44,826 bases of DNA from a virus. The notes under the pieces were generated by a model. It did not search any database, was not told the DNA's origin, and worked only from the letters and a program-made list of their open reading frames with translations. This document shows, in pieces, positions 1 to 44,826 of this stretch. Position 1 is the first letter of the stretch. Each line of letters opens with the position of its first letter. Made by a program: the position numbers and the translations under genes. Location: the IMG/VR virus record IMGVR_UViG_3300020207_000050, positions 1-44,826 of that record, one strand, 5' to 3'.

Positions 1-537
1 AAAGCCGCCCTTTTCAGATTGTTTATCAAGTGCAAGTAAAGGTTCTACAACTCCTTGAATTCTACCTGTTGATGTTAAAGACAAGCCAGGCGGTAGGGTG
101 CCCTCCCCCGGTACTATATAGTATTCTAATATTTGCCCTGCGGCTGTGTCTGCATCTAATGCTAAAAATTGGTAATCTATTATTTGGTTATCTAATACAA
201 ATAGGTTTTCATTTGCTCCTATTGGTAGTAGTCCCGGTTGTGTAATCCAAAAAGGTTCGTCTGGTCCTGTTACGTCTATAGTAAATGTTCTATCTTCAAC
301 AACTGTGCCTAGAGTTGCTCTAAGTACAAATTTAAATGTTTTAGTAATTTCGACTTCAAAAGGTGTACCAACAATTTCTACACCTTCTAATCTGCATCCA
401 GATGGAAGTTTTCCAGCAATTAAAGTAATATTCGCTTGGTTATCTACAGGTAAAATAAAATCACCTGTTTCTAATTTTACTCTTTCTACAAGTGTTCTTA
501 GTTTGTAGTTATTTGGTTGTGTCCAGATACTTGCCAT
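1..537 (-). CDS. Partial virion protein with putative Ig-like (He_PIG) domain
   Basis: This gene starts at an ATG at 537 and runs off the left edge, so only the first 179 residues are visible. The start is supported by an AAGGA Shine-Dalgarno sequence and a late promoter box at 557-564. The visible protein is rich in beta-type sequence. Near residues 145-165 it has the stretch GTLPPGLSLTSTGRIQG, which is the hallmark of putative Ig (He_PIG, cadherin-like) domains in surface adhesins and phage structural proteins. Its neighbours are all virion-type proteins, so a tail or fibre role is likely. The exact function is unknown and the missing C-terminus could change the picture. Confidence 0.8.
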   Translation of the reverse strand, partial: MASIWTQPNNYKLRTLVERVKLETGDFILPVDNQANITLIAGKLPSGCRLEGVEIVGTPFEVEITKTFKFVLRATLGTVVEDRTFTIDVTGPDEPFWITQPGLLPIGANENLFVLDNQIIDYQFLALDADTAAGQILEYYIVPGEGTLPPGLSLTSTGRIQGVVEPLLALDKQSEKGGF

Positions 538-556
538 ATAAAATTCCTTACATAGC

Positions 557-564
557 TATTTATC
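557..564 (-). promoter_or_regulatory. T4-type late promoter box GATAAATA
   Basis: The minus strand reads GATAAATA, 19 nt upstream of the ATG at 537, with AAGGA between box and start. It matches the TATAAATA late promoter recognised by gp55-type phage sigma factors except at the first base. Confidence 0.7.
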
Positions 565-569
565 GGAAT

Positions 570-1259
570 TTACAATGTTGGTAATAGTCCGTTATCCGTG
601 TTTAATAGATTAGGACTTGTAAGCGTACCGTAATCAGCATCTACAAGATCTTTTAAAAAGTCTACAAAATTGTCAGTGTTACTTTCAAAATCACCAAAGT
701 CTAAATTAATGAATAAGTCATTTAGTGTTCTTATGTCAACATCGTATACATTACTTTGTACGTTTGTACCTGTAAGTGTTCCTACATTTAAAATAGCAAA
801 GCCGTTTGCGTTTAGGTTAGCATTTAGGGTTGGATTTGTGTCAGTTTCTAGTGATGCATTTCCGCTAATGGTTACAGAGTTGTTTGATTCGTTTGCCTGC
901 GTAGTTATGCCACTACCGCCCTGTATACGCAAAGTGCCTCTCGCAGGAACAGTTATAGTTCCTGTATCTGCAACTATAGGTCTAGCAGCCAGTGTTGGAT
1001 CTACTGATAATGTTATATCATTAGGATTTGCTGTAACAGTAATGTCGTTTGATCCTACAATGGATTTAAATTCTAAATTATAACCAGTGCGTTGTTTGAA
1101 AACACCGGCACCTGAGCCTAGGTTTTCGCCTTCTGTTTTATCATCAATACGTAGGTCTAAATCCTCAAGACTTCGATTAATTTTGATAAAGGCTTCTCTA
1201 AGGTCATCGCCTGTACCATCGTTTGCAATTCTACCTATGTTTACTAATTCTACTGCCAT
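570..1259 (-). CDS. Fibre-related structural protein with NDGTGD N-terminal motif, 229 aa
   Basis: The start is placed at the ATG at 1259 (MAVELVNIG) rather than an upstream in-frame ATG. It has an AGGA ribosome site, and the upstream extension would cross the divergent promoter. The N-terminus carries IANDGTGDDLREAFIKINRS, closely matching residues 8-27 of the giant 2983-aa protein. Similarity continues weakly through a beta-rich middle and an LNANGFAILNVGTL-type segment typical of phage fibre proteins. No enzymatic motif is visible. It probably belongs to the tail fibre or baseplate periphery, possibly as a short relative of the giant protein's N-terminal domain. Confidence 0.8.
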   Translation of the reverse strand: MAVELVNIGRIANDGTGDDLREAFIKINRSLEDLDLRIDDKTEGENLGSGAGVFKQRTGYNLEFKSIVGSNDITVTANPNDITLSVDPTLAARPIVADTGTITVPARGTLRIQGGSGITTQANESNNSVTISGNASLETDTNPTLNANLNANGFAILNVGTLTGTNVQSNVYDVDIRTLNDLFINLDFGDFESNTDNFVDFLKDLVDADYGTLTSPNLLNTDNGLLPTL

Positions 1260-1282
1260 TGTTGGTTTCCTATCATATATTG

Positions 1283-1290
1283 TATTTATC
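1283..1290 (-). promoter_or_regulatory. Late promoter box GATAAATA (leftward)
   Basis: The minus strand reads GATAAATAC, 23 nt before the ATG at 1259, with AGGA in the leader. It forms one half of a palindrome with the rightward box at 1297-1304. Confidence 0.7.
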
Positions 1291-1296
1291 AAACCT

Positions 1297-1304
1297 GATA
1301 AATA
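1297..1304 (+). promoter_or_regulatory. Late promoter box GATAAATA (rightward)
   Basis: The plus strand reads GATAAATAC, 19 nt before the ATG at 1324, with AAGGAG in the leader. Only 6 bases separate the two 9-base arms of this divergent pair. Confidence 0.7.
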
Positions 1305-1323
1305 CTGTAACAAGGAGTTTTAC

Positions 1324-3591
1324 ATGGCAAGACCATCTTTTAGAAATATAGGACTACGCAGAGATTTAAACCTTTCTGACTTATCTAACAAAGATCAAGC
1401 ACTAAACAATGTGCTAAACAACCTTGTTGTAGGTAGTGATAATAAGGTTTTTACAGGCGGCGATCTAGATGCTATTAAAGGAATAAGCAATAGCACAGTA
1501 ACTAATAGAGATATCGGCCTAATGGCAGGACTTGCTGTAAAAAATACTGTATTAAACGAAGATAACGAACTAGAAGATGTAATAGCATCTCCAGTTATTA
1601 CAGTAAAAAATCAATTAGACACTATTATCGCAACTACTAATGATCCACCATTCTTTAATGGAGGAGACGGTTTAATTGCTAGATTTTATGAAACTGATCA
1701 GATTAGCCAAAATTTAACAAAAAATAGTACAGGTGCTACTATTGTTACAGGAGATCCTACGGTTACTAAGCCTTATTGGAATAATGGTGTTTTTGAATTC
1801 AGTAACAAATTAGACGATACACTCGGTGGTGCAAACGGACTAATACAATGGAGCGGATATTATGTTCCGGATGCAAGTGGACCTAGCACATTTAGTTTTT
1901 CAACAACAGGTTTAGTTATGTTTGAAGTTGCAGATGAATTTGGAGATTTACAAGTAGTTCAAAATACATTTGCAGAAGATAGACCAATTGAACATTTAAG
2001 TGCAATGACAAGCCAAACAGATGTTACAGTAGATCCTATTGATGCAAGAACTGTAGTTATTGGCGACCAAATAATTGCGGCTGTAGATGATCAAGGTACT
2101 CCTATACTCGCAGCTGAAATTAGTAATGGTTTATTTGTAGATGGCGTAGGTAATAGCACAATAACACTTAACCAATCTGTTACAGCACCTGCTGGTTCTA
2201 CATTTACGTATAGCATACAAAATAAAATCGGAAGTGAAAGTTTTAGTTTTATACATACAGAAGCAAATCTTGAAAAATATGTTCCTGTCCAAATCAGATT
2301 AACATATTGGTATGCTTCGGAAAGTGCAAATTATTTTAACAAATTTATTGATTGCAATTTATCTACAAATATTAAAGATAGTGGAGATTGGCCTTACTGG
2401 TATCTCTATCAAGACGTACCAGTAGACTTTGAAGAAGACAGTTTTAAAGGATTTTACGATAAAAGATTACTTGTAGGCGGAGGTACTATTGGACCTGAAG
2501 ATGTAAACTTTAGTACGCAATACGCAAAATGGTTAAGTATTTCACCATTGACTGTTACATATGCGCCACCATTAAGATATGCTGACGCACTTAAAGCAGA
2601 GTATACCTACACGTTAACGCAAGATAGTAACGTTTTAGCAACAACTTCGACAAGCCCATATACTGATAATATAGAGATAGGCAATAAGATAATCACTCCT
2701 GCTCTTACAAAAGGCACTAGCGTTAGTGATATTTCAAGAAATAATATTGTAATTGCTAATGCAACAGCATCGGCGGATGCTACAGTTCCTGTAAGATTTA
2801 TGGATCATAGAGGATTTTTAGATGTACAAGCAGGAACGTCGAATAATTTTAATGTTACTATTACTACCACTGAAGGGTTAAAAGTAGGAACGGTAGTAGT
2901 TGCGGCAAGTAATCCTGCAGGCACAGATTATATAAGAGTTACTAGCATAGTTAGTATTCGTGAATTTACTACAAACATTGCTATGAATTTAAACGGATTA
3001 GAAGAAGTATTTTTCTATGCAGATAAAGGTCTTCTTAACAATAGTTTAGATAATTTTTGTGTAGGAACATTAGGACGAGAACTTACACAAACCGCAACAG
3101 TTGGTTCTAATCAACTAGTTTTAAATGATGTAAATGGATTTGGCCTAAACAATGTTATACAAAGTAGTCCTTACCTACCTGCTGTAGATGAAAATGATCC
3201 TACGACTTTAACTAGAATTACAGCCATAGATACTAACACAAATACAATAACGATTAATAAAACAGTTCAAGCACCGGACGATATGGTTGCTGGTACTACT
3301 GTAGTTATTTGTCCTACTGACACAACACAAAATAAAGAAGCATGTGTTATTCCTTTAAACACAGCGCCACCTTTTGTAGGAACATTAAACGGACTTAGAA
3401 CTACAGATGGTCTAGGTGCTACAGTTGGACTACAAATGATTAATGGTAACAGTGTGTTAAAGGTAAGAGATCTTGTTGCTGAAAACTGTAATGTTACACA
3501 ATTAGGAATAGGGGTAACAAATAATTTTGATAGAACTGTTCCTATTACGTTTAATGGTACAGTTTACAAAGTATTAGCATCAACTAGTTAA
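1324..3591 (+). CDS. PA14-like domain structural protein, 755 aa
   Basis: This is the only plus-strand gene in the structural block. The ATG at 1324 has a strong AAGGAG site 7 nt upstream and its own late promoter; the open frame extends upstream, but only through the divergent promoter and the neighbouring gene. Residues about 115-260 resemble a PA14-type sugar-binding beta-barrel: GGDGLIARFYE, then WSGYYVPDASGPSTFSF, then a FIHTEANLEKYVPVQIRLTYW segment. The remainder is beta-rich with repeated TITLNQ/TITINK-type strands. The C-terminus ends FNGTVYKVLASTS, like the ends of neighbouring virion proteins. An adhesin or fibre role is likely. The last 12 bases overlap the end of the convergent 334-aa gene. 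Confidence 0.85.
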   Translation: MARPSFRNIGLRRDLNLSDLSNKDQALNNVLNNLVVGSDNKVFTGGDLDAIKGISNSTVTNRDIGLMAGLAVKNTVLNEDNELEDVIASPVITVKNQLDTIIATTNDPPFFNGGDGLIARFYETDQISQNLTKNSTGATIVTGDPTVTKPYWNNGVFEFSNKLDDTLGGANGLIQWSGYYVPDASGPSTFSFSTTGLVMFEVADEFGDLQVVQNTFAEDRPIEHLSAMTSQTDVTVDPIDARTVVIGDQIIAAVDDQGTPILAAEISNGLFVDGVGNSTITLNQSVTAPAGSTFTYSIQNKIGSESFSFIHTEANLEKYVPVQIRLTYWYASESANYFNKFIDCNLSTNIKDSGDWPYWYLYQDVPVDFEEDSFKGFYDKRLLVGGGTIGPEDVNFSTQYAKWLSISPLTVTYAPPLRYADALKAEYTYTLTQDSNVLATTSTSPYTDNIEIGNKIITPALTKGTSVSDISRNNIVIANATASADATVPVRFMDHRGFLDVQAGTSNNFNVTITTTEGLKVGTVVVAASNPAGTDYIRVTSIVSIREFTTNIAMNLNGLEEVFFYADKGLLNNSLDNFCVGTLGRELTQTATVGSNQLVLNDVNGFGLNNVIQSSPYLPAVDENDPTTLTRITAIDTNTNTITINKTVQAPDDMVAGTTVVICPTDTTQNKEACVIPLNTAPPFVGTLNGLRTTDGLGATVGLQMINGNSVLKVRDLVAENCNVTQLGIGVTNNFDRTVPITFNGTVYKVLASTS

Positions 3592-4584
3592 ACACAAATA
3601 GTAGTCAATACCATCAATCTTTACTTTTGCTTTATGTGTAAAAGTTGTATTGTTTACAGTTCCACTTTCTGTTATAGGTGTAACACCGTCAACTAATATA
3701 CCATTGTTTAATTTAAGATCACCGGTTTGTGCAGAAACGGCGTTAGTTGTTAACTTAGTATTAACACCAGTGCCTGTAACTTCCCAAGGATTAGACGTAT
3801 CACTAAATGCTCTAATACGCTGTATATTTGTAACAGGGCTTGATGGATTTGTTATGTAAAGGCCTGGACTAGATGTTATTACGCCTTCTGTAACAATCAT
3901 ATCTGAAGGATCTTCGATACTAAATGTACCCTCCATTTTAAAATCATCATCTGTGGCTACATCTCTATCTTCAACAAATTTTTTGTTTGCTTGATACTTT
4001 GCAATGTCAAGGTATTGATAAATTTCTAGAAATTGATTTGCATACGTGTCTTCAGGTTCAATACCACCCGCTCCTTCCGGATTTTCGCTACCTGTTGAAA
4101 GACCACTACTAAATCCTGCTGTGTCTTCAACAGCACCTAAGTATGTTAAGTTTGATAATACAACGGCGTCTGATCTAACAACTTTAAACCCAGCACTAGG
4201 TGGTGCAAAAGTATATTGTTCTTCTAACTCAACATCAGTTGCAAACCCAAAAGTTTTTTCACCATCACTATCTGCTGCGTAGAGATCGTCTTTTAATACA
4301 TTATCGTTTACATCTAGAATTTTTATAGGGTCACCATTTGTAAAAACAGCACTCCTAGCCGCATTTTTTGCAGGAGTGTCGTTTACTAGTGTAACTAATC
4401 CTGTAATAAAATTGTATTCTAATGCGTCTATTTCTAAAACACTAACGTTTTGGTTATTGTTAATAAACAAACTTATATCGTCTGCAATAGGTGCTTCAGC
4501 AAGGTTATTAAGTAACTGTCTGTCCTGTGTGTTTTCTAATAAGTTAGCGGATTGTAAAAATCCTTGTATACTACTTCCTGCCAT
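3580..4584 (-). CDS. Predicted virion structural protein, 334 aa
   Basis: The ATG at 4584 lies one base after the stop of the LRR gene, so the two are probably co-translated. The protein is acidic and has no cysteine-based or enzymatic motif. Its C-terminal half has fibre-like short beta repeats, and it ends FTHKAKVKIDGIDYYLCLTS. A related THK...INGQTVYLYA stretch occurs inside the LRR protein, and the PA14-like protein ends with a similar sequence. It is probably a tail or fibre component. The specific role is not recognised. Confidence 0.8.
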   Translation of the reverse strand: MAGSSIQGFLQSANLLENTQDRQLLNNLAEAPIADDISLFINNNQNVSVLEIDALEYNFITGLVTLVNDTPAKNAARSAVFTNGDPIKILDVNDNVLKDDLYAADSDGEKTFGFATDVELEEQYTFAPPSAGFKVVRSDAVVLSNLTYLGAVEDTAGFSSGLSTGSENPEGAGGIEPEDTYANQFLEIYQYLDIAKYQANKKFVEDRDVATDDDFKMEGTFSIEDPSDMIVTEGVITSSPGLYITNPSSPVTNIQRIRAFSDTSNPWEVTGTGVNTKLTTNAVSAQTGDLKLNNGILVDGVTPITESGTVNNTTFTHKAKVKIDGIDYYLCLTS

Positions 4585-4585
4585 T

Positions 4586-6970
4586 TTATAACCTCATATT
4601 CCACCCTTTAGATCTAAGGTACTCAATTTGTTCTACAGCGTCACCTGTTGGTGTTGAGGTATTAGCAAGGTTAATGCTTATACCACTACGAGGATTCGCT
4701 TCATAGTTAGCAACTAGATCTGCAACAATATTATTTACCGCTCCAGTTGGTAAGTTAGGATTGTTACTTATATCAAATCTATATAAAGATCTGCAACTTA
4801 CTAATGCACCTGCTACATAATCTGTAAAGTTGTTGTTGTTTAGATAGAAGTCGTAACATAATGTAAGATTATTCATATCTGGAACAGCGCCAGTTATTTG
4901 ATTGTAACTGATAAACAAACGTCTAAGATTAGGTGTTTCAAGTCCGTTAAATGATGTTAATTGATTGCTGTGTACATAGTAGTATTGTAATGCATTGCTT
5001 TGTATAACCGGAATAGCACCACTAAAACTATTTCCATATAAGTGACAATAGTATAATAGTGGATTATTAAAGAAATTAGGCAAAGGACCTGTAAAGTTAT
5101 TTTGTAACATTACGATATAACGTAGGTTCTGCATTGTATTTAAACTAGGAAATGCTCCGCTTACACCTGCATTAAACGATCTAAATACGATACCTATCAT
5201 GCCTGTTGGTTTTTCAAAACAATCAGGGTGCATAGGAGCATTTAACAAACTACTACTTGCTACATGGAAGTAACGCATTGCACTTGCACAGTCGTCAAAC
5301 ACATCGTCATACAAAACGTAGTCTTGTTCTGTGTCAGATCGCCCGCCTCTTAGTCTTGTATACTGAGCTTGTACATAGTAAAGTCTACTGTTACCTGCAA
5401 ATTTAGGTATAGGTCCGTAATAGCCGCTTGAGTATGCATATATTAATCTTAAGTTACCACAGTTAGCAAACTTATAACTTCCGCTCGTTGTAGTAAACAA
5501 ATTAGAATCTGGTGCTATTCCACTACCACTATTATAGTGAGCATAAAATAAATCCATTGAATTTTTATTGGCTAAGTTAGGAACGTTTATACCCGGGTTA
5601 CCACCTATGTTTACATAGTTGATTACAGGACTTAATATTTGGAAGTTATTATCGTATATACTATTGCTATATAAATTAATCTGTCTAAGGTCAGGCAAGT
5701 CTTTTACACTTTGCGGAACAGTATTAAAACTGTTTCTGTACATGTAATAGTTTTGAACTGTATTTGCTACTTCGGGAGTTGAACCAGTTGGATCGTCTGC
5801 ATCTTGATCAAAATAATTAAATGCACCACCTCTGCTGTGTCCGTTTAGATTTAATGTAAGCAAATTTGTTAGTGTTGTTAAGTCTGCTGTAATACTTCCG
5901 TTAAAAGTATTACCAAATCTAATCTCTCTAACAGTGTTTGGTATACGTGCTAATACATCATTATTAAATTTACGTAAATTAGGTTCGTCACCTAGTGTGA
6001 AATTATTTTCACGCACATCTAATAATCTGCAATCGGGCACAAAAGTATTAAAATCTGGAAACGTTTTTATAACATTTCCATTTAGATATAAATTTTGACA
6101 ATTTTCTAGTTGTGCAGCAGGTAATTCACTTATTCCTACTCCTGATAAAGGTAGTGTTAAAATATTATTTGGGTTATGATAAATTTCTATGTTTTTAGAT
6201 GCCGCCCCTGTATCTCTGTATCTTAAGAAACTTCTAGTAGTATTAGAGCCTCCAACATTTTCATACTCCTTTGTTAGGTAGTCAAACTGATTATTAACTA
6301 TTCTCCAACTAACCGCGCCTGCTGTAACAAGTCTCAAGTCACTATCTAAATTACGGAAAAATCCTTCAAATATTAAAGGTATTCCTTTCATAGCATACAG
6401 ATAAACTGTCTGGCCATTTATAGTTGCTTGTATTTTATGAGTAGGTACTTCGGAACTTCTAAATCTAACAAGGTCTGCTGGTTTAAGTATTTCTAATGTT
6501 TGTGTTTCAACAGCACCATCAACTTCTATTTGACTACCATAAAAAATTGGACTAGTATCTGTTGCAGGGCTGTCTGTACTACTCCAACTACTTACACGGC
6601 TTGTGCTTATATCAGCAAACTTTAAAGTAGAATTATCATCGTCTACGTATTGATACTTAATTGCACCTGCACCTAATACACCATTTACAGTTAGATTTCC
6701 TTTTAGTGATTCAGAGGTGCCTGCTGTTTCATCAATGATTGCACTATATTGTAAAGTATCTTGATAAAGTTTTACTAGATATGTTTGGACAGGAACATTA
6801 AGCCCACTTAGAGCTTTTACATCATCTGCTGTAATACCTAAATCGCCAGCTGCTCCTCGTATAACATCAAGGTCGTTAATATCGATGCCAATGTTAGCTA
6901 AAGCCGCTAAAGGATCTGCAACATCTGCAAGACTTCTGTTTACGTTTAGACCGAATTTTATTTCCGCCAT
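4586..6970 (-). CDS. Leucine-rich-repeat virion protein, 794 aa
   Basis: The N-terminal third resembles phage structural proteins, including a THKIQATINGQTVYLYAMKG motif near residues 180-200. From about residue 270 to the C-terminus it is a long irregular array of leucine-rich repeats. Examples are NNFTGPLPNF, GNSFSGAIPVI, LRRLFISYNQITGAVPDM and LNNNNFTDYV, the LxxLxLxxNxxxGxxP style familiar from plant-type LRRs. It sits between adhesin and baseplate-like genes with 0-1 nt gaps, so it is probably on the virion and may bind a host surface ligand. The binding target is unknown. Confidence 0.85.
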   Translation of the reverse strand: MAEIKFGLNVNRSLADVADPLAALANIGIDINDLDVIRGAAGDLGITADDVKALSGLNVPVQTYLVKLYQDTLQYSAIIDETAGTSESLKGNLTVNGVLGAGAIKYQYVDDDNSTLKFADISTSRVSSWSSTDSPATDTSPIFYGSQIEVDGAVETQTLEILKPADLVRFRSSEVPTHKIQATINGQTVYLYAMKGIPLIFEGFFRNLDSDLRLVTAGAVSWRIVNNQFDYLTKEYENVGGSNTTRSFLRYRDTGAASKNIEIYHNPNNILTLPLSGVGISELPAAQLENCQNLYLNGNVIKTFPDFNTFVPDCRLLDVRENNFTLGDEPNLRKFNNDVLARIPNTVREIRFGNTFNGSITADLTTLTNLLTLNLNGHSRGGAFNYFDQDADDPTGSTPEVANTVQNYYMYRNSFNTVPQSVKDLPDLRQINLYSNSIYDNNFQILSPVINYVNIGGNPGINVPNLANKNSMDLFYAHYNSGSGIAPDSNLFTTTSGSYKFANCGNLRLIYAYSSGYYGPIPKFAGNSRLYYVQAQYTRLRGGRSDTEQDYVLYDDVFDDCASAMRYFHVASSSLLNAPMHPDCFEKPTGMIGIVFRSFNAGVSGAFPSLNTMQNLRYIVMLQNNFTGPLPNFFNNPLLYYCHLYGNSFSGAIPVIQSNALQYYYVHSNQLTSFNGLETPNLRRLFISYNQITGAVPDMNNLTLCYDFYLNNNNFTDYVAGALVSCRSLYRFDISNNPNLPTGAVNNIVADLVANYEANPRSGISINLANTSTPTGDAVEQIEYLRSKGWNMRL

Positions 6971-9900
6971 TTAATCTTCCTTCGTTGTAATACTTGCGCT
7001 AACTAAGTTAACATCATTGTTTATAAGACTTCTTGCCGTAACAAATGTTGCTGTTGTATTTAATATTCCCGGAGATATTACAGTCCTATCTGGACCATAA
7101 ACGCTTCCTAAGTCAACAGTATTATTCCTGTTTGGTGAAACATACAATGTGTCTTTAAGTTTACCAGGTCTTAAAGGTTGTGAATTTTGAACATCAACAC
7201 TAGTACTTGCTAGTCTTTCTTTTGGAAGATAGTTTGCAGCAGGAACACCTGCACTTGATCCTCCTGAGAATACAACATCAACACCTGAATCGGTTATCCA
7301 TTCAGGACAAAATGCTCTAGTAGTTCCGTTAATGTTTTCAGTAATAGTAATATTATTCATTCTAGCATTGTCACGCATGAATACTACCAAGTACAAAGGT
7401 TTTGGCTGGAAACTAAAAATTTGCACTTTGTTAACTGATTTTTCTGGGTTACCTGTTATCAGTCTATCAGTAAGTCTTATAGGACTTAGTTGCAATGTAA
7501 ATGCTCCGTTGTTTGGAGCACCGTCTATATCTATATAATATTTTTCAACATCTTCGTTATCAATATAACTCTTTAATTCTGATGTAAATCTAATTCCGCT
7601 TGCTACGCCTGATTCTCCAAACTCACCACCTACTAGCGAAAAGCCGTTTATTATTTCACTCGGCTCTTGATCAAATATTATTATGTCTGAAGGAAGTCCT
7701 GATACTGGATCAGCACTTGCATATGTAACACTAAATTCTAATCTATCTTCTATCTTTACATCTATACCGCTACATATTCCGCTATCTGTACCTTCTGGTC
7801 TTGGTAATCTATAATCAATATCAAACCTAATGCCTAAGGGTGCATCGCCTTCTCTTTCTTCAAAACCGTCTCTATCTCTATAGAGTGAACTATGTGTGAA
7901 CTCTGCATGCAATATGTTTGCTAGGTCTGGCTCTATTTCTGTTATACCATCCTTTGCTAAAAACTTAACTTCATTAACTGGATTACCTAATGCATTTGTT
8001 CTAGTAGAAATTATAGGTTTGTTTTCTGTCACTCCAATTAAGAATTCACAAAACTGTGTGCCTTCTGTAGTTACAGGGTTTAAATAATTACATTCAAATC
8101 CGTCACCTGTAATTGGATATGTTGAACCAGCAATATGATCATAGTAACTTGTAAATCTAACAGCGTCAACTGGTACACTTGCTAAATCAGTAACTACACC
8201 ATTTAGTAAAACTTGCGGATCGATAGTTCCTGTAGAACTTTTCTCGTACAGAGCGTCAAATCCAATTCGTTCAATATTTGCTGTTGATTCACTTGTAATA
8301 GCCGCATAACAACTGTTAATACCAGGAACAATTAATTTACTGTCGTCGTCACGTGTTCTAAAAATAGGATTGCCGTCTGCTGTTCCGCCACTTGCATATG
8401 CTGTAAATCCAGACGTGTCAACAGCATTTGAATAGTCAGCATCTGAATATAATGCAAACTGTGTCGCAGATAAAACATCTATGTAATACTCTTGAAAATT
8501 AACTTCTGTCATACCAACTACATTTTCTAATGTAACTTTTTGTCCAATAAAGAATCCATGATCTGTATCTGTAGTAACAATTCCTGGATTTGCTTGGCTT
8601 ATATTTGCAATGTTTACAGTTGGTTGTGGATTAATTGTTATTTCACTACCTGCACCATTAATATTAACACTTCTAACTATACCATTCTGTGTAGCATGTA
8701 AACTAGGTGCATAGTGATGCCCAAATGCTGGGCACCCGTTAATTTCAACCAATTGCACTTCCGATAGTTGATCACAATCTATTTTCAAATCCACTGGAAA
8801 AACATTTTTCTTATTAGGCTTTTCTACACCGTCACTATTTTTAATTGTACGCTTTGGATAAATCCCCGCAATAGATGTTTGTCTTGCATTATTTACAGTT
8901 TTGTCATCACTAGTATAACTGTAATATTTTCCTGCACTATTATCGCCACCGTCTATATAGCACGAAGCACCATATTTGTAAAGGTACTGTGGTTCTCTAA
9001 TGTTACTTGTGTTTCTAATATCTTGTAGATATCTAAATTTAAAATATGGGTCTTGTAAACAAGGCTCGCCTAATTGGTTTTCAATTGTTAGTGTATGCAT
9101 AAGCACCCAACGTGCATCACCTGTGTCTGTTGGAATATAAGCATAGAACTTAGCACCAATAGCACCATACCAACCAAACTCAATTTTGTACATAGTAACT
9201 TTGGTTGGGTCGAGTAAGTAACCTGATCGACCATTACCATCTAACGCATCGCCGTTGAAAAAATCTCTAGTAATTACTAGTTCATAAAATTCATCTTCTA
9301 CGAAAGGTTCTCTACTAGAAACTACTTGTTGATTGTTTTCATTCATGCCCATTCTTTGTAGAACTTCATTTGGCAATCTAACTGTACTACGTCTTACGAT
9401 ATTAAACTGTGGACCTCTAATCTGAAATACATATTCATCTGTAGGATTTCCGATACCCCACTCAATGATGTTGTCTATACTTGCTTCGTCTCGGCTTGCT
9501 CTAAAACCAAAAGTGTATCCTGATATACGTCCAGGCTGATATCTATATGCTTTTTTACTTTGTAGTAAGCCAAAGTATTGTATATTATCTGTTTGTCCTG
9601 GTCTAGTATTTGTAGCATCATATCCTACAGGAAATTTAATTGGGGTATTAGTATTAGGATCAATAAGCAATCCATCTCGCATGTTCATCCATGCTTGACA
9701 CCAATTTTCAATTAAATCATAGCCTAATTGTTCATCATCAGGATATTCTACATCGCCATCTTGTACAAAGCATATAGCAGGATTTAAAAAGTTTTCTTCT
9801 GCAAATTGTTCATTGGTACCAATATATAAATTATACATATCGTTACCAAGATTAATAAATTGTAAGTATCTATTAAATACAGCCTCGTTGTATCCGCCAT

Positions 9901-10414
9901 TAATGTAATTTGGGCCTGGTGGAAAAGTAAATGCTACTGGAAAACTTTCTACAACTAATGCTTGCTCGTTTGTTTCTTCAACTAGTCTTGTATAAAAATG
10001 ATCACCATAAACTCTATTACGTCTACGATACCATCCATCAGGACGACCAAATACTCCATTATACTGAAAAAATTCCCATTCTTCAGGATTAAGACCGTAT
10101 GTACTAACATCAGAAAACAAACTTAATTGTACTTCAGCTCTAGGTATGCCTAGTAGTGTCGTACTAACTTGCGAAGTTTCGGCAAATTGTTCTTCTATAG
10201 AAAGTTGTGTATTATCTACTACAGCATTATTAATAACTACACTTGTACTGTTTTCTGCTTTAGATAGAGCTTCTACTGGACCTTCATCTTCGGTAACAAT
10301 TATTTGCCCGTTTGAATCTCGTAGTGGTACCCCTTTTACAATATCATAAAGAGGTACAAATGACTTTGAAGTAGGTATAGGTATTCTGTCGAATCCTATT
10401 TTTATCTGAGGCAT
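6971..10414 (-). CDS. Large tail/baseplate-associated protein, 1147 aa, paralogue of its upstream neighbour
   Basis: This protein has no enzymatic motif. It shares several ordered motifs with the upstream 1579-aa protein: LLGIPRAEV (near residue 87), YRYQPGRISGYTFGF (near 290), ALDGNGRSG (near 392), EFGWYGAIGAKFYAYIP (near 415) and YKYGASCYIDGGD (near 480). The stretch at about residues 615-670 has the form seen in many phage tail proteins (TDHGFFIGQKVTLENVVGMT followed by DTSGFTAYASGGT). It starts 3 nt after the upstream stop and ends at the next gene's start codon, so it is part of one structural operon. Probably a fibre hub or baseplate-periphery protein. Confidence 0.85.
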   Translation of the reverse strand: MPQIKIGFDRIPIPTSKSFVPLYDIVKGVPLRDSNGQIIVTEDEGPVEALSKAENSTSVVINNAVVDNTQLSIEEQFAETSQVSTTLLGIPRAEVQLSLFSDVSTYGLNPEEWEFFQYNGVFGRPDGWYRRRNRVYGDHFYTRLVEETNEQALVVESFPVAFTFPPGPNYINGGYNEAVFNRYLQFINLGNDMYNLYIGTNEQFAEENFLNPAICFVQDGDVEYPDDEQLGYDLIENWCQAWMNMRDGLLIDPNTNTPIKFPVGYDATNTRPGQTDNIQYFGLLQSKKAYRYQPGRISGYTFGFRASRDEASIDNIIEWGIGNPTDEYVFQIRGPQFNIVRRSTVRLPNEVLQRMGMNENNQQVVSSREPFVEDEFYELVITRDFFNGDALDGNGRSGYLLDPTKVTMYKIEFGWYGAIGAKFYAYIPTDTGDARWVLMHTLTIENQLGEPCLQDPYFKFRYLQDIRNTSNIREPQYLYKYGASCYIDGGDNSAGKYYSYTSDDKTVNNARQTSIAGIYPKRTIKNSDGVEKPNKKNVFPVDLKIDCDQLSEVQLVEINGCPAFGHHYAPSLHATQNGIVRSVNINGAGSEITINPQPTVNIANISQANPGIVTTDTDHGFFIGQKVTLENVVGMTEVNFQEYYIDVLSATQFALYSDADYSNAVDTSGFTAYASGGTADGNPIFRTRDDDSKLIVPGINSCYAAITSESTANIERIGFDALYEKSSTGTIDPQVLLNGVVTDLASVPVDAVRFTSYYDHIAGSTYPITGDGFECNYLNPVTTEGTQFCEFLIGVTENKPIISTRTNALGNPVNEVKFLAKDGITEIEPDLANILHAEFTHSSLYRDRDGFEEREGDAPLGIRFDIDYRLPRPEGTDSGICSGIDVKIEDRLEFSVTYASADPVSGLPSDIIIFDQEPSEIINGFSLVGGEFGESGVASGIRFTSELKSYIDNEDVEKYYIDIDGAPNNGAFTLQLSPIRLTDRLITGNPEKSVNKVQIFSFQPKPLYLVVFMRDNARMNNITITENINGTTRAFCPEWITDSGVDVVFSGGSSAGVPAANYLPKERLASTSVDVQNSQPLRPGKLKDTLYVSPNRNNTVDLGSVYGPDRTVISPGILNTTATFVTARSLINNDVNLVSASITTKED

Positions 10415-10417
10415 TTA

Positions 10418-13400
10418 TTATTGTTCCTCCCATGTCAAGCTGGCACTTAATGAAACCTGTGGACTAGTAGAATTAGTGTTGTTACTGAATGTTGCTAAGA
10501 ACAATGTTTCTAACTGGTCAGTCAATGGATAACTTATGTATTCCTTGTTGTAGTCAAAATATGTTGCTAGGTCAAATTCTTCAGCACCTGGTGCAATGTA
10601 ATAACTTGCTAATTCAGTACCTGATCCAGGTATTGGAGTCTGCGCTCTTAGAGCAACTTCTACTGAGCTTAAACGTTCCTTTTCAAAAGTAGTTTCGCTT
10701 GAAGTCAAACTATTACCTTGTGGATCAAATACTCCTTCTTTCAAGAATGTTGCACCTGATGCAACTTCTAATGTTCCATTATATATCTCTGTTGGATAGA
10801 AGTAGTAGTTGTCATTGCTTTTTTCTAATCTTCCTAATACACTAATCAAAGTTTCACTACCATTTAAACTTGCACGGAAGTAACCATATAAGAAGTCTCC
10901 ATTTTGTGATAGATAGTCTGTATCAGTAGTTGATAGTAAGTACGAGCTGTTTAAGTCTACAGATGCATTTAACGCAAAACTTCCAGTGGTTCCTATTGCT
11001 GTTTGGAACTTAGGTGTTTTGAGCAATGTCATTTTAGCATTTACAGTTCCGTCTGCTCCTGCACTTAATCTTGTTGGATATACCTGTACTCTGTTTCTAA
11101 CAGCGTCACCGTTACCTGATGTAATGTCGTCTTTGGTTTTTAAACCATATAGTAATGCTGGTCTATCAACGATTACATTTAATGTCGAAACAGCACTTAC
11201 TGGTTTATTCAAATATAAGTCATTACCATCAACCCAAATTACTTTTACGTTTTGGTCTTGTGAGTTACCTGTTATTACTCTTGCATTCATATAGAATGTA
11301 TTAATTGCGGGTGCAGAGTTTCCTGTAGCATCAGGATCAAGATTTGTTACAGTCATTATAGGTGTAACAGGATCTGTAGCATTTGTACTATCAACTCCTA
11401 GTTTGTATCTTGAACCATATACATCAGTTGGTGTTTCCGAACTGTGGTTAAACAATCTTACAGTACCGCGGTCACCACCATCAATGTAGTAAGAAGCACC
11501 ATACTTGACGAGGCTTTCTGCGTAACTACCATATGGGTTTTGCAATCTATTAGCATTTGGAACACCAAATCTGTTTTCACTTCCTCCGCCGTAAACAAGA
11601 TATGTAATTGGAAGTGTAGCATTACCTAGTGAAGATATCTTCAACTGGTTTGAACAACGTAAATGATGTACTCTTACCCAACGTGCTTCGCCGTTGTCTA
11701 CTGGAACATATGCTAAGAACAATGCACCAACAGCACCATACCAACTAAATTCAACTTTAAGCATGGTCACCTTACTAAAGTCCATGTCCCAAACTGATGT
11801 TTGTTCTTGTGCTGATACGCCTGTGCCTAAGAATAGCTCACCGGCTTTTTTATCTAGTACGTTATCACTGTATACACTGTTACGTGTTGTACCGTCTAAA
11901 CTGTCTCCGGAGAATCTTGTTCTACCTACTCTATATTCATAAACACTGTAATATCTAGGATCGACATGATCACGCACCCAAGTCTTATACTTGAAGTTTA
12001 GGTCATCAATTTGTGTTCTTAAAGATGCAGCATCAACACTAGTGTCAATTGCTGTATCTATGTAACCTATTGTAACATCTGCTTGTTCTGCTGGTAATAC
12101 ACCAGATGATGTATACAAGTATGGGAACATGCCATCATATCTTTCTTCAACACCTGCTAAACCAAATGATTGATTATATGCATCTGGGAATATAAATGGA
12201 ACTGGAGTTTCGATATAGTGTTCAGTTCCTGCTCCTGTTAGTGTAATTGGAGTGTTGTTACTAGGTGTTACGTCAAATTGATCAAAGTCTGCAACCGCAG
12301 GATCCATTAATGTAATTACATTACCTTTAGGTCCTTTTACTTCACTTACCCAATATGTTTTACCATCAACTAGTTCTGGGCAATCACCATAATAGTTTAC
12401 ATACTGTCCTATTATAACACTTCCTTCTGCAAGTGTAAAGGTATTATTTGTTGTATCAATTTGTGCTGGTGTTTTTAGTCTTGGCTTTAATAGTGTAGGA
12501 TCGTAAGCTGCAGCATGCACCATAATTAATCCATCCCTTAAAATAACAAGATCGCCAAACTGTCCTGCTGTACCATAATCTACTGAACCGGCGTATTGTG
12601 TAGTAAAGTTGTTTATAATAATGTTAGCGAGTGTATTCAGCTTGTCTGTTTGCTCTGTTGTTAAAGCAAAACGTGTTGCTAAACTTGGTATAGCAACATT
12701 TTGAGAATCACTACGTGTTACATCTACTGTGCCTGTTGCTGTTAATAGATCTTTCAAAAATGTATGTCTATTAATTTCAGCAACTACACCACCATTTGTT
12801 TGTGAATAAACTTTTAATGCGCCGTCACTGTAATATTTAAATGCATTGTATGCTGTAGCTGCGTTGCCACCGAACTGTAAGTCGCTTGCATATCCGTTAA
12901 CAACATACTTAACATCTCTAATACACTTAAACTTCAATACATTTAAGAAATCATTAGGATCTGCTCCGTCAGGCAAATGTGTTGCTGTATCATATGTTAA
13001 ACTCTCACTTACAAGATAACCATAGTAAAGTGCATATACACTGAATATAGTTTCTATTTTACTACGCTGGCCATATGTAGCACTAGCAATTTGTGCATTT
13101 GTAATAAATCCTGTTGTTCCATCTGGTCCTTGTTGTGCAGGGTATGCACCTGAACCATTTGCTGTCACAGCCTGTATTTGGAATTTAGCAAGATTACCAA
13201 TTTTAGTTCTTGCATCTAGTTCGCCAATTTCTGCTAATTTTTCTCTTAGCTTATTTCTGAAATAATAGTGAGTTTCTCCCTCACGCTCTGCGTCTGTAAG
13301 TAATGCTGTATTATAGGTTGCCGCGTTTGCAATTATATGTCCATCACCGCCCCATCTTAAATCGTTAATGTAAGCATCTAGCGCAAATTCTAAATCTCTC

Positions 13401-15157
13401 TTACATTTTAAATCATCTCCTGTAAATGTTACTGGAGCCACAGTTTCTACTATTGTTTGTGTAGCAGCTGTAATAGCCGCTTGTGCCGCTGTCATTGAAG
13501 CTGCACCCCAAGAAGTATCTGGAACTGTTCTTGTAACAGGAAGACTTAACAGTATGTCGCCTTCGCTAATTACATCTTTAATTACGTTTGTATATGTAAC
13601 AGCTAGATCTGCTTCTGTTTGGTTTGCAACACCATTGCCTGTAACTTGTGTTTCACTGTTACCTGTTGTTTTAACAATAGTAACGTCTTTAACTATGTCG
13701 TCTATAATATCTGCAAGTCTACCATATGCTGCAACAGTTTGTGTAATATAGTTTGCTGTTTGGTCGCTCTTACTAAACCCATCGTAAAAGAAGAACCTGC
13801 CAGCATCGTATGTAGCACTGTTTCCGCCATATAATATATCATAACTAACAGCGTTTAGAACAAACAATACATCTCGTGTACATTTGTTTACATTGTGACT
13901 AGCACTTGGATATTGATCTGCTACCCAAGCATTTATTTCTGCCGCTATAAAGTCTCTGTTTGCAACTAGTTGATCTTTTACAGCTTCTCTACTTGCTGAT
14001 CCGCCGCTAGTTGGATTAGTAAATGTAACAGCCTTTAGGAAAGCAATTTGCTCTGCCTGTGTTGCACTAGCATAGTCTACTCGTGTAGCAGGATCAACAG
14101 CAATAGCACGTAAATTGTTATACCATGTGTCTACAGCCGCGTCTGCTGTGTTATCAACACCTGCTAATGATTTAACTTCAGTTTGTGAACTGTTAATTGC
14201 ATCAGTAACACTTGTTGGTAAAGGATACTCGTTGGAGTTTGACTCTGCAAGTCCTTGGAATGTACTACCGTAGTTAGTGCCAAGTGTAATGTCTGTTCCT
14301 ATTGCTTCAAGGAAGTAACCTAAATCTCTTTGACATTTAACAGCACTATTGCTTAGTACACTTCCGTCAATTAGATCAAATTTGTTTGCTGTCAAGTATT
14401 TGGTTGCTGTAGGATATTGGTTATATGTGCTTGCTGGTTGTCCGGGAGCCTTACCACCTAGTGCATGATCTTCTAATTGCTGTCCTGCACTGTTACCAAA
14501 TTCTAATGGATTTTTTCTAATAATAGACTGTGTACGTCTTACTACAGCAAATTGGTCGCCTTGACCAGTATCTCTTGTTTCCCAATAGTAGCCATCAAAC
14601 TTATCAAAGATACCATATTTTTTAACGTCAGGGTTACGTGTTGGTGGTCTTTGTCCTGCACCTACAACATTGCCTGATGCAAATGAACTCTTAATACCAA
14701 ATGTAGCTGCAGAAACACGTCCTGGTTGATATCTAAAAAATCTTTTACTTGTTAGTACTGATGTCTCGTCTGCCGGTGCTGTAACCATTGCACCTGATTC
14801 TTCTGGTAAGTGCAAAATACCCCAGTCTTGTACTCCGCCAATTCCACTATATTGAGATGCTGTATTTGGAACTTGTGAATATTCTGCTGGTTCACTTGAC
14901 CATTCGCTTGGGTTAACATCGTAAGTGTTAACGTCTGCAAATATACCTAGTGCAACTTCTGATCTTGGAATACCAAGTAGAGAAAGTGCAACCTCTGATT
15001 GTATTTTGTTCTGTTCAACGACTGGAATTGCTGTTTGATCTGTAGCAACCACAACCGGAATACTGTTTGCTGCTGGTTGTGCGCCGGGTGTTACTGGAGT
15101 AGTTCTACCTACGTTTACGACCGAAGCATTATTGTTTATGTTATTTAGACTTGACAT
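10418..15157 (-). CDS. Large tail/baseplate-associated protein with internal repeat array, 1579 aa
   Basis: The ATG at 15157 overlaps the stop of the beta-helix gene as TAATG, suggesting translational coupling. The two ends share a scaffold with the 1147-aa protein: LLGIPRSEV near residue 60, FRYQPGRVSAATFG near 137, SLDGTTRNS near 1085, FSWYGAVGALFLAYVP near 1136 and KYGASYYIDGGD near 1217. About 860 residues are inserted between the VVRRTQ (near 203) and SLDG motifs. The insert carries four copies of a C-x-RD-x9-10-D-[IL]-x2-G motif, near residues 274, 424, 583 and 742. It is probably a virion protein whose insert is a multi-domain shaft or receptor-binding region. Confidence 0.85.
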   Translation of the reverse strand: MSSLNNINNNASVVNVGRTTPVTPGAQPAANSIPVVVATDQTAIPVVEQNKIQSEVALSLLGIPRSEVALGIFADVNTYDVNPSEWSSEPAEYSQVPNTASQYSGIGGVQDWGILHLPEESGAMVTAPADETSVLTSKRFFRYQPGRVSAATFGIKSSFASGNVVGAGQRPPTRNPDVKKYGIFDKFDGYYWETRDTGQGDQFAVVRRTQSIIRKNPLEFGNSAGQQLEDHALGGKAPGQPASTYNQYPTATKYLTANKFDLIDGSVLSNSAVKCQRDLGYFLEAIGTDITLGTNYGSTFQGLAESNSNEYPLPTSVTDAINSSQTEVKSLAGVDNTADAAVDTWYNNLRAIAVDPATRVDYASATQAEQIAFLKAVTFTNPTSGGSASREAVKDQLVANRDFIAAEINAWVADQYPSASHNVNKCTRDVLFVLNAVSYDILYGGNSATYDAGRFFFYDGFSKSDQTANYITQTVAAYGRLADIIDDIVKDVTIVKTTGNSETQVTGNGVANQTEADLAVTYTNVIKDVISEGDILLSLPVTRTVPDTSWGAASMTAAQAAITAATQTIVETVAPVTFTGDDLKCKRDLEFALDAYINDLRWGGDGHIIANAATYNTALLTDAEREGETHYYFRNKLREKLAEIGELDARTKIGNLAKFQIQAVTANGSGAYPAQQGPDGTTGFITNAQIASATYGQRSKIETIFSVYALYYGYLVSESLTYDTATHLPDGADPNDFLNVLKFKCIRDVKYVVNGYASDLQFGGNAATAYNAFKYYSDGALKVYSQTNGGVVAEINRHTFLKDLLTATGTVDVTRSDSQNVAIPSLATRFALTTEQTDKLNTLANIIINNFTTQYAGSVDYGTAGQFGDLVILRDGLIMVHAAAYDPTLLKPRLKTPAQIDTTNNTFTLAEGSVIIGQYVNYYGDCPELVDGKTYWVSEVKGPKGNVITLMDPAVADFDQFDVTPSNNTPITLTGAGTEHYIETPVPFIFPDAYNQSFGLAGVEERYDGMFPYLYTSSGVLPAEQADVTIGYIDTAIDTSVDAASLRTQIDDLNFKYKTWVRDHVDPRYYSVYEYRVGRTRFSGDSLDGTTRNSVYSDNVLDKKAGELFLGTGVSAQEQTSVWDMDFSKVTMLKVEFSWYGAVGALFLAYVPVDNGEARWVRVHHLRCSNQLKISSLGNATLPITYLVYGGGSENRFGVPNANRLQNPYGSYAESLVKYGASYYIDGGDRGTVRLFNHSSETPTDVYGSRYKLGVDSTNATDPVTPIMTVTNLDPDATGNSAPAINTFYMNARVITGNSQDQNVKVIWVDGNDLYLNKPVSAVSTLNVIVDRPALLYGLKTKDDITSGNGDAVRNRVQVYPTRLSAGADGTVNAKMTLLKTPKFQTAIGTTGSFALNASVDLNSSYLLSTTDTDYLSQNGDFLYGYFRASLNGSETLISVLGRLEKSNDNYYFYPTEIYNGTLEVASGATFLKEGVFDPQGNSLTSSETTFEKERLSSVEVALRAQTPIPGSGTELASYYIAPGAEEFDLATYFDYNKEYISYPLTDQLETLFLATFSNNTNSTSPQVSLSASLTWEEQ

Positions 15158-18100
15158 TAGTTAATTTTCCCTTTGGCTACTACGAAATTATTTTGTAGTG
15201 CAACTTGTCCGGAACTCGCCGGCGTTTGAATTGTGGTTACACCAAAATCAATTGTTATAGTATTGCTTATCGTATTTATTGAATTTATGGTTCCGTTCAA
15301 TCCTCCTGATGCAGGAGTTGTACTGTGGTTCACTAAGCGGACCACATCGCTTACATTTAGACCGTCTACACTATCTAGTGGAAGAACATAGTCGTTATTA
15401 CCATCTGTGCTACCCAACCCTACAATAGTTTTAGTTGGTACATATTCTGTTGCAACTATTCTATATACTAGTCCCTGTGAGTTAGGATTACTTGCAAGTA
15501 AAGTTGAATAACCTGCTCTACTTAGTAAGTCATTTACCTTTCCTGTTACTATTCTAAATTGGAAATTGCCGTTAGCATCGCCTGGGGTAGTGAATGATAT
15601 GTAATCTTCTCCTCCTAGTGTTTGGCTGTAATCCGGATTAGATCCACCTGGAATAACAAGCTCTTCTACGTTATTCACTTTGGTTAGTTCATTTATAAGT
15701 CCTGTAAGGCTACCTTGATTTGCTGTAAAGTCAAAAAATGCGCCGTTTTCTTGATAGACGTATGCAGGACTGTTAAAGTCTATATTTGGTTCTAAAGTTA
15801 TGTTGACACTATCATACTCTGAATTAAGTACATCTGGATTAGCAATAAATTCGCCTGCTGGACCTAATAATACGTTTGGTGAAAGTACTATCTTGGTTGC
15901 ACCATATGCAAATATTCCTTCTCCGCAATTATCAACAATGTTCGGAGAAACTATACCTTTTTGTACAGCACTTACACTTATTGGTCCTGGGAAATCTCTA
16001 AATGTGTTATGAGCTATTTTAATAGTTCTACATTCATCTGCATATAAAGGTTGATAATCATAACTATATGTCAGTCCACCGCTTGTAATTTCACTGTTAA
16101 GTATTGTTAAGTTATTTGTAATTGTTGGATGGTAAGCATATATGCCGCCACCTATTACGTTATCTAACTCAATGTTTTCGTAAAGTAAGTCATTACCATA
16201 TAGATAAAACGCAAAGTTTAAAAACTCTGAAGTTGTGTCAGTTGACAAATATTGGTTTTGTGCATTACCATCTATTCTTAAATCTCTTATTGTTATATTA
16301 CTATAACTTGTATACCCTGACTTAGGTCTTATTATTGTATTGTCACCTGTTGATGTTTCAGTTGACCAATATTGCTTGATAATTCTAGTTTGGTCGCCAC
16401 TTCCTTTTAGTGTAAATCCATCTGGAATTTCTAAACGCTTTATAAAGTATGTTCTATTTTCAAGCTCATAACTATTTCTATTTTGAGCTTTAGCAGAGTC
16501 TATTGCAAGTTGTACAGCTTCTGTATCGTCAACAACTACTTCTATACTAGTTTGGCTTGCATAAAAACTATTTGCTACTGTTAAGTTATTTGTATTAGGA
16601 TCAATTTGTGTAATTTCTGTATCAATCCAACCAAGTTTTGGTGTTGCTGATGCTACAAGTGGAACATGCACAAGTCCACTATCAGTTGTAAACAATCCTT
16701 GTGTAGTTCTTTTACTCCAGGGTGCAACATCAAAGTCATAATAATCTGTCCATACTACATTGCTAAGAGCAACTCCTAGTTCTTTTGGACCTAATACTTT
16801 TAGAAGTGTATAGTTAACTTCGGAACCAATTTTTCTATAAATTAAAATATTGTGTGCCGAACTTACACGACTTACTACTAGTTGTAAGTTTTTGTTGTTG
16901 TTAAAATCGTTTATTTCGTCCGGTTCAATAGTAATATCTACAGCACTAGATACAGCACTTATCTTACCTGATTGTGTATCCATTTGTGCAACTCTATAAC
17001 TAAATGTAACTTCGTTACCACTACCATCTGGAGTAGCAAAGCCTACTCTATTAACCTGTATTCCAAGATTAGAAGTATCTTGATCTATGTTATCCGCACT
17101 TGCACCAAAAATTCTTATTTTTTGACCTGTATTAAAGTAATCTATATCTGCTGGATTTACAGTTACAATTGAAGTTTGTGTTCCGCCTGACAATGCTGTA
17201 GCATTTACTTTTACACTTGTATTGAATTCTTCGTTTACAGTAATAGCACCACTAACAATAAGGTTACCTTTAATACTAACACCGCCGTCAACACTAAGAG
17301 CACCACTATCAAAATCTAATGCGGACTGTGTGCTTCTAATCTTTACACTAACAGCTGAATTTAAATCTAGTAAACTTTCTGTTAATGTTGCACTAGTTTG
17401 ACTATTAGTAATAAATCTTAAAGTATCATCGCTTGCATTTGGAGTTAGTTCAGCACTAACATATGTTAGTCCATCTACTGATCTTACGCCGCCTAAACCA
17501 TTCCAATTACTACCATCATACCCTTCAAATATTCCTAGTTCTGTATTCAAACGCATAGCACCTGCAACATCAGGCGCCCTTTGTGCAGAAGTACCCTTAG
17601 GAATTACAACACCGTTTGTACCAATAATATTTACATACCCGTTGCCTTTTGGATCTATAGCAATGTTGCTGTTATCTGGAACAGTTCTTATTGTTGTTCC
17701 ACTAAACTCTATATTTTCAATAGAATTAAATGCTGTAAATGTATAAGTTCCAGCGCCGTCTGTTTTTAAAACATCGCCATCGTTACCTTCTGAAATACCT
17801 AAATCAGTAAGTGTAGCAGGAATAGTAGGTTTATTTTGTACATCGTCCCATTGTGGATTAGTTGTAGGAATATCTAAGTATTCAAAGTCACCACCAGCTG
17901 CTACTGTTAAGTATTGTCCTGGTGTAGGTGTTTGGCCGTTATCTTTTAATTTTTCAGGAGTAATAAAATCATCATCAATTTGCGATAATCCAATTTGTCC
18001 TGATAGCCCTAAAAAGCTAGTAGCGCCACCGCCGCCACCGCCGCCGGACATGTCAATAAATTGTAAATTGCCTGAACCGTCTGTAGCAAGAACTTGGCCA

Positions 18101-18513
18101 ATAGTTCCGTCATCAACATCTAATTCGTCTATGCCAATTGTATTTGCTTTAATTTGTGCATTACTTGCAGAGCCTTGTAAATCCCCACCCATGGTAGGAT
18201 CTTGTGTAGGAATGTTTTGGAAACTAATAGTTCCTGTGCCATTTGTAGTTAAAAACTGTCCTGATGTTCCGTCCCCAATTCCTAGTTGTAGTATACTAGT
18301 TGGTATTGTTGGAAGATTCTGCAGGTCGTTATAGTCGTTTCTAAATACTGTACCATCAACAACTAATTGGCTTGCTGTAACTGTTCCTAATGCTGTAATA
18401 TCTAAAGCATTTACAATGCTACTATTTGTAAGTAATAGATTATCTCCGTCTGGTAATTCTCTAAACTGGTTACCTGATGTTGTGTCTATTACTAGTGGAA
18501 ATCTATTGGCCAT
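15157..18513 (-). CDS. Tail fibre/tailspike-like protein with right-handed beta-helix, 1118 aa
   Basis: The ATG at 18513 has an AGGA site and a late promoter 19 nt upstream. The N-terminal ~270 residues have fibre-type repeats (DLQNLPTIPTSILQLGI, DVQNKPTIPATLTDLGI) and a run of seven glycines near residue 157. Residues about 655-930 look like a pectate-lyase-type parallel beta-helix: DTEAVQLAIDSAKAQ, then FTLKGSGDQTRI, then strings of short N/G-rich turns (ITIRDLRIDGNA, LTILNSEI, IKIAHNTFRD). Such helices in tailspikes bind or cleave polysaccharide. No catalytic residues can be assigned by eye. It is probably a receptor-binding or depolymerase fibre. Confidence 0.87.
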   Translation of the reverse strand: MANRFPLVIDTTSGNQFRELPDGDNLLLTNSSIVNALDITALGTVTASQLVVDGTVFRNDYNDLQNLPTIPTSILQLGIGDGTSGQFLTTNGTGTISFQNIPTQDPTMGGDLQGSASNAQIKANTIGIDELDVDDGTIGQVLATDGSGNLQFIDMSGGGGGGGATSFLGLSGQIGLSQIDDDFITPEKLKDNGQTPTPGQYLTVAAGGDFEYLDIPTTNPQWDDVQNKPTIPATLTDLGISEGNDGDVLKTDGAGTYTFTAFNSIENIEFSGTTIRTVPDNSNIAIDPKGNGYVNIIGTNGVVIPKGTSAQRAPDVAGAMRLNTELGIFEGYDGSNWNGLGGVRSVDGLTYVSAELTPNASDDTLRFITNSQTSATLTESLLDLNSAVSVKIRSTQSALDFDSGALSVDGGVSIKGNLIVSGAITVNEEFNTSVKVNATALSGGTQTSIVTVNPADIDYFNTGQKIRIFGASADNIDQDTSNLGIQVNRVGFATPDGSGNEVTFSYRVAQMDTQSGKISAVSSAVDITIEPDEINDFNNNKNLQLVVSRVSSAHNILIYRKIGSEVNYTLLKVLGPKELGVALSNVVWTDYYDFDVAPWSKRTTQGLFTTDSGLVHVPLVASATPKLGWIDTEITQIDPNTNNLTVANSFYASQTSIEVVVDDTEAVQLAIDSAKAQNRNSYELENRTYFIKRLEIPDGFTLKGSGDQTRIIKQYWSTETSTGDNTIIRPKSGYTSYSNITIRDLRIDGNAQNQYLSTDTTSEFLNFAFYLYGNDLLYENIELDNVIGGGIYAYHPTITNNLTILNSEITSGGLTYSYDYQPLYADECRTIKIAHNTFRDFPGPISVSAVQKGIVSPNIVDNCGEGIFAYGATKIVLSPNVLLGPAGEFIANPDVLNSEYDSVNITLEPNIDFNSPAYVYQENGAFFDFTANQGSLTGLINELTKVNNVEELVIPGGSNPDYSQTLGGEDYISFTTPGDANGNFQFRIVTGKVNDLLSRAGYSTLLASNPNSQGLVYRIVATEYVPTKTIVGLGSTDGNNDYVLPLDSVDGLNVSDVVRLVNHSTTPASGGLNGTINSINTISNTITIDFGVTTIQTPASSGQVALQNNFVVAKGKIN

Positions 18514-18532
18514 TTGCTTATCCTATTTACTA

Positions 18533-18540
18533 TATTTATC
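18533..18540 (-). promoter_or_regulatory. Late promoter box GATAAATA overlapping an upstream stop codon
   Basis: The minus strand reads GATAAATA, 19 nt before the ATG at 18513, with AGGA in the leader. The TAA stop of the 50-aa ORF (18536-18538) lies inside the box. Confidence 0.68.
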
Positions 18541-18688
18541 GCCTAATTTTTTTAAGTGCTTCATCGGCTTTTCCTTTAGGATCTCCAATGACCTTTACTT
18601 GTAATCTAGGACCACGATTGGCGATCACTGTTAATCGTCTTCCATTTTCATTAGTAAAACTTTTTCCTTGTGGGCGTTTCTTTTCCAT
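18536..18688 (-). CDS. Small basic protein of unknown function, 50 aa
   Basis: The ATG at 18688 overlaps the TAA stop of the giant gene as TAATG, so translation would be coupled. The 50-residue product is strongly basic: it begins MEKKRPQGKSF, contains GRRLTVIANRGPRLQVKV, and ends in a lysine/arginine-rich helix-like ADEALKKIRR. It fills the whole gap between two huge structural genes, and its stop lies inside the next late promoter. The tight packing supports a real gene. The family is not recognised; a small virion or chaperone protein would be a guess. Confidence 0.6.
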   Translation of the reverse strand: MEKKRPQGKSFTNENGRRLTVIANRGPRLQVKVIGDPKGKADEALKKIRR

Positions 18689-21600
18689 TATACTCGTCCT
18701 ACTACTACTTCAACAATACCTTTGTCATCAGTATCTTTAGTTGTTACAGCCTTACCAATTACACTACCAACTCCTGGTGTGTTATTAACAATAGCGTAAC
18801 CAGGAATTGCACTAGTTACAAGCATGTCACCTTTTTTAACAGTGCCTATAACTTTACATGGTACTCTTCCTTGTAATGCAATGCAGGTTGCAATGCCTGG
18901 ACATTCTTGGTTCATTACGAACGCTGGATTTTCACTTACTACGCCAGCAACTCTTGTGTCGCCTTTAGTATTAGTAAGTGTAATTTCTGCTTCGCCACCA
19001 AACACAACCACAGTTCCTACTTCATACTCTGCATCTGCTGAATACATCTCAGCCAAGTCAGCATATGTTGACTGTAATTTAGATCCTGAAGTCAGTGACC
19101 AGTCACCAGTTATAGTACCTGTTGTTGTATTTGCACCTGTGGTTAAACTTCTTGTAAACACATTTGCCCAATAATCTGTAGAATCTCCTAAGTTACGTGA
19201 TGTACCGCTTGGTATAAAATTAGAGTCAACTTTTGCCGACACAGTCAACGTGTCACTGGCTATAGCATTGCCTATGTCTACATCACCTTTAAGAGTTGAT
19301 GTACCTTCAACTGTAAGATTATCGTCAACTATAACTGTACCGCCAGTACTGTCTAGTGTAAGATCACCATCCGAAGTATCAATTTCACCATCAGCGGTTA
19401 CACCTACTTGGATATTACCAAATGTACCACCACTAGAAGTAATATCTCCATCTACATTTACAGCTTTAACATAAATTGTTTTGTAACGATAGTTAGCGTT
19501 ACCGATATCAACAGTGTTGTCATCTTCAGGCCAAATAGCAAGAGTATCTACTGTTCCGTCACTGTCGCTATCTAGCATACCAAACGAAGCAACAGTTTTC
19601 TGTACTGTTCCGTTAGTTGCAATAATACCAACATTACCTACATCAACTTTCCCGCTGTATGAACCTAGAGCAATACCTGCTGATGTTGCGCCTTTTTCGT
19701 CTACTGATTCGATAAAGTTTGTGTACATCCATTTAGAAGCAACAAATCTTGATTCAGTACCTGTTATACTGTTCGCTGTATCAAATGCTGTATCAGCTGA
19801 TACATGAAGTGCGCTTCTATCAAATACATCTGGATCTGAATCAGCATCAGCACCATCTGGATCTGTTAGGTTACCAACATTCAAATCACCATATACAGTT
19901 GTGTATGCTGGGTCTGTTGCACTACCACCTGCTACAGTTATACCTACCCCTGTCTGTATTGATTTAACAGTAAGTACGCCATCACTGCCTGAACCTGATT
20001 GTGTTATGATTGTGTAGTTGTTTAATTTATAACCTTGTGCATCTATATTACCGCCAGTATCTGTAGAAACAATTTTACTTGCTTCACCTGTAGTAGTTGT
20101 TGTGGTTACAGCATATAGCTCAGCGTCTGCTGTGCTATCTGTTCTAAGCATAACTTCTTGACCAGCCTCAGCGTCTATCGCTGTGGTTGAAAAGTCACCA
20201 TGTTGTATACCTTTACCGTCATTAACTACTGTCTCAAATGTCACTTCTGCAACGTTAGCTGTGTTTGCTGTTGAGTTACCTAGCACAGTTTGTGTAGCAA
20301 TTTGTTCTATCTTTGTCTTAGGTATCCCGTTATCTTTAAGTTGTACATGTCCTCTTGTAACTTTAAAATTTGCACCATCAAAACTTGACAATCCTAGTGT
20401 TGCTTGGTTGTTTGCATCTGTATCGTCTGCTAGATCTTTAACAACAATATTGCTTTGTAATCTTTTAACAGTACCGCCACCTGTTATATTAGGATTACTT
20501 ACGGTTGCTGTAAATGTAGTTCCTGCTGTGCTTGCACTAGCACCTAATGTTGTAAAGTCTGTAGTGCCTTGAAGAATAATTTCGTAATTAAATCCAACCA
20601 CAACTTCTGTTGCTGGAATTGTTATTTGATCGTCTGCTGTTGTTACAAAAGTATCTGATTCTTGCATATCCAGTTTAGATTGAACTATGCCTGCACTATC
20701 ATTTACGTCAGCATTTAGAATCACACCTGGATTAATTTGCATATTATAGTATGCTGTAGGATTTGACGGTGTGCTAGGAACAGCATCGTCATTATCTAAT
20801 CGACGTGTGCTTAAACTGATGTCACTTACTGGCGTAGCATTTACAAAAGGCTCTTCAGATATGTTAATTATATCTTGGAATGGGCCGTTTATATATTTTG
20901 CATTTCCGCCAACAACGCCGCCGTCTGGTTTAGAGTAAATTGCTGGTGCACCACTCTTTAAACCTGCTATTGTAGTACCATTAAATCCTAAATTAAATTC
21001 TGATAGTGTAGCAATATCTGGTCCAGCATCAAAGTAAACAATATATACATCACCTAAACCGTTATCATAAACTTCGTCATCATAACCGCTTATTGTACCA
21101 TAGTTTGTTGTACCGCCACTGTTTGTTAAAACTCTGCCTGCTACAAACTCTGATTTATTGTTAATGCTATTAGCATCAAGCCAAATACTGTAGTGTCCAG
21201 TTAAACCTAAAATATCACCTGCTTGTCCGCCACCAATTGATGTGTCACGCAAGTCTTTAAACTTCTTAACACCTTCAGCTCTGCTATCTACATAGTCTTT
21301 GTTTACAGCGGTTGTGCCTGCTGTAAGTGTAAGATCAACAGGAGCAATACCTGTAATAGTATTTGAGTTTGCTTGTAAGTTACCTGTTAAAGGAACACTA
21401 CCATTTTGCTGTAGAACACTTGGTCCTAATGGATTTGTTACAGCATTACCTTGTTGATCGTAACCTAAGCGTCTGTTTACATATCCTCTAACAGCACTTT
21501 CAACCGGAACAGTATCGTTAGCATTGTCACTCATTGCATTGTCTGTTGAGAATTCAGTAACAACAACACCACGTTTAAATCCAATACCGTCAACATCTGA

Positions 21601-24600
21601 AAGTGCAATACTTGCAGCAAATGTAACTGTACCAGTACCTTGGTCAACTGTAAAGAATCTACCAACACGGAAGAAACCATCTTGGTCAGTACTTACAAAG
21701 AACACTCTACCTTTGTTACGTTCTTGTATTTCATTATCTTGTACAGCTTCTCTTGCTGGGAAACCTAAAATAACATTTGGATAGTTTGTTTGGTTAAATG
21801 AACCTGTACCTATGTCTAGGAAGTCGTGTCCTGTAGCTCTACATGTACTAATTTGTATAGTAATTTTTGCTGGAGCACCGTCTTGTAATCCTGCTCTAAG
21901 AGCAATTACACTATTAAAGCCTTGGCTAAGTGGTTGTGAAATACCCGATGCTACACCTGTAACGTTTGTGTCTCTAATTTCAACTAGTGTTGGAACAAGA
22001 TTTACAGAATTTGTAGCCAGGTCAGTCATAGTTGTATAAGTTGCGCCATTGTCAATACTGATTTCTAATGCACCAGTTGTATTAAAGTTTACGCCTGACC
22101 AGTCATATAAGTCTAATACATTTTCATTGAATTGTGCTACTTTAACTTTACCGCTTGCTGAAGTATTACCAACTTGTCTAACAAGAACAGATCTTTGTGC
22201 TAGATTGTAGAAAACATCTCTTTCCCAAGAGCCATAGTCATTTAGAGTAAGTTTAACTTCTTCAATTTCTTTTAAGTCAACTACCGCATAGGTGTTTTCT
22301 TCTGAGAAAGTTGTTTTTATGTTGTGATTACCACTTTCAACTTTTACTTCTCTATAGTTATAAACAATATGTTTTTTACCACGCCAAGAAATAACTTTGG
22401 GTAATTCATATGTTATAGTATAGTCTCTACCAGTGTCGTCTGCCGGAATAGTTTGGAATTGTGCATCTGTATCAAAGTTGTTATTTAATTTAAATATATC
22501 TTTTAATTCTGAAAGTCGTTCAATCGCAATAGTAGTGTCGCCTTGTGTTCCGCCTAGAGTTGTTGAACTAGATGGAACTGACAATGTAGACCCTGCTAAG
22601 TTTTTATAACTATCGTTAATTAAAAGTTGTACAAAATCATATGTTGCGTCAAAGCCTGTTAAAGATTCGTCATCTAAAAGTAATCCACCTGCACTATCGT
22701 TTACTCCAAAACTAATTGATCTATAAGTATCTAATGGATCATCGTCGAAGTTTACAGCCGTACTAGGTCTAATTGTTAAACTACCTACACTTTCGATATC
22801 TCTAAATAAGTGTGTTTGGTTTTGCCTAATATCGACAGGTTGGTTAACTGGAATATCCTGGAATAATCCATCGTTATCGAACTGGTCATTTGATGTACTA
22901 AAGTTAAGTTTATAAACTTGTCCATCTCGCTGAGGTGTAAAGTTAGGAATAATATTAATAGCACCACTAATTGACATACGTCTAATGCTTCCTGTTTGGA
23001 TACCGTTATCAATGTTTACTGTGCTACGGTTAATTTCTGTTACTGTTACTGTTGCATCATGTGTAGGACTTACACCACCTAGTTGCGTTCCTGATATTGT
23101 AAACGTGTCACCAATCTTGTAGTGATCTCCACGTTCTGTACCAAATATATTAACTTTATAAATTCCTGATTGTCCGTTTACAGTTTGTTGAGATTTAGAT
23201 ATAACTATAACAGCTTCTGTAGTTTCTGTAACAGGATCGCTTTCATCATTACCTACTACTCCATTTACATTTGTTGTTCTTGCTACAGGATTAAAAACAT
23301 ACTCTGTGTTGTCTAATGTATAACCGTCAACTAAAATACCATTCATTGTTTGAATGTTTGCAAGCTCATAACGTCCTATTCTATTTAAAGGTGATACAGG
23401 ATCATCATCATGGTAATAATCTATTTCACCTTTATTAGTAGGAATATGTTCTAAATCGTATACGTGCATACTAAGTTGTGTTGCTACGTTAGTGTAACCA
23501 GTTGTATCTACTCCATTAAGAGCAATATCAACACCCGAGTCTACACCATTTACAAAGATACTATCGCCAGGTGTAAAACTTCCTGATGTAGTATCAAGAT
23601 ATAGTTTCTTGCCTACTGTTGCAAAAACTGATTCGCCGCTTGCACTTGGTGTAGAACCAGCATTAGCAATAGCATCGCCTGCCGTTACACTTAAATTTGC
23701 TGTAAGTTCAAGAACTGTAACAGCACTAAATGTTTTTGCTGACTGTACCATGTCATTCTTAAGAACAACATTGTCTGGTACTTCGTTAGGGTCACTACCT
23801 TGTGAAACAAGTCCATATACACCATTTGCGTTAGAACCGTTTAATGATCTAATTTGTCCACCATTACCTGCATAGTATGCTGTATGACAGTAGTATGTAA
23901 ACATACTAACCATTTCACTCAATCCGCCGTTAATAGTAACAAGCCCATAACCTAAGTCGTTAACTTGTGTAAAGTCGTTACCTAGCTGAGATCTGTTACC
24001 CGCTGTTTGAAGTGTTATAGCATAGCCGCCGCCTGGTATAGGTAGTTCAACTTCATCCCAACCTATGTTAATATCTGGGTTTGCGTCACTTACTGGTCCA
24101 GAAGTTGAGTCAAGTATTAATCTTGCTGTTGGAGCAAGTAATGCACCACCGTCATTGTAATCAGTAACATCGTTTACCTGATATCTAATACCATTAATAT
24201 AAAATGGGCAAGGTGTTTGCGGCTTTCTAATAGACAAACCGCTTCCTGGGTCTGCTGTAACTAATAGCTCAAATCCGTTAGCTTCAACACTTGTAACTTT
24301 AACTGGAGTGTTAGCACAGAACGCATCAACTAGCATCCCGCCTCTAAATGCTTGTCTATTAAGTGATTGCGAGAAACTTGACCCTGTTTGAATATATGGT
24401 GATTTAGTAAGAATTTGTCCTTCTGGATCTAGCACACACATAAATCCGCCATGACCTTGAACAGTCATATTACGTAGGATAGTAGCATCATTCATTAAGA
24501 AAGCATCTAGTGCTGTTGATCGTTTTGCTGGGTTCCAGTCATTGTTTGGACTTTCGTCGTTACCCCATTTAATCAATTCAACAATATCATACACTAAGTT

Positions 24601-27600
24601 ACCATTGCCAGCGACATCTGCACCACCTGTCAAGTTTGTATTGATGTATTGAGTTGGATGATCTGAACCTTTAAAAGCTGCATAAAGTATGTTATTGTAA
24701 GCATTGTTTATAATTACATTTTGTATAACATCAGCCGCTGATATAATACTTTGGTATCTTGGGGTTGCCTCATTTGTATAATTTAACCCATCGAAGAAAA
24801 TACTACCTTGGATATGTAATGTATTAATGCTACCACCTGCTCTTAAATCAGCAGCAATAGCGTCACATAAACTTCCTATTGTTCTTCTATATCTGTCTCT
24901 AGCCTGATCGTCCCATACAACACCTGCATATCCTGTATATCCTGGTTGTCCTTGGTTACTTTGATCTTTTGAAAAATCAAGGAATGCAATAACTTCTGCA
25001 ATTACAAATTCTTTGTTCTTTTCAATTAAAACAGCTGCATCTACATACTGTCCTGGATTTGTAATAGCAAGGTTGCCGCCATTGTCTACGTTTTTTGGTA
25101 AATTGGGGTTGTATAGATAATGTCTACCAAAATATCCATCTGTTTCTCCTGTAAGCGGATTAATATATGCTTCACCGTCTACTGGTAAGTTAGGATCTGC
25201 TACACCTGTGACACTATCACTGTCACCTGTTAAGCCGTCAAATTCTTTATCTCTATAAAAATATGTTCCAGACCATGGTGATTGAGAAACTTCATCTTTT
25301 GGACGAATAATAACTCGTCTAAATTCATCACCAACTAGTGATACGTTTGCAGGAACTCTAATTGGATAGTCTTCAAAATACTGTCCTGTTTCTATTCTAA
25401 TAGTGATTTGTCTATTGTTAACAATGTTGCCCATTTCCAGTTTTTCACCTATTGTGAATTCTACTGGTGTAAGCAATTCTAGTTCTGCTAAATCGTCAGT
25501 AGATCCTGGATTGTTAATGTTATCATCGCCTGTAAAATATCTAATAATTTTACCAATAGCCCCAGATGTCTTACCTCTAATAACTTTACCTACTCGTAGA
25601 TCTCTGTTTTGTGGATCGCCTTGGTCAACTTTACCTTGGCTTATTCCGTTAACACTGTTACTAAAAAATAGTTCGTATCTGTTACCGGTCTGCGGAGTCT
25701 CTGCAGAGAACACACCATTCAAAACAATATCTCTTTGTATTGCCATATTACCTGATATGCCAGTTACTGAAGCTGCGTCATCGCTGTCTGGCTGGTTAGA
25801 ACCAAATGTAATCAATTCTTGTGTGTAAATTGTTTGCGAAGGAGTTACAGGTGTATTTGTAATAATACTTGCTGTAATAGTCCTTGCTTGCTCTAATAAA
25901 TGTGCATAAACAGTTTTTAGTAGACCATTTTGTGACCTACCATATTCGTCATTATAAAACTCTACACCAACCCTTGTAGATAGTGCTGATGCAAGTGTAC
26001 CTGCTACGTGATCTAACAGTGCTGCATCCAATGCTATGCTCAAATCAAGTTCAAGAGCTCTATCATTTACAACTCTATCTGTCCAGTTGACTGTAGTTGT
26101 TCCAACAGTAGTTGTAGCTTTATTTTCTATTTGTTCATTTTTCCATGCTATAACTTCAGCAATAATAAAGTTTTTGTTAGCATCAACAAGTGACTTAGTG
26201 TTACCTCTACTATCAAGACCTGCACCTGTTGCATAGCCTCGTTGTGTAACTTGTGAAAGTTCTACAACAGCGGGATCGCCTTCGTTTATTACTCGTGATG
26301 TAAATATGTCCTGCATATAAGGACCAGGTTCAAATGGTGAAGCAATTTGTATCTGCTCTGCCTTACGTGCTGCTGCGCCTATTGTTCTATACGCATATGC
26401 TAGTGAACTACCTTCCTTACCTGGAGGAGCAACATTTTGTGCATCATTACCTACAACACTAACAAATATATTTGCACTTGATTCTGTTGATTGGCTATCT
26501 ACATATAACTTTGATACAGCCTGTAAGTCTGCAATACCATTTGGAGTTCCTGCTCCTGCTAAATCACCTGGATGGTCATGGAGTGTAAGCGGACCCTCCA
26601 TAGTATCGCCTTGTCTTCTTACAATGCTATCACGTGGCATTACCTGATGGCTTAAGAAAAATCCTTCTAGGTCTTCGTTGAAGCCGCCGTCTGTAATACT
26701 CAAACCTGCCGAATCAGTTGTTGTTAATTTGTATCTTCTTCTATTTCTTTCTACAGAGTCATTTAGTAGTGCATCTTCTGGATTAGCAAAAAATCCAATA
26801 TTATTTTCGTCCAAAATACCAAGATATACTACATCGCCATTTTCTAAAGGACCATAAATTAGTTGATTGTTGTCGTCCAAGTCTGTGCTAGAAACTAGGG
26901 TGTCAGTTGCTGGATCAATTCTACTCCAATTTAATCCTGTACCTGAAGTATTAAAAATGTATGCTGCACCATCAGAACCTCTTGTCAATCCGTGTTGTGG
27001 TATAAGTGCTGTCCCAACACCAACCGCAGATGATAAACTTACTGTAAAGACTTTTGTATAACTTGATCCGTCAGCAGGCTCTGCTGGTACGTTAATTGTT
27101 TCTCCTGGATCTTGTCTACGGATGTAGTTTTTGTCAGCAAACTTCTTGTCAATAACTATATCATCGATAGAAAAAGATGTACCATGAGTATTGTTAAATC
27201 CAGTTACGTCATCTAGTTCAGTTCCTACATTTGCTATAGCAACGCCGGCGGCATTTAATGGACCACCTAATACTGGTTTAGCATCTGATTGTAATGTTAT
27301 ACTATTTAATTTTAGAATAATTTTGCCGTTAGTAGCAACACTTACATCAATAGTGTCTACATTGGCGGGATTCTCGTCGCTGTCAGAGCCTAGTTTTCTA
27401 ATTTCAATTTCTGTGCCGTCTTGTGATACTATTGGCAAGTAAGCATCAACGCCGTCACCTTTAAATGGATTTAAACTGTCTGGTGTGTCAGCAAGCAATG
27501 TAAAGGTTATTTGTCCACCTTTACCTACTACAGCATATATCTCTTGAAAGTTTTCGTTTACCTTACGAAACGATTCTCTAATACTATCACCGGTTCCGTC

Positions 27601-27639
27601 ATTACCTTCAATGCCGATGTCTACTTCTTGTCTTGCCAT
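18688..27639 (-). CDS. Giant virion fibre protein, 2983 aa
   Basis: One uninterrupted 8.95-kb frame. The N-terminus (GNDGTGDSIRESFRKVNENF) matches the 229-aa protein. Around residue 390 is a segment of the kind seen in virion proteins (ANIFVSVVGNDAQ, then AYRTIGAAARKAEQ). Two copies of an N-K-x-F-[IV]-I-A-E-V module occur near 487 and 875; the second leads into RRTIGSLCDAIAADLRAGG, matching the insert repeats of the 1579-aa protein. PIRVPANVSLVGDEFRRVII near 755 resembles the first rung of a beta-helix. Repeated fibre-type segments follow. The last ~130 residues (YADLAEMYSADAEYEVGTVV) resemble C-terminal chaperone/peptidase G2-type fibre tips; that assignment is tentative. It is probably a long tail fibre. 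Confidence 0.88.
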   Translation of the reverse strand: MARQEVDIGIEGNDGTGDSIRESFRKVNENFQEIYAVVGKGGQITFTLLADTPDSLNPFKGDGVDAYLPIVSQDGTEIEIRKLGSDSDENPANVDTIDVSVATNGKIILKLNSITLQSDAKPVLGGPLNAAGVAIANVGTELDDVTGFNNTHGTSFSIDDIVIDKKFADKNYIRRQDPGETINVPAEPADGSSYTKVFTVSLSSAVGVGTALIPQHGLTRGSDGAAYIFNTSGTGLNWSRIDPATDTLVSSTDLDDNNQLIYGPLENGDVVYLGILDENNIGFFANPEDALLNDSVERNRRRYKLTTTDSAGLSITDGGFNEDLEGFFLSHQVMPRDSIVRRQGDTMEGPLTLHDHPGDLAGAGTPNGIADLQAVSKLYVDSQSTESSANIFVSVVGNDAQNVAPPGKEGSSLAYAYRTIGAAARKAEQIQIASPFEPGPYMQDIFTSRVINEGDPAVVELSQVTQRGYATGAGLDSRGNTKSLVDANKNFIIAEVIAWKNEQIENKATTTVGTTTVNWTDRVVNDRALELDLSIALDAALLDHVAGTLASALSTRVGVEFYNDEYGRSQNGLLKTVYAHLLEQARTITASIITNTPVTPSQTIYTQELITFGSNQPDSDDAASVTGISGNMAIQRDIVLNGVFSAETPQTGNRYELFFSNSVNGISQGKVDQGDPQNRDLRVGKVIRGKTSGAIGKIIRYFTGDDNINNPGSTDDLAELELLTPVEFTIGEKLEMGNIVNNRQITIRIETGQYFEDYPIRVPANVSLVGDEFRRVIIRPKDEVSQSPWSGTYFYRDKEFDGLTGDSDSVTGVADPNLPVDGEAYINPLTGETDGYFGRHYLYNPNLPKNVDNGGNLAITNPGQYVDAAVLIEKNKEFVIAEVIAFLDFSKDQSNQGQPGYTGYAGVVWDDQARDRYRRTIGSLCDAIAADLRAGGSINTLHIQGSIFFDGLNYTNEATPRYQSIISAADVIQNVIINNAYNNILYAAFKGSDHPTQYINTNLTGGADVAGNGNLVYDIVELIKWGNDESPNNDWNPAKRSTALDAFLMNDATILRNMTVQGHGGFMCVLDPEGQILTKSPYIQTGSSFSQSLNRQAFRGGMLVDAFCANTPVKVTSVEANGFELLVTADPGSGLSIRKPQTPCPFYINGIRYQVNDVTDYNDGGALLAPTARLILDSTSGPVSDANPDINIGWDEVELPIPGGGYAITLQTAGNRSQLGNDFTQVNDLGYGLVTINGGLSEMVSMFTYYCHTAYYAGNGGQIRSLNGSNANGVYGLVSQGSDPNEVPDNVVLKNDMVQSAKTFSAVTVLELTANLSVTAGDAIANAGSTPSASGESVFATVGKKLYLDTTSGSFTPGDSIFVNGVDSGVDIALNGVDTTGYTNVATQLSMHVYDLEHIPTNKGEIDYYHDDDPVSPLNRIGRYELANIQTMNGILVDGYTLDNTEYVFNPVARTTNVNGVVGNDESDPVTETTEAVIVISKSQQTVNGQSGIYKVNIFGTERGDHYKIGDTFTISGTQLGGVSPTHDATVTVTEINRSTVNIDNGIQTGSIRRMSISGAINIIPNFTPQRDGQVYKLNFSTSNDQFDNDGLFQDIPVNQPVDIRQNQTHLFRDIESVGSLTIRPSTAVNFDDDPLDTYRSISFGVNDSAGGLLLDDESLTGFDATYDFVQLLINDSYKNLAGSTLSVPSSSTTLGGTQGDTTIAIERLSELKDIFKLNNNFDTDAQFQTIPADDTGRDYTITYELPKVISWRGKKHIVYNYREVKVESGNHNIKTTFSEENTYAVVDLKEIEEVKLTLNDYGSWERDVFYNLAQRSVLVRQVGNTSASGKVKVAQFNENVLDLYDWSGVNFNTTGALEISIDNGATYTTMTDLATNSVNLVPTLVEIRDTNVTGVASGISQPLSQGFNSVIALRAGLQDGAPAKITIQISTCRATGHDFLDIGTGSFNQTNYPNVILGFPAREAVQDNEIQERNKGRVFFVSTDQDGFFRVGRFFTVDQGTGTVTFAASIALSDVDGIGFKRGVVVTEFSTDNAMSDNANDTVPVESAVRGYVNRRLGYDQQGNAVTNPLGPSVLQQNGSVPLTGNLQANSNTITGIAPVDLTLTAGTTAVNKDYVDSRAEGVKKFKDLRDTSIGGGQAGDILGLTGHYSIWLDANSINNKSEFVAGRVLTNSGGTTNYGTISGYDDEVYDNGLGDVYIVYFDAGPDIATLSEFNLGFNGTTIAGLKSGAPAIYSKPDGGVVGGNAKYINGPFQDIINISEEPFVNATPVSDISLSTRRLDNDDAVPSTPSNPTAYYNMQINPGVILNADVNDSAGIVQSKLDMQESDTFVTTADDQITIPATEVVVGFNYEIILQGTTDFTTLGASASTAGTTFTATVSNPNITGGGTVKRLQSNIVVKDLADDTDANNQATLGLSSFDGANFKVTRGHVQLKDNGIPKTKIEQIATQTVLGNSTANTANVAEVTFETVVNDGKGIQHGDFSTTAIDAEAGQEVMLRTDSTADAELYAVTTTTTTGEASKIVSTDTGGNIDAQGYKLNNYTIITQSGSGSDGVLTVKSIQTGVGITVAGGSATDPAYTTVYGDLNVGNLTDPDGADADSDPDVFDRSALHVSADTAFDTANSITGTESRFVASKWMYTNFIESVDEKGATSAGIALGSYSGKVDVGNVGIIATNGTVQKTVASFGMLDSDSDGTVDTLAIWPEDDNTVDIGNANYRYKTIYVKAVNVDGDITSSGGTFGNIQVGVTADGEIDTSDGDLTLDSTGGTVIVDDNLTVEGTSTLKGDVDIGNAIASDTLTVSAKVDSNFIPSGTSRNLGDSTDYWANVFTRSLTTGANTTTGTITGDWSLTSGSKLQSTYADLAEMYSADAEYEVGTVVVFGGEAEITLTNTKGDTRVAGVVSENPAFVMNQECPGIATCIALQGRVPCKVIGTVKKGDMLVTSAIPGYAIVNNTPGVGSVIGKAVTTKDTDDKGIVEVVVGRV

Positions 27640-27640
27640 T

Positions 27641-28015
27641 TTATTTTAGCTCCAAAATTTGTATATTGTCTTCTATGTTATCATTAAAATTAACGCTTAC
27701 GCCGCATCCGCAACTACTTTGAGCGTTAGGATTATTAATAACAAATTGGGTCTGGAATACATCTTTAGAATAATCTACTTCACTTCCAAATAGATACATT
27801 AAACTAGTTGCATCTACTACTAGATTTCCATTATTTGTAGGTATTATTTCGTCATTTACACCTACGTCTTCCTTATTGACCATGCTCCACTCGTATTCAA
27901 ATCCTGCACAACCGCCTCCTTTCAGTCCTAAATGCACGGCAAAGTGTTTTGGCTCTACATTGCATAGTTCATCTATTTTTTCTTTGGCTGATTTAGTAAG
28001 ATTTAATACAAACAT
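27641..28015 (-). CDS. A-type iron-sulfur cluster carrier (IscA/HesB-like), 124 aa
   Basis: The start is placed at the ATG at 28015 (MFVLNLTKSAKEKI), with AGGAG 5 nt upstream and a late box at 28032-28039; a longer in-frame ORF would run through the promoter. The three cluster-ligand cysteines of the family are present: Cys36 in GGGCAGFEYEW, and Cys102 and Cys104 in SSCGCGVSVNF, near the E. coli IscA positions. A-type carriers pass Fe-S clusters to apo-proteins in the cytoplasm. The gene sits one base upstream of the giant fibre gene in the same late operon, so it acts late or helps a virion protein. Family assignment is firm; the partner is unknown. Confidence 0.93.
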   Translation of the reverse strand: MFVLNLTKSAKEKIDELCNVEPKHFAVHLGLKGGGCAGFEYEWSMVNKEDVGVNDEIIPTNNGNLVVDATSLMYLFGSEVDYSKDVFQTQFVINNPNAQSSCGCGVSVNFNDNIEDNIQILELK

Positions 28016-28031
28016 CTGTACTCCTTTAATA

Positions 28032-28039
28032 TATTTATC
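28032..28039 (-). promoter_or_regulatory. Late promoter box GATAAATA for the iscA-like gene and giant fibre gene
   Basis: The minus strand reads CGATAAATAT, 16 nt before the ATG at 28015, with AGGAG in the leader. It is divergent from the rightward box at 28063-28070. Confidence 0.7.
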
Positions 28040-28062
28040 GATAAGTTTTATAATCCTAATGT

Positions 28063-28070
28063 AATAAATA
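28063..28070 (+). promoter_or_regulatory. Late promoter box AATAAATA exactly 5 nt from an ATG
   Basis: The plus strand has AATAAATA, then TAATT, then the ATG at 28076. There is no Shine-Dalgarno sequence. In T4 the late start site lies a few bases after the box, so the transcript would begin at or next to the ATG. Confidence 0.6.
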
Positions 28071-28075
28071 TAATT

Positions 28076-28363
28076 ATGTTCATAAAAGAATTTGTTGTAC
28101 AAACAAGACATGTGAGAACGTCAAAATTAGGTCGTACGCACCCTTACACACGCAAAAAGACCTACGTGTTACTAAGATGTGATAACTGTGATAACGAGTT
28201 TGAAAGACCTAGAGGCAAGATGGATGCCAAGCGGTTAAGCAACAATTATTTTCATGTGTGTAATGATTGTGATAGCAAAAAATTTGCACAAAAAAAGGGA
28301 GTAGAACAAAAACAGAAATGGAAATTTTCTGCTAGTTCTGATCTCCCTATTAGTAAACTTTAG
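28076..28363 (+). CDS. Putative zinc-ribbon protein, 95 aa
   Basis: The protein has two CxxC pairs, C35-DN-C38 and C62-ND-C65, spaced as in a small zinc ribbon. They are flanked by basic stretches (TRHVRTSKLGRTH, FERPRGKMDAKR, KKFAQKKG). This suggests nucleic-acid binding, for instance as a transcription or nuclease accessory factor, but no catalytic residues are visible. The gene has no ribosome site; its ATG is 5 nt after a late box, so it may be leaderless. It is transcribed away from the iscA-like gene and its last 4 bases overlap the end of the convergent 83-aa gene. Confidence 0.75.
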   Translation: MFIKEFVVQTRHVRTSKLGRTHPYTRKKTYVLLRCDNCDNEFERPRGKMDAKRLSNNYFHVCNDCDSKKFAQKKGVEQKQKWKFSASSDLPISKL

Positions 28364-28611
28364 TCTACGTAACTTGCATTAACATAGCAACAACTAGGAC
28401 CGTCTTCGTGATCTAATCCTTCTTTTGCATGTTCAAATACAGTTTGGCACCAGTCATCTCTATCATAAGTGCTTACAACATCAACTATTGAGATAGTTTG
28501 TCCTGTTTCTACTTTAGTAATAGTAACATTATACAGTTCTTTAGTAACACCTTCAGATACTTCTCTTGTATTTTCAGATGTTTCAACAGTCAATATATAC
28601 TCTCTAGACAT
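28360..28611 (-). CDS. Hypothetical protein, 83 aa
   Basis: A small acidic protein (MSREYILTVETSENTREVSEG) with a predicted beta-rich first half and a C-terminal CCYVNASYVD. The start at 28611 is 3 nt after the stop of the 54-aa membrane protein, so it is the last gene of a three-gene leftward operon driven from 28955-28962. The family is not recognised. Confidence 0.7.
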   Translation of the reverse strand: MSREYILTVETSENTREVSEGVTKELYNVTITKVETGQTISIVDVVSTYDRDDWCQTVFEHAKEGLDHEDGPSCCYVNASYVD

Positions 28612-28614
28612 TTA

Positions 28615-28779
28615 TTAATCTTCTTTTTTGTAGATAGTCCATGCACCGTATGCAATAGCACCGTATGCAACTAAACTAGCAATTGGTTTGAAGATAAGAA
28701 ATGCTACACCTGCACCAATAAGTACAGCGCCATCAAGCGAAGTTCTTTCGCCTAGTCTGTCTATAATCCATTTTTTCAT
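28615..28779 (-). CDS. Small membrane protein, 54 aa
   Basis: The ATG at 28779 overlaps the TAA of the 51-aa gene (TAATG). After a charged N-terminus (MKKWIIDRLGERTSLDG) come two short hydrophobic stretches, AVLIGAGVAFLIF and SLVAYGAIAYGAW. It ends YKKED. It is probably an inner-membrane protein with one or two passes. A holin-like role is possible by size, but nothing specific supports it. Confidence 0.65.
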   Translation of the reverse strand: MKKWIIDRLGERTSLDGAVLIGAGVAFLIFKPIASLVAYGAIAYGAWTIYKKED

Positions 28780-28934
28780 TAGAACTTATATCCTCCTGGT
28801 CTAGTATTTTCAGTTGTTTTCATCGACCTTTTTTCTTCAGGTAGTTTTTGCTCGGGCTTTAGTTTAATAGGTTGAAAAGGTTTCTTATCTATTCTAAGTC
28901 CGTCAATCTTTTTTAGTTTTAAACTTTCTACCAT
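28779..28934 (-). CDS. Hypothetical basic protein, 51 aa
   Basis: The start is placed at the ATG at 28934 (MVESLKLKKIDGL), which has a good AGGAG site; the longer frame would cross the promoter. The product is lysine- and proline-rich (KKPFQPIKLKPEQKLPEEKR) and ends RPGGYKF. It is probably largely unstructured. It is first in the leftward operon with the membrane protein and the 83-aa protein. Function unknown. Confidence 0.65.
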   Translation of the reverse strand: MVESLKLKKIDGLRIDKKPFQPIKLKPEQKLPEEKRSMKTTENTRPGGYKF

Positions 28935-28954
28935 AATTAGTCTCCTATATAGAG

Positions 28955-28962
28955 TATTTATG
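28955..28962 (-). promoter_or_regulatory. Late promoter box CATAAATA
   Basis: The minus strand reads ACATAAATACTC, 20 nt before the ATG at 28934, with AGGAG in the leader. A weaker rightward candidate, TGTAAATA at 28961-28968, overlaps it and may serve the 80-aa gene. Confidence 0.6.
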
Positions 28963-29000
28963 TAAATATACAAGCAAATATTTTATTATGGAGAATAATT

Positions 29001-29243
29001 ATGTTTAATTGGTTACGCAATCTTTTTTCATCTGCACAGCCAGAGCCAGTAGCAAAGCCTGCTCCTGCGCCTGCACCAAAGAAAGCAGAAGCTAAAAAGA
29101 CTACTGTCAAAAAAGCAGACTTAGCAAAAATGACTAAAGAAAAACTTGAAGCATTTGCAAAAGAAAATTATAAAGTCGATATTGATAGAAGAAAGAAAAA
29201 AGCAGACCTAGTTGACGAAGTATTTAAACTTTCTAAGAAGTAA
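29001..29243 (+). CDS. SAP/Rho-N-like small protein, 80 aa
   Basis: The ATG at 29001 has GGAG 8 nt upstream. The N-terminus MFNWLRNLFSS is amphipathic, followed by a Pro/Ala/Lys linker (residues about 14-36). The C-terminal half, KMTKEKLEAFAKENYKVDID then KADLVDEVFKLSKK, has the helix-turn-helix pattern of SAP or Rho-N-terminal folds, which bind nucleic acid. A membrane- or capsid-tethered DNA-binding role is conceivable. Its end overlaps the convergent 97-aa gene by 11 bases. Confidence 0.72.
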   Translation: MFNWLRNLFSSAQPEPVAKPAPAPAPKKAEAKKTTVKKADLAKMTKEKLEAFAKENYKVDIDRRKKKADLVDEVFKLSKK

Positions 29244-29526
29244 TATTTCTAACACTTAGTCTTTCGATAGCAGACTCACAGCGAGCCAGCTTACGCTCTA
29301 ATACAGTGATAGCGGCTCGCTGTTTTCTTGACTGTTCTTCCAAACTACGAACATACTGTAAAGTAGGAAGTTCTTGAGTTGAGCCATCTTCTCCCAGCAA
29401 CACCATAGTATCTACACCTTGGGCTTTTAACCCGCCCGTTACACGATTAGGATTTTTTGTAGATTCGCTAGATGATGATTGGGTCTGGGCCGGATTTCTT
29501 CCGTACATTTTGTTTAAATAGCTCAT
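29233..29526 (-). CDS. Hypothetical coiled-coil protein, 97 aa
   Basis: The start at 29526 has GGAG and a late box at 29544-29551. The first 40 residues are polar and low in complexity (AQTQSSSSESTKNPN). Residues about 55-95 form a likely coiled coil (LQYVRSLEEQSRKQ, ITVLERKLARCESAIERL). It is probably a small virion or assembly protein given late expression. The family is not recognised. Confidence 0.72.
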   Translation of the reverse strand: MSYLNKMYGRNPAQTQSSSSESTKNPNRVTGGLKAQGVDTMVLLGEDGSTQELPTLQYVRSLEEQSRKQRAAITVLERKLARCESAIERLSVRNITS

Positions 29527-29543
29527 TGTTTATCTCCGTACTG

Positions 29544-29551
29544 TATTTACT
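29544..29551 (-). promoter_or_regulatory. Late promoter box AGTAAATA
   Basis: A variant box on the minus strand, 17 nt before the ATG at 29526, with GGAG in the leader. The TAA stop of the 2OG oxygenase gene (29547-29549) lies within it. Confidence 0.5.
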
Positions 29552-30260
29552 CTGCTTGCTCATAGAATTGTGAACGTCTTGGATCATGCTCATATGTTGC
29601 ATTTGAAGTATAGTAGAATAGTATTAAACTATCTCTAGTTATTGTTTTTGGACATTCTATAGGTTCGGGATGCCCATGAACTAAATCATAACCATAGTCC
29701 CAAAAAATTAATCTATTAGGCTTTGGTGCAATTTTTTTAACACATTCTGTTCTTTCATTGTTCCAAAATTCTAAATGTCCATTCCACTCTTCTTTCCAAT
29801 CTTTGTTAAGATAGAGTATGGCATTCTTTTGTCTATTTAATTTAAGACCGTTATTCCAATTAAAGTCTGTATGTAATCCTAATGATGTATTTCTGCTACT
29901 TCTACAAAACCCACCGCCTAAGAAGTGAGGATCTGGAACAAGAGATTCTGTACCAGTACAAACTTCTAACCAATCTACAAACAATTTACTGTTAAAACTA
30001 TTTGCAAGGGTTTGTAGTAAAGGCGCCTCAGCAAAGTTTCTACATTCTCTTCGTTCGCTATACTGATTAGCAAAAATTTTATAGCGTTCTTCCGGGATAT
30101 CTTCAAATGAATTTATAATAGTATTGTACAACCATGGTGGCAAAAAGTTGTCTATCATATAAAATGGAGTAGGCTCACCTTTTGCATATTCTGCAAAAAT
30201 TGTTTCTGGATTGTAAGTTGTACTTAGATCTTGGAAAAAATTATATATTTGTTCATGCAT
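29547..30260 (-). CDS. 2OG-Fe(II) oxygenase-like protein, 237 aa
   Basis: The protein fits the prolyl-hydroxylase-type double-stranded beta-helix dioxygenases, which use Fe(II), O2 and 2-oxoglutarate. The HxD iron ligands are in GLHTDFNWN (near residues 129-131). The distal part DLVHGHPEPIECPKT then ITRDSLILFYY supplies the third histidine and the oxoglutarate-binding arginine. The substrate cannot be read from the sequence. The ATG at 30260 lies 5 nt after a late box and has no ribosome site. It lies 8 nt after the UV endonuclease gene. Confidence 0.85.
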   Translation of the reverse strand: MHEQIYNFFQDLSTTYNPETIFAEYAKGEPTPFYMIDNFLPPWLYNTIINSFEDIPEERYKIFANQYSERRECRNFAEAPLLQTLANSFNSKLFVDWLEVCTGTESLVPDPHFLGGGFCRSSRNTSLGLHTDFNWNNGLKLNRQKNAILYLNKDWKEEWNGHLEFWNNERTECVKKIAPKPNRLIFWDYGYDLVHGHPEPIECPKTITRDSLILFYYTSNATYEHDPRRSQFYEQAE

Positions 30261-30265
30261 AAAAC

Positions 30266-30273
30266 TATTTATG
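30266..30273 (-). promoter_or_regulatory. Late promoter box CATAAATA exactly 5 nt from an ATG
   Basis: On the minus strand CATAAATA is followed by GTTTT and the ATG at 30260. The TAA stop of the UV endonuclease gene (30269-30271) lies inside the box. No Shine-Dalgarno sequence. Confidence 0.6.
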
Positions 30274-31378
30274 CATATATTTTTCCTGCGAAGTCTTTTG
30301 CCATTGAGTTATAATCTTCTGTTGCTAGACCATATTTGTATAGGTCAATACTAGCAAGATTCTTAGACTTAGACTCGACCATAATGTCTGCGTAATCTAA
30401 AAATTCTAATGCCCAGTCGTTAACAGCATTATTCCACATAAAGTCAGAATGTGCTCTAAGTTTTTGCTTCTTAAAGCCTTGCTCTAATAGCGAATCCATA
30501 TTAGGTAAAGAGTTATCATCATGGTCTACTAGTAGATCTTCGCGTGAAACTGAGTAATGAATAACAGGTCTTACTCCACGCCAACTGTCAACTATACGTA
30601 AAAATCTATCGTCGGTGGGCGATATGTATTCTCCACTAGCAACCCAGTGGTGGTGTATGTCCAATACGAGAGCGACATGCTTTTCAAGTTCGAGGCTTGC
30701 GTCAATGCCCCAAGACATTTCGTCGTTTTCGATTGTGATTGCGTTTCGCGCTTCTGGCGAGAGTCTCGGTAAGACGTCGATGATGCCTTGTGGACCTTTT
30801 CGACCCGATATGTGTACGTTGCATTTAAAGTCTTGGAAGGTGCGGCCGTATCCCATCCAGCGCAAGACATCGGTGTGATATTCAAATTCTTCTATGCTCC
30901 TCTCAACAATTTCCGGATTATCCGAGGCAAGTACAGTAAATTGTCCCGGATGCATTGATAGTCGGACGTCAAGGGCTCTTGCGGTTTCTCCAACTTTTGC
31001 GAATTCTTTTTCACAGTATGCAACCACATCCGGCTTGCGCCAAAAATAACACCAAGTAGGCTCGGTATAAACAGGAAGTACATCACTACCCAATCTGACC
31101 ATTCTAAGTTGAGGGGGAAGACTTCCAACATATTCAATCAACCTTCTGTATGACGCTATGTTGTGGACCATAATGTCCCACAAGCGTTCTTCAGCAACAT
31201 CACGTGTTTGCCTATTGAGCCACGCAACTGTTGTGCTACGAGTATTTAGTGGTCGCTGTATCTCCTCAAGCAATTTCTTCTTCTGTGTTTGATCAGGATA
31301 CATGTATTTGCATGCAAAACCTATGCGTTTTTGTTGTGCTTTCAAAAAGTCACCTGCTGTTGTAAATTTTAAATCCAT
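30269..31378 (-). CDS. uvsE: UV damage endonuclease (UvdE/UvsE family), 369 aa
   Basis: The start is the ATG at 31378, which overlaps the stop of the PMM-like gene as TAATG. The protein has the TIM-barrel signatures of UVDE: RIGFACKYMYP near the N-terminus, RLGSDVLPVY, RLSMHPGQFTVL near residue 140, SIEEFEYHTDVLRWMG, NDEMSW, and a late YSVSRED...HSDFMWNN region. These enzymes nick DNA 5' to cyclobutane dimers and other lesions in an alternative excision-repair pathway, useful to a phage in sunlit water. Base composition stands out: 117 of 240 bases at 30661-30900 are G or C (49%), against the mid-30s around it. Recent transfer is likely. Confidence 0.93.
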   Translation of the reverse strand: MDLKFTTAGDFLKAQQKRIGFACKYMYPDQTQKKKLLEEIQRPLNTRSTTVAWLNRQTRDVAEERLWDIMVHNIASYRRLIEYVGSLPPQLRMVRLGSDVLPVYTEPTWCYFWRKPDVVAYCEKEFAKVGETARALDVRLSMHPGQFTVLASDNPEIVERSIEEFEYHTDVLRWMGYGRTFQDFKCNVHISGRKGPQGIIDVLPRLSPEARNAITIENDEMSWGIDASLELEKHVALVLDIHHHWVASGEYISPTDDRFLRIVDSWRGVRPVIHYSVSREDLLVDHDDNSLPNMDSLLEQGFKKQKLRAHSDFMWNNAVNDWALEFLDYADIMVESKSKNLASIDLYKYGLATEDYNSMAKDFAGKIYA

Positions 31379-32097
31379 TATATTTCTTCTAGTAATTGCC
31401 ACGTTTCTTTATAATCTTTAACATTATAACACATACCTAAGTCACTGTCAATGATCTGTTTTTTAAGAGGATAATCATTTCCTGCTTTATCCATCCTATC
31501 ACCAAAAAAGTGTAATTCATCATTTATATCAAAGTCGTGTAGTATTTGACTTTTATCACTACCCTTGAGTCCAATATCAATACCTGTTTCTCCTCCAGGT
31601 CTTGCTTCTAACTCTGGAAAGAGCAAATTAAACTTTCCAGCTATTTTATTTCTTTCGTTATGTTCGAGATCATATTTTACATACAATTTGCGTTCGCCCA
31701 GTGTAGCATTGCGCCCAACTACGCTGTAATTTGTCATTCCGTGTCTATGTTCAAAATGTAGCCCAGTTCTTAACGGAAAAGCACTACTAGTGAGCTCAAT
31801 CGACAACCATTCGTGTGCATCTTCTGGTAATGTCCATTCGGAGTGTTTAATATTAACTTTGCCTTCCCAAACATCATTACCGTTACATTGATAAACACGT
31901 TTGCACAAGTTATAAGTTGGTTCTGTAATCTGTTCTATAGTTTTAGGTTTATCACTACCTGTTACAAGATATACGTCATTGACCATAGAGAACGCATTAA
32001 AGAATGCTCTAAAGTCATAGTCCATTCTACCTCTGCTAGGAGTCAATGTTCCGTCTACATCAAATATATATTTTATCGCCAATTTTCTACTACCCAT
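31378..32097 (-). CDS. Phosphomannomutase-like HAD phosphatase, 239 aa
   Basis: The start chosen is the ATG at 32097 (MGSRKLAIKYIFDVDG), overlapping the glycosyltransferase gene by 25 nt; a longer frame would add an atypical basic leader. The HAD catalytic motif is FDVDGTLTPSR (near residues 12-22), with VTGSDKPKTIEQ, the cap motif FEHRHGMTNYSVVGRNAT, and the C-terminal GLKGSDKSQIL and FFGDRMDKAGND. This set and order match eukaryotic-type phosphomannomutases (PMM2), which interconvert mannose-6-phosphate and mannose-1-phosphate; related HAD members are plain phosphatases. Near PMM length (about 245 aa). It could feed GDP-mannose or act as a sugar phosphatase. Confidence 0.85.
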   Translation of the reverse strand: MGSRKLAIKYIFDVDGTLTPSRGRMDYDFRAFFNAFSMVNDVYLVTGSDKPKTIEQITEPTYNLCKRVYQCNGNDVWEGKVNIKHSEWTLPEDAHEWLSIELTSSAFPLRTGLHFEHRHGMTNYSVVGRNATLGERKLYVKYDLEHNERNKIAGKFNLLFPELEARPGGETGIDIGLKGSDKSQILHDFDINDELHFFGDRMDKAGNDYPLKKQIIDSDLGMCYNVKDYKETWQLLEEI

Positions 32098-32882
32098 GGA
32101 TCTTTGCAATGTTCTGGATTTGGATCTCCGTGGAAAACACACACGCAACATTCTATTCGAGGTACACAGTTTTCCACTACCTTAAATGTTCTTTTTCCTC
32201 TGACGCCGCCTGGTTCAAAATCTCTACTTTGTCTTACTTCCCATTTCCAACTTTGTGTCCAACTATCTGGATATAACATTGCGGCTTTTTCTTTATGTGT
32301 TACATCATACAAGTAGTCTTGATCACCAAAGAACAGTTTTTGATATTTTTCTGGATCTTGTTTATACTTGTCCCAAACAAACCCCAGTTCTCCTGTTTTA
32401 AACTTTATAACCGAACTGTTATACTTTTGATAACTAGGACGCATAGCTCGAGTGTAGTCTTTTACAATGCACCAATGATTAGGTTGCCAAGTTAATAACT
32501 TATCTATATTACCGCTTATAACAACATCTAAATCTAAGTACAGTATAGTTCCTTTAATGGGAAGATCTTTAGAAAACATATAAGGCTTGCACCACCACCC
32601 ATGTAAGCCTTTTGGTAAGTTGAGTATTTGTATGTTAGGATCTAACCCCATTGGATCGTCTGTAAGACATGCAAACTTATAGTCTAACGTACAATTACGT
32701 TTTACCATATTATACAATTTGTTTACATAATCTGCAGAATATTTTGTGCCATGTTTAAGACATAACACAAAATAATCCTGCGGAAGTGTAGAAATAAGTT
32801 TACTAGCCTTTGCTTCTCTGCGTTCGGCCTTAATCTTTAACCATTCTTCCTTAGTGTATTGACTCTTATCAATCTTTGCCAT
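32073..32882 (-). CDS. Glycosyltransferase-like protein (GT8-type DxD), 269 aa
   Basis: The ATG at 32882 (MAKIDKSQYTKEEW) is chosen; it overlaps the end of the queD-like gene by 14 nt. After a charged N-terminal helix comes DYFVLCLKHGTKYSADYVNK, typical of nucleotide-sugar-binding GT-A folds. Then LYLDLDVVISGNIDKL carries the DxD metal/UDP-sugar motif near residue 115. GDQDYLYD and CVCVFHGDPNPEHC match the distal acceptor and metal-binding parts of GT8/GT24-like enzymes. The acceptor is unknown: host surface glycan, virion protein or DNA are options. The neighbouring sugar-phosphate enzyme supports a sugar pathway. Confidence 0.78.
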   Translation of the reverse strand: MAKIDKSQYTKEEWLKIKAERREAKASKLISTLPQDYFVLCLKHGTKYSADYVNKLYNMVKRNCTLDYKFACLTDDPMGLDPNIQILNLPKGLHGWWCKPYMFSKDLPIKGTILYLDLDVVISGNIDKLLTWQPNHWCIVKDYTRAMRPSYQKYNSSVIKFKTGELGFVWDKYKQDPEKYQKLFFGDQDYLYDVTHKEKAAMLYPDSWTQSWKWEVRQSRDFEPGGVRGKRTFKVVENCVPRIECCVCVFHGDPNPEHCKDPWVVENWR

Positions 32883-33354
32883 CAGCAAACGACATCTTTT
32901 GTGTTTGATATGGAGTATAAATTGCTGAGTTAGCACCGTGCTCTGCACACTCTGCACTCTCACACCAGCAACGTCCGTCACTCATTTCACGCACAAGATT
33001 ATCCGCAAACTTCCACGCATGATATGCAAACTTTTCTGCACCTACACCGTCAAAAATTCTTAGCTCTGCTAGTCCTTTTTCTTCTAGTGCTTTAAGCGTT
33101 TCAAGTTCAGGGTCGTCTGCATCTACAGCAACTTTATGATCAAAACTATCTTCTAGCCAAGCCTTCAAAGGTTTTAGTCCTCCAAAGTCTACAGCCCAGT
33201 TTTTTTCATCTAGATCACTACAGCCAAATACAAATTTAAAAGCAAGACTGTAGCCATGCAATAAATGACAATGTGAATGTAATGCTTTTGGTTGACGGAA
33301 CACCGCTGAAAGACCGATGTTGTGTCCGTATGTTTTAGTACTATAAAATGCCAT
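32869..33354 (-). CDS. 6-pyruvoyl-tetrahydropterin synthase/QueD-like protein, 161 aa
   Basis: The ATG at 33354 (MAFYSTKTYGHNIG) has AGGAG 7 nt upstream and a perfect sigma70 promoter at 33423-33451. The fold signatures are LHSHCHLLHGYSLAF (near residues 25-38), WAVDFGGLKPLKAWLE, the catalytic-type FDHKV, and CAEHGANSAIY near the C-terminus. Family members convert 7,8-dihydroneopterin triphosphate to pterins or, as QueD, to 6-carboxytetrahydropterin for 7-deazaguanine synthesis. The canonical AAH and HGH zinc ligands appear as AVF and HGY, so this is a divergent subfamily. No queC, queE or folE is seen in the window, so the product is uncertain. Confidence 0.85.
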   Translation of the reverse strand: MAFYSTKTYGHNIGLSAVFRQPKALHSHCHLLHGYSLAFKFVFGCSDLDEKNWAVDFGGLKPLKAWLEDSFDHKVAVDADDPELETLKALEEKGLAELRIFDGVGAEKFAYHAWKFADNLVREMSDGRCWCESAECAEHGANSAIYTPYQTQKMSFADGKD

Positions 33355-33416
33355 ATGTTTTCTCCTATAATATGGCGGCAGAATTAGAAGGGTTGACGCC
33401 AAGTCCTATATTAATA

Positions 33417-34010
33417 TTAACTATTATACGATATGTTACTTATCGTGTCAACCATTACGTTAGGATAAATCCAGGATTCTTTTAGTTTTATATGTTTATT
33501 ATAGACTATAAATTTAGTTTTAGGAAAACATTGGAATACTTTTCCTATTTGGTGTATCCAATATCTAGGATCAACGGCTCTCTTATCTGCTCTATCATAG
33601 TTTCGTGTATCTTTGTATATGTTATTAACTGTGCTAGTGTCACTGTACATATCAAAGCCTATTAAATGAACTGTTTCTTTTTTGCTCTTTAGAGCTCCTA
33701 AAAGAACAGCATAAGGACCACTACCCCATTGAAATGGTTCGTCCCATCTCTCATTTCCTTCATAAGGTAAATTAGGAAGTAATCTTATGTTTTTGTGTTG
33801 TTTGAATCTAGGATACCAATCGCTTCTTGTGTAAATTTTTGTTTCCTCATTTATACCAGCGTTGATAGATTCTTCAACCATTCGTTTGTCAACACAGATA
33901 AGATGATCCATTTTATAATCACGCATAATGGCATTGCACCCTATTTTAGTTCCAAACAGAGAGTCAATATCAAGCCGAGAACGGCTTTCACCGTTACCAA
34001 ATACATACAT
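33417..34010 (-). CDS. DUF115/MAF-like protein, possible glycan-related, 197 aa
   Basis: The protein opens with MYVFGNGESRSRLDIDSL, resembling the nucleotide-binding G-N-G-x-S loop of DUF115 and sialyltransferase-like proteins. It continues with IGCNAIMRDYKMDHLICVDK and VHLIGFDMYSD, which resemble the second half of that fold. Such proteins are found near surface-sugar genes, and here the GT8-like and PMM-like genes are close. The ATG at 34010 is exactly 5 nt after a late box and lacks a ribosome site. The 3' end holds the early promoter of the queD-like gene. Confidence 0.7.
   Translation of the reverse strand: MYVFGNGESRSRLDIDSLFGTKIGCNAIMRDYKMDHLICVDKRMVEESINAGINEETKIYTRSDWYPRFKQHKNIRLLPNLPYEGNERWDEPFQWGSGPYAVLLGALKSKKETVHLIGFDMYSDTSTVNNIYKDTRNYDRADKRAVDPRYWIHQIGKVFQCFPKTKFIVYNKHIKLKESWIYPNVMVDTISNISYNS
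33423..33451 (-). promoter_or_regulatory. Consensus sigma70 promoter for the queD-like gene
   Basis: The minus strand has TTGACA (33446-33451), a 17-nt spacer and TATAAT (33423-33428), both hexamers perfect. It lies inside the 3' end of the DUF115-like gene. Transcription would start near 33416, about 60 nt before the ATG at 33354. Confidence 0.85.
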
Positions 34011-34014
34011 ACAA

Positions 34015-34326
34015 TTATTTATTGTTGTTTATATCTTCTTTTAAGACAGTAATGTCTTGCTTAACTTCTTTAAATTTTTCAGCCGCTTGAGACATTAATT
34101 CAACAACAGAGGAAATTTTATCTATTGCCCACCACCACCAAATTGCGGCGACGAACATAAAAGTACAAGTGCCTGTTAAAATAAGCCAATAATATGTTTC
34201 ATGAGCTCCTAGCCAATACGAAATCGCTAGAGCTATAAAGCCTGTCATGGGAAGTACACTGCCTATTATTTTCCAAATAAGTGCCTGTTTTTTAGTTTGT
34301 TTTTTTAATAAGTCAAAGTTAGTCAT
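34015..34326 (-). CDS. Two-pass membrane protein with coiled-coil tail, 103 aa
   Basis: After a basic N-terminus (LLKKQTKKQALIWK) there are two hydrophobic segments, near residues 19-40 (IIGSVLPMTGFIALAISYWL) and 46-67 (YWLILTGTCTFMFVAAIWWW). They are followed by an amphipathic, charged helix (SSVVELMSQAAEKFKEVKQD). The layout is a membrane anchor with a cytoplasmic coiled coil. It resembles phage spanin or holin accessory shapes only loosely. The ATG is 5 nt after a perfect TATAAATA box with no ribosome site. Function unknown. Confidence 0.75.
   Translation of the reverse strand: MTNFDLLKKQTKKQALIWKIIGSVLPMTGFIALAISYWLGAHETYYWLILTGTCTFMFVAAIWWWWAIDKISSVVELMSQAAEKFKEVKQDITVLKEDINNNK
34016..34023 (-). 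promoter_or_regulatory. Late promoter box AATAAATA exactly 5 nt from an ATG
   Basis: On the minus strand AATAAATA is followed by ATTGT and the ATG at 34010. The TAA stop of the upstream 103-aa gene (34015-34017) overlaps its end. No Shine-Dalgarno sequence. Confidence 0.58.
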
Positions 34327-34331
34327 ACTAA

Positions 34332-34339
34332 TATTTATA
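34332..34339 (-). promoter_or_regulatory. Perfect late promoter box TATAAATA exactly 5 nt from an ATG
   Basis: On the minus strand TATAAATA is followed by TTAGT and the ATG at 34326. This is the only exact match to the T4 late consensus that I noted in the window. Confidence 0.72.
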
Positions 34340-34368
34340 GGGTACTCTTACTTTATTTTGTTGGTAGT

Positions 34369-35502
34369 TTATGAGCTGATTTGACCGAAAGGCTTCCATT
34401 CTCCTGGAGTGCCTTCCAAAATGCATACCCAACCTATATAGCCTGTTGGCTTTGGGTCATCATTCCAAACTATATCGCCTTTACGATATTGTCCACTAGT
34501 GGGTGAACCGGAACCTACTTGCATTTTTTTGTTTTCAAATTTTATCGGGCCTGCAACAGCAAGATCGCTGTCGTCTGAAATTGTGTTTACACCAACACCT
34601 AATTTACCATGTACTGTAACCCTTGCTGAGTCACTGTTCTTGTTACCTAGGTGTATTTTACCATTAGCACTTACACTAATTCTAGTTGTATTGTCAGTTA
34701 TAATTTCTAGGTCATGTGTTGTATATGTTCCTAATTTGATCTCTGGTTGATCTATATCAATAACAAACTCAGAATCAAAGCCCATTATACCAACAGCACC
34801 ATTAGGTGCTTCAGTACCAATACCTAGCCTATCAGCATCGCTGTTCCAAAATAGATGTTGACCAAAAGAAACATTGCCTCTAACATTTAACTTATGAAGT
34901 GTACCTACTTCTCTAAGGCTACTTGTTTTAATATCAGGGCCTAGTGAATCTTTGCTTAGAACATAGTTGCCGTTTACAAAGTATGCAGCATCTGCATGTA
35001 AATCTATTGGATCACTACTCCAAAGTCTATCTGGATTAGGTCTGTACACAAACTGTTTTGTAGGTTGTCCTTTTTGCACCCACAATAATCCTTTATTATA
35101 GATGTTACCATCTGCATCATTGAATTCAAGTGGTCCAGATCTTTCATTTCTAACGTCTGCTGTAACTTCGTCAACATGAAGTTTTTTTGCATAAACTTCG
35201 CCGTCTACATGTAAATTACCAGAAACATTTGTGTCGCCTACTAGTGTTTCTACGTCTATTGTATCAGTTAGTATTCCATCGTCATTTACAAACACTACAA
35301 GTCTAGTTGACTCGTCTTTAATACCGGTGCTTTTAAACTTAGATATTGTACCTCCTTGAATTAAGTCTCCACTTAGGCTGTTATTTGCTAGTTTTGACAT
35401 GTCAGGAGTGTTGTCTATGCTTGCTAAAGCATCAACAACTTCTGCTAAAATAGGTAGTCCTTCTACAGCAATACGGACTTTATTAGGATCTGGCTTCTTC
35501 AT
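34369..35502 (-). CDS. Tail-fibre-like structural protein, 377 aa
   Basis: A beta-rich, glycine/aspartate-rich protein with fibre-type repeats such as GNLHVDGEVYAKKLHVDE, VRGNVSFGQHLFWNSD and GKLGVGVNTISDDSDLAV. It ends with GDIVWNDDPKP then GYIGWVCILEGTPGEWKPFG, a C-terminal tip common in phage fibre and appendage proteins. It stands outside the main structural block but has its own late box 5 nt before the ATG, without a ribosome site. It is probably a short accessory or adhesin fibre. Confidence 0.8.
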   Translation of the reverse strand: MKKPDPNKVRIAVEGLPILAEVVDALASIDNTPDMSKLANNSLSGDLIQGGTISKFKSTGIKDESTRLVVFVNDDGILTDTIDVETLVGDTNVSGNLHVDGEVYAKKLHVDEVTADVRNERSGPLEFNDADGNIYNKGLLWVQKGQPTKQFVYRPNPDRLWSSDPIDLHADAAYFVNGNYVLSKDSLGPDIKTSSLREVGTLHKLNVRGNVSFGQHLFWNSDADRLGIGTEAPNGAVGIMGFDSEFVIDIDQPEIKLGTYTTHDLEIITDNTTRISVSANGKIHLGNKNSDSARVTVHGKLGVGVNTISDDSDLAVAGPIKFENKKMQVGSGSPTSGQYRKGDIVWNDDPKPTGYIGWVCILEGTPGEWKPFGQISS

Positions 35503-35507
35503 GTAAG

Positions 35508-35515
35508 TATTTATC
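35508..35515 (-). promoter_or_regulatory. Late promoter box GATAAATA exactly 5 nt from an ATG
   Basis: On the minus strand GATAAATA is followed by CTTAC and the ATG at 35502. The TGA stop of the 430-aa gene (35514-35516) overlaps the box. No Shine-Dalgarno sequence. Confidence 0.65.
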
Positions 35516-36806
35516 AGTTTACTTTAAGAAGCACTGTATCCGGATTACAACGTCCGTTTAGTTTTGTATCAGTAGTTTTTATCTCCTCTAGAAACTTGCG
35601 TAATGCTACTTTACCTGCATTTTTAAACTCTTTTAGTTGTTCTTCTGGCTTACGTAGCGTCTTTTGAATACTTTCTTTTTCGTCAAACCCTATTATTGTT
35701 GTGCCTTTAACACTAAGTCCAGTACCGTCTCTAGCAAGACCTTTTGGATCTATATTTGATGCAACATATTTGCCTAGTTTACGTGTCTTACTGTTAAACA
35801 CCCACAGCTCACTAGCACCTACAATAAGTGTAGGATCAATACTTGCAAGTGAATACTTGTCATCTGCTTTGTTAAACTTCAACTTCTCTACAATTTTACT
35901 TGCAGATCGTTGCTTAGGCTTACGTGGTTTACGTGTTGCCTTAGCTTGCTCAATAATAAAGTCTAGCTCTGCATTCACGGTTTCGATTGCTTTGCGATAT
36001 TTTGCAATATCAGATTTTTTGTGATCTGCGTAACCTTCTTTTAGTTGTTCCCACATATCTCTTTCGTGTTCGTCCATTTTTGCCAACTGTCCTTTTGTTG
36101 GCATTCTTTCTAGGTCGTCAAAGTCTACTAGTTCCGACTCCCAAAAAGATTTCATTTTGCGAGCGTGAGCTTGACTTGGTTGAACTTTTTTAAAATATGC
36201 TTTAAAGTCAAACCCTTTTGGGTCAAACAACTTTGGGTCTTGTACCCAAACTTCCAACCATTCGTCAATTGGTTCAGACATATCATATGCCTGGTCTCTT
36301 ATACGTTCTTGTATTGTAGGAACGTAGACGTTTGCTTTTGCTTTTTCTTCTTTTGTTTTAACTTGAACAGCCTTTGAGCCACCTTCAATGTAAGTTTCAA
36401 TTCGTTTTTTAAGGAATTCGCTAGGACCTTTCTTAGGACCCATTGTGCCAGCAAGACTTTGCCAATGCTCATCTTCTCTCTTTACATAGTCAGGAGCACC
36501 ATCTAAAAATGATTGTGCAACAATAGCACTTGTAATACTGATGTAAGTATTAGGCATTGCCTTTGCGTGTTTTATTTGTTCTTTAGTATATTCTCCGCTT
36601 GCTTCCATCCATTTGAATATACTAGGATACAAATCAGCTGGCTTATAATTTTCATAGTAAAAAGATCTTACATATTCTCTATGACGGTGAATCTGTTCAC
36701 CCGTCCATTCTTCCCAGCCATCCCAACTAGGCGCTGTAAGTTTAGCACCGCGTTTTAGACGAGGAGCCGCTCTAGGTTTTTTTCTTTTAGTCTTCGGCAG
36801 GGCCAT
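35514..36806 (-). CDS. Basic phage protein of unknown function, 430 aa
   Basis: The ATG at 36806 has GGAG and a sigma70 promoter at 36836-36864. The N-terminus is very basic (KTKRKKPRAAPRLKRGAK), and there is a second basic patch near residue 295 (ATRKPRKPKQRSASK). A predominantly helical middle contains DEHERDMWEQLKEGYADH. A beta-type C-terminal third includes SELWVFNSKTRKLGKY and GLSVKGTTIIGFDEKES. I do not recognise a catalytic motif. Early-type expression and positive charge suggest nucleic-acid binding during takeover or replication. Confidence 0.8.
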   Translation of the reverse strand: MALPKTKRKKPRAAPRLKRGAKLTAPSWDGWEEWTGEQIHRHREYVRSFYYENYKPADLYPSIFKWMEASGEYTKEQIKHAKAMPNTYISITSAIVAQSFLDGAPDYVKREDEHWQSLAGTMGPKKGPSEFLKKRIETYIEGGSKAVQVKTKEEKAKANVYVPTIQERIRDQAYDMSEPIDEWLEVWVQDPKLFDPKGFDFKAYFKKVQPSQAHARKMKSFWESELVDFDDLERMPTKGQLAKMDEHERDMWEQLKEGYADHKKSDIAKYRKAIETVNAELDFIIEQAKATRKPRKPKQRSASKIVEKLKFNKADDKYSLASIDPTLIVGASELWVFNSKTRKLGKYVASNIDPKGLARDGTGLSVKGTTIIGFDEKESIQKTLRKPEEQLKEFKNAGKVALRKFLEEIKTTDTKLNGRCNPDTVLLKVN

Positions 36807-36835
36807 TTAAAATCTCCAAAAAGTTTATTACAAAA

Positions 36836-36864
36836 AGTATATATGCAAAGATTAAAAAAGTCAA
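36836..36864 (-). promoter_or_regulatory. Sigma70 promoter for the 430-aa gene
   Basis: The minus strand has TTGACT (36859-36864), a 17-nt spacer and TATACT (36836-36841), one mismatch from consensus in each hexamer. The ATG is 29 nt past the -10. Confidence 0.72.
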
Positions 36865-37100
36865 TCTTTTTTCAAACGTAGCACAGTTTCATACTTGCCA
36901 GCAAATTCTCCTGTTATAGTAACTCTATGTCCGTAGGAAAAATCGTCTGGTGCTATAGTGTACTTAATATTTTTTCCGTACTTCATAGCAAATTTACCTT
37001 GCTGAGTTTGTTGCCATTCCCAAATTGGCGCTGTCACGTAAATATGCGGGTCCTCTACATCTCCCATCGTAAACTCATGCAAAACAAACTGTTTCTTCAT
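36861..37100 (-). CDS. Hypothetical protein, 79 aa
   Basis: The start chosen is the ATG at 37100 (MKKQFVLHEFTMGDVED), with GGA 6 nt upstream. The gene overlaps the end of the deaminase gene by 26 nt in another frame. The sequence IYVTAPIWEWQQTQQGKFAMKYGKN looks like a compact alpha/beta domain, and the end (FAGKYETVLRLKKD) is basic. The family is not recognised. Its stop lies next to the -35 of the following promoter, so it probably ends this operon. Confidence 0.72.
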   Translation of the reverse strand: MKKQFVLHEFTMGDVEDPHIYVTAPIWEWQQTQQGKFAMKYGKNIKYTIAPDDFSYGHRVTITGEFAGKYETVLRLKKD

Positions 37101-37485
37101 CTTCAGTCCAATAAACATTCTTTAAATCGAAACTACTAATTAATTGCATACATCCTGGACACGGTTTTGCTAGTCCGGGAACAAATGTAGTTCCATATGG
37201 TTGAGTTTTCTTCAACCGTACAATGTACATATCACATTTTGATAATTGATCAACAGAAATGATTCTTAATGCATTTTTAATAGCATCAACTTCTGCATGT
37301 AAGTAGATTTGCCCATCCCTGTAACCGTTAGATTCACACATTAAGGGATGGGTCTTATAACTGTTTATACCTGTTGCAATTAGATGTCTTTTATAGATAA
37401 TACCGGCAGCCATTTTAACACGGCCTTGAACTCCAGGATTATCGTATGCAACCTGTAACAGTTTTTTGCGAATAAGAGAGTGCAA
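37075..37485 (-). CDS. dCMP/cytidine deaminase family protein, 136 aa
   Basis: Zinc-dependent deaminase motifs are clear: HAEVDAIKNAL (HAE near residue 63) and PCPGCMQLI (PCxxC near 109). A preceding GIIYKRHLIATGIN then HPLMCES segment matches the core first strand and the substrate loop. dCMP deaminases make dUMP for dTTP synthesis, so this could feed phage DNA precursors; other cytosine-nucleotide deaminases share the motifs. No ATG fits the frame upstream of residue 25; the likely start is TTG at 37485, with AAGG 10 nt ahead. It follows a 79-aa membrane protein gene by 12 nt. Confidence 0.88.
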   Translation of the reverse strand: MHSLIRKKLLQVAYDNPGVQGRVKMAAGIIYKRHLIATGINSYKTHPLMCESNGYRDGQIYLHAEVDAIKNALRIISVDQLSKCDMYIVRLKKTQPYGTTFVPGLAKPCPGCMQLISSFDLKNVYWTEDEETVCFA

Positions 37486-37497
37486 CTCATGATGCCT

Positions 37498-37737
37498 TTA
37501 TTTTTTCTTGAGCTCGTCTAAGATCTCATCACGTTCTGCTAGAAAGTCATTGTATCTATTACGCACAATATCAACTGTCATATCAACAAATATTAAAATA
37601 GGCGTAATAAAAAATCCGTTCTCAACAAGCATTCCAAATACAATACCTAATATAAAATATCCAAGCATGCGTTTGCTGTAAGGTTGCCATTCTTGAAAGT
37701 TAAAATTCCATTTAAGGAAATACCAAATGTGTTTCAT
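37498..37737 (-). CDS. Small membrane protein, 79 aa
   Basis: The ATG at 37737 has AGGA 9 nt upstream. After an aromatic N-terminus (MKHIWYFLKWNFNFQEW) come one or two hydrophobic segments (MLGYFILGIVFGMLVENGFF, then ITPILIFVDMTVDIV). A charged, likely coiled C-terminus follows (FLAERDEILDELKKK). The layout suggests a membrane anchor. Function unknown. Confidence 0.7.
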   Translation of the reverse strand: MKHIWYFLKWNFNFQEWQPYSKRMLGYFILGIVFGMLVENGFFITPILIFVDMTVDIVRNRYNDFLAERDEILDELKKK

Positions 37738-37741
37738 GTCA

Positions 37742-37906
37742 CTATCCTTCGTTTTCTAAGTCCCAAATACAACGAGCATTTTCATACTTTTTACTTTTTG
37801 TGTATTTGTAAAATTTATATTTTTTCGCCGGCTTCGAATCCCCGGAACGTTTTAAATCTTGGAAAACGTAACGAGTAAGTGCCGTCTTGATTTTGCGTAA
37901 TTGCAT
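37742..37906 (-). CDS. Possible overlapping small basic ORF, 54 aa
   Basis: This frame starts at an ATG inside the 3' end of the DNA ligase gene (overlap 37815-37906, +1 frame) and runs 73 nt beyond the ligase stop. It ends 4 nt before the next gene. The product begins MQLRKIKTALTRYVFQDLKR, has a tyrosine/lysine-rich middle (KKYKFYKYTKSKKYENAR) and ends CIWDLENEG. GAGG lies 9 nt before the ATG. It fills an otherwise empty gap at operon-like spacing, but composition alone could explain it. No family recognised. Confidence 0.38.
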   Translation of the reverse strand: MQLRKIKTALTRYVFQDLKRSGDSKPAKKYKFYKYTKSKKYENARCIWDLENEG

Positions 37907-39122
37907 CTGCTCGTACCTCTACAAGTTGGCCAACCAAAGACCCACGATTGCTCCAAAAGGTATCGCGATCAGCGTCACTAAACCCGCTACCGCAATTGAC
38001 CTCAACCATCCGTCCATCATCCTCACCGCGGCATACGAGTGCTCCAAGTCTTCCTTCATTTCTTCCTGTTCCTTCTTCGACATCTACTACCTCCAATGTT
38101 ACTTCAATAAATGGCTTTGCTTTAAGCCATGCATGAGTACGTTTACATTCATAAGGAGCATCAACGTCCTTAATCATAACACCTTCATATCCACCGTCTA
38201 CAGCCGCTTTATTAAGCTCTGTAAAGCGTTTTTCGCCTTCGGGAGTACTTAGGTCTACTGTTTCCCAATCAAGTGCTTGTACGTGCTTTAAAACGCTTTT
38301 ATGATCTTCTACCCAATACTTTACCATAGCACTACGTTCATGCTGTGGTTTGTCATACTTTCCGTTTAAGAAGTTACCCAAAGGTGCCATGTCAAACAAA
38401 TGTAGTACAGCATCGTTTGCACTTACATTGTCCTTACGATGTACCTGTTTCATTAAGTCTTGAAAGTTAGCACTCATTACTTCGCCGTCGAGCATAAGCG
38501 GATACGGTGCAGGATAATCTTTTAGTACTTCTTCTATTTCTGCAATGATGTGTCCAAAGTTGTGAAACTGTTTACCATTACGACTGAACATCTCAACTTT
38601 GTTACCACGTATAGTAGTAAGAACACGAACGCCATCTAATTTGATTTCAATTTGTTTCTTGCCAGTCATTTTCTTTTCGTGTTTAGCAGAGTCGTGTGCC
38701 AATGAACAAGTGAATACCGGTACAGTACCAGGCACCACTTTGTTCACGGTCTTTTCACTTACTCCGCAACGTAAATCTTTAATAAGGATACGGCGATACC
38801 AATCATTCCATTGTTCTGTAGTAGCCACACCCATTGCTAATTCAATAGCATCACGTGCCGCATGTCCGGTTAGTTCACGCTGTTGTAGTTTTTCAGCAAG
38901 TTCTTTAAACACAGACCAAGACAATCCTTGTCCAGTTAATATATCTGAACGTTCAGGTACCTGCTTTACTCCAAATGTTACAAGCGGATCTAGTGCCATT
39001 GTAAGACCTTCAAAGAACTCAGGAAGTCCTTCTTCGTGTGCTTGTTTTAGGATTGCTTCTTTGCCCAAGCGACTGTTGTCTGCTTCAAGTTGCCTAATAA
39101 TTGCGTCTGGTTGTGTTCTCAT
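37815..39122 (-). CDS. ATP-dependent DNA ligase (T4 gp30-like), 435 aa
   Basis: Nucleotidyltransferase motifs appear in order: motif I EIKLDGVR with adenylated Lys161 (T4 ligase uses Lys159), motif III-type YPLMLDGEVM, motif IV GGYEGVMIKD, motif V HAWLKAKP, then a C-terminal OB-fold (LEVVDVEEGTGRNEGRLGAL). The N-terminal helical domain includes IKDLRCGVSEKT, as in T4-like ligases. It seals nicks in phage DNA replication, repair and recombination. The ATG overlaps the stop of the SWIM protein gene as ATGA, so translation is probably coupled. Confidence 0.95.
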   Translation of the reverse strand: MRTQPDAIIRQLEADNSRLGKEAILKQAHEEGLPEFFEGLTMALDPLVTFGVKQVPERSDILTGQGLSWSVFKELAEKLQQRELTGHAARDAIELAMGVATTEQWNDWYRRILIKDLRCGVSEKTVNKVVPGTVPVFTCSLAHDSAKHEKKMTGKKQIEIKLDGVRVLTTIRGNKVEMFSRNGKQFHNFGHIIAEIEEVLKDYPAPYPLMLDGEVMSANFQDLMKQVHRKDNVSANDAVLHLFDMAPLGNFLNGKYDKPQHERSAMVKYWVEDHKSVLKHVQALDWETVDLSTPEGEKRFTELNKAAVDGGYEGVMIKDVDAPYECKRTHAWLKAKPFIEVTLEVVDVEEGTGRNEGRLGALVCRGEDDGRMVEVNCGSGFSDADRDTFWSNRGSLVGQLVEVRADAITQNQDGTYSLRFPRFKTFRGFEAGEKI

Positions 39123-39340
39123 GCCATTGCCCTCTCAACTTTTTTTACAATAGATTTAGAATGTTTGCAATACCCATGGTATCCAAAACCTGTACAATCA
39201 CAGTTAAATCCACGATCATGTAATGTGACGGAATACTCATTCCCTTTACTTCCTTGTACTGGCCAAACAGTTCCTACCATCCAATGTCCTTTTGGATTAA
39301 AAAGAGTAGGCTTCAAAAACTTCTCTTGAAACCTACTCAT
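39119..39340 (-). CDS. SWIM-type zinc-finger protein, 73 aa
   Basis: The C-terminal half reads GFNCDCTGFGYHGYCKHSKS, which has the CxC...CxH spacing of SWIM zinc fingers found in proteins that bind DNA or partner proteins. The N-terminal half has a short beta-type sequence (MVGTVWPVQGSKGNEYSVTL). It overlaps both neighbours by ATGA, so it is made together with the HD hydrolase and DNA ligase. A role in DNA binding or as a ligase accessory is plausible but not shown. Confidence 0.82.
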   Translation of the reverse strand: MSRFQEKFLKPTLFNPKGHWMVGTVWPVQGSKGNEYSVTLHDRGFNCDCTGFGYHGYCKHSKSIVKKVERAMA

Positions 39341-39843
39341 CGTGTTACCTGATTTTTTGCAATTTCAACTAACTTTGCATCTGCTTTAGTTAATACATCT
39401 AAAAGCAAACGCTTTTCTTCTAAGTATACTTTTGCAAACTTAGGATCATGTGCAACAATACTTTCAGTGTTGTCAATCATGTCTGCAACTTTGATAGTCT
39501 GTACACATGCAGGTGCCTTACTAAGTCTATCACGATCCATTGCTTTACGTGCTTTACGATTAGGACCACCTTCAACTTTGGGCGGGTCACTAAGTAAAAC
39601 AACCATATCAGCAACTTCAATACCAAATGCAAAAGCAATATCTTCTTTTGTAATTTTAGTATCTTCGATGACATCGTGCAACAAAGCGGCCGCTAACACC
39701 TTCTCGTCCTTGATTACTGTGCTAACAAGGTTCATTACTCTAATAGGGTGTGTAACGTATGGTTCGCCTGTGTATTTACGAACTTGTCCGATAGCCCCGT
39801 GTGCGGCTGTAGCGAACAATTTTGCTTGATCTACTAATGTCAT
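39337..39843 (-). CDS. SpoT/MESH1-like HD-domain hydrolase, 168 aa
   Basis: The sequence matches the small alarmone hydrolase domain: HGAIGQVRKYTGEPYVTHPI with His32, LLHDVIEDT with His56-Asp57 and the adjacent Glu60-Asp61 pair, and KVADMIDN with Asp121. In SpoT and MESH1 these residues bind Mn2+ and remove the 3'-pyrophosphate of (p)ppGpp; MESH1 can also act on NADPH. At 168 aa it lacks synthetase and regulatory domains, so it is a stand-alone hydrolase. A consensus sigma70 promoter at 39877-39905 implies early expression. The true substrate needs assay. Confidence 0.87.
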   Translation of the reverse strand: MTLVDQAKLFATAAHGAIGQVRKYTGEPYVTHPIRVMNLVSTVIKDEKVLAAALLHDVIEDTKITKEDIAFAFGIEVADMVVLLSDPPKVEGGPNRKARKAMDRDRLSKAPACVQTIKVADMIDNTESIVAHDPKFAKVYLEEKRLLLDVLTKADAKLVEIAKNQVTR

Positions 39844-39876
39844 TGTGTGCCTCTACTTTGCCTAATTTATGTATAT

Positions 39877-39905
39877 ATTATAGCAAAGGATTAGGGCATT
39901 GTCAA
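39877..39905 (-). promoter_or_regulatory. Consensus sigma70 promoter for the HD hydrolase-SWIM-ligase operon
   Basis: The minus strand has TTGACA (39900-39905), a 17-nt spacer and TATAAT (39877-39882), both perfect. It is followed by an AGAGG ribosome site and the ATG at 39843. The -35 begins inside the 3' end of the 2OG oxygenase gene. Confidence 0.87.
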
Positions 39906-40489
39906 CCATTTTTGAAAGAAATTTTGGCATTAAATGACAGGCTTATTCTAGTGTCATCTGTGTCATTTGGCCTTACACCGTGATATATCCAACTAGGAAA
40001 TAGTATAAGTTTCCCTATTTCTGGGTGATAATATATGCATTCATCTGGTGCAAAATAGTGTGAGCTTACTAGGCTTGTAAGAGGATTCATCAAATATAGA
40101 GAACCGTCTTGTTTGTTTGTTTGAAAGTAATACACGCCACTTATATCAAAACCACCGTGATTATGTACAGTAGTGTGTTCACCTTTTTGAGTACTTGTAA
40201 GCCAAGAATTCTCTATCTTAACTGTATATTCTTCGTGTTTGAACGCGGCTAGATATTGTTTGATGTGTTGTACAAATAATTTTTTTGTAAAACGTAGTTT
40301 ATACTTGTCTATGTAATTAGTTTTAAATGTTGGATCGCTTAGACTATGATTTGTCTCTCCCCAACCTTTGTGTTTTGAAAACTCAACGCTAGGCAAAGTA
40401 TCGCTTATTTCTGTCTGCACCTTATTAAGATCTTCACCTTTGATGAAGTCATAATAAGCAGGTGTATAGAACCATGCTTCAACTGGCAT
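39902..40489 (-). CDS. Putative 2OG-Fe(II) oxygenase (PF13759-like), 195 aa
   Basis: The protein follows the phage/marine family typified by a WLT...GxxTxxHNHGGFDISGVYYF block (near residues 95-120) supplying the first iron ligands. GSLYLMNPL follows, and then GKLILFPSWIYHGVRPN with the distal histidine, and RISLSFNA with the oxoglutarate arginine. Family members are Fe(II)/2-oxoglutarate dioxygenases with mostly unknown substrates. The ATG at 40489 has AAAGGA about 14 nt upstream. It is different in sequence from the 237-aa oxygenase at 29547-30260. Confidence 0.85.
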   Translation of the reverse strand: MPVEAWFYTPAYYDFIKGEDLNKVQTEISDTLPSVEFSKHKGWGETNHSLSDPTFKTNYIDKYKLRFTKKLFVQHIKQYLAAFKHEEYTVKIENSWLTSTQKGEHTTVHNHGGFDISGVYYFQTNKQDGSLYLMNPLTSLVSSHYFAPDECIYYHPEIGKLILFPSWIYHGVRPNDTDDTRISLSFNAKISFKNG

Positions 40490-40513
40490 ATTTACATAGT
40501 ATCCTTTCTAGAA

Positions 40514-40589
40514 TGGTGGAGCCGACAGGGGTCGAACCTGCGACCTACTGGATGCAAACCAGTCGCTCTCCCAACTGAGCTACGGCCCC
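40514..40589 (-). tRNA. tRNA-Ala (TGC)
   Basis: A 76-nt cloverleaf with encoded CCA. The acceptor stem GGGGCCG/CGGCTCC contains the G3-U70 alanine identity pair. The anticodon loop TTTGCAT gives anticodon TGC. It is the last tRNA of the leftward cluster. Confidence 0.95.
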
Positions 40590-40591
40590 TA

Positions 40592-40726
40592 TCATAGATA
40601 TTTACCTACCAAAAAACCTAAAAGAAATATGAACCAATCAAATACAAAATGCATCAGAAACGAAATTGCAAAAATTTCTTTCCAGTGTACTTTACAGATA
40701 TCTAACCATTCTGCTATCTTTTTCAT
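40592..40726 (-). CDS. Small membrane protein, 44 aa
   Basis: The ATG at 40726 is preceded by AGGAAGAAGT. The product begins MKKIAEWLDICKVHWKEIF and continues with a hydrophobic helix (AISFLMHFVFDWFIFLLGFL), ending VGKYL. It occupies the whole gap between tRNA-Thr and tRNA-Ala, with its stop 2 nt from tRNA-Ala. It is probably a single-pass membrane protein. Function unknown. Confidence 0.6.
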   Translation of the reverse strand: MKKIAEWLDICKVHWKEIFAISFLMHFVFDWFIFLLGFLVGKYL

Positions 40727-40741
40727 ACTTCTTCCTATAAA

Positions 40742-40817
40742 TGGTGCCGGATGTCGGATTCGAACTGACGACCTACTGATTACAAATCAGTTGCTCTACC
40801 AACTGAGCTAATCCGGC
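40742..40817 (-). tRNA. tRNA-Thr (TGT)
   Basis: A 76-nt cloverleaf with encoded CCA. The acceptor stem GCCGGAT/ATCCGGC pairs fully. The anticodon loop TTTGTAA gives anticodon TGT. It lies 5 nt after the stop of the 120-aa gene. Confidence 0.95.
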
Positions 40818-40822
40818 GTAAC

Positions 40823-41185
40823 TTACTCTACATTACTTAGTGGTGTATCTTCTTCCAAATCATCAAACTTGGTTTTGACAAAATCTGATGCAATCATTTT
40901 TACATCTTTTCCAGACGCTCTCATTTCCATTTCAGCCTCGAAGACTTTCTTTAAACTTCCGGGCCCTTCCCAAATATCGTTCATAACTTCGTTGATTTGA
41001 TCTAACGACACTCTTCGAATTCTTGCTTGACCAAAATAATGTTGCAAAAAACCAATTAAAGCTTCTGGAATTAATCTATGGTCTGAAAAAGCCCATGTAC
41101 CATTAAAACCATTTACTGAATAAGGGTTGTCGATATCTTTGTTGTGAAACTTCATTCTATCTTCAACTGATCTTAATTCTAACAT
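40823..41185 (-). CDS. Hypothetical protein, 120 aa
   Basis: The ATG at 41185 has AGGAG 6 nt upstream and a perfect sigma70 promoter at 41209-41236. The sequence includes NGFNGTWAFSDHRLIPEALI, FLQHYFGQARIRRVSLDQIN and a charged helical tail (VFEAEMEMRASGKD). No motif is recognised. It lies inside the tRNA cluster, between tRNA-Gly and tRNA-Thr, and is probably expressed early with them. Confidence 0.75.
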   Translation of the reverse strand: MLELRSVEDRMKFHNKDIDNPYSVNGFNGTWAFSDHRLIPEALIGFLQHYFGQARIRRVSLDQINEVMNDIWEGPGSLKKVFEAEMEMRASGKDVKMIASDFVKTKFDDLEEDTPLSNVE

Positions 41186-41208
41186 ACATACTCCTAATTA
41201 AAAAACAC

Positions 41209-41236
41209 ATTATAACACATATTTTGTCAATGTCAA
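41209..41236 (-). promoter_or_regulatory. Consensus sigma70 promoter inside the tRNA cluster
   Basis: The minus strand has TTGACA (41231-41236), a 16-nt spacer and TATAAT (41209-41214), both perfect. It lies immediately downstream of tRNA-Gly and upstream of the 120-aa gene. Confidence 0.83.
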
Positions 41237-41241
41237 CCATT

Positions 41242-41315
41242 TGGAGCGGGATACGGGAATCGAACCCGTCTCGTCAGCTTGGAAGGCTGTCATAATACCA
41301 CTATACCAATCCCGC
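41242..41315 (-). tRNA. tRNA-Gly (TCC)
   Basis: A 74-nt cloverleaf with encoded CCA and discriminator T. The acceptor stem GCGGGAT/ATCCCGC pairs fully. The anticodon loop CTTCCAA gives TCC. Confidence 0.95.
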
Positions 41316-41319
41316 AATC

Positions 41320-41409
41320 TGGCGGAGAGTGAGGGATTCGAACCCTCGATACAGTTGCCCGTATAACACCTTAGCAGGGTGCCGCTTTCGACCACTCAGC
41401 CAACTCTCC
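41320..41409 (-). tRNA. tRNA-Ser (GCT)
   Basis: A 90-nt class II tRNA with a long variable arm and encoded CCA. The acceptor stem GGAGAGT/ACTCTCC pairs fully. The anticodon loop CTGCTAA gives GCT. Confidence 0.94.
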
Positions 41410-41412
41410 TAA

Positions 41413-41474
41413 AGTATACACTCCCAGTTTATCAGTCTGTTGCAAGTTGCTATACTTCCTGCAGAGTGTATACT
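41413..41474. repeat. Perfect 11-bp inverted repeat in tRNA spacer
   Basis: AGTATACACTC (41413-41423) is exactly reverse-complementary to GAGTGTATACT (41464-41474), around a 40-nt loop. It fills most of the 69-nt gap between tRNA-Ser and tRNA-Glu. It may be an RNA processing stem, a structured spacer or a decayed tRNA; nothing distinguishes these. No T-run follows, so it is not a typical terminator. Confidence 0.6.
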
Positions 41475-41478
41475 ATCT

Positions 41479-41553
41479 TGGTAGCCCGTAGGAGAATCGA
41501 ACTCCTGTTGCATGGATGAAAACCATGTGTCCTAACCACTAGACGAACGGGCC
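41479..41553 (-). tRNA. tRNA-Glu (TTC)
   Basis: A 75-nt cloverleaf with encoded CCA. The acceptor pairs GGCCCGT/ACGGGCT, with a G-U pair at the end. The anticodon loop TTTTCAT gives TTC. Confidence 0.94.
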
Positions 41554-41563
41554 ATAATTTTTT

Positions 41564-41637
41564 TGGCAGGCGAACAAGGAATCGAACCTCAGTTTACAGT
41601 TTTGGAGACTGTCGTGTTACCACTACACCATTCACCC
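41564..41637 (-). tRNA. tRNA-Trp (CCA)
   Basis: A 74-nt cloverleaf with encoded CCA and discriminator G, as in bacterial tRNA-Trp. The anticodon loop CTCCAAA gives CCA. The acceptor GGGTGAA/TTCGCCT includes two G-U pairs. It is the first tRNA after the promoter at 41648-41676. Confidence 0.92.
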
Positions 41638-41647
41638 AGCGTATATT

Positions 41648-41676
41648 ACTATACAGTCAAGATTCTGTCTTGTCAA
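41648..41676 (-). promoter_or_regulatory. Sigma70 promoter for the tRNA cluster
   Basis: The minus strand has TTGACA (41671-41676), a 17-nt spacer and TATAGT (41648-41653). It overlaps the stop codon and last residues of the 104-aa gene and lies 10 nt upstream of tRNA-Trp. Confidence 0.8.
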
Positions 41677-41971
41677 CCTCGACTTTTGTTACACGATCAT
41701 ATTTAAAACTACGCCAACCCTTTGCATTGATATCCCAAACAGTTACGTTACCAGCTGGTGGTTTTTTATCTGTTTTGGGCTTATGCTCTTCAGGGATAAT
41801 GTCAAACGACTTAGTGCATGTCATTACACGCTCTGCGCCGTCTAACTTGTTGAAAGTTACAACTAGGACAGTTTCTTTCAACATGGTATTTAGTTCTTCT
41901 TCTGTAGGGATTCCTTTCTTATCAGCAACAAACTCTTTTAGTTTGTCAACATGCCAGATTGCACTACTCAT
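41657..41971 (-). CDS. WYL_2/Sm-like SH3 beta-barrel phage protein, 104 aa
   Basis: The ATG at 41971 (MSSAIWHVDKLKEF) overlaps the upstream stop as ATGA; the longer frame lacks support. The core reads LKETVLVVTFNKLDGAERVM then TCTKSFDIIPEEH, with a C-terminal NVTVWDINAKGWRSFKYD. This matches a small phage family (DUF2693/WYL_2 type) with a predicted Sm-like SH3 barrel that probably binds nucleic acid or a ligand. Family assignment is from memory of the pattern. Confidence 0.8.
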   Translation of the reverse strand: MSSAIWHVDKLKEFVADKKGIPTEEELNTMLKETVLVVTFNKLDGAERVMTCTKSFDIIPEEHKPKTDKKPPAGNVTVWDINAKGWRSFKYDRVTKVEVDKTES

Positions 41972-42156
41972 AGTTCTTCTACTATTCCTAGAAGTTCTGC
42001 AACTAAAAACAATCCTGGCAACCACATAATATTTGCGCCAAGCAATACAGCCACACACCCTGCAATTCTTAAGCCACTTTTTACTAAACTAATATAAAAA
42101 TGCTTAAGGCCAGGATCTTTAGACGCTGGAATAATGACTTTTTCAGGAATAGGCAT
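41968..42156 (-). CDS. Small membrane protein, 62 aa
   Basis: The ATG at 42156 overlaps the TAA of clpP (TAATG) and its stop overlaps the next ATG (ATGA). The N-terminus [20 protein letters not shown] is polar, followed by a hydrophobic stretch (IAGCVAVLLGANIMWLPGLF, then LVAELLGIVEEL). It is probably one or two membrane passes. Function unknown; co-translation with ClpP is implied. Confidence 0.75.
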   Translation of the reverse strand: MPIPEKVIIPASKDPGLKHFYISLVKSGLRIAGCVAVLLGANIMWLPGLFLVAELLGIVEEL

Positions 42157-42743
42157 TAGCGTTTCTCTACAATTTGATCTACTAAGCCATAATCAAGAGC
42201 TTCTTGGGCAGACATAAATGTATCTCTGTCCATGTCTCTTTCAAATTCTTCGTAGGTCTTACCTTTTGAATTATGCTTTACATATAATTCAGTTAAGGTT
42301 TCTTTCATCTTTGTGATTTCCTTATACTGAATTTCAATGTCACTTGCCATGCCTTGTGTTCCGCCACTAGGTTGATGGATCATGTGTCGTGCATAAGGTA
42401 ACATTTTACGTTTGCCTGGTTCACCTGCCTGTGCAAGGAAACTACCCATACTACATGCTTGTCCTAACACAATAGTATGTACAGGCGATTTAATAAATTG
42501 CATAGTGTCATAAATGCTCATGCCACTAGTAATAACGCCTCCTGGGCTATTAATGTAAAAGTTAATAGGCTTGTCTGGATTTTCACTTTCCAAGAACAAC
42601 ATTTGTGCTACAATTAGATTAGCACTATTATCTTCAACAGGACCATTCAGCATAACTATGCGGTCTTTAAGAAGTCTACTGTAAATATCGTATGAACGTT
42701 CGCCTCTTGACTCTTGCTCAACAACCATAGGAATTAGCGGCAT
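42156..42743 (-). CDS. clpP: ClpP-like ATP-dependent protease proteolytic subunit, 195 aa
   Basis: A full-length ClpP: the N-terminus [40 protein letters not shown], then catalytic Ser98 in [14 protein letters not shown], His123 in [10 protein letters not shown] and Asp174 in [19 protein letters not shown]. Bacterial ClpP forms a double heptamer working with ClpX or ClpA; the phage subunit might form its own ring or mix with host ClpP. The residues flanking Ser98 are Cys97 and Ser101, where bacterial ClpP usually has Ala at both places. Overlaps of TAATG at both ends place it in a tightly coupled operon. Confidence 0.94.
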
Positions 42744-42952
42744 TATTTTACCTCCACTTTAGTTAACGGACGGACACTAGAAGTATCATTATAGTCGCCA
42801 CTAGGATTATACTCGCGTCTTGTAACATATTCCGTAAGCATTCCATCTGGCTTAACACGAACAGTTTTAATTTCTCTATACAGAACACCTTCTGTATCTT
42901 CTACAAGTGCCGCACTAAATGGTCCTTCCATGATCTCTACTTTCTGTTTCAT
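42743..42952 (-). CDS. Hypothetical protein, 69 aa
   Basis: A small beta-type protein ([20 protein letters not shown], then [20 protein letters not shown]) ending LTKVEVK. It overlaps clpP and the next upstream gene by TAATG. The family is not recognised; position suggests expression with ClpP. Confidence 0.72.
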
Positions 42953-43176
42953 TAAAATCTCCCTTTAATTACACGCTCGTTTGGTCCTTTAGAAGTAAAC
43001 TCCATGCCGTGAGCATTACCTATATAAATTTTACCATTCCAGCGCATGTGAATTTTGTTAGTTGCAATGAATGCATCAAAAGATTCATTTGCTCTAACGT
43101 TGTCAACTTCTACTTCAACTGATTGCTCGTTGCGAGTATTAGTTAAAATTGCCTTATTGTCATATATTGTTTTCAT
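42952..43176 (-). CDS. Hypothetical protein, 74 aa
   Basis: A small protein with alternating beta-type segments (QSVEVEVDNVRANESFDAFI, then HMRWNGKIYIGNAHGMEFTS) and a basic end (ERVIKGRF). It overlaps its upstream neighbour as ATGA and the downstream one as TAATG. No family recognised. Confidence 0.72.
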   Translation of the reverse strand: MKTIYDNKAILTNTRNEQSVEVEVDNVRANESFDAFIATNKIHMRWNGKIYIGNAHGMEFTSKGPNERVIKGRF

Positions 43177-43415
43177 GTCTTTCCTAATAATTTAAGATTT
43201 AATACAAAGTTTTCTACTAGTAGTTTAACAATAATTGCGCCATCTGTCAAGTGATTTCTTTCCATTTCTAGCACATGAGTTGCCATCATAATGTAGGCCT
43301 GTTCTTCTGTAATCGCAAGTTCGCCCCAATCAATTGGATCTACAGTTTCACACTCCTTAGCAAGGATTACTAGATTACGAACCGCTTCATCGTCTACTTC
43401 AAACATATCTGTCAT
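43173..43415 (-). CDS. Hypothetical helical protein, 80 aa
   Basis: An acidic, helix-rich protein (DDEAVRNLVILAKECETVDP, AITEEQAYIMMATHVLEMER) ending in a hydrophobic helix (IIVKLLVENFVLNLKLLGKT). ATGA overlap at its start and end. Function unknown. Confidence 0.72.
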   Translation of the reverse strand: MTDMFEVDDEAVRNLVILAKECETVDPIDWGELAITEEQAYIMMATHVLEMERNHLTDGAIIVKLLVENFVLNLKLLGKT

Positions 43416-43822
43416 ACTGTTAAACTCGCTACTAAATTCATTGCAACCGCTGTGCCACTTATACTTGATCCGATCATAATTGCCCTATCTCCCCAAGCCA
43501 TGCCAACAAACACCCATCCCATTGAACTAAGGATATAAGACACTTGTCCAATTTGTGTGAATCCTGCACTGATACTAAACACTCCAAATACCGCTAATAC
43601 CATCGCACACCACTTTACATACCAGTCTATAGTTCCTGTTGGCGTAGTAGGTGTAAGATCTTCTACTTCTGTTTGAAGCTCTGCAAGTTCTGCTTTTAGA
43701 CGTTTGCGTTCTTTAGACAGTTCCATCGCAAGATTACGAGCTCTTGTCTGAGAGGACATCTCTTTGTATTCTTCTTGCGTTGTTGTGTCTTTTAATTCCA
43801 TTTCAATCCCAGAGGTTTTCAT
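43412..43822 (-). CDS. Membrane protein with coiled coil, about 136 aa
   Basis: Three in-frame ATGs are possible (43849, 43822, 43801). The one at 43822 is preferred because GGAA lies 7 nt ahead; 43801 would almost abut the upstream stop. A coiled coil (ARNLAMELSKERKRLKAELA, then ELQTEVEDL) is followed by two or three hydrophobic segments (WCAMVLAVFGVFSISAGF, VSYILSSMGWVFVGMAW, SISGTAVAMNLVASL). The layout suggests an inner-membrane protein. Role unknown. Confidence 0.72.
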   Translation of the reverse strand: MKTSGIEMELKDTTTQEEYKEMSSQTRARNLAMELSKERKRLKAELAELQTEVEDLTPTTPTGTIDWYVKWCAMVLAVFGVFSISAGFTQIGQVSYILSSMGWVFVGMAWGDRAIMIGSSISGTAVAMNLVASLTV

Positions 43823-44519
43823 AATATTTTCCAAATAGTCGGAATCCATTACTTATTCTTTCTTGATATTTCTTTCTACCTTCCCAATTATACACCTTGG
43901 TGTGATTAGGTCCTTCTACCATTTGGCTGTTGCCATCTTCCAGCTTCTTCCACTGTAGGTCGCTTTCACCAGTTTCAAACTGATCTTCCCAGTCGTCATT
44001 GACCTTGCTGTCAAACGCAAAGATCATTTCGTCTAGCACCCAGTCCCAACGTTCAAAGTGTGTGCTGTCAGTAGTACCGTTGTCACGTTCTTTCTTAGTC
44101 AGTTTCTTAGGTTTTAGTTCTGGTGGACAATCCTTAGGATCAACTAAAGGAGCACCGTGCTTGGTTTCTTTTAGTTGCTTGAGCATAGGAAGTACGATAA
44201 GAGCAAGAGTATGATCCATGCTCCAAGTATCCCAGCGATCAATGTGTACTTTAACAGTACGCTTCTGCTTACTGTGGATCCACGATAGGAACTTATAGAG
44301 CCACGTCTTAGGACGGTCTTCCCACATGTCGTAAACTTCGCCTACTTCAGGTTCAGGCAGCACTTTACCGTGAGCAAGCCATTCGCCAAACTTGTGTACA
44401 CGATCTGCTGTATGCGGAAAGCCGTATTCGTCTTTTTCTTTTGGTACCCAAAACATTAGCGTTTGAGCGAGCTGATATGGTCCGTACCAAGATTCATAAG
44501 GTCCAATCTTAATTTTCAT
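43803..44519 (-). CDS. Conserved phage protein (MKIKIGPY type), 238 aa
   Basis: The ATG at 44519 (MKIKIGPYESWYGPYQLAQT) has GGAG 2-3 nt ahead and is preferred over the ATG at 44543; it overlaps the BPSL0761-like gene by 11 nt. The protein is rich in Trp and charged residues (VHIDRWDTWSMDHTLALIVL, then HFERWDWVLDEMIFAF), and ends FGKYYENLWD. I recall the same N-terminal pattern in many T4-like marine phages, where it has no assigned function. No catalytic motif is visible. Confidence 0.82.
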   Translation of the reverse strand: MKIKIGPYESWYGPYQLAQTLMFWVPKEKDEYGFPHTADRVHKFGEWLAHGKVLPEPEVGEVYDMWEDRPKTWLYKFLSWIHSKQKRTVKVHIDRWDTWSMDHTLALIVLPMLKQLKETKHGAPLVDPKDCPPELKPKKLTKKERDNGTTDSTHFERWDWVLDEMIFAFDSKVNDDWEDQFETGESDLQWKKLEDGNSQMVEGPNHTKVYNWEGRKKYQERISNGFRLFGKYYENLWD

Positions 44520-44715
44520 AACTCCATTCCTTAATGGCTTCAAAACTCTCCGCAGGATCCATCATGTCAAACTTGCGGGGATAGTGCTTCAACAGGCTAC
44601 TTGCCTGTTTACGAACTTCACTTGGTACTCGCGGATACTTCTTAGGATCTCTCAAGTCCATTAAGAATCGTTCTACATTTAATACCGCATTTGTTCTTTC
44701 AATTGGTAATGTCAT
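44509..44715 (-). CDS. BPSL0761-like small protein, 68 aa
   Basis: The sequence MTLPIERTNAVLNVERFLMD followed by YPRVPSEVRKQASSLLKHYP matches the BPSL0761 type of small phage/bacterial protein (ERT-x-RxFL...RVP...R..A..LL.HYP). No biochemical role is known to me. Its ATG overlaps the stop of the gene at the right edge (ATGA). Confidence 0.78.
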   Translation of the reverse strand: MTLPIERTNAVLNVERFLMDLRDPKKYPRVPSEVRKQASSLLKHYPRKFDMMDPAESFEAIKEWSYEN

Positions 44716-44826
44716 GCTAAGTCCGTTATCAGTTTATAGTTATCCCACACTTTTTGCTGTGCAGGATTCATTTCTTCTGGCGGTACAAAACACTCTAACC
44801 AGTGGTAAGGCAGTCTACGTGGATGA
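44712..44826 (-). CDS. Partial CDS, 3' end of a gene beyond the right edge
   Basis: The last 37 codons and stop of a leftward gene are visible. The C-terminus reads RRLPYHWLECFVPPEEMNPA and ends VWDNYKLITDLA. It overlaps the next gene by ATGA. Too little remains to name it. Confidence 0.65.
   Translation of the reverse strand, partial: HPRRLPYHWLECFVPPEEMNPAQQKVWDNYKLITDLA

Follow-up and report, generated by a model that had tools for sequence, protein, structure and literature searches.

Late-promoter boxes placed five nucleotides before start codons predict leaderless late mRNAs in marine T4-like phages

Putative late promoters of T4 type that run directly into the start codon were found in a marine T4-like phage sequence and its relatives; read by a gp55-type late sigma factor, they would very probably yield leaderless late mRNAs, as judged from the sequences. 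The window, that is, the whole stretch of DNA analysed, comprises 44,826 nt of IMGVR_UViG_3300020207_000050. We observed an exact spacing of 5 nt between the late box and the ATG, a bimodal distribution of this distance among relatives, a pyrimidine directly before the ATG, conservation of the arrangement at orthologous sites and switching of such sites between two states. We infer that the boxes would be active as promoters, that transcription would start on the A of the ATG and that the mRNAs would be translated by recognition of a 5′-terminal AUG.

The box-to-ATG distance (d) was counted as the number of nucleotides between the 8-mer late box and the ATG. Five boxes fitting NATAAATA, the motif of T4-type late promoters, were located at d = 5, and the words between box and ATG were TAATT, GTTTT, ATTGT, TTAGT and CTTAC, exactly as the preliminary description had reported; the frames behind them encode 95, 237, 197, 103 and 377 aa, respectively. 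The first box (AATAAATA, 28063–28070, plus strand) is divergent from the box at 28039 and precedes the predicted leaderless 95-aa gene (28076–28363, plus strand), which has weak HypA/DUF7836 Pfam matches below the cut-off and a weak match to phrog_5104; the name "zinc ribbon" for this gene is the label of the preliminary description. The other four lie on the minus strand. The box CATAAATA (30266–30273) overlaps the stop codon of the upstream endonuclease-family gene (30269–31402) and precedes a predicted leaderless 2OG-Fe(II) oxygenase gene (29547–30260), a label borne out by a match to PF13640 at 1.1e-14. A second copy of AATAAATA (34016–34023) overlaps the upstream stop and is followed by the 197-aa gene (33417–34010, predicted leaderless), which matches phrog_30607 and has no Pfam match at 0.01, "DUF115-like" being the earlier label. 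The box at 34332–34339 is the only one with a perfect TATAAATA (34339–34332); here a distance of 42 nt separates the end of the upstream gene from the ATG of a predicted leaderless 103-aa gene (34015–34326), a probable membrane protein with a sub-cut-off match to holin superfamily III. Finally, GATAAATA (35508–35515) shares bases with the TGA that ends the upstream gene (35514–36806) and precedes the 377-aa fibre-like gene (34369–35502), likewise predicted to be leaderless.

Seven other late boxes lie at d = 16–23 and are followed by a Shine-Dalgarno (SD) sequence, as described before, comprising six ATAAATA boxes and one degenerate box. They are situated at 1297–1304 (plus strand, d = 19) and, on the minus strand, at 1283–1290 (d = 23), 557–564 (d = 19), 18533–18540 (d = 19), 28032–28039 (d = 16), 28955–28962 (d = 20) and 29544–29551 (d = 17), the last being the degenerate box AGTAAATA, after which GGAG follows. 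The box at 28032–28039 precedes an Fe-S biosynthesis gene (27641–28015) and is the divergent partner of the box at 28063. The word ATAAATA thus occurs 12 times in the window, five times at d = 5, six times at d = 16–23 with an SD-like stretch and once within a gene (15280, minus strand). When only words with an ATG within 40 nt opening at least 60 codons were counted, d = 5 was found for 5 of 10 ATAAATA words vs 0 of 50 for 20 other anagrams of the same letters (444 occurrences). It is therefore the spacing of the boxes, not their number, that is non-random in the window.

Two groups of marine T4-like phages, one formed by the relatives of the window and the other by the phages around the SAR11 phages HTVC008M and Mosig, showed the same bimodality, with a spike at 5, a nearly empty zone at 9–14 and a broad SD-bearing mode. 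Among the window-like loci, 64 of 376 boxes have d = 5, with none at 9–12 or 14 and three at 13, and among the HTVC-like loci 43 of 220 have d = 5, with one at 9 and none at 10–14, where each count refers to distinct contexts rather than independent events and near relatives are counted separately. The anagram controls gave d = 5 in only 26 of 11,902 words and 8 of 7,446 words, respectively. Taking the commonest distance in each of 147 families, 37 families have d = 5, eight have d = 4, three fall at 9–14 and 81 at 15–30. With the looser word TAAATA the zone at d = 9–14 is not empty, containing 17 window-like and eight HTVC-like cases. An SD of 4 nt or more was found in 7/121 genes at d = 4–8 vs 192/220 at d = 15–30 in the window group, and in 7/88 vs 44/60 in the HTVC008M/Mosig group. 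The sharp 5-nt peak anticorrelated with SD strength, which had been proposed as a check in relatives, is hence present in both groups, with the anticorrelation, and likewise the SD absence typical of leaderless genes, partly forced by the position of the box. With the box taking up roughly −13 to −6, the missing SD at d = 5 genes is largely imposed, and the informative facts are the exact 5 nt and the nearly empty zone beyond, rather than the absence of an SD.

The 8-bp box is common to these phages and T4, whose late promoters are served by gp55, gp33 and gp45, and the late promoters of cyanophages (Kyanoviridae) also use the same box as the marine groups. However, T4, KVP40 and three cyanophages are essentially without the d = 5 class. 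Counting boxes with an ATG within 40 nt that opens a frame of at least 45 codons, none of the 31 ATAAATA boxes of T4 lies closer than 12 nt, unlike the many at 5 in the marine groups, and d = 5 was seen in 0/21 boxes of Syn9, 1/28 of S-PM2 and 1/39 of P-SSM2. The raw pattern of box, 5 nt and ATG occurs twice in T4, before shorter frames, and 1, 3, 1 and 2 times in four cyanophages vs 1, 3, 1 and 1 for the reversed-pattern controls. TAAATA at d = 5 was found three times in T4 and four times in P-SSM2, with a pyrimidine before the ATG in only one case each.

Orthologous starts of the 95-aa and 197-aa genes were taken without selecting for a box. For the 95-aa gene, a TAAATA core at d = 4–5 was maintained in 56 of 58 distinct starts, and each of these 56 has a pyrimidine before the ATG; for the 197-aa gene, 38 of 68 distinct starts have the core, 36 of the 38 also have the pyrimidine, and the remaining 30 of 68 have no TAAATA within 45 nt. 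The exact ATAAATA was retained in only 3/58 and 9/68 starts, respectively. The relatives of the fibre-like gene alternate between d = 5 and d = 22–27 with an SD-like stretch: among 43 boxed contigs, with the ORF test applied to the ATG after the box, 31 have exactly d = 5 and 12 have d = 22–27. Six switches were placed on the tree of the upstream gene, three of which are forced by well-supported branches.

In T4 numbering the first T of the late box is −13, and the box spans −13 to −6 (PMC2988020), so at d = 5 the A of the ATG falls on +1; this +1 assignment is by analogy with T4. The expectation that transcription would start at or near the AUG agrees with a pyrimidine directly before the ATG in 87 of 89 d = 5 genes vs 124 of 241 long-spacing genes, a preference that is weaker in the HTVC-like loci (36/43 at d = 5). 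A possible, though unlikely, alternative is that the leaders are very short rather than missing, transcription starting 1–4 nt before the AUG. Among long-spacing genes in the marine groups, a pyrimidine-purine step is equally frequent at positions 5 and 6 (0.40 and 0.41, with 0.44 at position 2), and since there is no peak at position 6, starts may wobble; some gp25 relatives also have d = 6 or 8, which would leave leaders of 1–3 nt, with gp25 of Mosig at d = 8. However, the nearly invariant pyrimidine at position 5 abuts the A of the ATG, and the mode is exactly 5 without spread.

Translational coupling was considered as a second explanation, in which the genes would be read from upstream read-through mRNA by ribosomes terminating nearby, with no need for an SD, and the box would be incidental or a weak promoter. 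Of the d = 4–8 genes, 70 of 121 in the window group and 67 of 88 in the HTVC008M/Mosig group have a codirectional stop codon no more than 20 nt from the ATG, and as many fused boxes are situated at the upstream stop codon, coupling could contribute. Nevertheless, it predicts neither a box at exactly 5 nt nor the pyrimidine at −1, and the anagram words, among them several with TAA, give no 5-nt spike. A codirectional upstream gene ending close by is also missing where d = 5 genes are divergent, as in the window (28039/28076), HTVC008M (18916/18943) and Mosig (60954/60990 and 93978/94129), so coupling fails for 28076, 18916, 60990 and 94129; it fails too for the gaps of about 75 nt in HTVC008M (6280 and 75559). 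As the explanation of the class, coupling is thus improbable.

It is very improbable that the starts are wrongly called and that the true starts lie downstream with their own SD. A few low-distance cases do fit, such as the d = 2 ATGs of one family, in which the conserved start is a later, SD-preceded ATG. However, 0/121 and 2/88 of the d = 4–8 genes contain, in their first 30 codons, an internal start preceded by an SD of 5 nt or more; the first residues are alike within the gp25 family and within the 197-aa family, and the public annotation uses these starts in 9 of 9 genes of HTVC008M and 6 of 7 checked in Mosig. Chance or base composition in AT-rich DNA can hardly be credited, for although the G+C content of the window is 37% and its one-mismatch boxes do not exceed expectation (122 found vs 134 expected), the same-sequence anagram controls, the −1 pyrimidine and the absence of the class in T4, Syn9 and KVP40 contradict it.

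The preliminary description had confined the class to late accessory genes, a restriction that did not hold, as core virion genes, namely gp25, tail tube, tube cap, tape measure and head-tail adaptor, also belong to it. As regards the placement of gp23, eight G contigs were searched for PF07068, and six of them had no match.

The fused promoters would operate as follows. A gp55-type late sigma would recognise NATAAATA at −13 to −6, and RNA polymerase would start at the sixth base after the box, which is the A of the ATG and has a pyrimidine before it; transcripts of these late genes would therefore begin with AUG, and initiation would take place on this AUG-first mRNA without leader or SD. The same phages would also have a second set of late promoters, giving leaders of about 10–20 nt or more with an SD, and there are hardly any spacings that would produce leaders longer than about 4 nt yet without room for an SD. 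When fused, promoter and start codon would fit in 16 nt, an economy that would accompany tight gene packing.

The annotation of HTVC008M includes a gp55 late sigma, a putative late-promoter factor and a polymerase clamp. Relatives of gp55 were also found in contigs G002 and G003, while none was found in G001, G005, G006 and G007, contigs that may be incomplete. The sites of the window are present in G006, whose pieces yielded no tRNA. The ribosomal protein bS21 was detected in HTVC008M, G001, G004 and G007; a phage bS21 as the cause of the class was rejected, since it was not found in G002, G003, G005, G006 and G008, a set in which several contigs have the fused class and may be incomplete. 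An alphaproteobacterial host was likewise rejected as the cause, because phiM12 (Sinorhizobium) and Cr30 (Caulobacter) are without d = 5 TAAATA boxes, and so was host mimicry, as no −10 peak at leaderless spacing was seen in 0.39 Mb of the Pelagibacteraceae genome AG-918-E02. In this genome TATAATN6ATG occurs 44 times vs 32 for the reversed control, and SD usage is low (17% with at least 4 nt, from crude start calls). The phages might run two late translation programmes, one SD-led and one leaderless, the latter still open to translation after a change in SD-dependent initiation, for which ribosome-changing phage factors such as bS21 might be responsible, so that the promoter-to-start spacing would act as a translational switch; we regard this extension as unlikely.

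The cI gene of lambda is a single regulatory gene with a leaderless mRNA from a sigma-70 promoter. The predicted late mRNAs would likewise carry a 5′-terminal AUG without leader, here for late genes that form a recurring class and are in part structural. Accounts of leaderless translation in bacteria mostly deal with single genes or with particular groups of bacteria. Treatment by bacterial group is found in PMC3160421, where a −10-type box about 10–12 bp before the start codon is given as the mark of leaderless, "TA-led" genes. The late box at d = 5, occupying −13 to −6, corresponds to this placement; however, TA-led genes have a host sigma-70 Pribnow box in bacterial genomes, while here a phage late box stands before virion genes beside SD-led late genes. 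Phage transcripts are described as "often leaderless" in PMC5312081, and T4 late promoters, in PMC2988020, as having no conserved −35 element. Kasugamycin is said in PMC5230787 to leave leaderless transcripts uninhibited. The accessible portions of the literature on leaderless and late transcription of T4-like phages, cyanophages and SAR11 phages yielded no report of leaderless late mRNAs in T4-like phages.

The pattern provides a simple rule for finding late promoters and true starts, namely box, 5 nt and ATG with a pyrimidine before the A. The authors of PMC7029224 are reported to have had no success with late-promoter prediction in their pelagimyophage genomes. Orthologue pairs with and without a predicted leader would constitute a natural experiment. 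If the reading is true, leaderless translation would be built into the late promoters of T4-like phages; it would occur in SAR11 phages, would serve core virion genes and, at one and the same site, would be switched on in some relatives and off in others.

The window, a viral record of 44,826 bases with a G+C content of 37.1%, contains 12 ATAAATA words on both strands. With spacing counted as the bases separating the last A of the box from the ATG, exactly 5 nt were found at 28063 (+), 30273 (-), 34023 (-), 34339 (-) and 35515 (-), so all five late boxes that the preliminary description placed this close to a start codon are present. Six other words lie 16–23 nt from an ATG, each with a Shine-Dalgarno (SD)-like stretch, and together with a degenerate box, AGTAAATA, at 29551 (-) (17 nt, GGAG present) they make up the seven SD-class boxes described earlier; the remaining word is intragenic. 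One-mismatch boxes are not enriched (122 observed vs 134 expected), so the box by itself carries little meaning. Unlike box presence, the 5-nt spacing in the window is non-random and does mean something: five of ten ATAAATA words with an ATG within 40 nt opening at least 60 codons lie at 5 nt, while the other 20 anagrams (444 occurrences, 50 passing the same ORF test) gave none. At 28032-28070, opposite-strand late boxes stand back to back, one SD-led and one predicted to be leaderless, before a gene for Fe-S biosynthesis and the 95-aa gene. Of 58 orthologous starts of the 95-aa gene, 57 have a reverse TATTTA(T) upstream. The largest ORF of the window (2983 aa) occupies 18688-27639 (-).

A sharp peak at 5 nt, as anticipated for related phages, was found in both window-like loci and loci resembling SAR11 phage HTVC008M. 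The window-like loci came from two scans of viral contigs (best 80 of 191 and best 80 of 119 relatives), which share some loci and contigs, and repeated contexts were removed before counting. Among these best 80 loci per scan, 64 of 376 ATAAATA boxes lie at 5 nt, all 64 with a pyrimidine before the ATG; none lies at 9–12 or 14 nt, three lie at 13 nt, and a second mode begins at 15 nt. The anagram control placed 26 of 11,902 words at 5 nt. The TAAATA core occurred 137 times at 5 nt, 35 times at 4 nt and 17 times at 9–14 nt, with a mean of 5.4 at 5 nt for its 14 anagrams. Longer related contigs contain three (G001), six (G002), nine (G003), three (G005), six (G006) and five (G007) boxes at 5 nt, G006 sharing the window's own five sites and thus not being independent of it. 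When the first ATG in each long ORF was taken as the start, G001-G003 showed TAAATA at 4 nt in seven cases, at 5 nt in 18 and at 9–14 nt in none. Two of these contigs also carry tRNA gene arrays (20 at L214:15932-18202 in G001 and 28 at L228:122-9870 in G003), and G001 (L216) a tmRNA flagged with an asterisk and probably permuted; in G006 none of these was found.

Exact-box members of the gene families lie at 5 nt in 10 of 10 cases for the 197-aa gene, 5 of 5 for the 95-aa gene and 46 of 71 for the fibre-like gene, most other fibre-like members being at 24–27 nt, while the membrane-protein family is mixed. Among orthologues unselected for the box, the exact word precedes only 9 of 68 (197-aa gene) and 3 of 58 (95-aa gene), and TAAATA at 4 or 5 nt precedes 38 of 68 starts of the 197-aa gene, 36 of these 38 having a pyrimidine next to the ATG, and 56 of 58 starts of the 95-aa gene, all 56 with the pyrimidine; within 45 nt upstream, TAAATA is absent from 30 of 68 and 2 of 58, respectively. 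Six membrane-protein relatives (L016:4849, L021:3006, L023:7081, L025:4586, L129:9686 and L058:6952) have the late box 36–38 nt from the ATG, with an apparent short inverted repeat in the leader directly before an SD-like GAGGG or AAGGG; a hairpin leader alternating with a leaderless form is possible in this family.

In named phages, boxes were counted where an ATG within 40 nt opens at least 45 codons. SAR11 phage HTVC008M has 9 of 19 boxes at 5 nt, and all nine ATGs are annotated starts, namely those of a 2OG oxygenase, CsgF, a putative tape measure, the DNA end protector, the tail tube cap, a gp25-type baseplate wedge subunit, the baseplate wedge initiator, a transcriptional regulator and a hypothetical gene that follows the major head gene. 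The corresponding counts at 5 nt are 6 of 32 in SAR11 phage Mosig and 3 of 24 in OM43 phage Melnitz. Of eight pattern matches in Mosig, seven fall within the annotated stretch examined; six of these coincide with annotated starts, that of the DNA end protector once more among them, and the seventh box belongs to a gene annotated as starting at 18 nt. In contrast to HTVC008M, T4 (0/31), Syn9 (0/21), KVP40 (0/21), S-PM2 (1/28) and P-SSM2 (1/39) have almost no such boxes, and phiM12 and Cr30 have none. The looser TAAATA occurs at 5 nt three times in T4 and four times in P-SSM2 (anagram means 1.1 and 0.5), with a pyrimidine before the ATG in one case each. In HTVC-like contigs, taken from one scan giving 31 loci and another of which the best 80 of 241 were kept, 43 of 220 boxes lie at 5 nt, 36 of them with the pyrimidine, ten at 6 nt, eight at 8 nt, one at 9 nt and none at 10–14 nt; the anagram control gave 8 of 7,446. 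The relatives of gp55, the late sigma factor, have 281 aa in G002 (L221) and 287 aa in G003 (L234), compared with 185 aa in HTVC008M, the added length being mainly N-terminal.

The commonest spacing in 147 families pooled from both groups, many single-member and with ties broken arbitrarily, was 5 nt in 37, 4 nt in 8, 9–14 nt in 3 and 15–30 nt in 81. In the window group, 7 of 121 genes at 4–8 nt have an SD of 4 nt or more, vs 192 of 220 at 15–30 nt; for the HTVC008M/Mosig group the counts are 7 of 88 and 44 of 60. The proposed anticorrelation with SD strength thus holds in both groups, though at 5 nt the box itself leaves little room for an SD. The near-empty middle zone is not forced by box position; it is expected if leaders that are present at all need the length to accommodate an SD. 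The orthologous site downstream of the phrog_11903 gene was represented by 49 distinct upstream proteins; here the spacing is exactly 5 nt in 31 and 22–27 nt in 12, six sites having no box or a box with no ATG after it; 11 of the 12 long leaders have an SD of 4 nt or more, and there is an SD-like word of at least 5 nt upstream in 3 of the 31 short sites. The tree of the upstream gene requires at least six changes of state, three forced by well-supported branches. The gp25 gene alternates between spacing states in the same way: 49 of 80 HTVC-like loci were inspected, nine judged by eye from sequence, and showed 5, 6 or 8 nt, while Mosig has 8 nt and Melnitz 16 nt together with an SD. In the 50 bases upstream of gp25, two of three cyanophages lack an exact box; the third, P-TIM68, has one located 21 nt from a GTG start.

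In a review of T4 late transcription, the late box begins with its first T at -13 (PMC2988020). On this numbering the box spans -13 to -6, and +1 falls on the sixth base beyond it, which at a 5-nt spacing is the A of the ATG. In general, bacterial RNA polymerases prefer to start at a purine (+1) that is preceded by a pyrimidine (-1). C or T stands immediately before the ATG in 87 of 89 distinct 5-nt cases (window-like loci, HTVC008M and the longer contigs) and in 124 of 241 at 15–30 nt. The pyrimidine-purine step in T4, KVP40 and cyanophages peaks at position 6 (0.40; elsewhere ≤0.29), while the marine long class lacks such a peak (0.44, 0.40 and 0.41 at positions 2, 5 and 6), so the start may wobble in the marine groups; this would also fit the 4-nt class, with a pyrimidine in 14 of 15 distinct cases.

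Translational coupling to the upstream neighbour is possible for many of these genes, the late box often lying at the upstream stop. However, coupling explains neither the fixed 5-nt spacing nor the pyrimidine, and it fails for divergent genes: the window's 95-aa gene (28076), whose Fe-S neighbour is transcribed in the opposite direction, HTVC008M 18916/18943, and Mosig 60954/60990 and 93978/94129. Wrongly assigned starts, with the true start downstream, are unlikely, an SD-preceded internal start within 30 codons being found in 0 of 121 genes at 4–8 nt in the window group and 2 of 88 in the HTVC008M/Mosig group.

The fused class, in which the box lies 4–5 nt from the start codon, was described as one of late accessory genes. 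Such genes are present (2OG oxygenase, CsgF, NifU-like, uroporphyrinogen decarboxylase, tryptophan halogenase and fatty acid desaturase), but virion genes belong to it too, including in window relatives a tail tube protein (G002, 4 nt), a gp25-like wedge subunit (G002, 5 nt), a head-tail adaptor (G003, 5 nt) and virion structural proteins. Of 50 representative families, 20 were scanned with PHROGs and 10 with Pfam, some with both. Phage bS21 was considered as a possible cause and rejected, since across HTVC008M and the longer contigs, several of which may be incomplete, its presence does not track the fused class.

We propose that gp55-type RNA polymerase would initiate on the A of the ATG, and the ribosome would then have to recognise a 5′-terminal AUG, an ability established for leaderless mRNAs generally (see also PMC3160421). 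Late boxes and leaderless genes are each known; what appears new is their fusion as a promoter-start module, which was not found as a recurrent module of T4-like phages in the portions of the literature on leaderless and late phage transcription that were searched. Genes of the fused class have a codirectional stop within 20 nt of their start much more often than those of the long class (70/121 vs 28/220 in the window group; 67/88 vs 4/60 in the HTVC008M/Mosig group), suggesting that the likeliest advantage of the arrangement would be compaction, the leader being saved; the fused class may possibly also serve a dedicated late translation programme.
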